DNA of 39,724 nt, from positions 1 to 39,724 of the IMG/VR virus record IMGVR_UViG_3300006802_000027, one strand, 5' to 3'. The stretch is from a virus. Of this stretch, positions 1 through 39,724 are shown piece after piece. Within the stretch, counting starts at the first letter, position 1. Every line of letters begins with the position of its first letter. Below the pieces are notes generated by a model that searched no databases, was not told where the DNA came from, and worked only from the letters and a program-made list of their open reading frames with translations. The position numbers and the translations under genes were made by a program.

Positions 1-123
1 CTTATTAGATTCATTTTCTTTTAATCCATTTATATAATCATCAAATTGTGCTTTTGCTCTACCATATGCCATTCTTTCCTCTGATTGGGGAGGAGAGTTT
101 TCTTTTATAGCATCTCTTTTTAA
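1..123. repeat. Terminal direct repeat, left copy
   Basis: These 123 bases are identical, base for base, to positions 39602-39724. The contig therefore closes on itself, giving a 39,601-base circle. The minus-strand reading frame runs without interruption across the join, which argues that the closure is genuine. The repeat may be an assembler overlap of a circular or circularly permuted genome, or a real short terminal repeat; the sequence alone cannot decide. Confidence 0.95.
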
Positions 124-522
124 AGAAACGTCTTTTGCCAAACTAGATATTTGTCCAGCCTCTTCCATTGTTACAGTTACGCCCAACTTATGAGAAGCAA
201 TGTCGGCTAAGAAAGCATCTTGTGTTTCTGGATTTAAAACTTTATCCATTTTATTAATACGAGAAATAATATCTCGACGTGCTTGTGGTTTTAAATCAGC
301 AACAGACTTAGCCCAATTTAATATTCCTTGTTGTTGATTTTTTAGAAGTAATTTTGACTCGAATAAAGTATTAACTTTTTCAGCGTTCAAATCTCCAAGA
401 AAAGAAGAAAAATAACTTCTTCTTTCTTCAGTTGTCATATCCGCTAACTTTTCTGGGTTTAAGTCGCCTGTTTTAATTCGATTTAAAAATTCGTTTACTA
501 GATTTTTATTTAGACAAAACAT
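1..522 (-). CDS. Internal virion protein with LPD38-like C-terminus, N-terminal part
   Basis: This is the first 174 codons of a 558-residue protein whose remainder lies at 38447-39601 on the closed circle. It begins MFCLNKNLVNEFLNRI with an ATG that overlaps the previous gene's stop as TAATG, so translation is probably coupled. The N-terminal part is charged and helical, with no signal peptide. The C-terminal part resembles the phage large polyvalent protein domain LPD38. By position after gp14- and gp15-like genes it fits the T7 gp16 slot, meaning a core protein ejected with the DNA. T7 gp16 is a single protein of about 1,300 residues; here the equivalent seems to be divided over at least two genes. 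No transglycosylase motif was recognised in this part. Confidence 0.8.
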   Translation of the reverse strand, partial: MFCLNKNLVNEFLNRIKTGDLNPEKLADMTTEERRSYFSSFLGDLNAEKVNTLFESKLLLKNQQQGILNWAKSVADLKPQARRDIISRINKMDKVLNPETQDAFLADIASHKLGVTVTMEEAGQISSLAKDVSLKRDAIKENSPPQSEERMAYGRAKAQFDDYINGLKENESNK

Positions 523-1823
523 TAGCACTCCAATGATTTAACAAAACTAGACCAATCTTCTTTTTTTGGTCTGGCTTGTTTTATATGATCTTTTATTTCT
601 TTAACTATTTGAATTTTTTGAGATTCTATTTTTTTACCAATTTTTTTAGACCTAACTTCTTGGATTGATTTAATTGCCCCAACTGGACTATCAGGATTTC
701 TTTCTCCCAAAGTTCTAATTCTTTGCCCCATTGTTGTCGCTTCGGTTGATAATCTTGAAGCTGTTGCTAAATCACGCAAAGTATTTACATCTCCTTCTTT
801 TATAGCTTTATTTTCAACTGCAACAAACAAACTTTCTGGGATAACTCCTTTTGGGGCTTGTTCTTCACCCATTGCAATTTTCTTAGCTAACTCGTAATCT
901 TTATTTATTAAATCAGATGCTTTTTGAGCCTGATCTTTCATATTAACGGTTTGATATTCAGGCAAATCACCAAATCCTTGAATTAATTTTTGCTCAATGG
1001 CTTTTTCTTGTACTCCAAGTGCTAATCCTCTAGTCTTTATCTTTGCCGTTTCTTCAACTGGCTTAATTTCTTGCAATAGTATTCCAAAATCTTGCTTGCT
1101 TGTTTCCCATTCTGGCTTAGTAACTAAATCAACAACCTTTTCCATAGGGATTTGAATAGGGGTATTACTGTTAACTGACGCATCAATATGATCTTGTTTG
1201 ATTCCCAATGTTTCTGTAACAATAGGATTATCTTTTATTATAGCCACTTGTTCGGGTGGAATCTCAACAGATTTTGGAGCGTTAATATCTTCCATTCGTT
1301 TGTTAATAAAATCTTTTGCAAAAGTCATTTTACCGATTGCCACACCCGAGACAACCAAATCCAATCCCTCTGCCAAATCTTTAATTAATAATGGAGTATT
1401 TGGTTTATTTTCGTCAATCCATCTACGAGCATTAAAAAAATGGTCTTTAATAGAAAAAGCTGTTAATGCCTTAACTGTTTCAAGAGGGGCTGATATTGCC
1501 CCTGACCCAACGGCTAATTGCATAGGAGCTTCTAATTGACGCATCACGCCTTGATTAATAATATCTTGCTCTCTATTATTAACCATCGCAGCAAATTGTT
1601 CTTTTGTTGCTTTTGGGTTCTTATTTAAAAATTCTTTCTCCGCTAACTTAGTGTCATATTGTTCTAAAATAGAAGTTCCAAATATAGAACGCAAAAAACC
1701 AGAAATCGAAGGAGTTGATTTAACTGGTGTTGGATTAACTTCTTGCATTGAGTTAATATCAAATTTAGTCGTTGATATCTTATCTTGTGGAGCTTCTACA
1801 GCTGTAGATATATCAAATGTCAT
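522..1823 (-). CDS. Internal virion (ejection) protein, gp16-region
   Basis: A 433-residue, highly charged protein lying between the gp15-like gene and the LPD38-like gene. The C-terminal third contains a stretch (about residues 350-395) with ATASRLSTEATTMGQRIRTL followed by an ERNPDSP motif. I associate this pattern with very large polyvalent or internal virion proteins of podoviruses, where it precedes LPD-type domains. It overlaps both neighbours by a few bases (stop and start share TAATG), consistent with one assembly module. A short hydrophobic patch near residues 150-170 might be membrane-active, but no clear transmembrane helix is visible. The likely role is a component of the internal core ejected during infection. 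The assignment rests on context and partial motif recall, not on a catalytic site. Confidence 0.6.
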   Translation of the reverse strand: MTFDISTAVEAPQDKISTTKFDINSMQEVNPTPVKSTPSISGFLRSIFGTSILEQYDTKLAEKEFLNKNPKATKEQFAAMVNNREQDIINQGVMRQLEAPMQLAVGSGAISAPLETVKALTAFSIKDHFFNARRWIDENKPNTPLLIKDLAEGLDLVVSGVAIGKMTFAKDFINKRMEDINAPKSVEIPPEQVAIIKDNPIVTETLGIKQDHIDASVNSNTPIQIPMEKVVDLVTKPEWETSKQDFGILLQEIKPVEETAKIKTRGLALGVQEKAIEQKLIQGFGDLPEYQTVNMKDQAQKASDLINKDYELAKKIAMGEEQAPKGVIPESLFVAVENKAIKEGDVNTLRDLATASRLSTEATTMGQRIRTLGERNPDSPVGAIKSIQEVRSKKIGKKIESQKIQIVKEIKDHIKQARPKKEDWSSFVKSLEC

Positions 1824-3208
1824 TATTTAATTTCCTCAATGCTACCGTTTGGATAAACTTTTGCTTTATTTCCGTTTTTATCAACCATAATTTTTCCTTC
1901 TTTTGGAAAAGTTGATACCTCGGGCTTTAATTGCAAAATTTGTTCATTAATAACATCTGTTTTTATAGTATTTGGATCGCTTCCAGCAATTGACCTATCA
2001 AAAAACTTATTTAACATTGAATAAACAACTGTTGGTGGAATACCTGCGTTATCTTTGGAAAAAGACTTTATTCCATTTATAGCTGATTCCATTGATGATT
2101 GATTCTCGCTTTTTGTATAAACTCCCTTTGATTGTCTTTCAAAAGTTTCTTTTGCATTTTGGATAAAATAACGATATTGGTTTGCTCCAATTTTACCACT
2201 TCCATAAGCCTCAGCAGCATCTTTTAAAATTTTGTCTACCTGTGGTTTACTTCCATGACTATCTTCTAAAAGTCTTAAAAAATATTCTGGTTGACCTAAA
2301 GAAGTTGACTCGGGAATATCATATTTCTTGTTAATCGCTAAAGAATCAAATATAGCAGCTGTTTCAGAGTCAATCATACCCTTTTGTTGCATATCTCTAA
2401 CCATAACAGGACTTAATGTTCCGTCGTGCAATGCCTGAGATAAATCAACTGTGCTTTGTGTTTGAACTTGTTTTAATTGCCAATCTTTAAACTCTTTATC
2501 TCTTTTTTCAACTTGTTTAGCTTGTTGAATTAATTTTCCTTTTACTGACGGTTCCAAAGAATTATCACTTTGTAAAATATTTATTCCTTGTTGAGGATTT
2601 GTATAAATTAAATTCTCATAAGCCTTTTTTGTTGAATCGCTAAGATACTTCTGTGCTTCTTGTGGAGTTATTACACCCGATTTTAACTGAGCATTGATTA
2701 ATTCTCCAATTTGTGCTTGATATTGCATACCTTCTGCTGGTGTAACTGCTGATAATTTTTTTGATTGTAAAATATCTAAATTAGTACCTAGTTGAACTTT
2801 ATTATATTCAATTTGTTTTTTTCCAGCATCGTGCTTAATTTTTAAAGCTGTTAATTGATTACTGTGGTCAATCTCTGCGCCCAATCTATAAGAAACTTGT
2901 TGATTACTTATTCCCTTTAAACTATTCTTCTTTGCATCTTCTAATTCTTTGACATACTTACCAGCATTATTAAAATCAGGATCACTAAAAGCTCTGTTCT
3001 GAATATCTAATGCCGCTGTTTCGTATTTAGCTTTTGCATCAGTTACTTGCATAACATCATTAGCATCAGACCACTTCTGAGCAATATCAGCCATTGTTCC
3101 AATAATCTTTTGTTGATTAGAAAAATTCTGATCAACTTCATTTCTGAAAGGAGCTGATTGAGTTGATGTAATATTTCTTTGTGCGTTATACGTTGGTAAA
3201 GTTGGCAC
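1823..3208 (-). CDS. Internal virion protein, T7 gp15-like
   Basis: A 461-residue protein, Gln- and Lys-rich and predicted mostly helical, with no cysteine or membrane segment noticed. It starts at GTG, 10 bases after a TAG that itself forms part of a TAGGAG ribosome binding site. Its position directly after the gp14-like gene and before the gp16-region genes is the order of T7 genes 14-15-16, and its composition (long helices, many QAQ/QKY segments) fits a gp15-like core protein. T7 gp15 is about 750 residues, so this is a shorter version. The C-terminal tail ends with a compact predicted beta segment (KIMVDKNGNKAKVYPNGSIE). Function is inferred from gene order; sequence similarity was not tested. 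Confidence 0.6.
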   Translation of the reverse strand: MPTLPTYNAQRNITSTQSAPFRNEVDQNFSNQQKIIGTMADIAQKWSDANDVMQVTDAKAKYETAALDIQNRAFSDPDFNNAGKYVKELEDAKKNSLKGISNQQVSYRLGAEIDHSNQLTALKIKHDAGKKQIEYNKVQLGTNLDILQSKKLSAVTPAEGMQYQAQIGELINAQLKSGVITPQEAQKYLSDSTKKAYENLIYTNPQQGINILQSDNSLEPSVKGKLIQQAKQVEKRDKEFKDWQLKQVQTQSTVDLSQALHDGTLSPVMVRDMQQKGMIDSETAAIFDSLAINKKYDIPESTSLGQPEYFLRLLEDSHGSKPQVDKILKDAAEAYGSGKIGANQYRYFIQNAKETFERQSKGVYTKSENQSSMESAINGIKSFSKDNAGIPPTVVYSMLNKFFDRSIAGSDPNTIKTDVINEQILQLKPEVSTFPKEGKIMVDKNGNKAKVYPNGSIEEIK

Positions 3209-3217
3209 GTCAATCTC

Positions 3218-3772
3218 CTATTTTAAGGGGGCAGCTTTAATCAATCCTTGTTGTCTATAAAAATTATATGTTGAATCAAATGTTGTATCTTTAATCGTTC
3301 CCACTGATGTAAATGTGTTTTTATTTCCAAAACCCTTATACATTGCATAATTAGAAGCACCAGATAAAATTGTAGAAAAAGCATTAGTATATCCAGTTGC
3401 AACTGCTGTTGATCCTTCTCGACGAACTGCCGAAGCTTTATTTAAAGCTAAATTCTTCTCCTGTTGGTAATTAAACTGACCGATTGCTTGATCAATTCCA
3501 ATTTGAGTTTGAGCGTTAAGCATAACTGCCATAGCACTTCCACCTAACCCAATTCCAGAAGCACCAATCGCTGCAACAGATTTAGCTAGTGTATGTCCTT
3601 TAACTCTATTATACTGTCCATATTCAATTTCAGATTGAGCCTGAATTGTATTGGCTTGATTCTCATAAATAGTCGCATTATAATTAGCTTCTGCCTTTTT
3701 AGCATATCCCTGGCTAATCTGAGAGATTGCTTGCACCGCACTCATTGCTAACATTACTCCACCAAAACTCAT
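3218..3772 (-). CDS. Internal virion protein B, T7 gp14-like
   Basis: A 184-residue protein starting MSFGGVMLAMSAVQAISQIS. It has an amphipathic/hydrophobic N-terminus, then a helical region rich in Ala, Gln and Asn containing ANYNATIYENQANTIQAQ, then a Gly/Ala-rich hydrophobic centre (AAIGASGIGLGGSAMAVM). This layout (N-terminal hydrophobic helix, YENQA-type repeat, Gly-rich middle, helical end) is typical of gp14-like internal virion protein B, which inserts in the outer membrane during ejection. Its start overlaps the stop of the upstream HNH gene as TAATG. It ends with TAG, which doubles as the start of the next ribosome binding site. Confidence 0.75.
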   Translation of the reverse strand: MSFGGVMLAMSAVQAISQISQGYAKKAEANYNATIYENQANTIQAQSEIEYGQYNRVKGHTLAKSVAAIGASGIGLGGSAMAVMLNAQTQIGIDQAIGQFNYQQEKNLALNKASAVRREGSTAVATGYTNAFSTILSGASNYAMYKGFGNKNTFTSVGTIKDTTFDSTYNFYRQQGLIKAAPLK

Positions 3773-4344
3773 TATGCACCTCTTTTAAGTTTTTTATTTT
3801 TATGGTATCTAAATAATTGTGATTTATTAACACAAGTTCTACATTGTCTTTTACCTTGTGACATTTTCAGATTATTCCCACTTAACAAATGACCCCTTAT
3901 ACAATGTGTTTTTCTTGCATTTATTGAAGGGGCTGCGTCGCTTCTTCTTACGTTCTCTACGCCAGTAACCGCTTCCAGATGTTCTGGGTTTATACAAATT
4001 TTATTTTTGCACAAATGATCTATTGTTAGCCCTTCTGGTATCTTAGATTTGAATAACTCATAAGATACTCTATGAGCATAATTACCTTGTATTCTTGAAT
4101 AACCCTTTACATTAACAGAATGTGGGTAATTCCAACAACCATTGTCATCAACCTTTATTCTTTCTGTAATATACTTTTTTTTATCTCTAATAATTTGGTT
4201 CTTTCTTGCAACACCAAAGCGTTTTATTATTATTGATATAGGAGAAGTAGAAACACCCAATTCTTTAGCTATTTCTCTATATGTTTTCTTTTCTTCAAGA
4301 TACATATTCCTAACATCTTCAACATTTATTATTATTCTTTTCAT
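3772..4344 (-). CDS. HNH homing endonuclease with N-terminal HTH
   Basis: A 190-residue protein. Residues about 20-45 form a helix-turn-helix (YREIAKELGVSTSPISIIIK), and residues about 100-125 carry the HNH core, with IDHLCKNKICINPEHLEAV giving the DH, N and H positions. The C-terminus has a CIRGH...CRTC zinc-knuckle pair. Such free-standing HNH proteins are usually homing endonucleases of phages. It sits between the tail protein gene and the gp14-like gene, interrupting what is normally a continuous structural block, which suggests insertion by homing. Start ATG is 17 bases after the tail gene stop, and the end overlaps the next start as TAATG. Confidence 0.88.
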   Translation of the reverse strand: MKRIIINVEDVRNMYLEEKKTYREIAKELGVSTSPISIIIKRFGVARKNQIIRDKKKYITERIKVDDNGCWNYPHSVNVKGYSRIQGNYAHRVSYELFKSKIPEGLTIDHLCKNKICINPEHLEAVTGVENVRRSDAAPSINARKTHCIRGHLLSGNNLKMSQGKRQCRTCVNKSQLFRYHKNKKLKRGA

Positions 4345-4361
4345 ATATTATCAATGTACCA

Positions 4362-6377
4362 TCAGTCGTCACTTGTGTCAAGGGTAGTGACAATTGACAA
4401 TAATTCTATTGGTAAAGGATCGGAATTTTCGATATAAACTTGCGCTCCGTATTCGTAATCTCCATTAAAAGATAAGTTTGGAATCGTGCCTGTGTATAAA
4501 TCTTCTGGTTCTCCCATTAACGTACTTGCACTTCTAAACTGTACTCGATCTAAATTATCAGCGTCTTTTCCGTAGTAAAATCCTGTATGAGAGTTATTAA
4601 CTTTAAACGCTACTTTATTAATCCTTTGAATCTTCCCTTGCGATGTCCCTCTTTGACTTCCAGCTTCTTGAGGTAATGTCTTAATAGTTTGAGTATAAGG
4701 CAATCCAGCGGTTACAACAAAATAGTCATATTCTAAACTGATTGTTCCATTAGAAACCGTCTTGTTTGGTTTGTCTGTTCCACCATCAGCCAGAACAACA
4801 ACTTCTTTTGTTTCTAAATGGTCAAGTCCTGATATTGAGGAAACTGATAATCCCCAATCACCCCCAATGTAAGATGTGGCATCGAAATTATATTTAACTT
4901 CTCCAACAACTACCGTAGAAGATGTAAAGGCTGTGATTTTTAGTTCTCCAACCGTTACTCCGTCATCATCAATTGCTCTGATTCTTTGTCCAATATCACT
5001 TGACGCAAACCAAGCCGCAGACGAGGTGACAACAACGGTAGTTCCTGCTGTTGCGGATAAACTAATTGATGTTGCCGTTGAAGCGGCTGTTTGATCATAA
5101 GCACTATAAGTTAACCCTGAATGAACATAAAAACATTGGTCTTTTCTATCGGGGACGATTTGACTCTTGAATCTTTCGATATATCGTCTTTCAGAAGTAC
5201 CTGAGTTAATCGTTCTTTTAGTAACAACCCAAACTTCATCATTAGGCTCAGTTGCTGACGGAATCGTTGCAATTGATTCGTAATTCCCATCTGTTGTCTG
5301 TCTTGACCAACCTGTTAATTCTTGATCGACTTCTCTTGTCATTGTAGAAATCGTTCCTTGTGAAGTAACACACCAAAGAATCGTGTCGGGGTTTTGTTGA
5401 TAAGCCATATCAATAAACCCGTCCCCTGCGATATGAGGTGATAGAATCGTCCGGTCAGATGACTTATAAGAGTTTAATGTATCAAAATTAAAATAAAGCT
5501 CTCTTAGTTTTCTAGCAAAGCGTTGGATATAGTAAAGGAAATTTCCAATCTTTTTAGGGACAACCGCCTCTGATCCCCAACTTGTGTCTTTGGTTACATT
5601 ACAATTCGCCGGAGTTAAAGGCGAACCATCTCCTGATTTAACTGAAAATTCTCCACCGTAAGTACCGGCGATTAAGTCAAGACCAGGGGCAAGCCACTTA
5701 ATATCATTAGATTCGTTAGATGCAAGTTGAATATCGATTGCATCATCATCTTCTCCACCGTCTAAAGCAAAGTTTTCAAATTGGAAGGATTTACTCATCC
5801 ATACGTTTTGAGGTTGATAAGTTGTTCGAGCAAATACAAGTCTTTGTTGATGAAAGGTTACCCGGGCAGGCCAACCAAGAACATCTGACCAAGAACCTTG
5901 CGCCCATTGAGTTGTTGCTGAGGCTGTGGACAAAGTCTTCATAACTGTGGCTGTAGCTGTTGAAGGATTAGTTATTGCAGTGATCTTAACATACCCTTGT
6001 TCAGCTAAACCAGTTGTTGAATTAGTAACTGTCGATCCAATTTTCCAATATGTGTTTAAATGTCCTAAAGTACTACCAGAAGCAGTAAATATGTTTGAAC
6101 TAGCAGATAGGGTTACACTACCAACAGTTGCACTTGCTGTGATTGTCGCACTCGTTAAGAGAAGAACTGTTGACCCAGATAATATCGCATTATCTGAGAA
6201 GAACGGCCCACCAATAAAAGGCAAGTCAGTCAACGTCCAATTATTAGCTGCAATTCTAGTTAATTTTCTAGGAACATGATTTTCATGAGCAAGATAAATA
6301 ACGTCATTTATCTGAGCATATTGAATATCAAATATCTCTGTTGCTGTATAATCATGTGTTAATTCATAAACTGCCAT
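4362..6377 (-). CDS. Tail tubular protein B-like, C-terminal part of a split gene
   Basis: A 671-residue protein beginning MAVYELTHDYTATEIFDIQY and continuing with INDVIYLAHENHVPRKLTRI. In my knowledge of this large podovirus tail protein family, that region normally follows, in one chain, a roughly 100-residue N-terminal segment ending in a YIRFYxDG-type motif. Here that N-terminal segment is encoded separately, twice, in the genes just upstream. The reading frame upstream of the ATG is open back to a single TAG that ends the 352-residue neighbour, so the two are in the same frame with only the stop and three codons between. Around residues 195-330 the usual WLAPG...L..GT.GGEF core is present, and the C-terminus is beta-rich. 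The likely role is the tail tube/nozzle. Confidence 0.75.
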   Translation of the reverse strand: MAVYELTHDYTATEIFDIQYAQINDVIYLAHENHVPRKLTRIAANNWTLTDLPFIGGPFFSDNAILSGSTVLLLTSATITASATVGSVTLSASSNIFTASGSTLGHLNTYWKIGSTVTNSTTGLAEQGYVKITAITNPSTATATVMKTLSTASATTQWAQGSWSDVLGWPARVTFHQQRLVFARTTYQPQNVWMSKSFQFENFALDGGEDDDAIDIQLASNESNDIKWLAPGLDLIAGTYGGEFSVKSGDGSPLTPANCNVTKDTSWGSEAVVPKKIGNFLYYIQRFARKLRELYFNFDTLNSYKSSDRTILSPHIAGDGFIDMAYQQNPDTILWCVTSQGTISTMTREVDQELTGWSRQTTDGNYESIATIPSATEPNDEVWVVTKRTINSGTSERRYIERFKSQIVPDRKDQCFYVHSGLTYSAYDQTAASTATSISLSATAGTTVVVTSSAAWFASSDIGQRIRAIDDDGVTVGELKITAFTSSTVVVGEVKYNFDATSYIGGDWGLSVSSISGLDHLETKEVVVLADGGTDKPNKTVSNGTISLEYDYFVVTAGLPYTQTIKTLPQEAGSQRGTSQGKIQRINKVAFKVNNSHTGFYYGKDADNLDRVQFRSASTLMGEPEDLYTGTIPNLSFNGDYEYGAQVYIENSDPLPIELLSIVTTLDTSDD

Positions 6378-6386
6378 GTTTCTCTC

Positions 6387-7445
6387 CTAAGTTGTTACTA
6401 CTGCGCCATCTGTATAAAATCTAAAATAACTTTCCCCTGCCTCGATGATATAAGAGTCGTCTCTATTAAAAACAAAGGGTATTAATCGTGCTCTCCCGTA
6501 AACTCTTTCTGCAATGCCTTCACTCGAACTTGTGTCGCTGTATTCAGTGTCTGGTACTGTAAAATTAGAAGTCCAACGTACTACATTTGACCATCTTACC
6601 TCGTCAAGCCATCCATCAAACTCATCAGCTTCTGTATCATTGTTACCTTCACCTATTTGAAACAAAGAATTTAAAGAACCAGGAGATACATTCAAACCTA
6701 TTTCTCCAGTTACATCAAGAACACCATCTCGATATAAATTTATAGTAGAAGATGATTTTATATATGCAATATGATACCATTGGTTTAAATTTAAATTAAT
6801 ATTAGAAGAAGTAAATGTATAGCTAGTACCAGCAGCCGAAGCAGTTCTCCATTCAAAACGATGTTCTGTTGCAGATAGCTTTTGATAATAAAAATAACTT
6901 ACATCATTTAATACTCCACTTGATACACTTCCTTTTTGTCTAAAGATATAAAAAATACTATTACTACCATTGCCTGTTGGGAAAGAATTGAATCTAATCC
7001 TAAAGTCAAATGTAAAAGAGCCTGCATAGGTTAAATCATAAATATTAGAATTACTTGGAGTAATTTGTAGATAGTTAGCACTCTTAACACTTGCTGACGG
7101 AGTAAATCTAGCTGATTGGTCGAAAACTGCTTGCCCTGTATCAATCGCCACAAGCCCAAGAACTGATGCGGTATTGTTTCCCGTACTATCTACTGTAAAT
7201 CCCGGGGTTGTATCAAAATGCAACAAAAGGATTGTATTGTCATCCAATCCACCAGCTACCGTGTCATACTTCGCATCATTTATAAATTCCGAACCAGGGG
7301 TACTAATTACCGAACCATAAGGGCTGACAATCATATTCTCAACAATAGAACAAGCGTTGTCGTACTGAGCAATGTCTGATCGTCCGTATAGTGAAGGTGC
7401 GAACTCTCCACCTGCAAATGATGTTTTTATTGTGTCTAGCTTCAT
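6387..7445 (-). CDS. Tail protein N-terminal domain with inserted LamG domain
   Basis: A 352-residue protein made of three parts. Residues 1-60 (MKLDTIKTSFAGGEFAPSLY...ISTPGSEFIN) and the last 40 (RARLIPFVFNRDDSYIIEAG...FRFYTDGAVVTT) match the start and end of the adjacent 100-residue protein almost residue for residue. Between them, residues about 65-310 form a LamG/concanavalin A-like sandwich, with LLLHFD at its start, NQWYHIAYI in the middle and GWLDEVRWS...RWTSNFTVP at its end. That domain resembles the stand-alone LamG protein encoded 1.3 kb upstream. It starts with ATGA overlap to the 100-residue gene and ends with TAG in frame with the 671-residue gene. A carbohydrate-binding role is plausible but inferred from the fold. 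Confidence 0.8.
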   Translation of the reverse strand: MKLDTIKTSFAGGEFAPSLYGRSDIAQYDNACSIVENMIVSPYGSVISTPGSEFINDAKYDTVAGGLDDNTILLLHFDTTPGFTVDSTGNNTASVLGLVAIDTGQAVFDQSARFTPSASVKSANYLQITPSNSNIYDLTYAGSFTFDFRIRFNSFPTGNGSNSIFYIFRQKGSVSSGVLNDVSYFYYQKLSATEHRFEWRTASAAGTSYTFTSSNINLNLNQWYHIAYIKSSSTINLYRDGVLDVTGEIGLNVSPGSLNSLFQIGEGNNDTEADEFDGWLDEVRWSNVVRWTSNFTVPDTEYSDTSSSEGIAERVYGRARLIPFVFNRDDSYIIEAGESYFRFYTDGAVVTT

Positions 7446-7744
7446 GTTGTAACTACTGCTCCGTCGGTATAGAATCTGAAATAATTATATCCAGCTTCAA
7501 TTATGTATGAATCATCTTTTGAAAAAACGAAAGGCATTAATCTCGCAAGGCCTGTTGACCCACCAGTTTTACACGCATTAATAAACTCTGTACCCGGCGT
7601 GCTTATCGCAGACCCATATGGACGGATAAGAAAATTCTCAAGCGTTTCACATGCATTTTCATATTGTGCGATATCAGTCCGTCCAAATAAGCGAGGTGAG
7701 AATTCTCCACCAACAAAACTTGTTTTTATTGTATCAAGCTTCAT
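7442..7744 (-). CDS. Tail protein N-terminal domain, free-standing copy
   Basis: A 100-residue protein, MKLDTIKTSFVGGEFSPRLF..., containing GGEFSPRLFGRTDIAQYENAC, then STPGTEFIN, then RLMPFVFSKDDSYIIEAG and FRFYTDGAVVTT. This is the characteristic N-terminal segment of the large podovirus tail tubular B-like protein, which normally continues for another 600-700 residues. Here it stops with TGA that overlaps the ATG of a second, LamG-interrupted copy. It is therefore a free N-terminal domain, either a functional subunit in a split tail protein or the residue of a tandem duplication. It is the most compact copy and has no insertion. Confidence 0.8.
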   Translation of the reverse strand: MKLDTIKTSFVGGEFSPRLFGRTDIAQYENACETLENFLIRPYGSAISTPGTEFINACKTGGSTGLARLMPFVFSKDDSYIIEAGYNYFRFYTDGAVVTT

Positions 7745-7992
7745 TTTTTAATTACTCTATTTTTTTTCCAATATGCTTCAACTTTTAAATTAGCACATCC
7801 AAAGCCAATTAAATCTTGCTTAGGAACATCATCATTGTAAACATTAACTTGTTTTTCAATATTATCAATCTTAGTTGAACTACTGGGAGATATAAATTTC
7901 TGATATACCCCCCAAATAGTTAGTCCAATTATGCTATAAATAGCAAAATGGATGAATCTTTGACTAAGAAAACGGATTATTATTCCAATCAC
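7741..7992 (-). CDS. Single-pass membrane protein, possible lysis/spanin component
   Basis: An 83-residue protein with one transmembrane helix near residues 14-30 (FAIYSIIGLTIWGVYQKF) and a polar remainder ending in basic residues. It starts at GTG, overlapping the previous stop as GTGA, and ends with TAA overlapping the next ATG. Together with the two small membrane proteins upstream it forms a three-gene cluster of membrane proteins between tail genes, the sort of place where podoviruses keep holin and spanin genes. I do not recognise a family, there is no lipobox, and the spanin idea is only positional. Confidence 0.55.
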   Translation of the reverse strand: MIGIIIRFLSQRFIHFAIYSIIGLTIWGVYQKFISPSSSTKIDNIEKQVNVYNDDVPKQDLIGFGCANLKVEAYWKKNRVIKK

Positions 7993-8102
7993 TTCTTAAT
8001 TCTCCAATTAAGCTTTGAACCAGACAATGAGAAATACAAAACAGATAACAATCCTCCAACAACAATTCCAAAATAAAAATTTAAATCAAAAATTAAACTC
8101 AT
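7989..8102 (-). CDS. 37-residue membrane microprotein
   Basis: A short gene translating as MSLIFDLNFYFGIVVGGLLS... and ending in WRIKK. It has one hydrophobic helix (about residues 8-28) and a basic end. Its start is supported by a strong ribosome binding site, AGGAGG, five bases before the ATG. Its stop overlaps the next gene's GTG as GTGA, which indicates coupled translation. Position within a cluster of small membrane proteins suggests a lysis role such as a holin or its regulator, but nothing in the sequence proves it. Confidence 0.65.
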   Translation of the reverse strand: MSLIFDLNFYFGIVVGGLLSVLYFSLSGSKLNWRIKK

Positions 8103-8111
8103 TTATTCCTC

Positions 8112-8360
8112 CTAGTTTATTCCTCGTTTAAGTAATCCCTTAATTTCTTTTAAGTCATCACCAACAGAAATATAATATACCTCTAATTTTGATACCCTAG
8201 ACTCCAAAGATTCCGCCTTGCTTCTCCCATCTGAAGCAACACTCCAAGCAGCATTTACAAATAAACCAAGTAAAATAGCTATTACACTAGAATAAACTGC
8301 TAAAATTAATTTTGTTCCCACATCATTCCTTCTTTCTTCTGCCGTTGGTGTCATCCCCAA
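8112..8360 (-). CDS. Membrane protein with coiled coil, XhlA/holin-like
   Basis: An 82-residue protein with a charged N-terminus, a transmembrane helix about residues 17-40 (KLILAVYSSVIAILLGLFV) and a coiled-coil end (SLESRVSKLEVYYISVGDDL then KEIKGLLKR). This combination resembles small hemolysin XhlA-like or holin-associated phage proteins, though those usually have the coiled coil first and the helix last. The start is either TTG at 8360, with AAAGGA four bases before it, or ATG at 8354. It is the first of three co-directional membrane protein genes. Function in lysis is inferred. Confidence 0.6.
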   Translation of the reverse strand: MGMTPTAEERRNDVGTKLILAVYSSVIAILLGLFVNAAWSVASDGRSKAESLESRVSKLEVYYISVGDDLKEIKGLLKRGIN

Positions 8361-8370
8361 GATGTCCTTT

Positions 8371-9081
8371 CTATTGCCCCATTCCCATTAACATTCTACT
8401 TGAATTTGTTGCTGTTGAATCTACTGAATATGCGCTTGTCGGAGGAGTAAAATTTGTTGTCCAACGTGCAATTCCTTTAGAAATTCTAAATTCATCTATC
8501 CATCCATTTATCCCTTGTGGCCCTGTTTGAGAACCTATAGCTATTCCTGTAGCAAAATTAGTAATTGCTTCACTATTAGTTATATCTGTTCCTAATTGTG
8601 TCCCATCTACAAATATTCTAAATGTATTACCACCACTTCTTACATAGGCAATGTGATACCATGTGTTTGTTGATGGACTCCACGATCTTGTATCAAATAT
8701 CTTATCCACTCCACCCACAGTTTCAAATCCACCCAATGCCCCAGCAGATTGATATTTAAAAATAAAATAATTATTCCCATCTACTTTCTGAGAATAGAAT
8801 GTAATATCTGATGCAACACTATTAAATCTAACCCAAAAATCTATAGTAAAATCTAAAACATCAAAAAACCAGTCATTACTATCTGGAAAAGTTAAATAAT
8901 CAGAATCTCCATCTCCTAATAAAGAAGCTCCACCAAAAACACTTTGTGCAGTATCAACCTGAACTGTTCCAAACGTAGTAGCTGTCCCTTGCGAAGCAAG
9001 TGAACTATCTGTAAATGTTGTAGAACCGTCTGCACCATCCATGTGTAACAACAATTTTGTATAAGAATCGTTCCCGGCCAT
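8371..9081 (-). CDS. LamG/concanavalin A-like domain protein
   Basis: A 236-residue protein that is essentially one LamG-type jelly-roll domain. It opens with YTKLLLHMDGADGSTTFTDS, contains FTIDFWVRFNS near residues 75-90, NTWYHIAYVRSGGNTFRIFV in the middle, and ends with GWIDEFRISKGIARWTTNF. These are the usual marks of phage LamG (Laminin_G_3) proteins, which are often receptor- or glycan-binding decorations. The same domain, clearly paralogous, is inserted in a tail protein 1.3 kb downstream. It starts with ATG next to the preceding stop, in the tail gene block. No signal peptide is present, as expected for a virion protein. Confidence 0.85.
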   Translation of the reverse strand: MAGNDSYTKLLLHMDGADGSTTFTDSSLASQGTATTFGTVQVDTAQSVFGGASLLGDGDSDYLTFPDSNDWFFDVLDFTIDFWVRFNSVASDITFYSQKVDGNNYFIFKYQSAGALGGFETVGGVDKIFDTRSWSPSTNTWYHIAYVRSGGNTFRIFVDGTQLGTDITNSEAITNFATGIAIGSQTGPQGINGWIDEFRISKGIARWTTNFTPPTSAYSVDSTATNSSRMLMGMGQ

Positions 9082-9425
9082 TAAATAGATTCCTTAATAA
9101 TTGGGTCAACTGAAACAACCCCAGCAGTTAGAACGTCAGCTGATATTGTTTTAACGATCAAATCAGCTTTAACTTCTGTTCCATCTTCTTTTCTTTGTAT
9201 TGTAATAGTTGGATCCTTAAAATTAATAAATTTATAATTTACACATGGTTTAGGTGGGTTTTCATCATGAAAACACTCATGATATCGACAAATTGTTTGC
9301 GTTGGTATTGGTGAAAAATCTAAATTTAATGCCTTTGTTTTTATGCCTTCAATAATATTTACAAATGAAATAAGTTCATCTTCTGTACTAAAAGCCATTT
9401 CCATCTCAACTCGCCATACCGACAT
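9081..9425 (-). CDS. Hypothetical protein in tail gene block
   Basis: A 114-residue protein with an acidic N-terminal half (EMAFSTEDELISFVNIIEGI) and a central CRYHECFHDENPPKPC segment with three cysteines and two histidines that could bind a metal. The second half is predicted beta. It lies between a repeat-bearing tail protein and the LamG protein, with starts and stops nearly touching, so it is probably a minor tail protein or assembly factor. I do not recognise a family. Confidence 0.6.
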   Translation of the reverse strand: MSVWRVEMEMAFSTEDELISFVNIIEGIKTKALNLDFSPIPTQTICRYHECFHDENPPKPCVNYKFINFKDPTITIQRKEDGTEVKADLIVKTISADVLTAGVVSVDPIIKESI

Positions 9426-9426
9426 A

Positions 9427-10032
9427 TTAAGCCTCCATGAAATAACTAACTGACCAATGAACGGCGTTAGCAGATGATAAATTTAAATTTAAAATAGAAG
9501 CTGTTGGAGTTGCAAATAAATAAGCTGGTGGAGTTACAGCTAGGTTTGCACCAGAAGCTCCTCCTGCCGGAGTAATCATAGCAACATTCCAAAGACTTGC
9601 CCCACCTATCCCAGCTTGAAATTGTGCTAATTGTTGTGTCGATGATGTTGTTGATAATGAAAATGCATAAACTTTAATTTTAGTTGAAGCTGCTGAAATA
9701 ACAATTGTTCCATTTGTTGCAGCTAATGTACCACTTGAAGAAAGAAAAGAACGTCCAAAATCAATTGGAATAATCCCTGTAGTTGTCCCTGTTATTGTTA
9801 CAGTATTAATAACTGAAGTAGATCCAGTAATTGTAACTGTATTTAAAATAGTTGTGTTTGCTGTAACAGAAACTGCCCCAGATGAATTTATAGTCATCTT
9901 ATTAGTACTATCAAGAGTTCCATCCATTACTTTTATAAACTGAACCTTACAACTTCCCAGAGTACCATCCGTTACTTCGTCTGCTGCTACTGTCGCCCCT
10001 GTTCCGGGTGTTATTACAACATTATCTGCCAT
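9427..10032 (-). CDS. Tail/structural protein with ITG repeats
   Basis: A 201-residue Ser/Thr/Ala-rich protein. Residues about 55-87 hold repeats of the form VTITGSTSVINTV, the same 12-residue unit that is expanded in the 384-residue protein at 12286-13440. The C-terminal 110 residues form a compact, cysteine-free beta-rich domain ending AVHWSVSYFMEA. The shared repeat suggests the two proteins are related by duplication or interact. It is likely a fibre or tail decoration. Its start is preceded by AAGGAG at a proper distance. Confidence 0.6.
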   Translation of the reverse strand: MADNVVITPGTGATVAADEVTDGTLGSCKVQFIKVMDGTLDSTNKMTINSSGAVSVTANTTILNTVTITGSTSVINTVTITGTTTGIIPIDFGRSFLSSSGTLAATNGTIVISAASTKIKVYAFSLSTTSSTQQLAQFQAGIGGASLWNVAMITPAGGASGANLAVTPPAYLFATPTASILNLNLSSANAVHWSVSYFMEA

Positions 10033-10042
10033 TTCTATCTCC

Positions 10043-12286
10043 TTATAATGATTCTAATTTTATCCTCAAATCATACTGCATTGTTGTTACTCCAGAGTTA
10101 ATATAACCAAAAGAATATTGAATATTTGTTGATGCTTTACAATCTATAATAAAAGGCATCCCCCATAAACAACCAGTAGAAGCTGTTGCGTTTACGTTAT
10201 TAAACGTTACAGAAGTTCCAACAGAGTTTGTTGCAGGACAAGTTACTGACCTAACAATTGAATCTGACCCTGTATATGTAAGAGTTAATGTTCCATTTGT
10301 AGAAGCTGTAGTTGCCGCCCTAGTTTTTGTTGAGTTCCAAGAAATTCTATATTGACCAGCACCAGAAGCAGGAACAGCATATAATGTTGTTGTTGCTATA
10401 GTTGCAGATTGTGCTGTTAAATCTACAGTAGCTACAATAGATGGAAGTCCATTTGAAACTGTTGCAATATTATTATATGTTGTTGTTTTCCCCGTTTGGA
10501 CAATTGTTGGCAATGTTACTGTACCGGAGAAAGTTGGACTTGCATCAAAAACAAACTTTCCTGTTCCCGTCGCTCCTGTTGAAGTAACACCTTCAACTGT
10601 AACATGGCCAGTAACAGATAAAGTGCTCCCAAGCGTTGTAGCTCCAGTTACGTTAAATGTTGAAGAAATAATACCTGCTCCTGTAACATCTAAAGCTGAA
10701 GCTGGAGCTGAGTCTGCTCCAATTTTTACATTTCCATTAAATCTGTTGTGAGGAGTTGACCCAACTTGTCTAATGCCAATTGAATTTGCAACCGTCATAG
10801 ACTGTAAATGTATTTGTTCAGGAGGATTTGTAAATACCCAACCCGTTCCACCTATTCCACCAGATGTAGTCCATCCACTAATATCTAATCCATAAGCATT
10901 TGTAAATGTACCTGTTCTATTTAATGATGTTGAATTTAAACAATCAACATAAATAACACGACCATTTGTTACCGTTGCGGCTGTAGATCCAGCAGATAAA
11001 CCTAATGTAAAATTAGCTCCTTCAAAATTTGTTACAACTCTAGAGCTAACAACATTAGAAGATAAATTAGCACTTCCAATAACTCCACGAATTGTTGTAG
11101 TTGCAACTGTTGTTGATGAATTATCAAAAGCCTGAAAATTTGCACCCTCTAATAATGTTGGGACAGAACCACTCCCAGTGCTTAAAGCTGCTGTATTTAA
11201 AGCCTGTAAATAAATACCTCTAATTGTGTCAATTGAACTTGTATCAGTCGCGCTTCTATGAACTAAATACCTAGATCCTTGAAGAGTACTAGCTTTATTT
11301 GCTGCACCAGTTGAGGTAATTCCAACAACATCAAGAACGTTAATTGATGTAGTTGAATCTGTCGTTGGGTTTATTGTTAAAGTATTACTATTTAAAAATA
11401 TACTTCCTGCTGTTTCTGTCCTTGTTGCAGATAAAACTAATGGATGTGAAGGAGTAGAATCAGCACCCATCTGTACATATCCTTGAAATCTATTATGAGT
11501 CGATGTTCCTGTTTGTCTAAATCCAATATTGTTTCCTGTCGGTGCAGAACTTCCAACAACATAGAATCCATTATAATCTGATACTGTTCCTGTGAAAGTT
11601 GGTTGCAAAATCATACCATTATATGTTCCACACACAGAACCAGCTGCTACAACAAAATCAGAAGTAACCGAATTAAATGTTGTTACAGTTCCTCCAGTTA
11701 TAGTATTTCCCCTAGTCCTTACAGCCGTCATTACAGACACAGTTCCACCACTTCCAGTCATTCTCGGATCACATCCAATAGCCCATAAGTTTGTCCATGT
11801 TCTAGGGCCAGAAGCAAGATTTACTTGTGGTTGAAAATTAGCTCCTTGTAAAATACAAGAATCAGAGCCAGCAGAACCTACGTTGCTTGTAAATGTTGGA
11901 GCAAATTGTAACCCTTGTTTTGGAGCAAGTCCCCAAGATTGAGCAACATCATAAGTAAAAACAGGAAGTATTGAAATTAAATTAACCGCTGGAGAGGCAA
12001 CATCAATTCCGGTTATTGTTGGAGATGATTGTATTGCAATAAATGAAGCAGTTGAAGCGCTAGGCCAAGTATAACTTGTATTCATTACATTAATCATATC
12101 CAAATTCATTCTTGCTGTTCTAGGATATGTATTGCTATTAGCTTGTAACGTCAAAGTATCGGCAGTTGTTGATCCACCAATAATAGTAGTTCCACCAGTA
12201 TTTCCTTGTATTGTACTAACACTTGGATTGTAAAGTGATATTTTTGTACCAGAATCTGCTTTAAAATGTTTTGAATATAAAGGCAC
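10043..12286 (-). CDS. Large tail fibre-like structural protein
   Basis: A 747-residue protein, rich in Thr, Ser, Gly and Asn and poor in Lys, Cys and charged residues, which is typical of beta-structured fibres. Two similar segments occur: one around HNRFQGYVQMGADSTPSHPL and another around HNRFNGNVKIGADSAPASAL, both ending a block that begins NIGFRQTG or SIGIRQVG. This is the type of repeat seen in tail fibres and phage virion proteins that end blocks with a per-block marker. The C-terminal 100 residues form a separate beta domain. The start ATG overlaps the preceding stop. Likely a tail fibre or spike shaft; no depolymerase motif was recognised. Confidence 0.65.
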   Translation of the reverse strand: MPLYSKHFKADSGTKISLYNPSVSTIQGNTGGTTIIGGSTTADTLTLQANSNTYPRTARMNLDMINVMNTSYTWPSASTASFIAIQSSPTITGIDVASPAVNLISILPVFTYDVAQSWGLAPKQGLQFAPTFTSNVGSAGSDSCILQGANFQPQVNLASGPRTWTNLWAIGCDPRMTGSGGTVSVMTAVRTRGNTITGGTVTTFNSVTSDFVVAAGSVCGTYNGMILQPTFTGTVSDYNGFYVVGSSAPTGNNIGFRQTGTSTHNRFQGYVQMGADSTPSHPLVLSATRTETAGSIFLNSNTLTINPTTDSTTSINVLDVVGITSTGAANKASTLQGSRYLVHRSATDTSSIDTIRGIYLQALNTAALSTGSGSVPTLLEGANFQAFDNSSTTVATTTIRGVIGSANLSSNVVSSRVVTNFEGANFTLGLSAGSTAATVTNGRVIYVDCLNSTSLNRTGTFTNAYGLDISGWTTSGGIGGTGWVFTNPPEQIHLQSMTVANSIGIRQVGSTPHNRFNGNVKIGADSAPASALDVTGAGIISSTFNVTGATTLGSTLSVTGHVTVEGVTSTGATGTGKFVFDASPTFSGTVTLPTIVQTGKTTTYNNIATVSNGLPSIVATVDLTAQSATIATTTLYAVPASGAGQYRISWNSTKTRAATTASTNGTLTLTYTGSDSIVRSVTCPATNSVGTSVTFNNVNATASTGCLWGMPFIIDCKASTNIQYSFGYINSGVTTMQYDLRIKLESL

Positions 12287-13440
12287 TAACTTAACTCCGT
12301 TATTCTGACATTACCATTAGTTGCATCCCAAATACCCTCTAAAACACCAGTATAAATAGGCATTGGTAATTCGTAATAATCATTTGGTCTTAATAATACT
12401 GTAAAGCTACTTGTTGATGCAGTTGTTCCATATTTTAAATAAAGACTTGCGGTTGAATCATTAAAGAAAAAAGCACCTTTTCTTCCTGCTGTAGATGCTA
12501 ATAATTGCGTTGATGCTGTTGAAGCTGCAACATTTGTTAAAGTAGCAGTTGATACTCTTTCAAAAATTCCTGTTGTTGTCCCAGTAATTGAAGATACTCC
12601 AACAAGAGTTGTATTCCCAGTAATCGCCACTGTATTAATAACACTTGTACTTCCGGTTATTGATGATGTTCCAACCAACGTAGTTGATCCTGTTATACTA
12701 ACGACATTAATTACCGAAGTATTACCAGAAACAACTAAATATCCAGACAATGGAGGTTGTATTGGAACTGGATTAGAAGTTGAAGCAACAGATCCTCCGA
12801 CAAATATATTTGAAGATACTGTATTAATAACAGAGGTAGACCCAGTAATACTAGAAACTCCTACAAGTGTAGTATTTCCTGTAATTGTTACCGTTCCAGA
12901 AAAAGTAACATCATTATTTGAACCTAAATTAACCAAAATACCATCAGCAATTGTCCCCTGAATTGGTTGTAATGTATTGGCTGAAACTTCCATCATAGCA
13001 ACTGTACCAACAATAGTTGCGTCTGTATCTCCCTCAGTATATTGAGTTCCGCCACCAAAAGAAGCTATTTGATCTCCATTAGAATCAACAATAGCAACTG
13101 CCAATGGATTATAATTTGTTAAATTTAAAACATCCGCAATATCGACACCATCAGTTAAGATAACAGAACTTCCTCCACCAATCATTGTTACTGAGCCAGT
13201 AATAGTAACAGTATTTAATATACTTGTATTACCAGTTATAGAAACTGTATTTATTACAGAAGTGTTCCCAGTTATTGCAGATACACCTACTAAAGTAGTA
13301 TTCCCTGTAACTAAAACAGTATTAACAACAGAAGTTGACCCCGTTATTAATGTTGATGTGCTTCCTGTTACAGCGACAACATTGATTACTGTTCCAGATG
13401 TATCGCTTCTTCCATATAATGAATTATTTTTTACTGGCAT
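12286..13440 (-). CDS. Repeat-rich tail protein (12-residue ITG repeats)
   Basis: A 384-residue protein dominated by a 12-residue unit close to SITGNTSVINTV, seen in three clusters (about residues 20-90, 180-215 and 245-290). Each unit has hydrophobic residues at alternating positions and a Gly-Asn/Ser-Thr turn, which fits a solenoid or beta-helix rung. The C-terminal 70 residues (GRKGAFFFNDSTASLYLKYG ... YYELPMPIYTGVLEGIW) are a non-repetitive domain of a type often found at the end of phage tail proteins. The unit also occurs in the 201-residue protein downstream. Expansion and contraction of such repeats would vary the fibre length. Likely a fibre or shaft protein. Confidence 0.7.
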   Translation of the reverse strand: MPVKNNSLYGRSDTSGTVINVVAVTGSTSTLITGSTSVVNTVLVTGNTTLVGVSAITGNTSVINTVSITGNTSILNTVTITGSVTMIGGGSSVILTDGVDIADVLNLTNYNPLAVAIVDSNGDQIASFGGGTQYTEGDTDATIVGTVAMMEVSANTLQPIQGTIADGILVNLGSNNDVTFSGTVTITGNTTLVGVSSITGSTSVINTVSSNIFVGGSVASTSNPVPIQPPLSGYLVVSGNTSVINVVSITGSTTLVGTSSITGSTSVINTVAITGNTTLVGVSSITGTTTGIFERVSTATLTNVAASTASTQLLASTAGRKGAFFFNDSTASLYLKYGTTASTSSFTVLLRPNDYYELPMPIYTGVLEGIWDATNGNVRITELS

Positions 13441-13446
13441 ATTTTC

Positions 13447-13662
13447 CTAAGCATAAGTAAGTGATAATAATAATCCCATTGGAGAACCAGCTATTGTTCC
13501 GCCTGTCCAAGATGTAACAAATGAATTATTTATATAAAGCGAGACAGTATTAATACCATCATATATAAAATAAGTGTTAGAACTAAAATATACAGGATTT
13601 GAAATTGATGATGTGGATACATAATCTAATGTTCCCGTAAATGGATTAAACTTAGTTGTCAT
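13447..13662 (-). CDS. Small tail-block hypothetical protein
   Basis: A 71-residue protein, MTTKFNPFTGTLDYVS..., with Ser/Thr/Tyr-rich beta-type sequence and an alternating pattern (VYFSSNTYFIYDGINTVSLY). The N-terminal phrase FNPFTGTLDYV is a common opening of short phage tail or baseplate proteins. It ends with TAG and its start shares a base with the previous gene's stop. Probably a minor virion protein; function unknown. Confidence 0.55.
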   Translation of the reverse strand: MTTKFNPFTGTLDYVSTSSISNPVYFSSNTYFIYDGINTVSLYINNSFVTSWTGGTIAGSPMGLLLSLTYA

Positions 13663-13946
13663 TAAACCCTACTTATCGAAGCTACATCTGTTCCACTATA
13701 AGTTAAAACCAATGTTGCAACTAATGTTCCACTTGAACCGCCAGTCCTATATTCTATTGTAGTTGGTTGACTAGCTGGAGATAAAGAAATATAATCATAA
13801 TTCTTAGGAACAAGTCCACTTGCAACTAATAAATTACCGTCAGAACTAACAATTAATGGATAAGCAATCTCTGAATCAGCATTTTGTTTTGCATGCAATA
13901 CCGTTGGATGAGCATCACTTGCTCCAAAAACTTTTTTAGTCGTCAT
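13662..13946 (-). CDS. Small tail-block hypothetical protein
   Basis: A 94-residue protein starting MTTKKVFGASDAHPTVLHAK and ending in a beta-rich stretch (TIEYRTGGSSGTLVATLVLT). It overlaps the preceding adaptor gene as ATGA. Both this and the next small gene begin MTTK and encode short beta proteins just before the repeat-rich fibre gene, so they may be fibre-associated. No known family recognised. Confidence 0.55.
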   Translation of the reverse strand: MTTKKVFGASDAHPTVLHAKQNADSEIAYPLIVSSDGNLLVASGLVPKNYDYISLSPASQPTTIEYRTGGSSGTLVATLVLTYSGTDVASISRV

Positions 13947-14533
13947 GAATTAGGTTGCCAATCTTGATATTTAGCTAATTCCCAAGCATCATCTTTTAAT
14001 GTTTGCTGTATCCCACTTTGGGAATTAGAAGAAATTGCTTTTGGTAAAGAAACTTTTTCATAAACTTCTCGATAACGCTCAGCTAATGTTTGTGAGTTAA
14101 CAATTCTATAAGCTACTTCACAACATAATTTATCAATAAAAGCATCAACAAAAAATGATGGATATTTATTTGGATCATCTAAATAATAAACATATCGAAT
14201 GCCTAAATCGCTTGAGTCAGAAATAATATAATCTCCTTCTTCACGCCAAGCAGCGTCTTTAGGAGACACATCAAAAATCTTTATAATATCAGTTGGTTTA
14301 ATATAAACAATTCCTTCTCCTATATCATACCAGTCAAGATCGTCGGCGCTTACAGACAATAAAGATCGTCTCGTTGCAAAATTCCACTTACATTCAGAAA
14401 GAATTGACCTCAATACCCCTTCATAAACCTTTTTACAAATTCTTGCATTATTAGAATCGTCATCAATACTTGTAATTGTATTTGCACCTACAAGGATTAG
14501 AGATTTATTTAATATATCTGTCTTTGAAAGCAT
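13943..14533 (-). CDS. Tail tubular protein A-like (T7 gp11-like) adaptor
   Basis: A 196-residue protein. It starts MLSKTDILNKSLILVGANTI and contains ARICKKVYEGVLRSILSECK then WNFATRR. This pattern (N/K-x-AL-x-L-G at the start, W-x-F/W-A-x-xR after a Y-x-x-xR-x-x-L segment) is typical of the gp11/TTPA family that joins the portal to the tail tube. Helices near the C-terminus (FIDKLCCEVAYRIVNS) also fit. It is the first gene after the capsid block and is separated from it by a hairpin terminator. Length is normal for the family. Confidence 0.82.
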   Translation of the reverse strand: MLSKTDILNKSLILVGANTITSIDDDSNNARICKKVYEGVLRSILSECKWNFATRRSLLSVSADDLDWYDIGEGIVYIKPTDIIKIFDVSPKDAAWREEGDYIISDSSDLGIRYVYYLDDPNKYPSFFVDAFIDKLCCEVAYRIVNSQTLAERYREVYEKVSLPKAISSNSQSGIQQTLKDDAWELAKYQDWQPNS

Positions 14534-14548
14534 ATTATCCTTTAAGAA

Positions 14549-14574
14549 AGGGGAGAGAAATTAATCCCTCCCCT
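14549..14574 (-). terminator. Hairpin terminator after capsid genes
   Basis: A perfect 7-base-pair inverted repeat, AGGGGAG and CTCCCCT, with a 12-base loop, lies between the capsid-associated gene and the gp11-like gene. On the minus strand it is followed by TTTCTT. In T7 the main terminator also lies just after the capsid gene, so a partial terminator that lowers tail gene expression relative to capsid is a reasonable reading. Confidence 0.6.
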
Positions 14575-14582
14575 ATCATTTG

Positions 14583-15050
14583 TTAGGTATACTTAACAAT
14601 CGTTGTAATCGTTCCACCAGTAATTGATGGATTTGCTCCTGTAAAGTGCAAGAAAATAGTATGAGTTGCGCTTGTAACTTCAACTCCAATACCAGATCGT
14701 GCCTTTAGAGCAATGTTATCAAAAGTTACCGTTCCTAATGTCGTAGCTCCTAAGAATTGAGTAGCATTAGTCGTTGCTGTTGCACCATAACGCGCACCGA
14801 TTGAAACAGCGTTTGTTGATGTTGCTGAGATTTGAGAAGCTGAAAGCCCCCAAACCGTAATATCAACAACTTTTTTACCTGCTGGAACTTTTGCAATATC
14901 AACTACAGTACCAACACCGATCGTTGCGGAAGATGAGAAAGTATAAGTATCAATCCAAACTTTTTCAACTGACTTGATAAAACCATCTGGAATGATATTG
15001 TCTCCTGTACCACCCGCATCATACTTCGTAACATTAGCTGCTTTTGCCAT
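14583..15050 (-). CDS. Capsid-associated structural protein
   Basis: A 155-residue protein, MAKAANVTKYDAGGTGDNII..., with PDGFIKSVEKVWIDTYTF and repeated beta-type segments, no cysteine, and a Gly/Thr/Ala-rich composition. It lies directly downstream of the major capsid gene. Short beta proteins in this position are commonly head decoration or fibre proteins and are made in large amounts. The following terminator hairpin supports high expression of the capsid pair. Family assignment is by context only. Confidence 0.6.
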   Translation of the reverse strand: MAKAANVTKYDAGGTGDNIIPDGFIKSVEKVWIDTYTFSSSATIGVGTVVDIAKVPAGKKVVDITVWGLSASQISATSTNAVSIGARYGATATTNATQFLGATTLGTVTFDNIALKARSGIGVEVTSATHTIFLHFTGANPSITGGTITTIVKYT

Positions 15051-15082
15051 TGTAAATCTCCTTTTCGCCTATAGCGTATTCG

Positions 15083-15934
15083 TTAACCTTCATTTAAGAT
15101 GACAACTCGATCTTCTTCCAATCGAACTGCACCGATATTTAATTCATAATATAATTGCCAGCTATAGCTTAAATCAGCTCGTTCATCAGTACGAACTAGA
15201 GGAGCAGAAGCCATACCTAAACAAATACCATTTTTCTGATAAGCAACACCAATTAACGTTGATGCAGATACAGCGGCTAATTGAGTTGACATAATCCAAT
15301 TAAAGCCCATCCAAGTATTAATCTCACCACGAACAAGAGCTTTAACAGAATTAAAGTCACTTGATGTAGCGGCAGTCGTATTAAGTAAGTTATCCAAAGC
15401 TGCTGGAGTGATTACAAAATAACGATCTTCCATTTCAACATCTTGAGCATCAAATTGTGCTTTTACAGCAACAATACGAGCCAAAGTCATTGAAGCAGCG
15501 GTTGCAAGAATGATATTTCCGTTTGTGATTGATGTCGTTCCAGTTTCACCAGAAGCAGCCGTACCTAATGCAGCTCGGATGATTACGTTATCAATCTGAC
15601 GACCTAATGATTGTGCAGCAGCGATTGTATAAGCACTGCGAGGATCAGAGATTGTTTTTAATTCATCTCCACGATCTAACATACGGTTGTCATGATAATC
15701 AACCATTACGCCCATACGACGTGCAAGGTTAGGATCATTATTAGGTGTTTGAGTATTTCTGCTTCCTTTTACTTCCATTGACCAAGTATCAATTTGATCT
15801 TGGAAGAAAGTTTTTCCTCGGACGTTTGGTCTCATATAGACCGTATTCACAAGCTTAGAATATTTTTGCTGTGCTAACTGCATAATATTCTGTCCGTACG
15901 CTTGTGCGTAAACTACGTTTTGCGTATCTGCCAT
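15083..15934 (-). CDS. Major capsid protein
   Basis: A 283-residue protein with the layout of the HK97-fold phage coat family that Pfam groups as Phage_capsid_2. It has an N-terminal extended segment (MADTQNVVYAQAYGQNIMQL), then a region with RRMGVMVDYHDNRMLDRGDE, a central AAAQSLGRQIDNVIIRAALG helix, RYFVITPAALDNLL, and a C-terminal QLYYELNIGAVRLEEDRVVI. Position downstream of portal and scaffold, with its own long leader, fits. The ATG is preceded by AGGGG at about ten bases. Confidence is high for role and lower for exact family. Confidence 0.88.
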   Translation of the reverse strand: MADTQNVVYAQAYGQNIMQLAQQKYSKLVNTVYMRPNVRGKTFFQDQIDTWSMEVKGSRNTQTPNNDPNLARRMGVMVDYHDNRMLDRGDELKTISDPRSAYTIAAAQSLGRQIDNVIIRAALGTAASGETGTTSITNGNIILATAASMTLARIVAVKAQFDAQDVEMEDRYFVITPAALDNLLNTTAATSSDFNSVKALVRGEINTWMGFNWIMSTQLAAVSASTLIGVAYQKNGICLGMASAPLVRTDERADLSYSWQLYYELNIGAVRLEEDRVVILNEG

Positions 15935-15982
15935 TTTAGTAAATCCCCTATGTTGATAAGTTTGTCCTAATTAACCTATGCG

Positions 15983-16095
15983 CGAGTTGTTGCTTATCCT
16001 TTCGGGGCGACTCTTTGCATCTTTACTACCACAGGGCATTTCAGCTTATCTGCCTATCACAAACTATAAACCTAAGAGGGCTTTCGCTTATCCCC
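15983..16095 (-). promoter_or_regulatory. Structured leader upstream of the major capsid gene
   Basis: The 153-base gap before the capsid gene contains three copies of GATAAGC on the minus strand. Two of them lie in 12-base loops closed by perfect stems: GGG/CCC at 16078-16095 (its upper end overlaps the scaffold stop codon) and GGCA/TGCC at 16035-16054. The loops match at 9 of 12 positions. The third copy lies within a GAGT/ACTC-flanked segment beside CCGAAAGG. Repeated loops of this kind suggest a structured RNA leader, perhaps for translation control, mRNA stability or protein binding. The repeat is seen; the function is inferred. Confidence 0.45.
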
Positions 16096-16996
16096 TAGAC
16101 TTATTTATTACAGCCCATAAGCTATTTACTCGATCAACTGCAGCCTGATGCTGGGCTTCTGAATATTTTCCCTTAGTGTTCATATAAGGGCCTTCTAAAT
16201 CTCTTGTCATTGTATCAATTTCATTTTGCGCTTCTTCTGGTGCTAAACTAAACTTCTTCATTTGAAACTCACCAACTTTATGTTCAGCAAATTGTTCACC
16301 AATCTTAGCCAAAAACTTAATCCCATTTGGATGTTGACTAAGAGTTGAAGTAATATAATCATTCATTTCTTGACTATCAGAAAATTTATTAATGACTGTT
16401 TGACCCAACTCAACGTTAACATTATATGCTTCGCCCCATTCACTTTTAAGACGAGCAACTGTTTCGCCCATTGACTTTTCATGATCAGCCATTGCTTTTT
16501 GATAAGTTTCTGCATTAATTTCATTATATATTTTCCAAAGACCTTGAGTTTGCGATGGTGTTAACTTATGAGCATGAGCAACTTCAGCGAACTTATTCTT
16601 ATCAATCGTTATACCTTTCATTGACTCTGGAAGTTGAGCATCAGCTAATTTATATCCTTCAGCTTTATCTGGTATTCCCATCGCCTTACTAAATCTGTTC
16701 CATCCTTCAACGTCATTAGCGTCTTTTGGGATGGGGACTTTCTCATGTCCTAAGAGTTTTTCTAAATTAGCATGACTCTCTAAAGCCTTATTTAATCCTT
16801 CAGGAGTATCTTCAAACTTATTGAGTAAAGGACTGTTTCTTAAATCTGTACTTAAATTATTTTTCCAACTATTACTTGAAACATTTACTGTCTGTGCGCT
16901 AGACGAACTATTCGATGATTCCATTACTGGTGCTGTTCCTACAGGTGATTCTTGGGTGCTGGAGTTATCCACTACTGGGGCTTCAACATTTTCCAT
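16088..16996 (-). CDS. Scaffolding protein
   Basis: A 302-residue acidic, helical protein. The N-terminus is low-complexity Ser/Asn/Pro (MENVEAPVVDNSSTQESPVG), followed by long helices with GWNRFSKAMGIPDKAEGYKL, a phrase widespread in podovirus scaffolds, and by a coiled-coil-like C-terminal half. It sits between the portal region and the major capsid gene, as expected. The start overlaps the upstream microprotein's stop as TAATG. No protease domain is seen, so scaffold exit is probably non-proteolytic or host-dependent. Confidence 0.85.
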   Translation of the reverse strand: MENVEAPVVDNSSTQESPVGTAPVMESSNSSSSAQTVNVSSNSWKNNLSTDLRNSPLLNKFEDTPEGLNKALESHANLEKLLGHEKVPIPKDANDVEGWNRFSKAMGIPDKAEGYKLADAQLPESMKGITIDKNKFAEVAHAHKLTPSQTQGLWKIYNEINAETYQKAMADHEKSMGETVARLKSEWGEAYNVNVELGQTVINKFSDSQEMNDYITSTLSQHPNGIKFLAKIGEQFAEHKVGEFQMKKFSLAPEEAQNEIDTMTRDLEGPYMNTKGKYSEAQHQAAVDRVNSLWAVINKSRG

Positions 16997-17133
16997 TATT
17001 TGTTGCCTTTCTTTTTTTTATGCTCTGGCAAATCTTTAATTTTTTGATTTGGATATTCTTTTCGCCAACGCTCAGCAATATCTTTGTGAGTTGCATATAA
17101 ATATTTCATCTGTGCTTTACTTTTAAATGGCAT
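16996..17133 (-). CDS. Small basic phage protein (MPFKSKAQ family)
   Basis: A 45-residue gene translating as MPFKSKAQMKYLYATHKDIA followed by ERWRKEYPNQKIKDLPEH and a Lys-rich tail. Very similar short proteins, opening MPFKSxAQxRxMxAxxP and ending LPEHVxKK, occur in many phages and prophages near structural genes; their function is unknown. The stop shares a base with the scaffold start (TAATG), so the two are translationally coupled. Confidence 0.75.
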   Translation of the reverse strand: MPFKSKAQMKYLYATHKDIAERWRKEYPNQKIKDLPEHKKKKGNK

Positions 17134-17142
17134 AATTATTCC

Positions 17143-17181
17143 TTAGCATTTTTTACCGCCTTTTTTACCTTTCTTTTTCAA
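17143..17181 (-). CDS. Possible 12-residue Lys/Gly peptide
   Basis: A TTG start six bases after a near-perfect AAGGAGG site gives the peptide MKKKGKKGGKKC and a TAA. The next gene (ATG at 17133) follows within ten bases. Tiny Lys/Gly/Cys-ended peptides occur in this position in some phages. The strong ribosome site makes translation likely; it may simply couple translation from the upstream gene to the next. Confidence 0.4.
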   Translation of the reverse strand: MKKKGKKGGKKC

Positions 17182-17182
17182 T

Positions 17183-17443
17183 TTATCCTCCTTCCGATTT
17201 TTTAGCTAATTCAACTATTTGTTCTGGATTTAATTCTAAAACAGTTTTAATAGTCGCTAATACTTGACGTTTACCATCATTTATCAAAGTCATATCCGGT
17301 TGATCTGGACTCCATACTGATCGATACCAACAACAAGTTTGCTCTAAAAATTTCATTACCTCTTTACCTTGTGGACTTTCAAAGGTTAAACGCATATTGC
17401 TTTGTAATCCAGCTACATAATTAATATCTGTCATCTTATTCAT
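17183..17443 (-). CDS. Bbp19-like phage protein
   Basis: An 86-residue protein with LTFESPQGKEVMKFLEQTC at residues 18-36 and NDGKRQVLATIKTVLELNP near the end. The F-x-x-x-x-G-x-x-V-x-x-L-L start and G-x-R-x-x-x-x-x-I/L end match my recollection of the Bbp19-like domain found next to portal genes in podoviruses such as Bordetella phage BPP-1. Its exact role is unknown. It overlaps the upstream gene stop by one base. Confidence 0.55.
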   Translation of the reverse strand: MNKMTDINYVAGLQSNMRLTFESPQGKEVMKFLEQTCCWYRSVWSPDQPDMTLINDGKRQVLATIKTVLELNPEQIVELAKKSEGG

Positions 17444-17793
17444 TAAATATCTCTTACCATTCTAAAATATTTTAATCCATTACGATCTTGAGCGTTGCAA
17501 CATCCACCTACAAATGAAACGCAAAATGCTTCTTCTGGTTTTCCAACCCTTTGCTTGTTAGTCCAATACCATTCGTTTAATTTGGTATCTCCAAAAAAAT
17601 CAATATCAACGGCCGGATTTGACCTATCATAATCTACGATTGATTGTAATTCTTTAACGCTTGGGAGCCTACAATTACGATCTTTCACATAAACAACTGC
17701 ATCATCCCATGAAAGCATTACATCAACTGTTGAACTCCACTCAATATTATTAAGATTATCCTTGACCCAATTAATATTTAAAAATCTACTCAT
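17443..17793 (-). CDS. DUF1566 (Lcl C-terminal)-like protein
   Basis: A 116-residue protein with VMLSWDDAVVYVKDRNC, RLPSVKELQSIVDYDRSNPA, YWTNKQRVGKPEEAFCVSF and GLKYFRMVRD. This W..A..Y...C-RLP-x-x-x-EL-x-S-I-x-DY...YWT...A..V.F...R.VR layout is typical of DUF1566/Lcl domains, which share a C-type lectin-like fold and are common in displayed or adhesive bacterial proteins. Here it is a bare domain with no signal peptide, coupled by ATGA to the portal gene. A virion-attached binding protein is possible but unproven. Confidence 0.7.
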   Translation of the reverse strand: MSRFLNINWVKDNLNNIEWSSTVDVMLSWDDAVVYVKDRNCRLPSVKELQSIVDYDRSNPAVDIDFFGDTKLNEWYWTNKQRVGKPEEAFCVSFVGGCCNAQDRNGLKYFRMVRDI

Positions 17794-19463
17794 TTACTAC
17801 TTCCCTGTTTAGTCTTAGCAATATTTGCATCAACTTCGCTTCCAGTCTTAACAACATCCGCTCCTTGTTGAGCCATTTGCAAAGCTACTTGTTGTTGAGC
17901 CATTTTACCCTTAGCATCTCTCAACGCTTCAATTTCACTATCGTCTCGTAGAACCCTCGCAGGTGCCCCTAGAATGCCCCAGGTTTCATCAACGACTTTA
18001 TCAGCAGATACTTTATCAAGAACATCAGGCATAAGCGGAGCCATTTGTCCAACAAGCGTTAATCCTGTCATTAATGCATTAAGTTCAGACCTTCGCTGAG
18101 CTTGAGCTAATTGACTAATGCAGTCAATCTCATACTCAGGATTGTCGATAAGTTCGTCCGGAGGTGGGGGCAGCTTCCCGCGTCTAGCAAGGATTCCAAT
18201 TGTTCTTATGACAACTGGATTGAGCATTTCTGAGATGTATCGGCCAACAGCCGGCCCTAACATGGTCATCTTCTCATTGATTCGTTCCATCACCTCTGGA
18301 TTGTTCATTTGTTTAGTAATACCATCAAAAGCTAAAAATACGTCGTTATACATTAACGCTTTTACTTTTTGACTATAATATTCAATTGCTGTCATTCCTG
18401 TATTTGGATCACCGAAGTTGCTAAATGCAAATATATCATTACCTGAAGTCATTTTTTCTTTGTTATAATAATTAATCGCTCTTGGATTAGCATTAAAAGG
18501 CATGATAAATGCATTATCAGGAACAGCAATAGGTGGATCAGTATGCTTCATCATTGACCTTAAATTTGTCTTAGCAATTGCATTAAGTATTCTTGAAAAT
18601 GGTAATGCTTTCATTGCTGGCGAATAACCCCAAGGAATAAATGGTCTTTTATCAAATCTGTGACAAAACGCCGGAAACTCATGATATCCGCCCTCATCAA
18701 TAATTACTTTATTCTCGCAATCAATCCAACAAGCCTCAACTGGTAGATTCTTTTTATCTGTCTTTCGTTCATCACGATTGTATCTATTAGCAATTGAAAG
18801 TAAAAATAAGTGGGCTTTTTCCTGTCTATTGTCAGGATTTAATTCTTCTTTCATTTTATCTGAAAGTTTTTCTTTTCCCCACTTATTAGCAGCTTGAGAA
18901 GCTGTATATTCAAACTCAATAAAATATTCAACTACTCGTCCTCTACCATCTTCAACCAAACATATATTTTTAATAGGCAATGAATAAAATCTTGCATCAT
19001 CTTCGATATCTTCTTCTTCCATCAAAGCCGATGTTCCATAAACTCCACTTGCTTTATATGATGAGATTATCTGATTATAAAAATTAGATTTGTTAAGTGT
19101 ATAATTTACTTGATCTGTTACATCAGATAAATATCGACCAACAACTTTATTGTCTCTTAAAGCAGCAGATTTAGCTCTTAATCCAAACCATTTACTTGTT
19201 GGAGGAGTTAAATAATTCATAAAACCAGCAGCTAATACATCGGCAGATTCAAGTGTGGTTGAGTCATATAAATAATCACTTTTTAATTCTGACCCAGCAG
19301 CTTGAACAGAATTAATATCTTGTGCTTCAATATAAAAATAATCATGTAAAGATTGCCAATAGCTTTCAAAATTACTTCTTTGTCCTTTAAGTCTATAATA
19401 AAAATCTAGCTTTTGAACAGCCTTTGGACTATTTGTTTCTTGTTTTGGTTGCGTTGCTAACAT
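17790..19463 (-). CDS. Portal (head-tail connector) protein
   Basis: A 557-residue protein, close to the length of T7 gp8. It has the N-terminal YYRLKGQRSNFESYWQSLHD region, then YDSTTLESADVLAAGFMNYL followed by TPPTSKWFGL, and later GWGYSPAMKALPFSRILNAI-type sequence with RINEKMTMLGPAVGRYISEM. These are the usual features of the T7-type head-to-tail connecting protein family. It begins eight bases after the preceding gene and overlaps the DUF1566-like gene. It forms the dodecameric DNA entry/exit ring and docks the terminase. The C-terminal 50 residues are Gln/Ala-rich and flexible. Confidence 0.92.
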   Translation of the reverse strand: MLATQPKQETNSPKAVQKLDFYYRLKGQRSNFESYWQSLHDYFYIEAQDINSVQAAGSELKSDYLYDSTTLESADVLAAGFMNYLTPPTSKWFGLRAKSAALRDNKVVGRYLSDVTDQVNYTLNKSNFYNQIISSYKASGVYGTSALMEEEDIEDDARFYSLPIKNICLVEDGRGRVVEYFIEFEYTASQAANKWGKEKLSDKMKEELNPDNRQEKAHLFLLSIANRYNRDERKTDKKNLPVEACWIDCENKVIIDEGGYHEFPAFCHRFDKRPFIPWGYSPAMKALPFSRILNAIAKTNLRSMMKHTDPPIAVPDNAFIMPFNANPRAINYYNKEKMTSGNDIFAFSNFGDPNTGMTAIEYYSQKVKALMYNDVFLAFDGITKQMNNPEVMERINEKMTMLGPAVGRYISEMLNPVVIRTIGILARRGKLPPPPDELIDNPEYEIDCISQLAQAQRRSELNALMTGLTLVGQMAPLMPDVLDKVSADKVVDETWGILGAPARVLRDDSEIEALRDAKGKMAQQQVALQMAQQGADVVKTGSEVDANIAKTKQGSSK

Positions 19464-19470
19464 ATTTCTC

Positions 19471-19770
19471 CTATTGTCCCGTTAACATCTTCTTGGCTGT
19501 GTTTGCTTGCCCACTAATTCCCAATGGCGAAGTAAATACTGTTTGAGATGAAGCTGCAACTCTCTTTTTAATAATTGCTGCTGCTTGAGTAGAAGCCCCG
19601 GATTGTGCCTCTTTAACTGATTGAATTGCTGCATTGTTTTGAGCAGCTGCATTATTAGCTGCCTTCTTAGCTTCACTTGACTGTTTAATACCTGAATAAA
19701 TTGATGCACCAGCTGCTGCAACTGTTCCTATTGCTGTTAATGCTGGCACTATTGGTGCTAAAAATGGCAT
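19471..19770 (-). CDS. Small portal-adjacent phage protein
   Basis: A 99-residue protein. The first 28 residues are hydrophobic (MPFLAPIVPALTAIGTVAAA then GASIYSG), followed by an Ala/Gln/Lys-rich helix and a conserved-looking end, TVFTSPLGISGQANTAKKML. Short proteins ending in a TSPLG...A.K.LLGQ phrase are common beside portal genes in podoviruses and are of unknown function; they may be virion or membrane-associated. It stops with TAG and lies between the GNAT-like and portal genes. Confidence 0.65.
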   Translation of the reverse strand: MPFLAPIVPALTAIGTVAAAGASIYSGIKQSSEAKKAANNAAAQNNAAIQSVKEAQSGASTQAAAIIKKRVAASSQTVFTSPLGISGQANTAKKMLTGQ

Positions 19771-19771
19771 A

Positions 19772-20179
19772 TCAAACTCCTTTTATTTCGTATTTATGTA
19801 ATATACTTAAATCTGGATTCCACCAGCTTATTGTCTTTGGATTTACTCTTCGCTTAACTTCTTTAATTCCTCTTACAATTGTTTTTACTCCATCAGCACA
19901 TAACAAAACAAAATGGACATTCGAACCAAACTCAGTTAATAAAATTTTCAAGACATCCACTTGGGTAATATCAAAGGTTTCGAGCGTCTTATACGTTTCA
20001 TCTGATAACGTAAGGAACAAGGCCACGCCCCTAATTTTCTCATCTGCCACAATAACGAACTTGTCTGGATGGTTAGCAATGCCCTGCTCGATTTGTTCGA
20101 GAGTTGGTACAATATCTTTTCTCTCGCCTTTATACTTTGAATAATAATGAGTTATTAAAAACTCTGCTATATCAGACAT
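19772..20179 (-). CDS. GNAT-like phage protein
   Basis: A 135-residue protein with FVIVADEKIRGVALFLTLSD near residues 40-60, FVLLCADGVKTIVRGIKEV near residues 90-108, and SWWNPDLSILHKYEIKG at the end. This pattern fits the small GNAT-fold proteins that T7-type phages often carry beside the portal and terminase genes. The usual acetyl-CoA loop (R/Q-x-x-G-x-G/A) is not clear, so catalytic activity is uncertain. It sits in the packaging block, and a possible 29-residue peptide overlaps its start. Confidence 0.6.
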   Translation of the reverse strand: MSDIAEFLITHYYSKYKGERKDIVPTLEQIEQGIANHPDKFVIVADEKIRGVALFLTLSDETYKTLETFDITQVDVLKILLTEFGSNVHFVLLCADGVKTIVRGIKEVKRRVNPKTISWWNPDLSILHKYEIKGV

Positions 20180-20261
20180 CCATTATCCACCAATTGCCTT
20201 TTGTATCTTCCCAGACAATTATGTTTTCATAAACCATCAAACAACAAGAATAAACAGGCAT
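20172..20261 (-). CDS. Possible 29-residue microprotein
   Basis: A short frame translating as MPVYSCCLMVYENIIVWEDT followed by KGNWWIMDV. Its ATG shares a base with the terminase stop (TAATG) and its end overlaps the next gene's start by eight bases, the same coupling seen throughout the operon. It fills what would otherwise be an 80-base gap in a tightly packed region. No family is recognised. Confidence 0.5.
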   Translation of the reverse strand: MPVYSCCLMVYENIIVWEDTKGNWWIMDV

Positions 20262-21640
20262 TATCTTACCCCAGCAATACCAAAAAGATTTTCTTCCTTG
20301 CTTACTTGTGATTGTCTAAAATATTGTATATCTTGCTTAGCTTTAACTTCATTAATCAAACTTGCTGCCATAAGCAATGCATCAGCTAAATTAGGACTCT
20401 TGATTCCTTCTTTACGCATTTCTTCTTTGCTTATCAATATCCTTCGTCCATCATTAGTAAACTTATACCGAAGAGTCATTAACTCTTGGATAACTTCTTC
20501 ATCAGGCAATGCAATCCACCCTTTAGAAACAAATTCTTTTAGCTTAAAGGCAGCTTTTGTTCGTGCATTACCATAAAATTGATTGTCTTGAAAACTATAT
20601 GGTTTATTACGAAAACCTCTAAAATCTTCTCGTTGTCTACCTTTTTGAATAAAATCTAAGGGGCCAGAGCCTATACCATCCTCGTCGATTATATTATCAT
20701 TTACGTGGTGTAGGTTAGAGGTGGAGAGGATTCGCCCCGTTGTATAATCTAAATCTTTATGATCCCACTGCTCAACATGAAACATCTTCCAAGCAAGCGC
20801 ACCCAATTGATGTAATCCTACTGCAGCGCATTTATCGTTGCCATATCTAGCAACATCAAATCCCATAATTCTATGACCATAACCAGTTCTGGTGGCATAC
20901 TCTCTTGTCTTGGCTTGCATTAACTCTGAAAAATTAAATACAAAATCATCTTGTTCAAGTTCTTCATCACTATTCATTACAAACTGAGCATAGTGCTTAG
21001 GCGCTTCTATTTCCATTCTTTTTAAATCAGCAACGAAATCAGGCGGTAAGTTATGAGCATTTGCAAAACTATTAGCAGTAATACATTCATATTCACCATT
21101 TAAATATTGATATTGTCCTGTAGCTGCGTCAATTTCTTTAATCTCAGTTGCTTTATTAATCCATAATTTCCAAACCCAATTATGACCATTAGCGTTTGCA
21201 ATAATACAGATAGGTCTTACGCTTGCTCCATTATTCTGACGCATACGATCACGAATAAACTGAAACTGTGTATCATCTTCAAACTCTTCTGCTTGCTCAA
21301 CACCTGCAATTCCTAAGTTAATATTTTTTAATACATCAAGCTCAGCAGCATGACGAAACATTATCTTTGACTTATTTGGCATTTCGTAATCTTTATCAGA
21401 TCCGATCTTAACACCAAAATACTTCTCAAAATCTCTCATTGTTGAATCTTTTAAATCAGTAAATTCTTTGCGGACTATTAATGCAGTTGTTCCAGGATAT
21501 TGTTTGCAGTATGACCAAATCTTTAGTAAAAACATATAAGTTTTCCCTGTTCCAATTGCTGATTTCATACAAGGAAACTTTTTCTCACTAAAGAGAAATT
21601 GATCTTGATACAAGTTGAGTTGAAGTTTCAACTCTGCCAT
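20261..21640 (-). CDS. Terminase large subunit
   Basis: A 459-residue packaging motor. The ATPase half has Walker A SAIGTGKT (residues 27-34) and an acidic Walker B-like VEQAEE (114-119). The nuclease half has FDVARYGND (Asp262), IIDEDGIG (Asp319/Asp321) and SPNLADALLMA (Asp420), giving the RNase H-type acidic triad. I chose the ATG at 21640, preceded by AGAGG, over a longer form that would start 45 bases upstream inside the small subunit gene. Length and motif order fit headful or cohesive-end terminases rather than pinning down one type. Confidence 0.93.
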   Translation of the reverse strand: MAELKLQLNLYQDQFLFSEKKFPCMKSAIGTGKTYMFLLKIWSYCKQYPGTTALIVRKEFTDLKDSTMRDFEKYFGVKIGSDKDYEMPNKSKIMFRHAAELDVLKNINLGIAGVEQAEEFEDDTQFQFIRDRMRQNNGASVRPICIIANANGHNWVWKLWINKATEIKEIDAATGQYQYLNGEYECITANSFANAHNLPPDFVADLKRMEIEAPKHYAQFVMNSDEELEQDDFVFNFSELMQAKTREYATRTGYGHRIMGFDVARYGNDKCAAVGLHQLGALAWKMFHVEQWDHKDLDYTTGRILSTSNLHHVNDNIIDEDGIGSGPLDFIQKGRQREDFRGFRNKPYSFQDNQFYGNARTKAAFKLKEFVSKGWIALPDEEVIQELMTLRYKFTNDGRRILISKEEMRKEGIKSPNLADALLMAASLINEVKAKQDIQYFRQSQVSKEENLFGIAGVR

Positions 21641-22028
21641 TAGATACCTCTTCTGTTGATGGCTTTGATGTTTCTCCCGACGCACGAATAATAATTATCT
21701 TTGTTTCACCGCTACCAGACGACTCGCTCTTGTGGATATCACTTTCCGTTCTTAATTCTTTTAAAATATCAACAGCATCTTTATCAACAACTAAATCACC
21801 TTTAGATTTTAAAATCCTTTTTAAGTGATTAACTCTCTTAATCTTCTCATATTCACGATCAATTTTAAGTAAGGCACGATTCTTATAAATTATTTGGTTA
21901 ACCCTAGTTGTAGAAATTTTAAATCTTTCAGCTAAGGCTTGATAAGTCCAGTCACCAGATAAATAAAGAGACAATAATTTAGAGTCTCTTATCTTATGTA
22001 TGCCATGCACATCTTTTGGTATCTTCAT
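21588..22028 (-). CDS. Terminase small subunit (HTH protein)
   Basis: A 146-residue protein with a helix-turn-helix at about residues 25-50 (LSGDWTYQALAERFKISTTR then VNQI), then helices rich in Lys/Glu, and a Ser/Thr-rich C-terminal tail after residue 100. An HTH plus oligomerisation helices just before the large subunit is the usual small terminase layout. It overlaps the large subunit gene by 53 bases. A perfect palindrome lies just upstream. Assignment is by position and HTH. Confidence 0.78.
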   Translation of the reverse strand: MKIPKDVHGIHKIRDSKLLSLYLSGDWTYQALAERFKISTTRVNQIIYKNRALLKIDREYEKIKRVNHLKRILKSKGDLVVDKDAVDILKELRTESDIHKSESSGSGETKIIIIRASGETSKPSTEEVSNGRVETSTQLVSRSISL

Positions 22029-22034
22029 GACATA

Positions 22035-22049
22035 AACATACCATATGTT
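22035..22049. promoter_or_regulatory. Palindrome upstream of terminase genes
   Basis: AACATA and TATGTT form a perfect 6-base inverted repeat around CCA, seven bases upstream of the terminase small subunit ATG. It could be an operator, a packaging (pac/cos) recognition element for the HTH small subunit, or chance in AT-rich DNA. Confidence 0.35.
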
Positions 22050-22088
22050 GTATTTTTTTGTTGATTTATTTGAAAAAGAAACAATATA

Positions 22089-22271
22089 TTAGAATTGTAT
22101 TAATGCAGTAGGTCTTTTTTGATCAGTCTTTCGAGGTCTTTGACGCATGAGAATTATGTGGTGTTTAAACTGACATTCTGGAGATCCGCAGGTTTTTCTT
22201 ACTAATGGTTTTATTTTACAATATGGGCAAGCTTTTTGATATCTTGTTACAGTTATCTCAACTCTAACCAT
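22089..22271 (-). CDS. Small Cys-rich, zinc-finger-like protein
   Basis: A 60-residue basic protein with ACPYCKIKPLVRKTCGSPEC (two CxxC/CxxxxC pairs at residues 15-34) followed by QFKHHIILMRQRPRKTD. The four cysteines suggest a zinc-binding fold, and the basic tail suggests nucleic acid binding. It overlaps the end of the DPM1-like gene by 19 bases and precedes the terminase genes. It could be a late transcription or packaging accessory; no family is recognised. Confidence 0.6.
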   Translation of the reverse strand: MVRVEITVTRYQKACPYCKIKPLVRKTCGSPECQFKHHIILMRQRPRKTDQKRPTALIQF

Positions 22272-22831
22272 AAATTAAAAGACTCCTTTAAACATTTTAA
22301 AATGCTTGATATTTTCATTGGTTTAGATGACGATCCAAAATCATTAACCTCAACAGGCACCTCAATTATCTGCAATCCTTTATTTCTAGCCTTAGCTAAT
22401 ATCTCTAAATCAAAAATAAAAGAATTTGTCTTCCAATCTAACAAAGCATATCTATGAAACAATTTTATTCCTGTTTGAGTATCATAATTTAAACCAAAAA
22501 ACAAATGAAGATAAAATCTTGTTAACTTAGTTAATATTCTTCTACCAATTGAACGTCTTATTTGTTTTTTCCCAATAACAATATCATAATCACTTAAAAA
22601 AGGTATTAGTCTATGAATCATCGAAGGATGTATGTCTAGGTCTCCATCAATAAAGCAAATATAATCTCCCGTAGCTTGTTCTAAAGCCTTACGGACTGCC
22701 CATCCCTTACCCATACCATATCGGTCATTACAAATAACAATTTGAGCATTTGGAAAACATCTTTCTACTGCTTCAATCATTTTTAATATCTTTGGCTCAT
22801 CTTTTGAAGGAATAAGAACAGATAAATTCAT
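22253..22831 (-). CDS. DPM1-like polyprenyl-phosphate glycosyltransferase (GT2)
   Basis: A 192-residue GT-A enzyme. It has MNLSVLIPSKDEPKILKMIE, then GKGWAVRKALEQATGDYICF, the FIDGDLDIHP DxD box (Asp62, Asp64), DTQTGIKLF (residues 117-125) and SFIFDLEILAKARNKGLQII followed by EVPVEV. This motif series is characteristic of the DPM1/GtrB branch that transfers a sugar from a nucleotide sugar to polyprenyl phosphate on the cytoplasmic face. No membrane helices follow the catalytic domain, as in DPM1 rather than GtrB. The start at 22831 has GGAGG at five bases and shares ATGA with the upstream stop. It probably supplies the lipid-linked donor for the TMTC-like membrane enzyme two genes away. Confidence 0.85.
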   Translation of the reverse strand: MNLSVLIPSKDEPKILKMIEAVERCFPNAQIVICNDRYGMGKGWAVRKALEQATGDYICFIDGDLDIHPSMIHRLIPFLSDYDIVIGKKQIRRSIGRRILTKLTRFYLHLFFGLNYDTQTGIKLFHRYALLDWKTNSFIFDLEILAKARNKGLQIIEVPVEVNDFGSSSKPMKISSILKCLKESFNLWLELR

Positions 22832-23064
22832 TTTGCCTCCGTTATTAAACCACATTTCCAATTATCTTTTGGTATTTTAGAATAAACAACCCATTGTTTT
22901 CGATCATTATCAATTAAAACTTCATAACCATAAAGACTAGCAAATTGAAATGCTTTTTCTTTATCTGCAAAAACATATTCTTTTATTTCTTCTCGCACAA
23001 TTTCAGAATGTTTTAACTTTAAATTATATTGTTCAAAATCACAATTATAATATTGAATTATCAT
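22828..23064 (-). CDS. Small hypothetical protein between donor synthase and membrane transferase
   Basis: A 78-residue soluble-looking protein, MIIQYYNCDFEQYNLKLKHS..., with an amphipathic middle (EKAFQFASLYGYEVLI) and QWVVYSKIPKDNW near the end. It has no membrane helix, so it is not a GtrA-type flippase. ATGA overlaps on both sides tie it to the DPM1-like and TMTC-like genes. It could be a partner of either, but no family is recognised. Confidence 0.6.
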   Translation of the reverse strand: MIIQYYNCDFEQYNLKLKHSEIVREEIKEYVFADKEKAFQFASLYGYEVLIDNDRKQWVVYSKIPKDNWKCGLITEAK

Positions 23065-24383
23065 AACAACAAAGGCAATTCTCCTTTATGCCATTTATCC
23101 ATAAGACTATTTGCCATTTTTTCTTGACCTTTTGGTATATTCTCACTAGCCATTTTCATAAATTCATCTGCTTCTTTTTCATATTTTGCTAATTTTAATG
23201 CTGTTGCTAAATTAAAAAGTATTTTGAACTCTTTAGGGCTAATTATTCTTGCCATTGTCCAAAGAGTAACAGCCTCTGGATAGGATTTATTATCCCATCG
23301 CTTCATTGCTCTAACATGCCAAACAAACCAAGCATCTGGACTATGCATACACGAATTTTCAACTAAATAATAATCATCCATATAAGAATCCATCCAAAAC
23401 CACAATTTAGTCGCATACATTGCAATCCATGCGGAATAAATAACTGGATATTGAATTAAAAACGAAGCTAAAACAAACATTAGTCCACAATTAGGTAAAT
23501 AAACATATCTTTCGGCTATTTCTTGACTCATTCTAAATAAATTGCAAAAAGGAGCAATGCAAATACACCACCACAATATCCCAAAATTTATCATATCCCA
23601 CTTACAAAATATAAATCTATATAAAATAAAACCAACAATAATTAAACCAATCCAAAAAAACCTATCTTTTAAACTATATGCTTTTTCTTTACCACTTCCA
23701 GCCAAACTTTGCATATAAGAATGATAGAATGTTGTCTTTATTGGTATTAGTGAGTGAATAAAATAAAAACTAAAAGTTTTAACTCCTAATATTAATTTTG
23801 ATATGTGTATTCTTTTATCATCGTCATACATTTCCTGATTAATTTTATCAACAACATTCTTTTTAAACATTTTTAAATAAAACAACCAAATAAATGGCAT
23901 AAATCCTAAAAGCCAATAGTTTTTTGAACCAATTAATGCAAGTGGAGCTAAAAATCCAGCGTTAGAATATGCTGCTAATAACAAAAAAAATGCTCCTATA
24001 TAAGGAAATGCTATTGCCCCTGTCATGCCAAGAGCTGATAAAGCATAACCTCTTCCAGAAATCCAAACACTTGCTTGATTATTTATAGGATTAAAAGCAA
24101 ATAAAAAAGAAGCCAAAAAGGAAATATCATTCGCTCCAAATCCCAAATAAATAAAAACACATACCAATGAATGAATAATTGTTGTTAACAAATGATCTTC
24201 TTGCGGTGTTGTCCTAATACAACCTTCTAGTTGTAATAATCTAACCCTCCACCATTCTTTCGGTTTGGGACGTTGCGAAACAGGGATATCATCCGATACA
24301 TATTTATAAGTAATTGTTTTTGCAAAAAATAATAAATTTACTAATAGAATTATGCAGATTTTCTCAAACACAGTTTTCTCCAT
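23061..24383 (-). CDS. TMTC-like GT-C membrane glycosyltransferase with TPR end
   Basis: A 440-residue polytopic membrane protein with roughly ten hydrophobic segments up to residue 330. An early DD pair (Asp31-Asp32) lies in the first loop, where GT-C enzymes keep catalytic acids. FNPINNQASVWISGRGYALS (97-116) matches the HP-x-H-x-E-A-V-x-W-I-x-G-R box of TMTC O-mannosyltransferases, and AERYVYLPNCG (290-300) matches their ERFLYLPS-type motif. The C-terminal 80 residues are TPR-like (SPKEFKILFNLATALKLAKY). TMTC proteins use polyprenyl-phosphate sugars, made here by the DPM1-like neighbour. They are usually much longer, with many more TPRs. The acceptor cannot be told from the sequence. It overlaps the radical SAM gene by 34 bases. 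Confidence 0.75.
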   Translation of the reverse strand: MEKTVFEKICIILLVNLLFFAKTITYKYVSDDIPVSQRPKPKEWWRVRLLQLEGCIRTTPQEDHLLTTIIHSLVCVFIYLGFGANDISFLASFLFAFNPINNQASVWISGRGYALSALGMTGAIAFPYIGAFFLLLAAYSNAGFLAPLALIGSKNYWLLGFMPFIWLFYLKMFKKNVVDKINQEMYDDDKRIHISKLILGVKTFSFYFIHSLIPIKTTFYHSYMQSLAGSGKEKAYSLKDRFFWIGLIIVGFILYRFIFCKWDMINFGILWWCICIAPFCNLFRMSQEIAERYVYLPNCGLMFVLASFLIQYPVIYSAWIAMYATKLWFWMDSYMDDYYLVENSCMHSPDAWFVWHVRAMKRWDNKSYPEAVTLWTMARIISPKEFKILFNLATALKLAKYEKEADEFMKMASENIPKGQEKMANSLMDKWHKGELPLLL

Positions 24384-25390
24384 TTCTCTTCCGCGACCAA
24401 ACGCGCACCTCTTAATAAATAAGTAAAATCTTCCTTACACTTAATATCTTTAATCTTGTGATACCAAAACTCTGGAGATTTGTAGGCATCAAAAATCATT
24501 GGTATATATTTATGTCCTTTAGAATTTGGATCGGGTCTGGTTCTAGGAGGACTATAAACAGAAGCTTGCGCTGTTTTGGCATATCCTTTTTTGAGTAACC
24601 TATGAACCATTCTAACCGTATTCATTGCATCTTCATGAGACTCCCATTCATATCCAAACATCGTAGTCAGGTGAGATTCAAGTCCCGCATCTGCCATTTG
24701 TTTAATAAATTCTTCTTGCTTATTTGCTTTCTGTCCCTTTTGAATACGATCTAAAGTTTCTTGATTTGCACTTTCTAGTCCCACAAGAATAAAACGAAAT
24801 CCAGCCGCTTTCATCATTCTATAATCAATATTTACTGGCTTCATATTACAACCAATTTTTATTTTCTTATACCTATCTTTTTCTCTCATTTTTTTGCAAA
24901 AATTATAAAGCCATTCACCCACAGGAAAAGTACCAGAATCATCAAAAACTTCTTTATAGCCGTTAGCAATTAAATCATCTATTTCTTCAATAACGTGTTC
25001 GACGCTTCTTGTTTGTTGTGGTTCACCATCATTTAATTTTTTTGTATCAATACAAAAGGTGCATTTTCCATACCAGCAAAGATTGCTTGCCATCATGTGC
25101 GTTGCTGGATGGAATTTATAGTTTCCGTATGATTGCCATCTAGAATTTTTAGCGTCGGTAAATTTTCGATCTGGATAAGGTAGGTTTATAAAAGGAACAT
25201 CTATTTTATTGTCACTGTCAATTAAAAAAATATTTTCGTAAATCCATTCGCCCTTATAATCCCAAACAACATCATGTCCTTTATCTCTTAAATAGGTCGC
25301 GTAAGCTGCTAAATGAGCTGGATATACCCAAACTGGCTTCTCGAATTGACGTTGTTGGTTGTAAGGATTTAGTGGGAATAAATAGCGCAT
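24350..25390 (-). CDS. Radical SAM protein, B12-binding-type subfamily
   Basis: A 346-residue protein. The cluster motif is CWYGKCTFC (Cys105, Cys110, Cys113), a CX4CX2C variant that occurs in B12-associated radical SAM subfamilies as CYWxxCTFC, rather than the canonical CX3CX2C. The N-terminal 50 residues (YPAHLAAYATYLRDKGHDVV) look like the start of a truncated cobalamin-binding-type domain. The core then follows with VFDDSGTFPVG, GCNMKP and FILVGLESANQETLDRI. The reaction is unknown: lipid or sugar modification are possibilities from the context. The ATG has GGAG at six bases. It overlaps the TMTC-like gene, so the two are coexpressed. Confidence 0.85.
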   Translation of the reverse strand: MRYLFPLNPYNQQRQFEKPVWVYPAHLAAYATYLRDKGHDVVWDYKGEWIYENIFLIDSDNKIDVPFINLPYPDRKFTDAKNSRWQSYGNYKFHPATHMMASNLCWYGKCTFCIDTKKLNDGEPQQTRSVEHVIEEIDDLIANGYKEVFDDSGTFPVGEWLYNFCKKMREKDRYKKIKIGCNMKPVNIDYRMMKAAGFRFILVGLESANQETLDRIQKGQKANKQEEFIKQMADAGLESHLTTMFGYEWESHEDAMNTVRMVHRLLKKGYAKTAQASVYSPPRTRPDPNSKGHKYIPMIFDAYKSPEFWYHKIKDIKCKEDFTYLLRGARLVAEEKWRKLCLRKSA

Positions 25391-25458
25391 ATTACTCCAA
25401 TTAAAAAAAACATAAATAACAAAAATTTACCTTCAATCGTAAGGGGTAGATATCTCAT
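25369..25458 (-). CDS. Possible 29-residue membrane peptide
   Basis: A short frame translating as MRYLPLTIEGKFLLFMFFLI followed by GVICAIYSH, one hydrophobic helix. Its ATG shares ATGA with the end of the HNH remnant, and its stop lies inside the radical SAM gene. It repeats the first four residues (MRYL) of the radical SAM protein. It could be real or a by-product of the remnant. Confidence 0.35.
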   Translation of the reverse strand: MRYLPLTIEGKFLLFMFFLIGVICAIYSH

Positions 25459-25677
25459 CGCGTCCACCATTCAAAATCACATTTAGGACAAAGCCTTGGT
25501 TCATAATGAGCATTATGCCGAACTAATCTTAAATTTTCCGGACGGTTATCGTCTTTAATCCCATTAATATGGTTTACATCCGTTATTTTCACTATACTTC
25601 TTCAACAAATCGGCTTTCTTATCAGGAGACATATTCTTCCACCATAATTTCTTTGACTCGCTTTGCGCTATACTCAT
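25455..25677 (-). pseudogene. HNH endonuclease remnant, frameshifted
   Basis: Two short frames together look like a broken HNH nuclease. The first (25564-25677, starting MSIAQSESKKLWWKNMSPDK and reading to KKYSENN) begins with an ATGA overlap at the dehydratase stop. The second, offset frame (25455-25592, possible GTG start) reads VKITDVNHINGIKDDNRPEN, then LRLVRHNAHYEPRLCPKCDF. That is an HNH core (H-I-N-G...N-R-P-E-N-L) followed by a CxxC. A single frameshift would join them. The remainder of the gap before the radical SAM gene encodes only a short membrane peptide. Confidence 0.65.
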
Positions 25678-26684
25678 GCTACCCATCTTTCGTTTTCTAA
25701 AGTCCAATTAATAGTTTTTCTTAAAGATTCTTCTAAGTTACATGGAAAATCATAACCAAAATCTTTCAATCTTTTACCATCCAAGCCATAAAATAAATCG
25801 TGTCCCGGCCTAGAAGAATGTGCATCGACCATCCTATATTTCAACTCTTTATTCATTATCTTTGAAATCATTTGTGCAATATCTAAATTTGATATTTGTC
25901 TCTCACCGACGATGTTAAATCTATGAGGCCTATCAAATTCTGGGTACTTTTGCAAATTAATATTCTTTAACATATATAAAATCGCATCAGAAGTATTTCT
26001 TGCGTGTAACCAAAAACGAGCACCAGATTTTTTACCTTCTGGATCAGAATGGATAATAACCTCTTCACCGTTTTTTATTTTTCTTATAACCATTGGGATG
26101 AACTTCTCTTTATCTTGCATTTCACCAAATGTATTCATAATGTTTGTAAGAAAAAGAGGTGTCCCGTAAGTTCTCCAATAACTAACTGATATCGCCTCTT
26201 GAGCAGCCTTACTGGCAGAATAAGGATTTGATGGAATAATCGCGCTCCACTCTGGGTGGTTTGTTATCACATCAGTCGCCCCATAAACCTCGTCGGTACT
26301 TATTTGGATTAACTTCTCTGGCTGGATTTTCTTGCACAACTCAAGCATATTCAAAACTATGTTGACGTTGTTTTGTACAAAAGGCACTGGATCAGTAATT
26401 GAACGATCAACATGAGACTCAGAGGCAAAGTTAACCACGTAATCAATATGACCAATTTTATCAATTAAAATCTCTGATATGGGCGCGTTTAAGTCGTGGG
26501 TAAAAATCCTGACTCTTGAAAACTGTTTTTTATAATGTTCGTTATCCGTAAGCCTTTCTGAAATCCCTTTGTGTCTCCAACTGTCAATCCCAATCACTTC
26601 CCAATCTGTGTTGACTAGCACGTGGCTCAAGAAATGCGAGCCAATAAATCCGCCTATTCCTGTTATTAATATTTTCTTAGACAT
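25674..26684 (-). CDS. dTDP-glucose 4,6-dehydratase-like (extended SDR)
   Basis: A 336-residue extended short-chain dehydrogenase. It has the NAD-binding GIGGFIG (Gly9, Gly12, Gly15), NFASESHVDRSITDP (85-99), the catalytic STDEVYG (Thr130-Asp131-Glu132) and YSASK (Tyr155, Lys159). TNIMNTFGEMQDKEKFIPMV replaces the NNYGPYQFPEKLIPL usual in RfbB. All catalytic residues of the RfbB family are present, so the likely product is a 4-keto-6-deoxy nucleotide sugar, though other substrates in this family are possible. No following sugar-nucleotide enzyme such as RfbC or RfbD is present, so the product may be used by host enzymes. Confidence 0.88.
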   Translation of the reverse strand: MSKKILITGIGGFIGSHFLSHVLVNTDWEVIGIDSWRHKGISERLTDNEHYKKQFSRVRIFTHDLNAPISEILIDKIGHIDYVVNFASESHVDRSITDPVPFVQNNVNIVLNMLELCKKIQPEKLIQISTDEVYGATDVITNHPEWSAIIPSNPYSASKAAQEAISVSYWRTYGTPLFLTNIMNTFGEMQDKEKFIPMVIRKIKNGEEVIIHSDPEGKKSGARFWLHARNTSDAILYMLKNINLQKYPEFDRPHRFNIVGERQISNLDIAQMISKIMNKELKYRMVDAHSSRPGHDLFYGLDGKRLKDFGYDFPCNLEESLRKTINWTLENERWVA

Positions 26685-27573
26685 TATTTCCCCTTTCTAT
26701 TACTTTGAACCTTCCTCTTAAAATCCTTAGACGATAAAAATTTGATAGCTTCTTTAGAATCCACGAAGGCACGATAATAGAAATCAGCGAGTAAAACCAA
26801 AACGATGCATCTTTTAGACAATTCTTGTTTATTTTTACTGCTAGGCATATTTCCTCCCATAATTTATGCGGTGCTCTATTTTTTAACATTATAAAACTTG
26901 GATAATCTTTCCAATTATTATTTCCTGTAAGATCTACCCAATTTTGCCAACACGAACCTTGATAATAAGATTTTTTTGTTCCTGTGTTTCCTCCAGGATG
27001 ATAACGAAAAGCAACTGTATCATATTCAAACATTGTCCACCGCCATCTTCTAAGATATTGCTCAACAATATAAGGCATTTCTATAAATATTTTATTTGTT
27101 GCAAAAATATTATCATCTCTTCTAAACGCCATCCCAGAAGGGCAGCAACTTTGAGTTAAGATGTTTTTATCTCTTAAAACTCCAATAGCTCCTTTATATC
27201 CATGATAAAAATAATATCCAAATCTTCCAATAACACCAATATCTTGATTCCCTTTATCAAATTGATTAACAATATCTGTTAAAACTTTAGGATGAGTAAA
27301 AATATCGTCAGCGCATAAATAAACAACATATTTTCCTTGAGCCTCTTCCATTAATTTAACTAAATTTTCTCCAATCCCTATATTAACATTATTTATAATT
27401 AACCTTACTTCTGGGAATGTTCTTGCAACTAAAACAGTAGAATCGTTTGAAGCATCGTCACAAACTAAAATTTCTTTAAGAGGATATTCTTGTATTAAAC
27501 AGCTTTTTATTGCGTCTGCTATGACGTTTTCGTTGTTGTGGCTGGGAATGCAAATTGTGATCTTGGGTTTCAT
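26677..27573 (-). CDS. Family 2 glycosyltransferase
   Basis: A 298-residue GT-A enzyme beginning MKPKITICIPSHNNENVIAD, with ILVCDDASNDST (35-46) and a YLCADD metal-binding box (Ala88-Asp89-Asp90). Later SGMAFRRDD and FEYDTVAFRYHP are seen, then a hydrophobic C-terminal segment (FWFYSLISIIVPSWILKK) that probably attaches it to the inner membrane. I chose the ATG at 27573, which shares ATGA with the upstream stop. The neighbouring gene has the same layout and several of the same motifs, so the two are tandem paralogues. Substrate is unknown. Confidence 0.88.
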   Translation of the reverse strand: MKPKITICIPSHNNENVIADAIKSCLIQEYPLKEILVCDDASNDSTVLVARTFPEVRLIINNVNIGIGENLVKLMEEAQGKYVVYLCADDIFTHPKVLTDIVNQFDKGNQDIGVIGRFGYYFYHGYKGAIGVLRDKNILTQSCCPSGMAFRRDDNIFATNKIFIEMPYIVEQYLRRWRWTMFEYDTVAFRYHPGGNTGTKKSYYQGSCWQNWVDLTGNNNWKDYPSFIMLKNRAPHKLWEEICLAVKINKNCLKDASFWFYSLISIIVPSWILKKLSNFYRLRILRGRFKVIERGNNV

Positions 27574-28475
27574 GGTCTTTTGACCTCTTTTGTCGTCCAT
27601 CTTCCTATTGTAATTCTATATAAATGTGGAAGTTTACGTAAAATACAACGAGGAGTAAAAATTGCAACAAAAGCGAAAAACCAAAACCCCGGAATAATAA
27701 TATTAATTGGTCGGTATTTAACGAAGTTGTAACATTCTTTAATAACAGCAGACAATTTAAAATTATTTTTAATTTGGATAAGAGAAGTGTAGTCTTGCAA
27801 AAGAGAATATCCTCCTACCTTCTTCCAATTTTCTATTGGAGAACTGACCCATCTTTTTAAATAATATGATTTATTTTGACTGATAGAATTATGAACCCTT
27901 ACTCCAATCGTATCGTATTCCAATATTTTATAGCCCCATCCATTTTTTAAAACACAAGAAACTAAAGCAGATACTTCTGTAAACATCTTGTTTTCTAGCT
28001 TACAATGCCCAATTGCTTCTCGTCTAAAAGCCATCCCAGAAGGGTTGTTAGCAAGCTCTAAAATATTTTTGCCTCGCCATGCTCTACAAGGACGTTTATC
28101 GTTTCCAACGAACTGATGATAAAATCTAGAGACATGGCCAACGGTCTTATCTTCTTCAAAAATTTTAACAACATCTGATATAACACGAGAGTCTAGAATT
28201 AAATCATCGCTACACAACAAATAAATAATTTCTCCTTTGCTATAACTAATTGCTTTATTGAAAGCGTGGCCTGTCCCAGAAGGCTCCTCCGATCTAAAAT
28301 ATTTAACTTTCGGAGTAGAAAAAATTGCAAGGTCTTTAGTGTTGTCTGTCGAGGCGTCATCTAAAACAATAACTTCAATGTTTTCATAATCCTGTTTTAA
28401 AGCACTAATTAAGGCATCTGTTAAAAGATGTCCCTGGTTATGACTTGCGACGCATATACTTACCAAGTTTTGCAT
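27570..28475 (-). CDS. Family 2 glycosyltransferase, paralogue
   Basis: A 301-residue GT-A enzyme starting MQNLVSICVASHNQGHLLTD, with VIVLDDASTDNT (36-47), YLLCSDD (metal box about 85-91), NPSGMAFRREA, ILEYDTIGVRVH, and a C-terminal hydrophobic segment (IIIPGFWFFAFVAIFTPRCI). It shares SGMAFRR, EYDT and the C-terminal layout with the next gene, indicating duplication. The ATG at 28475 has AGGAAA upstream; a longer form would overlap the HNH gene further. The first 38 bases lie inside the HNH endonuclease gene, which suggests the HNH was inserted at the boundary. Confidence 0.88.
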   Translation of the reverse strand: MQNLVSICVASHNQGHLLTDALISALKQDYENIEVIVLDDASTDNTKDLAIFSTPKVKYFRSEEPSGTGHAFNKAISYSKGEIIYLLCSDDLILDSRVISDVVKIFEEDKTVGHVSRFYHQFVGNDKRPCRAWRGKNILELANNPSGMAFRREAIGHCKLENKMFTEVSALVSCVLKNGWGYKILEYDTIGVRVHNSISQNKSYYLKRWVSSPIENWKKVGGYSLLQDYTSLIQIKNNFKLSAVIKECYNFVKYRPINIIIPGFWFFAFVAIFTPRCILRKLPHLYRITIGRWTTKEVKRP

Positions 28476-28908
28476 GATGTTTCCTATGTTCTGATTCATT
28501 TTTACAAAGTATAAGATTTTCTATTCTGTTATCTGTCTTTATCCTGTTTATATGGTGAACAACCTCTCCCTTTCTTAACTTTCTTCCCAAATGTTTTTCC
28601 ATAACAAAACGATGCTCTCTTATCTTTTTATTTGGTGCATAATTTATAATTACATACCCGTGTGTCTTACATACCCACCTTCCACCTTTCCATGTTGGAC
28701 TTTTTTCTCCACTGGCTACAAAACTTTTCCCACGGAATGGTTTATTTTTCATAAAATTATGTTTACAAGACTTAGAACAGAATTTTTTTGTTTTCTGTTC
28801 GCAAGGATATATTTTGAATTTCTTAGTACAAAAAAGACAAGCTATCTCAATATTACTCTCTTGGACAAATACTCCATGACTATTTCTTTTTCTTTTAGCG
28901 TTTTGCAA
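28438..28908 (-). CDS. HNH endonuclease with zinc finger
   Basis: A 156-residue protein. An N-terminal zinc-finger-like part has CLFCTKKF...KKFCSKSCKHNF, followed by KSPTWKGGRWVCKTHGYVII and the HNH core EHRFVMEKHLGRKLRKGEVV then HHINRIKTDNRIENL. This is the standard layout of phage free-standing HNH homing endonucleases. It overlaps both glycosyltransferase neighbours by short distances. It is one of three intact HNH genes plus a remnant in this genome. Confidence 0.9.
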   Translation of the reverse strand: MQNAKRKRNSHGVFVQESNIEIACLFCTKKFKIYPCEQKTKKFCSKSCKHNFMKNKPFRGKSFVASGEKSPTWKGGRWVCKTHGYVIINYAPNKKIREHRFVMEKHLGRKLRKGEVVHHINRIKTDNRIENLILCKNESEHRKHHAKLGKYMRRKS

Positions 28909-29611
28909 AATAAATAACTCCTCTTAAAAATATTAATCCCATTAAACAAATAAATAAATCTGGTCTTTGTAAAACCCTTTTCCATTTACTATTTTCAAAA
29001 TAAACATCTATACATCTCCACCAAAGATTAAGGACTTTATCCCCAGGATTTTTCTGAGCAAAATTTTTCATTGATTTTGAATAATAAGCTTTCTTTCTTA
29101 AAAACTTAATAAAACTAATGCCATCATCATGTAACAAATAATTTCTTGAAGTTGTTCTTATCCCCTTAACTTGTCTGTCGTGATCGGAATCTTCAGGGCC
29201 ATTTAAATCCTCAGAAAATAATGGACAGTTTTCTTTTGCCATGAACCTAACGCAATCAACCGGAGTACCATTATAAAATTGTCTCTCCCAATTTCTTAAA
29301 TAAGCAAAAAAACCTTTTGTTATAATTTGTTCTGGAATGTATATTGCACTAAATCCTATATTTGCTAAATCAACTAACTCTTCAATAAGTTTAGGAGTGA
29401 CATATTGATCGGCATCTAAATATAATAAATATTTTCCCTTAGCTTTTTTTATTCCAAAATTTCTTTGATAACTTCTTTCTTTTCCTTCATCAACAACAAT
29501 AATTTCTAAATTTTTATAAGTTGATTTTTCAAGATGCTCTAAATTCTTTTTAATAAAAGGATCATTTTTAACTATTGGAATTATTACTGATACTAAAGGC
29601 TTTTCTCTCAT
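28895..29611 (-). CDS. Family 2 glycosyltransferase with C-terminal membrane anchor
   Basis: A 238-residue GT-A enzyme. It opens MREKPLVSVIIPIVKNDPFI, then NLEIIVVDEGKERSYQRNFG, with the donor metal site YLDADQY (Asp66, Asp68). LNGPEDSDHDRQV around residues 136-148 could hold the catalytic base, and the last 20 residues (DLFICLMGLIFLRGVIYF) are hydrophobic. This resembles inner-membrane glycosyltransferases of O-antigen or glycan assembly. It shares ATGA with the flavoenzyme gene upstream. Substrate unknown. Confidence 0.87.
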   Translation of the reverse strand: MREKPLVSVIIPIVKNDPFIKKNLEHLEKSTYKNLEIIVVDEGKERSYQRNFGIKKAKGKYLLYLDADQYVTPKLIEELVDLANIGFSAIYIPEQIITKGFFAYLRNWERQFYNGTPVDCVRFMAKENCPLFSEDLNGPEDSDHDRQVKGIRTTSRNYLLHDDGISFIKFLRKKAYYSKSMKNFAQKNPGDKVLNLWWRCIDVYFENSKWKRVLQRPDLFICLMGLIFLRGVIYFAKR

Positions 29612-30729
29612 TGGATTTCTAGTCCTTGCTGTATTGATTCAGCCATTCCTTGAAAACGCCAAGTTGCATATCTACCTATTGAAATAATATCTCTCTGCTT
29701 TAACCAATCAATATAAAATTCTCTTTCTTCTAAAGTTTTATTCCAAGTATATGCGCATTTAACAAAGGTAGGGTCTATTGTTAAAACATCGCTAATCCAC
29801 CCCCATCTTTGCAACTCTTCAATAATTTGGTCAATTTTTTTATCTAAATTAAAAGTCTCTTCTTGAGGATGATAAGCCATTTCAACTGATAATCCAACCA
29901 TACCATCTGGAGCCTTAGCTTTATCAACATTAGTATAAAAACCAACTCTATAAAATCCAGAATCGCAAAAAGGAATATATAACCAATGTTCTTCCGGTAA
30001 GTTAACCCCTGGATAAGCACCTATATTTAAAACAAAAACAGATGAATATGGCAAATTAAAATCTTTTAATCCACATATTTTCAATGTTTGATCTAGCGGG
30101 ATTGTTGATATTAGTCTATCATATTTTGCCCATTCCCCACTTTCAAAACTAACTGTCTTTGTTACAGTGTTTATATTAACTGCTTTTTGACTATAGTTTA
30201 TTTCGCATCTAGAGGCCATAGAATCAATTAATTTACTTAAACCACCCACAGGATCATGAAAACGAGAAACGAAGCCTACAGAGCCAGCTGGCGGGGTTTT
30301 AAAGGCATCAAACTGAATAATATCATCATATAATCCTGCTGTATACTTTTCATTAAAAGGCAAAAAGAACATATTGCCCATTTCATTCCCGAATCGTTCT
30401 AAAAGCCAATGTTTAAAAAATCCACTTTTTGATTCATTTATTTTTTGTGAATAAGTCTGGATAGGATAAGGAAAGATTTTGTTGTAGTAAATACCTGCTT
30501 TTCTTTCGTAGCTTTTTAATTCAACTAGACTACGTATAAATTCTATTGCTTTGGTCGTTTTATCATTCTCAAAAATCCAATGCCCACCTCCAACAGAGAA
30601 ATCAAACCCATCTTTTATATAAGAAGTGCAAATACCCCCAGCTTGATTAGAAGCTTCAAAGATAGGATAATTTTTGTTATATCCTGCGGATAACCCAGTT
30701 ACACCAGCACCTAAAATTATATTTTTCAT
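29608..30729 (-). CDS. UDP-galactopyranose mutase-like/FAD amine oxidase-family enzyme
   Basis: A 373-residue flavoprotein. It has MKNIILGAGVTGLSAGY (Gly7, Gly9, Gly12 dinucleotide fold), SVGGGHWIFEND near 45-55, YPYPIQTYSQK, and ends with SIGRYATWRFQGMAESIQQG. Glf-type mutases and protoporphyrinogen-oxidase-like enzymes share this plan; length fits the mutases (about 370-390). UGM makes UDP-galactofuranose, which would feed the nearby glycosyltransferases. A phage homologue of this kind is unusual. The specific reaction is not proven by motifs alone. Confidence 0.7.
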   Translation of the reverse strand: MKNIILGAGVTGLSAGYNKNYPIFEASNQAGGICTSYIKDGFDFSVGGGHWIFENDKTTKAIEFIRSLVELKSYERKAGIYYNKIFPYPIQTYSQKINESKSGFFKHWLLERFGNEMGNMFFLPFNEKYTAGLYDDIIQFDAFKTPPAGSVGFVSRFHDPVGGLSKLIDSMASRCEINYSQKAVNINTVTKTVSFESGEWAKYDRLISTIPLDQTLKICGLKDFNLPYSSVFVLNIGAYPGVNLPEEHWLYIPFCDSGFYRVGFYTNVDKAKAPDGMVGLSVEMAYHPQEETFNLDKKIDQIIEELQRWGWISDVLTIDPTFVKCAYTWNKTLEEREFYIDWLKQRDIISIGRYATWRFQGMAESIQQGLEIQ

Positions 30730-30731
30730 AT

Positions 30732-31220
30732 TTAATCTTTTAACAATGCTAAATTATATTCACAATCTATCTCTTCTTGCATTTTTTTTATTTTCATCCA
30801 GTCATGTACATCTAAATGACACTCGTCACAAATTGGTATTCTATTTATACCATTGTCACATCCTCCATTCTTAATCTGAATAATATGATGTTGATAGTAA
30901 GCATTGTTAATTTTACAAACCCAACAAACTTTGTTAATTGGATGTGTTTTTAATCTTCTTTTTAAATATGATTGATTATTTTTTATAGAAACTTTTAATA
31001 ATTCCTTTAATTTAAAAATTTTTTCTTTTTTTGTTTTTTTATAAAAATCTTTTTTAAAATTAAAACAAATTAAATAATTATTCTCAAATGCTGTTTTTAA
31101 AATTAAATTATTTTCCCCTTTTCTAATACAATTAAATATATTTAATCTTTTTTTTAGAGATTTATTAAACTTCTTTTTTTCTTTGTTTAATAAAATATTT
31201 AATTTATGATTTTTAAACAC
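30732..31220 (-). CDS. HNH endonuclease, Lys/Asn-rich
   Basis: A 162-residue, very basic and AT-rich protein. The C-terminal half has VCWVCKINNAYYQHHIIQIK, then NGGCDNGINRIPICDECHLD, which is a zinc-HNH layout (CxxC, HH, N, CxxCH). The N-terminal half is Lys-rich with helical spacing (KEKKKFNKSLKKRLNIFN) and probably binds DNA. The GTG start is five bases after AGGAGG, and a perfect hairpin sits beside that site. It is the first gene of the glycan and late operon, right after the terminator region. Confidence 0.75.
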   Translation of the reverse strand: MFKNHKLNILLNKEKKKFNKSLKKRLNIFNCIRKGENNLILKTAFENNYLICFNFKKDFYKKTKKEKIFKLKELLKVSIKNNQSYLKRRLKTHPINKVCWVCKINNAYYQHHIIQIKNGGCDNGINRIPICDECHLDVHDWMKIKKMQEEIDCEYNLALLKD

Positions 31221-31228
31221 AATTCCTC

Positions 31229-31242
31229 CTACTGGGCAGTAG
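31229..31242 (-). promoter_or_regulatory. Hairpin at the ribosome binding site of the HNH gene
   Basis: CTACT and AGTAG form a perfect five-base-pair stem around a four-base loop. The end of the 3' arm runs into the AGGAGG ribosome site, so the hairpin partly covers it. It could moderate translation of the downstream HNH gene; the effect is inferred. Confidence 0.4.
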
Positions 31243-31484
31243 CTTACCTAACCCAAACAATAACCAATGATAAATTATTTAATAACTCCATCTGCCCGTT
31301 AGTTAGAGCTATTAAACTTTTTTATCTCTATAGATGCCTTACATGGGGTCGGGTTACTGTCAATAGCCGACAACTTTTGTTTCCCACAAACAGACATTCC
31401 ATGACCAAAAAAAGGAACATTCCTATTAATCAACAGACTATAGGGGCTTGTGTTTTTTTGGCTTAAAAATATAAACAAATTAAA
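31243..31484 (-). promoter_or_regulatory. Non-coding leader between terminators and the HNH gene
   Basis: These about 240 bases hold no gene I trust. On the minus strand they contain a small hairpin AGGAA/TTCCT at 31412-31423 followed by seven T bases, a GTCGG/CCGAC stem, a TTGACA hexamer with no good -10 at proper spacing, a TATAGA, and a TAATAGCTC/GAGTTATTA pair. The position, between terminators and a long operon, suggests the start region of late transcription. I cannot point to a convincing promoter. Confidence 0.4.
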
Positions 31485-31533
31485 AAAGGTGCCCCCCTGT
31501 AGGGTTTGGCTACACTCGGGGGAGTCGGGGGGC
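31485..31533 (-). terminator. GC-rich three-way-junction hairpin / terminator 2
   Basis: GCCCCCC (31491-31497) pairs perfectly with GGGGGGC (31527-31533). Inside are two further stems: TGTAG/CTACA (31498-31502 and 31510-31514, loop of seven) and CTC/GAG (31515-31517 and 31522-31524). On the minus strand it is followed by ACC and a run of six T bases. In AT-rich surroundings this is a striking GC island. Terminator activity for the early operon is likely; a structured RNA or replication/packaging element is possible. Confidence 0.6.
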
Positions 31534-31562
31534 AAAAAGAAAGCCCGCGTTTCTGCGAGCCT
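31534..31562 (-). terminator. Rho-independent terminator 1 of early operon
   Basis: On the minus strand AGGCTCGC (31562-31555), a six-base loop and GCGGGCTT (31548-31541) form an eight-pair stem with two G-T pairs, followed by TCTTTTT. It lies about 90 bases after the VRR-NUC stop, which fits the end of the early operon. A T-rich stretch on the other side could make it bidirectional. Confidence 0.75.
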
Positions 31563-31652
31563 ATTTATATTTTTTAATCTACCCCGAATGTTATTCATGA
31601 TTAATTTATAACAATAAATAAAAAATCTATCAAACATTATTTTAATTATTTT

Positions 31653-31994
31653 TTATGATTTTAAATAACAATCAATTGACTTAATTGCCTCGTCGAGGCC
31701 GTAACAAACAATAGCTTTATACCCTAAAGAATTTAATTTTTTTATTAAAGGTTCTTGATAGTTTTTATCTAATTTACCAGTTGATGTTTTTAATTCAACA
31801 AATAATCCACAATAAGTATTTGCAGGAAAAGCAATAAATAAATCAGGCCAACCTTTTAAATAACCAAGCATTTTATTTCTTTTTCCTTGTAAAGGATTTT
31901 TAGCATTTCCTGGAGCACAGGTAAAAATAATATCTGGATATTGATATTTTAAATGCTTTACAACTGAACATTGAATTATAAATTCTTCAGTCAT
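31653..31994 (-). CDS. VRR-NUC domain nuclease
   Basis: A 113-residue single-domain protein. It has KGWPDLFIAFP (Asp51), YCGLFVELKTSTGKL (Glu67, Lys69) and YQEPLIKKLNSLGYKAIVCY (Gln80). This GxPD...ExK...Q arrangement is the VRR-NUC version of the PD-(D/E)XK fold, found in Holliday-junction resolvases and related structure-specific nucleases. The N-terminal part (MTEEFIIQCSVVKHLKYQYP) is the usual helical start. It is the last gene of the early operon and probably acts with the ERF annealing protein and PD-(D/E)XK exonuclease in recombination-driven replication or packaging. Confidence 0.9.
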   Translation of the reverse strand: MTEEFIIQCSVVKHLKYQYPDIIFTCAPGNAKNPLQGKRNKMLGYLKGWPDLFIAFPANTYCGLFVELKTSTGKLDKNYQEPLIKKLNSLGYKAIVCYGLDEAIKSIDCYLKS

Positions 31995-32008
31995 TTACTC
32001 ACCCTTGT

Positions 32009-32083
32009 TTAAGTCTTCCACATAATATAAAGTAAAAACAAAAATAAAAAAGTTATAAACATTTTAATAATTGTATTTTCCAT
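32009..32083 (-). CDS. 24-residue membrane peptide
   Basis: A short frame with ATG sharing TAATG with the preceding stop. The product is MENTIIKMFITFLFLFLLYI then MWKT: one hydrophobic helix with charged ends. Such microproteins are plausible membrane-active or regulatory peptides. There are only 14 bases between its stop and the VRR-NUC start, and coupling supports translation. No family is recognised. Confidence 0.5.
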   Translation of the reverse strand: MENTIIKMFITFLFLFLLYIMWKT

Positions 32084-32238
32084 TAATTTCTATCCTTTTC
32101 AATGCACTCTACGGACGCACATTTATTTAAAAACTCTGATAATCTAAAAGCATCACAATGTTTTCTATGCTTTCCTTTTGGTTTTTCACAAATGCAGTCT
32201 TGTTCGTTACCTTTCACTTCTCTCTTATCGGCGGTCAT
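32083..32238 (-). CDS. 51-residue Cys-rich microprotein
   Basis: A short gene with the product MTADKREVKGNEQDCICEKP then KGKHRKHCDAFRLSEFLNKC and ASVECIEKDRN. It has five cysteines and two histidines, so it may bind zinc. It starts by ATGA overlap with the preceding gene and ends by TAATG overlap with the next. Early operon position suggests a takeover protein, but nothing more can be said. Confidence 0.6.
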   Translation of the reverse strand: MTADKREVKGNEQDCICEKPKGKHRKHCDAFRLSEFLNKCASVECIEKDRN

Positions 32239-32432
32239 TGGTTAGCCTCCACAATAAATTCTCTTGCATACCAACTAGCAGTTTTGTTTGGCTTAAAAAT
32301 ACATAAAATAAGACTCCCGTCAAATTTTTCATCAAGAAATATGCCTTTGCAACCATTTTTTATCACTTTTCTCGATGGTACTCCATTTTTAAATGCTAAG
32401 TCTGTACATGTTACTTCTGTACCAAACTTCAT
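32235..32432 (-). CDS. Small early hypothetical protein
   Basis: A 65-residue protein, MKFGTEVTCTDLAFKNGVPS..., with KGIFLDEKFDGSLILCIFKP and a C-terminal ASWYAREFIVEANQ. The ATG has AAGGA upstream. It looks like a small beta-barrel-type protein. It follows a 220-base stretch of strong inverted repeats. An overlapping frame on the other strand has no ribosome site and is ignored. Function unknown. Confidence 0.6.
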   Translation of the reverse strand: MKFGTEVTCTDLAFKNGVPSRKVIKNGCKGIFLDEKFDGSLILCIFKPNKTASWYAREFIVEANQ

Positions 32433-32433
32433 A

Positions 32434-32493
32434 TCATTCCTTTGCTATTAGTTGGGGTGGCAGGTACGGTATCAGCCATCCTAGGCTTCCCAT
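32434..32493 (-). CDS. Possible 19-residue peptide
   Basis: An ATG three bases after AAAAGG opens the peptide MGSLGWLIPYLPPQLIAKE, whose TGA lies just before the next gene's ATG. The context is the inverted-repeat region. Together with a second 19-residue frame (32567-32626) it may be a leader peptide of a structured RNA, or a chance frame. Confidence 0.3.
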   Translation of the reverse strand: MGSLGWLIPYLPPQLIAKE

Positions 32494-32660
32494 GTTCCTT
32501 TTACTTTCCTTACCACCCCATATTAGTTAGGGTATCTTGCAGTTGGTCTGCCTCAAACTTTTCTCCTCAAATATATCCGATAGATATATTCGGTATTGCC
32601 ACCAATTTCACGGGCTTATTATTCATCTGATAGACTTCCACGCCAAAGATACCCTATGAG
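32440..32660 (-). promoter_or_regulatory. Structured intergenic region with nested inverted repeats
   Basis: This gene-poor stretch has two notable inverted repeats: GGGGTGG/CCACCCC (32454-32460 and 32512-32518) and TAGGGTATCTT/AAGATACCCTA (32528-32538 and 32646-32656). Sequences next to two arms share AACTAATA on the minus strand. Two 19-codon frames with fair ribosome sites occur inside. The arrangement looks like a structured RNA or regulatory leader for the small genes downstream; no known riboswitch was recognised. Confidence 0.4.
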
Positions 32661-32879
32661 TTAAGTTTCTTCTGATTGATTTTCTTTTTGTATTGCCATT
32701 GATTTCTTTGCGAAGAAACAAGCCTCTTCTAATTTTGTCTTTACAACAGAAAATTCTCTGGTATTTTCAGGGCATTGTGATTTTAAGCCTTTTAATAAGA
32801 GGTCGAAATATTCTGCTATTAATTGTGCCTTCTCTTGCCCAGATTGATTTAACTTGTGAAACTGAAATAATGAATCCAT
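32661..32879 (-). CDS. Acb2-like anti-CBASS cyclic-nucleotide sponge
   Basis: A 72-residue helical protein. Residues 36-64 read CPENTREFSVVKTKLEEACF followed by FAKKSMAIQ. This matches the C-terminal helix pattern of Acb2/Tad1-hairpin proteins: CP-x-S-R-E-x-S-x-A-x-T-x-L-E-E-A-x-x-W-A-x-x-A-I-A. The N-terminal FQFHKLNQSGQEKAQLIAEY fits the first helix, where Acb2 has F-x-Y-H-x-P. Acb2 hexamers bind the cyclic nucleotides that CBASS uses as alarm signals and so block abortive infection. The Trp in FWAN is replaced here by Phe-Ala. Early operon position beside a Lar-like protein and a methyltransferase makes an anti-defence role plausible. The ATG has AAAGGA upstream. Confidence 0.7.
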   Translation of the reverse strand: MDSLFQFHKLNQSGQEKAQLIAEYFDLLLKGLKSQCPENTREFSVVKTKLEEACFFAKKSMAIQKENQSEET

Positions 32880-32920
32880 TTTATTCCTTTCGTTTACGTT
32901 ATTATTTGTTAGTTTATGAG

Positions 32921-33241
32921 TTAAGTTTTCAACTTTGTATTTATAAAGTCCATAATCACAGCTAAATTTCTTTGAGCAATATCAGTTGAAACATTACATC
33001 GAAGAAGTCCATCTCTGTATTCTATTGCTAATCCTACCAACCTCTCCAACTGCTCTGTAGGCTGGCGAGTGTTCCACCTCCTGACCTCAACACGGTCTAT
33101 AATATGCCCTCTTGTAAAAATACATTCATCAGTATGGTCAAATACATAATCAGAAAAATAATTCTTTGGCTCAGTATTACAAAAAGGACAATTTAACGGC
33201 TTTAACTCAACCTCTTTTTCCTTATCCATTTCTTCAAACAT
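32921..33241 (-). CDS. Lar-like restriction alleviation protein
   Basis: A 106-residue protein with LNCPFCNTEPKNYFSDYVFD (CxxC zinc-type site, residues 18-21), DECIFTRG and VEVRRWNTRQPTEQLERL. The CPFC...(W-N-x-R) layout is that of Lar-family proteins, which can protect phage DNA from restriction. Many homologues are only small zinc-ribbon proteins of unknown activity. ATG at 33241 follows AGGAG. It sits next to the methyltransferase gene in the early operon. Confidence 0.7.
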   Translation of the reverse strand: MFEEMDKEKEVELKPLNCPFCNTEPKNYFSDYVFDHTDECIFTRGHIIDRVEVRRWNTRQPTEQLERLVGLAIEYRDGLLRCNVSTDIAQRNLAVIMDFINTKLKT

Positions 33242-33270
33242 AACTCTCCTCCCTACCTATTAGACCCAAA

Positions 33271-33909
33271 CTAAGCAAAACTTAATTGTCTGTCTATTTT
33301 TGATTGTTCTAAGACGTGTAAGCCTAATTCTGGTTGTACGCAGTTTGTTAACAATTTTTCTGGATGTTTAAATTTAAGTTCATATTTTGATAAATCAAAT
33401 CCATGCAATTCTTGTAGTTTTTTCATTCTTTCTTTATGACTCATTCTGTTTTCGCCCTTACAATTTGTTATGCTAAATTCTGATTTAAATTCTTTATATT
33501 GAATAAAGAAATTACTCCAAAATATATGTCGACCACACTCAAAACCATTAACCAACAACTCATAATAAGGCTTAACATTCTCAACAACATACTTTCCTTT
33601 AAAGAAATATTTTAAAAATATTATCTCTTGATATAAAGACATGTCTGGATAACGAATAACACCTTGAGCATTTAAGAAATGATTTACATTACTGTGTGTT
33701 GGACAAGGTGGAGAAGCCCAAATAAAATCAAATTCCCGATAATGTTCTAAAAGATATTGATGAGCGTCTGCTACTATTACATTATCTTGTGGAAAAAAAG
33801 ATTTATATATATCAGCAATTTGTTTATCTAATTCCACCGCAGTAACCTCAACATCAGTCCATAGTTTACGATTACCACCTATTCCAGCATACAAATTTAA
33901 AACCTTCAC
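33271..33909 (-). CDS. DNA (cytosine-5) methyltransferase, short form
   Basis: A 212-residue protein. It has VLNLYAGIGGN (SAM-binding, residues 3-13), AVELD, VADAH, the catalytic loop ASPPCPTHS (Cys69) and VVENVKPYYELL (Glu110). These are the C5 methyltransferase motifs I, II, III, IV and VI in order. The usual long target-recognition region and motif IX/X are mostly absent or short, as in compact phage versions. It probably protects the phage DNA from host restriction. The GTG start is preceded by GGGGAAG. No cognate endonuclease is next to it. Confidence 0.88.
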   Translation of the reverse strand: MKVLNLYAGIGGNRKLWTDVEVTAVELDKQIADIYKSFFPQDNVIVADAHQYLLEHYREFDFIWASPPCPTHSNVNHFLNAQGVIRYPDMSLYQEIIFLKYFFKGKYVVENVKPYYELLVNGFECGRHIFWSNFFIQYKEFKSEFSITNCKGENRMSHKERMKKLQELHGFDLSKYELKFKHPEKLLTNCVQPELGLHVLEQSKIDRQLSFA

Positions 33910-33934
33910 TTACTTCCCCCTTAGCCAGACGTTG

Positions 33935-34147
33935 TTAAACTTTATCTTTATATTTGTTCCATAATCCAATCATATAATCAGCCAACTCCTCTCTTTCTTG
34001 TTTAGTAAAATAATCTTCATGATAATCAATTGTTCCATCATATCCTTCAAAAACTCTTAATTTATCATCAATTCCAATTATTAGATTGTTTGCATAAAAA
34101 ACTTTTCCAGTAGATAACTTAAAATACTCATCATCTATTTTCTCCAT
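33935..34147 (-). CDS. Small early hypothetical protein
   Basis: A 70-residue acidic protein, MEKIDDEYFKLSTGKVFYAN..., with DGTIDYHEDYFTKQEREELA and DYMIGLWNKYKDK at the end. I placed the start at ATG 34147, which has AGGAGG ten bases upstream; a GTG at 34156 lies too close to that site. Small beta-then-helix fold, unknown role, between the methyltransferase and a putative winged-helix protein. Confidence 0.6.
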   Translation of the reverse strand: MEKIDDEYFKLSTGKVFYANNLIIGIDDKLRVFEGYDGTIDYHEDYFTKQEREELADYMIGLWNKYKDKV

Positions 34148-34162
34148 CTTAATCACGCCTCC

Positions 34163-34501
34163 TTAACATTTAATCCAAACTGCAGCAATTGCTCTATGAG
34201 CTAACGGATTGCTAGTTTTTTTATATCCACAAAATTTAATTAATCCATTATTTGAAGCTTTTGTTATTATTCCTCCCCAAGCTCTTTTATGTGGTGGAAT
34301 TTGTAATCCTCTTTGTTCACACCACACACGAGCATCTTCTGTTAAAAACTCAATATTAGTGTGCATAGACAAGTAATCATTAAACATTTCATAAGCTGAA
34401 TCTGACCAATCAGGGAAATATTTGTTTGCATTATTTAAAGATGCAAACAACCCTGCTTCTCGTCCTTCCTCGGCTCTAATTTTATTTAACTGTTGGCTCA
34501 T
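34163..34501 (-). CDS. Phage protein resembling small replication-region winged-helix proteins
   Basis: A 112-residue protein with FLTEDARVWCEQRGLQIPPH (52-71), KRAWGGIITKASNNGLIKF and a C-terminal NPLAHRAIAAVWIK. Proteins with this F-T-x-D-D/A-V-W...R-A-x-G-x-x-x-x-x-A-x-x-x-G-L-I...H...VW pattern are very common in phage early regions and are thought to be small DNA-binding winged-helix proteins, but no activity is established. It starts at ATG with a stop-codon overlap region upstream. Confidence 0.6.
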   Translation of the reverse strand: MSQQLNKIRAEEGREAGLFASLNNANKYFPDWSDSAYEMFNDYLSMHTNIEFLTEDARVWCEQRGLQIPPHKRAWGGIITKASNNGLIKFCGYKKTSNPLAHRAIAAVWIKC

Positions 34502-34502
34502 T

Positions 34503-34697
34503 TTAAACTCCTATTAATTTTTTTTCTGCCATTATTTTTTGAAGGATTAAATCTTTTTGTTCTTCAAGCCTTTTAATCTCCGTTTTAGAAACCTTAAATT
34601 GATTTTCTAGAGAATCTGTAATTCTTCTTGATTCACTTAATTCATTTGTTGTTTTTTCTAACATTATAAGCAATTCTCTTAAATAATCGGCACTCAT
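34503..34697 (-). CDS. Coiled-coil protein
   Basis: A 64-residue protein that is almost entirely a heptad-repeat helix, for example LEKTTNELSESRRITDSLEN followed by QFKVSKTEIKRLEEQKDLIL. It shares ATGA with the nuclease gene upstream. A likely oligomeric accessory of the recombination module, without a recognised family. Confidence 0.6.
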   Translation of the reverse strand: MSADYLRELLIMLEKTTNELSESRRITDSLENQFKVSKTEIKRLEEQKDLILQKIMAEKKLIGV

Positions 34698-35344
34698 TTT
34701 TTACCTTTCGTTGACCATAATTTCTTTTTTAAAGGATATGCCTTTGTTAATAACTTAAATAATTCAAATTCATCAATAAGCAAATCCATTTTATATGGCT
34801 CAAAAACACCTGTTTCTTTATCTATTCTTAATAAATGAACTTCTTCAACAGTATACCCGTTCTCAACAAGCAAATTTTTATATGCAGAAACTTGGCATTG
34901 CATTTCTGGATACAATCCCGACGATGTTTTAAAATCAATTAAAGCCAACTTTCCATTTAAACGACAATAACAATCTATTGTCCCACCATATAAAAACTCT
35001 TCTGAAACTAACGATATTTCGCTTTTAATAATCTCAATATGATTTTCTTTTTCAAAATCAATATAAGCCAAAAAAGCCGTTTGTGCCTTATTAACATCTT
35101 CTGGTTTATACAAAGAAACATCCGGCTCTTTCTTCTTTAAATGACACTCAATTAAGTAATGAGCAATTGTCCCAATACTTGCAGCAGTATCCCTTGCCTG
35201 TCGGTAGTCTATATTTTGAACACCTAGACTCCACGCCCAATGCATCAAGGCAGGTTTATCAAGCATCCCTAGTATCGTTGTGACACTAGGGACGACTTCT
35301 CCATTTAATCGATTATAAATTGTATGCGTTTTATTTTTGGACAT
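34694..35344 (-). CDS. PD-(D/E)XK exonuclease (Cas4/RecB-like)
   Basis: A 216-residue nuclease. It has RQARDTAASIGTIAHYLIE (helix with AHYL and Glu66), GGTIDCYCRLNGKLALIDFK (Asp124, then Asp137 and Lys139 as D-F-K) and EMQCQVSAYKNLL (Gln151). This is the RecB/Cas4/PDDEXK_1 layout, which in phages pairs with annealing proteins to resect ends. I placed the start at ATG 35344, overlapping the ERF gene by 14 bases; an in-frame GTG 54 bases upstream lacks a ribosome site. It probably makes the 3' overhangs used by the ERF protein. Confidence 0.88.
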   Translation of the reverse strand: MSKNKTHTIYNRLNGEVVPSVTTILGMLDKPALMHWAWSLGVQNIDYRQARDTAASIGTIAHYLIECHLKKKEPDVSLYKPEDVNKAQTAFLAYIDFEKENHIEIIKSEISLVSEEFLYGGTIDCYCRLNGKLALIDFKTSSGLYPEMQCQVSAYKNLLVENGYTVEEVHLLRIDKETGVFEPYKMDLLIDEFELFKLLTKAYPLKKKLWSTKGKK

Positions 35345-35906
35345 TAGATACCGACTTTTGACAATTGAAACATAAACATTTTTTAAACTTATCTTCACTA
35401 AACTTTTTTACTTTTTCTGAAACTACAGCACCACATTCTTGACATTCAAATGTAATCCCAACCTCTTTTGTTGTTATTTGTGAAGTTCCCTGAAAAACAT
35501 CATTACTAACTGTTTCTTTGGAATTATTATTTGTATGATCTGCATCTTTTGCATCATCTATACAAAATAACCCATTTAAAGCATATTTACGAGCGTATGA
35601 ACTCGTAGCCCCTGTAATCTGCGAGTCATCCATCCCCTTTTTATTTTCAGATTCTCTTGCATAAGCAACTGACTCAAAAGCCATTCCAGTTTCAATATCA
35701 AAAATAGTTGCTGTTGCTTTTACATAATACCTATTACCTACTAAAACAATATCATCTTTAACGATCAAATAACAATTATATTTACTCATTAAAGGCTTTA
35801 ATGCTTCTAAAATATCTTCACAAGAACGATATTTATATCCTCCAAAAGTATTTGTTTGATTTTTTGGCGCAACCAACTCTGCTTGTATTTTTAGTAATTT
35901 TTCCAT
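35331..35906 (-). CDS. ERF-family single-strand annealing protein
   Basis: A 191-residue protein. The N-terminal domain has TNTFGGYKYRSCEDILEALK, DDIVLVGNRYYVKATATIFD, and DDSQITGATSSYARKYAL, which are the ERF motifs. The C-terminal part has FECQECGAV...CLCFNC, a CxxC pair that suggests a zinc ribbon. ERF proteins circularise phage genomes or mediate recombination-dependent replication. With no polymerase in this genome, the combination of ERF, PD-(D/E)XK nuclease and VRR-NUC suggests recombination is central to its life cycle. Confidence 0.92.
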   Translation of the reverse strand: MEKLLKIQAELVAPKNQTNTFGGYKYRSCEDILEALKPLMSKYNCYLIVKDDIVLVGNRYYVKATATIFDIETGMAFESVAYARESENKKGMDDSQITGATSSYARKYALNGLFCIDDAKDADHTNNNSKETVSNDVFQGTSQITTKEVGITFECQECGAVVSEKVKKFSEDKFKKCLCFNCQKSVSNVQK

Positions 35907-36097
35907 TATAAGTTACCCCTTTCAACGGCTAAAGAAATTAAATTTTCGTCTGAGTACATAAGTTCAGTAGAAGCAAAACTATCCAAGAGAATATCTTTTA
36001 AAGCTTCTCTTTCTTCTGATGTTAAACTTGTTACGCCATTTTTAGCTTTCCAGTCCAGACGATCATAAACACTAACGAATTGACATTCTTTTTCCAT
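35906..36097 (-). CDS. Small early hypothetical protein
   Basis: A 63-residue acidic protein, MEKECQFVSVYDRLDWKAKN..., with SLTSEEREALKDILLDSFAS in the middle. Its ATG is preceded by GGGGGAG and its end touches the ERF start. No family is recognised; the acidic helical character would suit a small inhibitor or adaptor. Confidence 0.6.
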   Translation of the reverse strand: MEKECQFVSVYDRLDWKAKNGVTSLTSEEREALKDILLDSFASTELMYSDENLISLAVERGNL

Positions 36098-36098
36098 T

Positions 36099-36482
36099 TT
36101 ACTCCCCCTTTGATAAGAAATATTCTACGTTTTTTAACCAATTTTTATTTAACCCTCTAGGATCATTCCCTGCCCCAACAGGACAATATCTACTAGCTAA
36201 AAACTGTAGATAATATGTAAACCCCTTGCTATCACGCGCGAATCTTTTTCTGTTATTCTTAATTGTTTTAATACAGATTTTTTTGCATTCCGCTTTCGTA
36301 TCGCATTTAATCGACCTGATCCCATATGGGTACTGCGATTTTCTGCCGCCCTCTGCTTGGTAGATTGCCGAAGCGATTTGCTCATCTGTATACTCCTTTG
36401 CGTGTGCCATAACTGCCAAACCAACAATTACGGCAATTGTTAATAACATTAAGCAAAAATAAAATGTTGATTTAAAATTCAC
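36099..36482 (-). CDS. Secreted muramidase/transglycosylase-like protein
   Basis: A 127-residue protein with a hydrophobic N-terminus (residues 8-25) ending in an AHA-KE signal-peptidase-type site after residue 28. The mature part has SAIYQAEGGRKSQYPYGIRS (candidate catalytic Glu44), IKNNRKRF, and LASRYCPVGAGNDPRGLNKN. I associate this E-G-G...YPYGI...ASRY.P...NDP..LN.NW pattern with small putative lytic transglycosylases. Cysteines at 60, 66, 70 and 100 could form disulfides in the periplasm. It starts with GTG, sharing GTGA with the RHH gene. An endolysin or periplasmic cell-wall enzyme is likely, but it is placed in the early operon. Confidence 0.55.
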   Translation of the reverse strand: MNFKSTFYFCLMLLTIAVIVGLAVMAHAKEYTDEQIASAIYQAEGGRKSQYPYGIRSIKCDTKAECKKICIKTIKNNRKRFARDSKGFTYYLQFLASRYCPVGAGNDPRGLNKNWLKNVEYFLSKGE

Positions 36483-36622
36483 TTACTCCCCCTTTTTTCT
36501 TGAAGATGATAACAAACAGCATCTTCTATCAAACGGCTGATTGGTATCCCTGTTTCAATCTTTAACTTTTTAATTTTTTTATGAACCTCTTTATCAATTC
36601 TTACCGTTATTGTTTTTGACAT
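36479..36622 (-). CDS. Ribbon-helix-helix (CopG/Arc-like) regulator
   Basis: A 47-residue protein, MSKTITVRIDKEVHKKIKKL then KIETGIPISRLIEDAVCYHL. This is a full ribbon-helix-helix: a beta strand with alternating T-I-T-V-R-I, then a helix with conserved Lys, the turn TG-I-P-I-S-R, and a second helix. It is the first gene after the sigma70-type promoter and has a perfect ribosome site, AAGGAGG, eight bases before its ATG. It probably autoregulates this promoter, where 10-base-spaced TACATT repeats are seen. Confidence 0.85.
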   Translation of the reverse strand: MSKTITVRIDKEVHKKIKKLKIETGIPISRLIEDAVCYHLQEKRGSK

Positions 36623-36648
36623 CTACTTAACCTCCTTTCAATGATACA

Positions 36649-36678
36649 AATGTAGCATAATGTATTATTATTTGTCAA
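36649..36678 (-). promoter_or_regulatory. Sigma70-type early promoter with operator repeats
   Basis: On the minus strand TTGACA (36678-36673) is 18 bases from TACATT (36654-36649), which has a TGC extension (TGCTACATT). TACATT also occurs ten bases upstream, and ATACA/TGTAT form an inverted pair around the -10 region. RHH proteins often bind 10-base-spaced short repeats. It would start the early operon about 20 bases before the regulator's ATG. Confidence 0.75.
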
Positions 36679-36711
36679 GAGATTATTTTATATTTTTTTT
36701 ATTTTATTTTT

Positions 36712-36885
36712 TTATGGATAATACCGACGGGAAAGTTCTTCTATCTTAGTTTTTAGTTTTTGTATTTCTTCTTTTTGAAAATTTAATTCTTCCTGAAATC
36801 TATCAAAATATAATGATGGATGAGTCATCATGGCTTGACGCATTTGTTTGCAATATTTACATTCACATTTTGGTAAACAACCCAT
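36712..36885 (-). CDS. 57-residue Cys-rich coiled-coil protein
   Basis: A short gene with product MGCLPKCECKYCKQMRQAMM, then THPSLYFDRFQEELNFQKEE and IQKLKTKIEELSRRYYP. Cysteines at 3, 7, 9 and 12 suggest a small zinc site, and the second half is a coiled coil. Its ATG shares TAATG with the metallophosphoesterase stop. It is the last gene of the late operon and runs to the early promoter region. No family is recognised. Confidence 0.6.
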   Translation of the reverse strand: MGCLPKCECKYCKQMRQAMMTHPSLYFDRFQEELNFQKEEIQKLKTKIEELSRRYYP

Positions 36886-37556
36886 TATAACTCCATTGGT
36901 ATAAATGCTGGGATTTTTCCTTCATCTAAAATAACTCCACAACCTATCATTGGTTTGCGCCTCATATCTCTTCCATAATTAAAGGCGTAAGAATTTCGAT
37001 CAACTCCACAACCAACAGCTAGCCCAAAACTACGATCTCTTTCATTTGCTGTCCACCACACTCCAGCATTACTATGTAAATGTCCAATAACAACAGAACA
37101 TTGATTTTCTCTTACAGCACTTGAATGTGCCCCTTGTCCAGAATAACCCATTCCATGAAATATTCGGATATTATAGAGATAATATTCTATTTTATAATCC
37201 CACTTCTTTGGTAATTCAAAAACCTGTTCAAAAGATTTAAAGAAACTACTTGATAACCCAAATCTCCAAGCAGCCTTTTCAAGTCTTTCATCATGATTCC
37301 CAATACAAAGGGCTAGTTCAGGGAAAGCTTTATACCAGGCTTGTAAATGTTTTATAGTTTCTTCTCTTTCTTGATAAGGACTAAATCCATCTGGGTTGTG
37401 TTCATGTCTTGATATCGAGTGAAAATCAACTAAATCCCCGATATGGACAATTTCGCTACATTTATATTTCTTTTTAGTTTCTACACAAAACTCTAAATAA
37501 TTTTTATGCTCAAAAGGTATATGCGTATCACCAATTATGAGAATGTTGCCAGTCAA
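36885..37556 (-). CDS. Calcineurin-like metallophosphoesterase
   Basis: A 223-residue enzyme with all five metal-site motifs: GDTHIP (Asp10, His12), GDLVDFH (Asp41), GNHDER (Asn87, His88, Asp89), FHG (His134) and GHLHSN (His159, His161). The TTG start is six bases after GAGGAGG. Substrates of such phage enzymes may be nucleic acid, nucleotides or phosphorylated proteins; it cannot be told here. A possible activity against nucleotide signals is tempting beside Acb2 but unproven. It follows the tail-fibre gene and a small hypothetical gene. Confidence 0.9.
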   Translation of the reverse strand: MTGNILIIGDTHIPFEHKNYLEFCVETKKKYKCSEIVHIGDLVDFHSISRHEHNPDGFSPYQEREETIKHLQAWYKAFPELALCIGNHDERLEKAAWRFGLSSSFFKSFEQVFELPKKWDYKIEYYLYNIRIFHGMGYSGQGAHSSAVRENQCSVVIGHLHSNAGVWWTANERDRSFGLAVGCGVDRNSYAFNYGRDMRRKPMIGCGVILDEGKIPAFIPMEL

Positions 37557-37751
37557 CTAATCCTCCTCACACCACTGATTATTAATCATTGTTTCTAAAT
37601 AAGAAGAACTGCCCTTGGCAAATATTTGGCTACTAAATAAATGGTAAACATCTTCTCCATCACTTGCTACTAAAACATACCCATTAAATCTATCTTTTAA
37701 AAGATTTTCTATCTTATCTAACACAATTTTTGTTTGTGGATCAATATCCAT
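37557..37751 (-). CDS. Small hypothetical protein
   Basis: A 64-residue protein, MDIDPQTKIVLDKIENLLKD..., with GYVLVASDGEDVYHLFSSQI and a C-terminal NNQWCEED. It reads like a small alpha-beta protein. The ATG shares TAATG with the fibre gene, and its TAG stop lies within the ribosome site region of the metallophosphoesterase. No family recognised. Confidence 0.55.
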   Translation of the reverse strand: MDIDPQTKIVLDKIENLLKDRFNGYVLVASDGEDVYHLFSSQIFAKGSSSYLETMINNQWCEED

Positions 37752-38437
37752 TAGTTTTTAACAATCATTGCGGTTATATATTTAGTGTCAACTGCCGCAA
37801 AAGATGTATTAATAGTCGATATAGTAATTCTGGATGTTGATGTTGTTGTTCCGTCCTTTATTTTTGCTGATAAGAAGTTTGTCGTTCCACCACCGGATAA
37901 AACAACTCCATAATTAGTGTTTGAAAATGTTGGCAAAAACACAATCGTATAATCACCAGTCCCATTTTTAATAACTGATGAAGAGACTGCATAAACTGCC
38001 GTTGGAGTGATTGGGTTCGAACCTGTCCCGTCAAAAGTAACCCAAGCGGCAACTTTATCAGATTTATCATTAATATAATCGTCATGCTCTTGAGCAATCA
38101 TTGTTAAACGATCAAGACTGGTTTCAAGTGTTTCTGCCGGAAATTGACTATAATCATCATAATCAGATGCTTGTGTTAATGCAGTATCTCTTTTAACAAT
38201 CTGTGTATAAGATGTTGAGTATGTCGGAGAAACCGTTACAGTGCCACCAATTCCGCTTGTATTAATTGATACGGTATAATTAGAAGAATATGTTAATTCA
38301 GTCTCTTGCCCAGTTGATGTTAATCTTTCAATTACTTTGATATCTTCCGGCTGACCTGGTAATGCTTGAAAAGTAAACGTTAACGTGGCTTGTCCACCAG
38401 AGAATAATTGCGTGCTATTTGTTGTTGAAACTGTCAT
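37751..38437 (-). CDS. Tail fibre adaptor, T7 gp17 N-terminal-like
   Basis: A 228-residue protein. The N-terminal 125 residues have the T7 fibre N-domain layout: TFTFQALPGQPEDIKVIERL, IVKRDTALTQASDYDDYSQF and PAETLETSLDRLTMIAQEHD. The C-terminal half is a beta domain with VIKNGTGDYTIVFLPTFSNT, a motif found at the ends of many phage fibres. It lacks a long shaft, so it is probably an adaptor that mounts another receptor-binding protein, or a short fibre. It starts ten bases after the internal virion gene. Confidence 0.85.
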   Translation of the reverse strand: MTVSTTNSTQLFSGGQATLTFTFQALPGQPEDIKVIERLTSTGQETELTYSSNYTVSINTSGIGGTVTVSPTYSTSYTQIVKRDTALTQASDYDDYSQFPAETLETSLDRLTMIAQEHDDYINDKSDKVAAWVTFDGTGSNPITPTAVYAVSSSVIKNGTGDYTIVFLPTFSNTNYGVVLSGGGTTNFLSAKIKDGTTTSTSRITISTINTSFAAVDTKYITAMIVKN

Positions 38438-38446
38438 TGTTAGCTC

Positions 38447-39724
38447 CTAGAATTTGGTTGATTTCTTGTTTGTATATGTATTTGCTGAAATTCCTAATGC
38501 ATCCGCAATAATAACTAATAATTTATTTGCTGAATCAGGGTTATCCTTTAATTCTTTATAATTTGTTATTGGTAAAGGCATTAAAAGATTGCTTGCTTCA
38601 TTTACTAAAGTTGGTTTATTATGTTGGAAATCTTCCCCTTTTAACAGGTCTTTCACTATGGAAGCCGCTGGAGATAGTTTATTTTCAATAAAACTATATA
38701 AAACATCTGTCCCTGTTGGTTGTCCAAATTTACCCGATGTTAAAGATTTAACTTTTCCTGTCATTGAACTTTTAGTTGATAACGTTGTAAGTCTGGAAGC
38801 TAAAGTAACAACAGATGCCATACCACCAGAAACATCAAATCTTGTTGCTCCATCTTTTATTTTACCAAAATCAGAACTTCTCGGATCATTTTCAACACTA
38901 TCTGGATTAACTGCATAAGCAATAGATAGTATTCCAGCTACCCCACCAATTATTTTCACTAAATTAGTTGCAGCTTCTTTTCTTGCTGCTTTACTTATGT
39001 TTTTATCAAAAGCATGGGCTGTTAATGTATCAATATGACTTTTTAATAATCTTGGAGAAAAGAAAACATTGTTTATAATGTTTCCAACAGGCTCTAATGC
39101 TCCTAATTTCCCTCTTCCAGTAAGTGAGTTTGCTATTTTCCCAAAGCCTTCTAAATCAGCTCCAGAGTCTTTATAAATTTCAGCGTATTTATCAAATATA
39201 TCTGCGCGAGTTCTATATTGAAAAGCTGTGAATGCTGTTTCAGATGCTTTAAACGCTTTCCCTAATACTGGAAGTCTCTCTGGTAAATTTGTTGGATAAG
39301 CCTCTTCTCTGACTCCAACAGCCAATCCTTCTTTTTTATATAAACCATTTAAAGCGTTTGGTCGTGACATAACATCAGCCCTAACTTCTGTCATAACATC
39401 ATGACCACCAAAGGTTCTTGCGATATCAATAAAAGACTGCTTAGAGTTTTTAAGCCATATTTCAGGATGAGAGAATAAGACTTTTAACCCTTGACGACCG
39501 ATAACACTATTATCTAAAGATGCTTTCATTGATTTAGCAAGTCCAGCTACTTTAGAAGCACCCTCTAAATAATTCTCTGGTTTTAAATATTCAGATAATT
39601 TCTTATTAGATTCATTTTCTTTTAATCCATTTATATAATCATCAAATTGTGCTTTTGCTCTACCATATGCCATTCTTTCCTCTGATTGGGGAGGAGAGTT
39701 TTCTTTTATAGCATCTCTTTTTAA
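38447..39724 (-). CDS. LPD38-domain internal virion protein, C-terminal part
   Basis: This is residues 175-558 of the gene that begins at 522 on the circle; the last 123 bases of the window repeat the first 123. It contains DPRSSDFGKIKDGATRFDVS, GGMASVVTLASRL, STKSSMTGKVKSL, and later GTDVLYSFIENKLSPAASIV. I recognise this series as the conserved core of LPD38, a domain of large polyvalent phage proteins. A hydrophobic helix (KIIGGVAGILSIAYAVNPD) precedes it. The reading frame crosses the contig end cleanly, supporting circular closure. Likely an internal core/ejection protein. Confidence 0.8.
   Translation of the reverse strand, partial: LKRDAIKENSPPQSEERMAYGRAKAQFDDYINGLKENESNKKLSEYLKPENYLEGASKVAGLAKSMKASLDNSVIGRQGLKVLFSHPEIWLKNSKQSFIDIARTFGGHDVMTEVRADVMSRPNALNGLYKKEGLAVGVREEAYPTNLPERLPVLGKAFKASETAFTAFQYRTRADIFDKYAEIYKDSGADLEGFGKIANSLTGRGKLGALEPVGNIINNVFFSPRLLKSHIDTLTAHAFDKNISKAARKEAATNLVKIIGGVAGILSIAYAVNPDSVENDPRSSDFGKIKDGATRFDVSGGMASVVTLASRLTTLSTKSSMTGKVKSLTSGKFGQPTGTDVLYSFIENKLSPAASIVKDLLKGEDFQHNKPTLVNEASNLLMPLPITNYKELKDNPDSANKLLVIIADALGISANTYTNKKSTKF
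39602..39724. repeat. Terminal direct repeat, right copy
   Basis: Exact repeat of positions 1-123; see the left copy. Confidence 0.95.

Follow-up and report, generated by a model that had tools for sequence, protein, structure and literature searches.

In podophages the nozzle seals the DNA channel and is normally made of one chain. The window, by which we mean the whole stretch of DNA analysed (a virus record of 39,724 bases), raises the question of how such a structure is put together in a phage in which the nozzle sequence is spread over three genes and the N-terminal part is encoded twice. The features relevant to this question are the following.

4362-6377, minus strand: nozzle core, 671 aa, with its own start, matching PHROG 376 positions 104-711
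6378-6391, minus strand: junction ACTTAGGAGAGAAAC, with the TAG stop of the 352-aa gene within the Shine-Dalgarno sequence of the core
6387-7445, minus strand: LamG-bearing N-terminal nozzle subunit, 352 aa, matching PHROG 376 and Laminin_G_3 (PF13385)
6490-7265, minus strand: LamG insert of the 352-aa gene, residues 61-318, with approximate limits drawn from Pfam and from alignment with the bare copy and intact homologues
7442-7744, minus strand: bare N-terminal nozzle subunit, 100 aa, matching PHROG 376 positions 2-98
13943-14533, minus strand: adaptor of the tail tubular protein A type, PHROG 394
15083-15934, minus strand: major head protein
17790-19463, minus strand: head-tail connector

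Identity of the three genes

The three genes share a single protein family, PHROG 376 (tail protein), and divide its profile between them. The 671-aa protein matches positions 104-711 of 712 (E 1e-138), the 100-aa protein positions 2-98 (E 4e-31) and the 352-aa protein, in two stretches, positions 2-62 (E 5e-26). This complementary coverage was counted in favour of a one-family, two-chain nozzle and, on the evidence of sequence, the 100-, 352- and 671-aa genes each encode part of a single protein, namely the podophage nozzle (tail tubular protein B). The expectation that a nozzle is a single polypeptide fails here, as there are two separate ORFs and the core initiates separately, from its own Shine-Dalgarno sequence. 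The initial annotation had described a free 100-residue N-terminus, a copy of it interrupted by a LamG domain and a separate 671-residue gene for the remainder, and the profile matches bear out all three; its placing of the protein in the tail tube needs amending to the hexameric nozzle, which is not a tail tube proper.

The Laminin_G_3 match covers residues 124-289 of the 352-aa protein (55.2 bits against a Pfam gathering cut-off of 27.6), and the LamG domain splits the nozzle N-terminus after approximately residue 60. PHROG relatives of this domain are baseplate and virion structural proteins. The bare and the LamG-bearing N-termini of the window are 71% identical over the first 59 residues and 46% identical in the C-terminal segment.

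The genes lie in a minus-strand podophage structural module. Repeat-rich, probably fibre-like genes and a LamG gene, all on the minus strand, are located between the adaptor and the split nozzle genes, which are followed by genes for an HNH endonuclease and an internal virion protein. The HNH endonuclease gene (3772-4344, minus strand) is directly downstream of the nozzle core; a diverged relative with a split nozzle, L007, has no HNH counterpart at that place and the next gene follows the core. The window has identical 123-base ends (1-123 and 39602-39724) and an independent twin contig, L004, runs across them, which probably reflects a complete genome of ∼39.6 kb that is circular or circularly permuted. 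Another minus-strand cluster (22253-30729) harbours GtrB-like glycosyltransferases and a nucleotide-sugar epimerase, a content that is unusual for a 39.7-kb podophage and that may alter host surface glycans.

Junctions in the window and in a diverged relative

Few bases separate the three genes. The TGA stop of the 100-aa gene overlaps the ATG of the 352-aa gene (ATGA), a stop-start that could arise directly if a tandem duplication were joined out of frame at the start codon. At the second junction the TAG stop of the 352-aa gene sits in TAGGAGAGAAACATG, where the stop forms part of the Shine-Dalgarno sequence of the core. The stop-to-ATG distance is 9 nt; the core continues the reading frame of the 352-aa gene and begins three codons past the TAG. 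Both short copies end right after DGAVVTT, exactly as they had been read at the outset. Intact homologues read through the junction as ...VVTTGTTPFELAH..., which implies that the break replaces a short linker only. Promoter and terminator scans returned nothing above shuffled sequences.

L007 shows the same break, ahead of a 669-aa core that is 80% identical to that of the window. Two LamG-bearing copies, the first and the third, flank a bare one of 102 aa, and the core comes last. Here the stop-to-ATG distance is 8 nt, which puts the core in a different frame from the stop before it; a Shine-Dalgarno sequence is found at the stop in both split genomes. The expression of the third N-terminal copy of L007 is uncertain, as its start is displaced by an inserted opposite-strand ORF. 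This ORF (L007 2140-2676, minus strand; 178 aa) parts the copy from the expected start codon; the product is Cys/His-rich and HNH-like by eye, and gave no Pfam or PHROG match.

Intact relatives and the position of the break

Eight scans of viral contigs, each yielding the best 80 loci at most and the last with a profile limited to the split clade, recovered at least 166 distinct nozzles in which a single ORF spans N-terminus and core, in agreement with the earlier claim that intact homologues continue without a break. A clean split was seen, among the matches listed, only in the window, its twin and L007, which amount to two distinct genomes. L074 and L223 look split, but their reading frames are disrupted and a clean second start is lacking, so they were left out of the count; L127, with a frame break inside a junction LamG, is not a clean split either. 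A DNA pattern for the C-terminus of the split clade and its stop matched only the twin of the window and L007, and a genome-contig scan with the N-terminal alignment yielded one relative, which is intact. The rarity of the split nozzle is a statement on these samples only.

The intact nozzles shed light on where the chain has been broken. An insert of at least 40 residues is present at the position of the window's break in 45 of the 166 intact nozzles among the matches listed, indicating that the break sits in the main loop for N-terminal insertions in the family, one which is already used to add domains. A large insert in the loop at approximately residue 60, where the window carries its LamG domain, is found in none of these 166. 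The insert at the break position contains LamG in L040, L043, L119, L123 and L126. In three of these, L040 (2390-5971), L119 (4932-8543) and L123 (5001-7612), LamG domains are nested at the junction loop and the nozzles reach ∼1,190–1,200 aa, that of L123 running off its contig. The window also harbours a free-standing LamG gene (8371-9081, minus strand; 236 aa), the product of which is 44–46% identical to the inner LamG of these nested inserts and 31% identical to that in the 352-aa gene; in these phages one adhesin family is thus found free, inserted and nested. Two nozzle-like proteins of uncultured phages in BFVD, A0A6J5QP07 and A0A6J5NFE1, are named for VWFA and GLEYA adhesin domains and match the nozzle fold, which suggests that other adhesin domains may also be inserted in nozzles.

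Evolution of the split and selection on its pieces

The cores of the window and L007 are sisters in the tree (100/100) and are nested within a clade of intact nozzles (99/98), which marks the split as derived. The N-terminal copies are too short for their tree to order the duplications. These pieces are paralogues of the normal N-terminus, and the prospect entertained in the initial annotation, that related phages might carry the three genes as full, diverged proteins with no N-terminal relationship, does not apply.

The N-terminal paralogues share 60–77% identity in the scaffold, in which pN/pS is 0.20–0.37 and synonymous differences are near saturation, much like in the core (pN 0.14, pS 0.79). 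Judged by these substitution patterns, all N-terminal pieces are under purifying selection. The LamG inserts are 22–33% identical, with pN of 0.50–0.59. The low pN/pS of the scaffold alongside the divergence of the inserts points to conservation of the docking part and to divergence or replacement of what is inserted into it. The scores of the five N-terminal copies in a comparison with a profile built from intact N-termini are 120–134 bits (intact range 54–167, median 151), which corresponds to the 5th–18th percentile of intact N-termini and makes some specialization possible. All copies keep the family-invariant columns of the alignment, along with nearly all of the conserved residues of the family, and, with scores within the intact range, look able to dock, their sequence being somewhat relaxed.

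Predicted structure

The AF2 model of an intact relative, L114 (pLDDT 90, pTM 0.87), displays the propeller-plus-platform fold and matches the solved nozzle of Cobetia phage Carin1 (PDB 8ck1) with a TM of 0.88; T7 gp12 was also matched. The least confident segment of this model, residues 61–63, is the loop that corresponds to the LamG site, and the position of the break falls between strands 88–93 and 106–108. For the 352-aa protein AF2 produced an unusable model (pLDDT 42). The T7 study describes gp12 as a hexameric nozzle in which a velcro strand closes the seven-bladed propeller and the first 45 residues supply three platform strands (PMC6702177). By analogy, the split core alone should be incomplete, and the free N-terminal piece would have to add strands to both platform and propeller.

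A proposed mosaic nozzle and its alternatives

The reading to which we lean, with confidence a little above even, is a nozzle of two chains whose six docking sites are contested by bare and LamG-bearing N-terminal subunits, resulting in a variable adhesin load. The 671-aa core would account for the bulk of the beta-propeller and for the remainder of the nozzle, whereas an N-terminal subunit of ∼100 residues, encoded in tandem more than once, would dock non-covalently and complete the beta-sheets of the core. One N-terminal copy is bare and the other has the LamG lectin-like domain in a flexible loop. As the hexamer should offer six equivalent N-terminal sites, competition between the two subunits would produce a mosaic nozzle assembled from pieces, in which the relative amounts of the two N-terminal proteins would set the stoichiometry and the number of LamG adhesins displayed. 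The exposed LamG domains would presumably have host surface glycans as their ligand. The notion of alternative N-terminal subunits had been put forward in the initial annotation. Its evolutionary half is well supported by the derived split, the paralogous pieces, the purifying selection and the three copies of L007; its functional half, for which the conserved residues and profile scores of the copies speak, is the best account available. A more tentative suggestion is that a mosaic nozzle lets the number and kind of adhesins vary from particle to particle, with new adhesins added by tandem duplication while the core gene is left untouched. If it works, such an arrangement would show how a module that contacts the host can evolve within a hexameric ring that is essential, with no danger to the ring itself, and would be a naturally occurring system in which to ask how many adhesins a particle requires.

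A stop that is read through, spliced out or due to a sequencing error would restore a normal single chain, an explanation that could draw on the in-frame position of the window core, three codons after the TAG, and on the HNH genes nearby. The phase of the core is not preserved, however: with 9 nt in the window and 8 nt in L007, programmed readthrough was rejected, being excluded outright in L007, and the Shine-Dalgarno sequence at the stop in both genomes also argues against it. An intron or intein at the break was discarded likewise, as no Rfam intron reached the gathering score in the window or L007, a group II match inside LamG was weak and at chance level, and the genes lie only a few bases apart. 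Sequencing error, which the initial annotation had named as a possible source of the stops, and chance are ruled out by L004, which differs from the window by one mismatch in 14.4 kb (99.993% identity), and by the same break in the diverged L007. Recoding or artefact is therefore very improbable.

It is also doubtful, albeit to a lesser degree, that fixation of a tandem duplication and of a break, the latter in a tolerant loop, brought no new function and left the extra copy redundant. The break does fall in an insert-tolerant loop and out-of-frame tandem duplication alone would make the ATGA stop-start, but purifying selection acts on all copies over near-saturated synonymous distances and both split genomes, diverged as they are, retain multiple copies. 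A division of labour deserves more weight, although we regard it as unlikely: only one N-terminal protein would fill the nozzle site and the other would serve separately as an adhesin, chaperone or fibre adapter, or else each would hold a fixed position of its own. Such roles would fit the extent to which the scaffolds of the paralogues have diverged, the bare copy of L007 being the most divergent. Yet both kinds of copy keep the columns conserved in all intact nozzles and score alike, and the extra LamG copy of L007 is what would be expected if the copies were exchangeable, as they would be in a mosaic nozzle.

Comparison with known nozzles

Nozzle and LamG are known kinds; neither the other relatives nor the literature searched, in which subscription journals were largely missing, yielded a two-chain nozzle with tandem paralogous N-termini, and the papers in that literature describe neither a split nozzle nor a nozzle with LamG. 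Once the pieces are joined, the window protein belongs over its whole length to the same family as T7 gp12, epsilon15 gp12 and the Carin1 nozzle (PHROG 376). The known nozzles are single chains, that of epsilon15 being encoded by one 825-aa gene, whereas the window chain is broken at approximately residue 100 and its N-terminal piece is present twice, and three times in L007. Nozzles with domains in the junction loop, such as the five with LamG mentioned above and those of Pelagibacter phages with an insert of ∼75 aa, use the same loop for addition. In these the insert is covalent and present in all six subunits; in the window, by contrast, this loop is the site of the chain break and LamG occupies the loop at approximately residue 60. 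The LamG domain resembles the LamG/concanavalin A-like adhesion domains of phage tail proteins (PF13385) in matching Pfam above the cut-off, and differs from them in that it sits on an N-terminal nozzle subunit that also exists without LamG.

Follow-up and report, generated by a model that had tools for sequence, protein, structure and literature searches.

Acb2 is a hexamer that, according to excerpts of PMC12043709 and PMC10419184, sequesters uncleaved cyclic nucleotides, dinucleotides between its protomers and trinucleotides at the trimer interface. In the T4 protein (Vs.4), F82 stacks against the bound dinucleotide and the Y8A substitution disrupts dinucleotide binding (excerpts of PMC12657218); binding is lowered by T68M (excerpt of PMC12657230). 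Tad1 is described in excerpts of PMC12043709 as binding isomers of cADPR (cyclic ADP-ribose) as well as CBASS-type signals; 3'cADPR is a Thoeris signal, of the TIR type (excerpt of PMC13232231). The PDB entry 9PTQ is entitled 'Structure of Acb2 homolog 43 in complex with 3'cADPR', a title that gives the ligand in the crystal and says nothing on the preference of homolog 43 relative to CBASS signals. Acb2, Acb2 homologs and a solved homolog with a Phe-Phe motif and 3'cADPR are already known; we found no description of a Phe-Phe subgroup in the literature that could be searched.

The window, that is the whole stretch of DNA analysed, is a 39,724-base IMG/VR virus record (GC 34%) whose portal protein is about 32% like Pelagibacter podovirus portals, e.g. 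that of HTVC010P. An initial annotation had proposed an Acb2-like cyclic nucleotide sponge in its early operon, and the open reading frame was found exactly where it had been placed, with the stretch CPENTREFSVVKTKLEEACF present in the protein. The probable genes on either side of it lie on the minus strand and adjoin recombination genes (for an Erf-like annealing protein, an exonuclease and a VRR nuclease), and its assignment to an early operon is a fair guess. The features of the gene itself are as follows:

32661..32879, minus strand: Acb2-type sponge gene, ATG start, 72 aa, single domain
32880..32893, minus strand: Shine-Dalgarno-like site (GAAAGGAATAAA / GAAAGGAAT) directly 5' of the sponge ATG, from reading the sequence
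32859..32861, minus strand: Phe7, equivalent to T4 Tyr8 and to Tyr11 of p26 (the founding Pseudomonas Acb2), from the Pfam profile and structural ranges
32736..32738, minus strand: Thr48, equivalent to T4 Thr68, invariant in 34 of 34 aligned rows
32712..32717, minus strand: Phe55-Phe56 of EEACFFAKK, from alignments

The search with the Acb2/Tad1 hairpin profile, a check named beforehand, gave a match above the curated cut-off: Pfam PF24729.2 (Acb2_Tad1_hairpin) matched residues 7-60 of the protein with 33.6 bits (cut-off 27, E 4.4e-8). When genomes were searched with the same profile, the gene's own genome matched with 33 bits, over the cut-off, and 0 of 14 control genomes matched. The protein also matched phrog_1454 (E 3.6e-10), a family without assigned function, whereas nothing in NCBIfam or PADLOC matched it; since NCBIfam thus provides no name and PHROGs no function, gene callers would probably label it 'hypothetical'. 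Among solved structures, phmmer with the single sequence as query found 9ptq, 'Acb2 homolog 43' (E 3.4e-7), and the profile of the alignment described below found it at E 6.4e-15, 9ptq being the nearest solved chain by sequence. All together, the Pfam, phrog_1454 and 9ptq matches and 40 relatives in viral contigs argue that membership of the Acb2 type is not due to chance.

AlphaFold2, run on the same alignment, predicted a monomer with helices at 12-32 and 41-62 and no beta sheet (mean pLDDT 90), a confident two-helix hairpin of Acb2-like fold. Foldseek alone gave zero matches at E<=0.001 for this model. When the 133 top Foldseek chains were compared with VIA-align 2, 9ptq came first (Z 7.8, rmsd 2.2 A, 65 residues, 37% identity), and T4 Vs.4 (Z 6.2), p26 (Z 5.7, 8h2x) and the C-terminal part of Tad1 (Z 4.6-4.8) were also in the list. 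Unrelated helical chains in that list had Z 5-6.4, thus the fold supports membership without proving it, and weight is placed on the sequence as well. With curated profile, solved relative and predicted fold in agreement, the proposed Acb2-like family is supported: this is a small stand-alone Acb2-type protein, without the N-terminal beta domain of Tad1. It adds a member to the Acb2 family, already known, and falls in a Phe-Phe subgroup of uncultivated phages.

The relatives come from one scan of viral contigs with 8-residue patterns as queries, EEACFFAK included, which gave 40 of them at 44-67% identity. We aligned 33 of these with the window protein (34 rows), leaving out five near-identical relatives and two with unclear starts (L016, L032). 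The profile of this alignment recovers 40 of 40 relatives, and every row matches PF24729 at E<=0.01. Queried with the window protein, cultured phage records gave 122 matches at E<=10, the best 40 of which all had E values of at least 1; among the matches listed, cultured phages thus appear, by sequence comparison, to carry only distant relatives. A search of genome contigs gave four loci, three of them real; L050 was rejected as a sponge locus, being a chance match within a long unrelated frame. A Phe-Phe Acb2-type gene was also seen at L048:7998-8204; its contig, filed under a Bathyarchaeota MAG, may come from a virus that was binned there or from an archaeal provirus. Cyanophage S-2L (L045, MW334946.1 35199-35411) has an Acb2-type open reading frame (PF24729, 69 bits) between annotated tail genes; it lies mostly in an unannotated gap, overlaps the start of the next gene and has no annotation of its own in the record.

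The C-terminal helix is the best conserved part of the alignment. F5, L10, G14, F25, R41, T48, K49 and E51-K59 (EEACFFAKK) are invariant in 34 of 34 rows, the invariance of EEACFFAKK being partly built in because EEACFFAK was among the scan patterns, and H8 is kept in 32 of 34. The window protein had been singled out as short and as having Phe in place of the usual Trp of the helix. At the position of the second Phe, Trp is indeed found in T4 Vs.4, in Gordonia and Mycobacterium phage proteins, in the S-2L open reading frame and in Tad1, and relative to these the replacement stands. It does not stand within the subgroup, where Phe is at the motif in all 34 rows (a biased set, found largely via EEACFFAK), nor relative to homolog 43, which has Phe-Phe as does L057, a protein from the other branch, nor relative to p26, which, judged by alignment to T4, has neither Phe-Phe nor Trp there. 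As Phe-Phe occurs throughout the alignment and in homolog 43, Phe at the Trp site is ordinary for the subgroup. Likewise, the protein is short relative to T4 (88 aa) but not within the subgroup, where the picked open reading frames have 60-90 aa, mostly about 70. In a tree, homolog 43 and L051 fell among the Phe-Phe rows, and T4 and the phage proteins of Trp type stood apart from them; this split, with support of 88/87, is based on few columns, with a very long T4 branch, and is not rated firm by the tree program.

Residues that matter in T4 Acb2, and their counterparts in p26, were mapped onto the window protein. T4 residues 7-83 fall on positions 1-58 of PF24729 and window residues 7-60 on positions 2-55, so that T4 Tyr8 and Phe7 both occupy position 2; a MAFFT alignment shifts T4 Tyr8 one residue on, to His8. 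The alignment column at this place holds V in 24 rows, F in 8, T in 1 and E in 1, and homolog 43 has Thr. T4 Phe82 corresponds to Ala62 in the window protein; p26 likewise has Ala there yet binds dinucleotides, so F82 is not a family-wide feature. Lys26 of p26, which we take to be a pocket residue, corresponds to Ala22 by ungapped counting from F7, in a column of A 26, Q 4, K 3 and S 1. Because of the changes at the Tyr8, Phe82 and Lys26 places, the dinucleotide pocket is, as read from the alignments, altered; most relatives depart from it further than the window protein does. The loss of key ligand-binding residues, which the initial annotation had named as speaking against its proposal, is partial: T4 Thr68 is kept as Thr48, whereas Tyr8 has become Phe and Phe82 has become Ala.

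On the analogy of its family, the window protein is very probably a sponge for a nucleotide signal. It would assemble, like Acb2, into a hexamer that would bind a small cyclic nucleotide, produced as a signal by the infected host, and leave it uncleaved; with the signal sequestered, the host effector would stay off, as the Acb2 family suggests. The explanation that we consider probable has TIR-made cADPR (Thoeris-type) as the likeliest ligand of this Acb2-type sponge, possibly together with cyclic oligonucleotides. A cADPR isomer is favoured because the closest solved relative holds 3'cADPR and has Phe-Phe and the short form in common with the window protein. Counted for this explanation are the PF24729 match, 9ptq as nearest chain by both sequence and fold, the tree, the invariant R41, T48, K49, E51, E52 and K59, and the retention of T4 Thr68; against it count the identity of only about 37% to homolog 43 and the differences at the T4 Tyr8 and p26 Lys26 places. 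That 3'cADPR or a close isomer would be a main ligand is roughly an even call, and for this protein 3'cADPR seems at least as likely as a CBASS signal. CBASS as the target had been an assumption of the initial annotation; it is 3'cADPR that the crystal of the closest solved relative contains. We suggest only tentatively that the Phe-Phe subgroup is a large Acb2 branch, mainly of uncultivated phages, with its pocket rebuilt (Tyr to Val/Phe, Lys to Ala) for TIR-made cADPR instead of CBASS dinucleotides, and that its members are mainly anti-Thoeris; if true, the name 'anti-CBASS 2' would not fit the subgroup.

Next to be weighed is a broad sponge that would, like Tad1, have separate sites for TIR-made cADPR and for CBASS oligonucleotides, which is conceivable, if on the doubtful side. 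The Tad1 hairpin is also a PF24729 domain, Tad1 reportedly binds signals of either kind (excerpts of PMC12043709), the title of PDB entry 8kbf reads 'CbTad1 complexed with 1',3'-cADPR and cA3', and the conservation of the C-terminal helix would fit; for the Phe-Phe subgroup, the two sites would be a conjecture. Rather unlikely is a classical anti-CBASS sponge, whose inter-protomer pocket would hold cyclic dinucleotides and/or whose trimer interface would hold trinucleotides, like those of T4 Vs.4 and p26. The prevalence of Val at the Tyr8 place and Ala22 at that of p26 Lys26 argue against it, as do the failure of the alignment profile to find p26 at E<=10 and the 3'cADPR in 9PTQ, although Thr48 equals T4 Thr68, Phe7 remains aromatic, and the founders of the family act in this way (excerpts of PMC10419184 and PMC12043709). 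An Acb2-descended hairpin that binds no nucleotide, or has a different job in the phage, would agree with the changes at the T4 Tyr8, T4 Phe82 and p26 Lys26 places and with the mixed gene contexts elsewhere (near terminase, polymerase and head genes), but it is improbable, as the conservation of R41, T48, K49, E51, E52, K58 and K59 across diverse phages exceeds structural need and the solved structure of homolog 43 contains a ligand despite a non-aromatic residue at the Tyr8 place.

The initial annotation had placed the sponge gene in a small anti-defence island with a Lar-like protein and a methyltransferase, the genes directly upstream and two genes upstream of it, respectively:

32921..33241, minus strand: Lar-like open reading frame of zinc-ribbon type, 106 aa; phrog_599 at E 0.0048 only, CPFC...WNTR by eye and regex
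33271..33909, minus strand: short C5-cytosine DNA methyltransferase, 212 aa; PF00145 36.6 bits against a cut-off of 22, phrog_363 E 2e-16

The methyltransferase is clear from PF00145. For the Lar-like neighbour, the open reading frame and its motif are present, but the phrog_599 match is weak, and neither Pfam (above cut-off) nor NCBIfam gave a Lar match. The sponge gene and the Lar-like gene both carry an exact 14-base direct repeat, TATGAGTTAAGTTT, at their 3' ends (32655-32668 and 32915-32928). Each of the three genes may help against host defence, but a conserved island of sponge, Lar-like and methyltransferase genes is not supported: the grouping recurs at 0 of 40 sponge loci and 0 of 14 methyltransferase loci. 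At E<=1e-3, not one of the 40 sponge loci had a relative of the methyltransferase, the Lar-like protein or the VRR nuclease, and no sponge turned up at the 14 viral-contig loci with methyltransferase relatives. One observation points the other way: at L049, a motif of Lar type, seen by regex only, occurs about 3.5 kb away from the sponge. Clustering of neighbouring open reading frames at 35 of the 40 sponge loci (L006, L011, L012, L018 and L025 being dropped as near-identical) gave nothing in common except one acetyltransferase-like family, assigned by eye, at 4 loci, and no other anti-defence genes were found in neighbour scans of 10 large and 10 mostly small open reading frames. An open reading frame of L035 that matched 'Bxa ADP-ribosyl transferase' (E 2.4e-6) was rejected, its best match being head morphogenesis (E 4.8e-24). 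At some loci the sponge is instead found near terminase (L001, L026, L040), head (L035) or DNA polymerase (L013) genes. An HNH-type open reading frame of the window (by eye; 3772-4344, minus strand), with relatives in the neighbourhood of the sponge at L005 and L008, is probably a wandering homing endonuclease.

Directly 3' of the sponge, 32433-32660 (minus strand) is without an ordinary gene, and its RNA folding beats that of shuffled sequences (z -3.09). A structured RNA was considered there and rejected: an Rfam search of 32433-32660 gave no match, and six viral contigs that share a 16-base piece have nothing else visible in common. The region contains tiny open reading frames, one of 24 aa at 32567-32641 (minus strand) and one of 19 codons, seen by eye, that ends at the start of the 32235-32432 gene. 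At 6387-7744 (minus strand), two neighbouring open reading frames duplicate the N-terminal part of a tail protein (MKLDTIKTSF...DGAVVTT; 181-nt repeat, 70%), one of them with a long insert, LamG-like by eye; a separate open reading frame at 4362-6377 matches phrog_376, a tail family, from position 104 onwards, as though it were the remainder of the tail protein. A block of sugar and cell-surface genes, assigned by eye, occupies 22253-30729 (minus strand; glycosyltransferases, an epimerase and a UDP-galactopyranose-mutase-like open reading frame) and holds a radical-SAM protein that matches the HpnJ family (E 1.6e-18), far under the model cut-off.

With these results the Acb2 family comes to include a well-conserved subgroup of environmental phages. 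Should this subgroup bind cADPR, 'anti-CBASS' labels assigned automatically would be misleading, and motif changes at two positions would be of use in predicting which defence a phage resists.

Compared with known systems, the window protein shares with homolog 43 (9PTQ) the family, the hairpin fold, the short length, Phe-Phe and an RE-S--KTKLEEA-FFA-KA core; at 37% identity, homolog 43 differs in having Thr for Phe at the T4 Tyr8 place, Met for Cys54 and Lys for Ala at the p26 Lys26 place. T4 Vs.4 (7UQ2, with cGAMP) has PF24729, the KTKL-EA core, Thr68 as the counterpart of Thr48 and a similar fold (Z 6.2) in common with it; unlike the window protein it has 88 aa and an insertion in its helical part, the identity in the structural alignment is 18%, and its Tyr8, Phe82 and last-helix Trp are all missing from the window protein. 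The fold of p26 (8H2J, 8H2X, 8IXZ) is similar as well (Z 5.7 for 8h2x), with Ala at the T4 Phe82 place in both proteins, whereas identity is 14%, Tyr11 stands against Phe and the alignment profile misses p26 at E<=10. The Tad1 hairpin (7UAV, 8KBB, 8KBF) belongs by name to the same Pfam hairpin domain and resembles the window protein through its C-terminal part (Z 4.6-4.8), whereas the N-terminal beta domain of Tad1, as described in excerpts of PMC12043709, is absent from the window protein.
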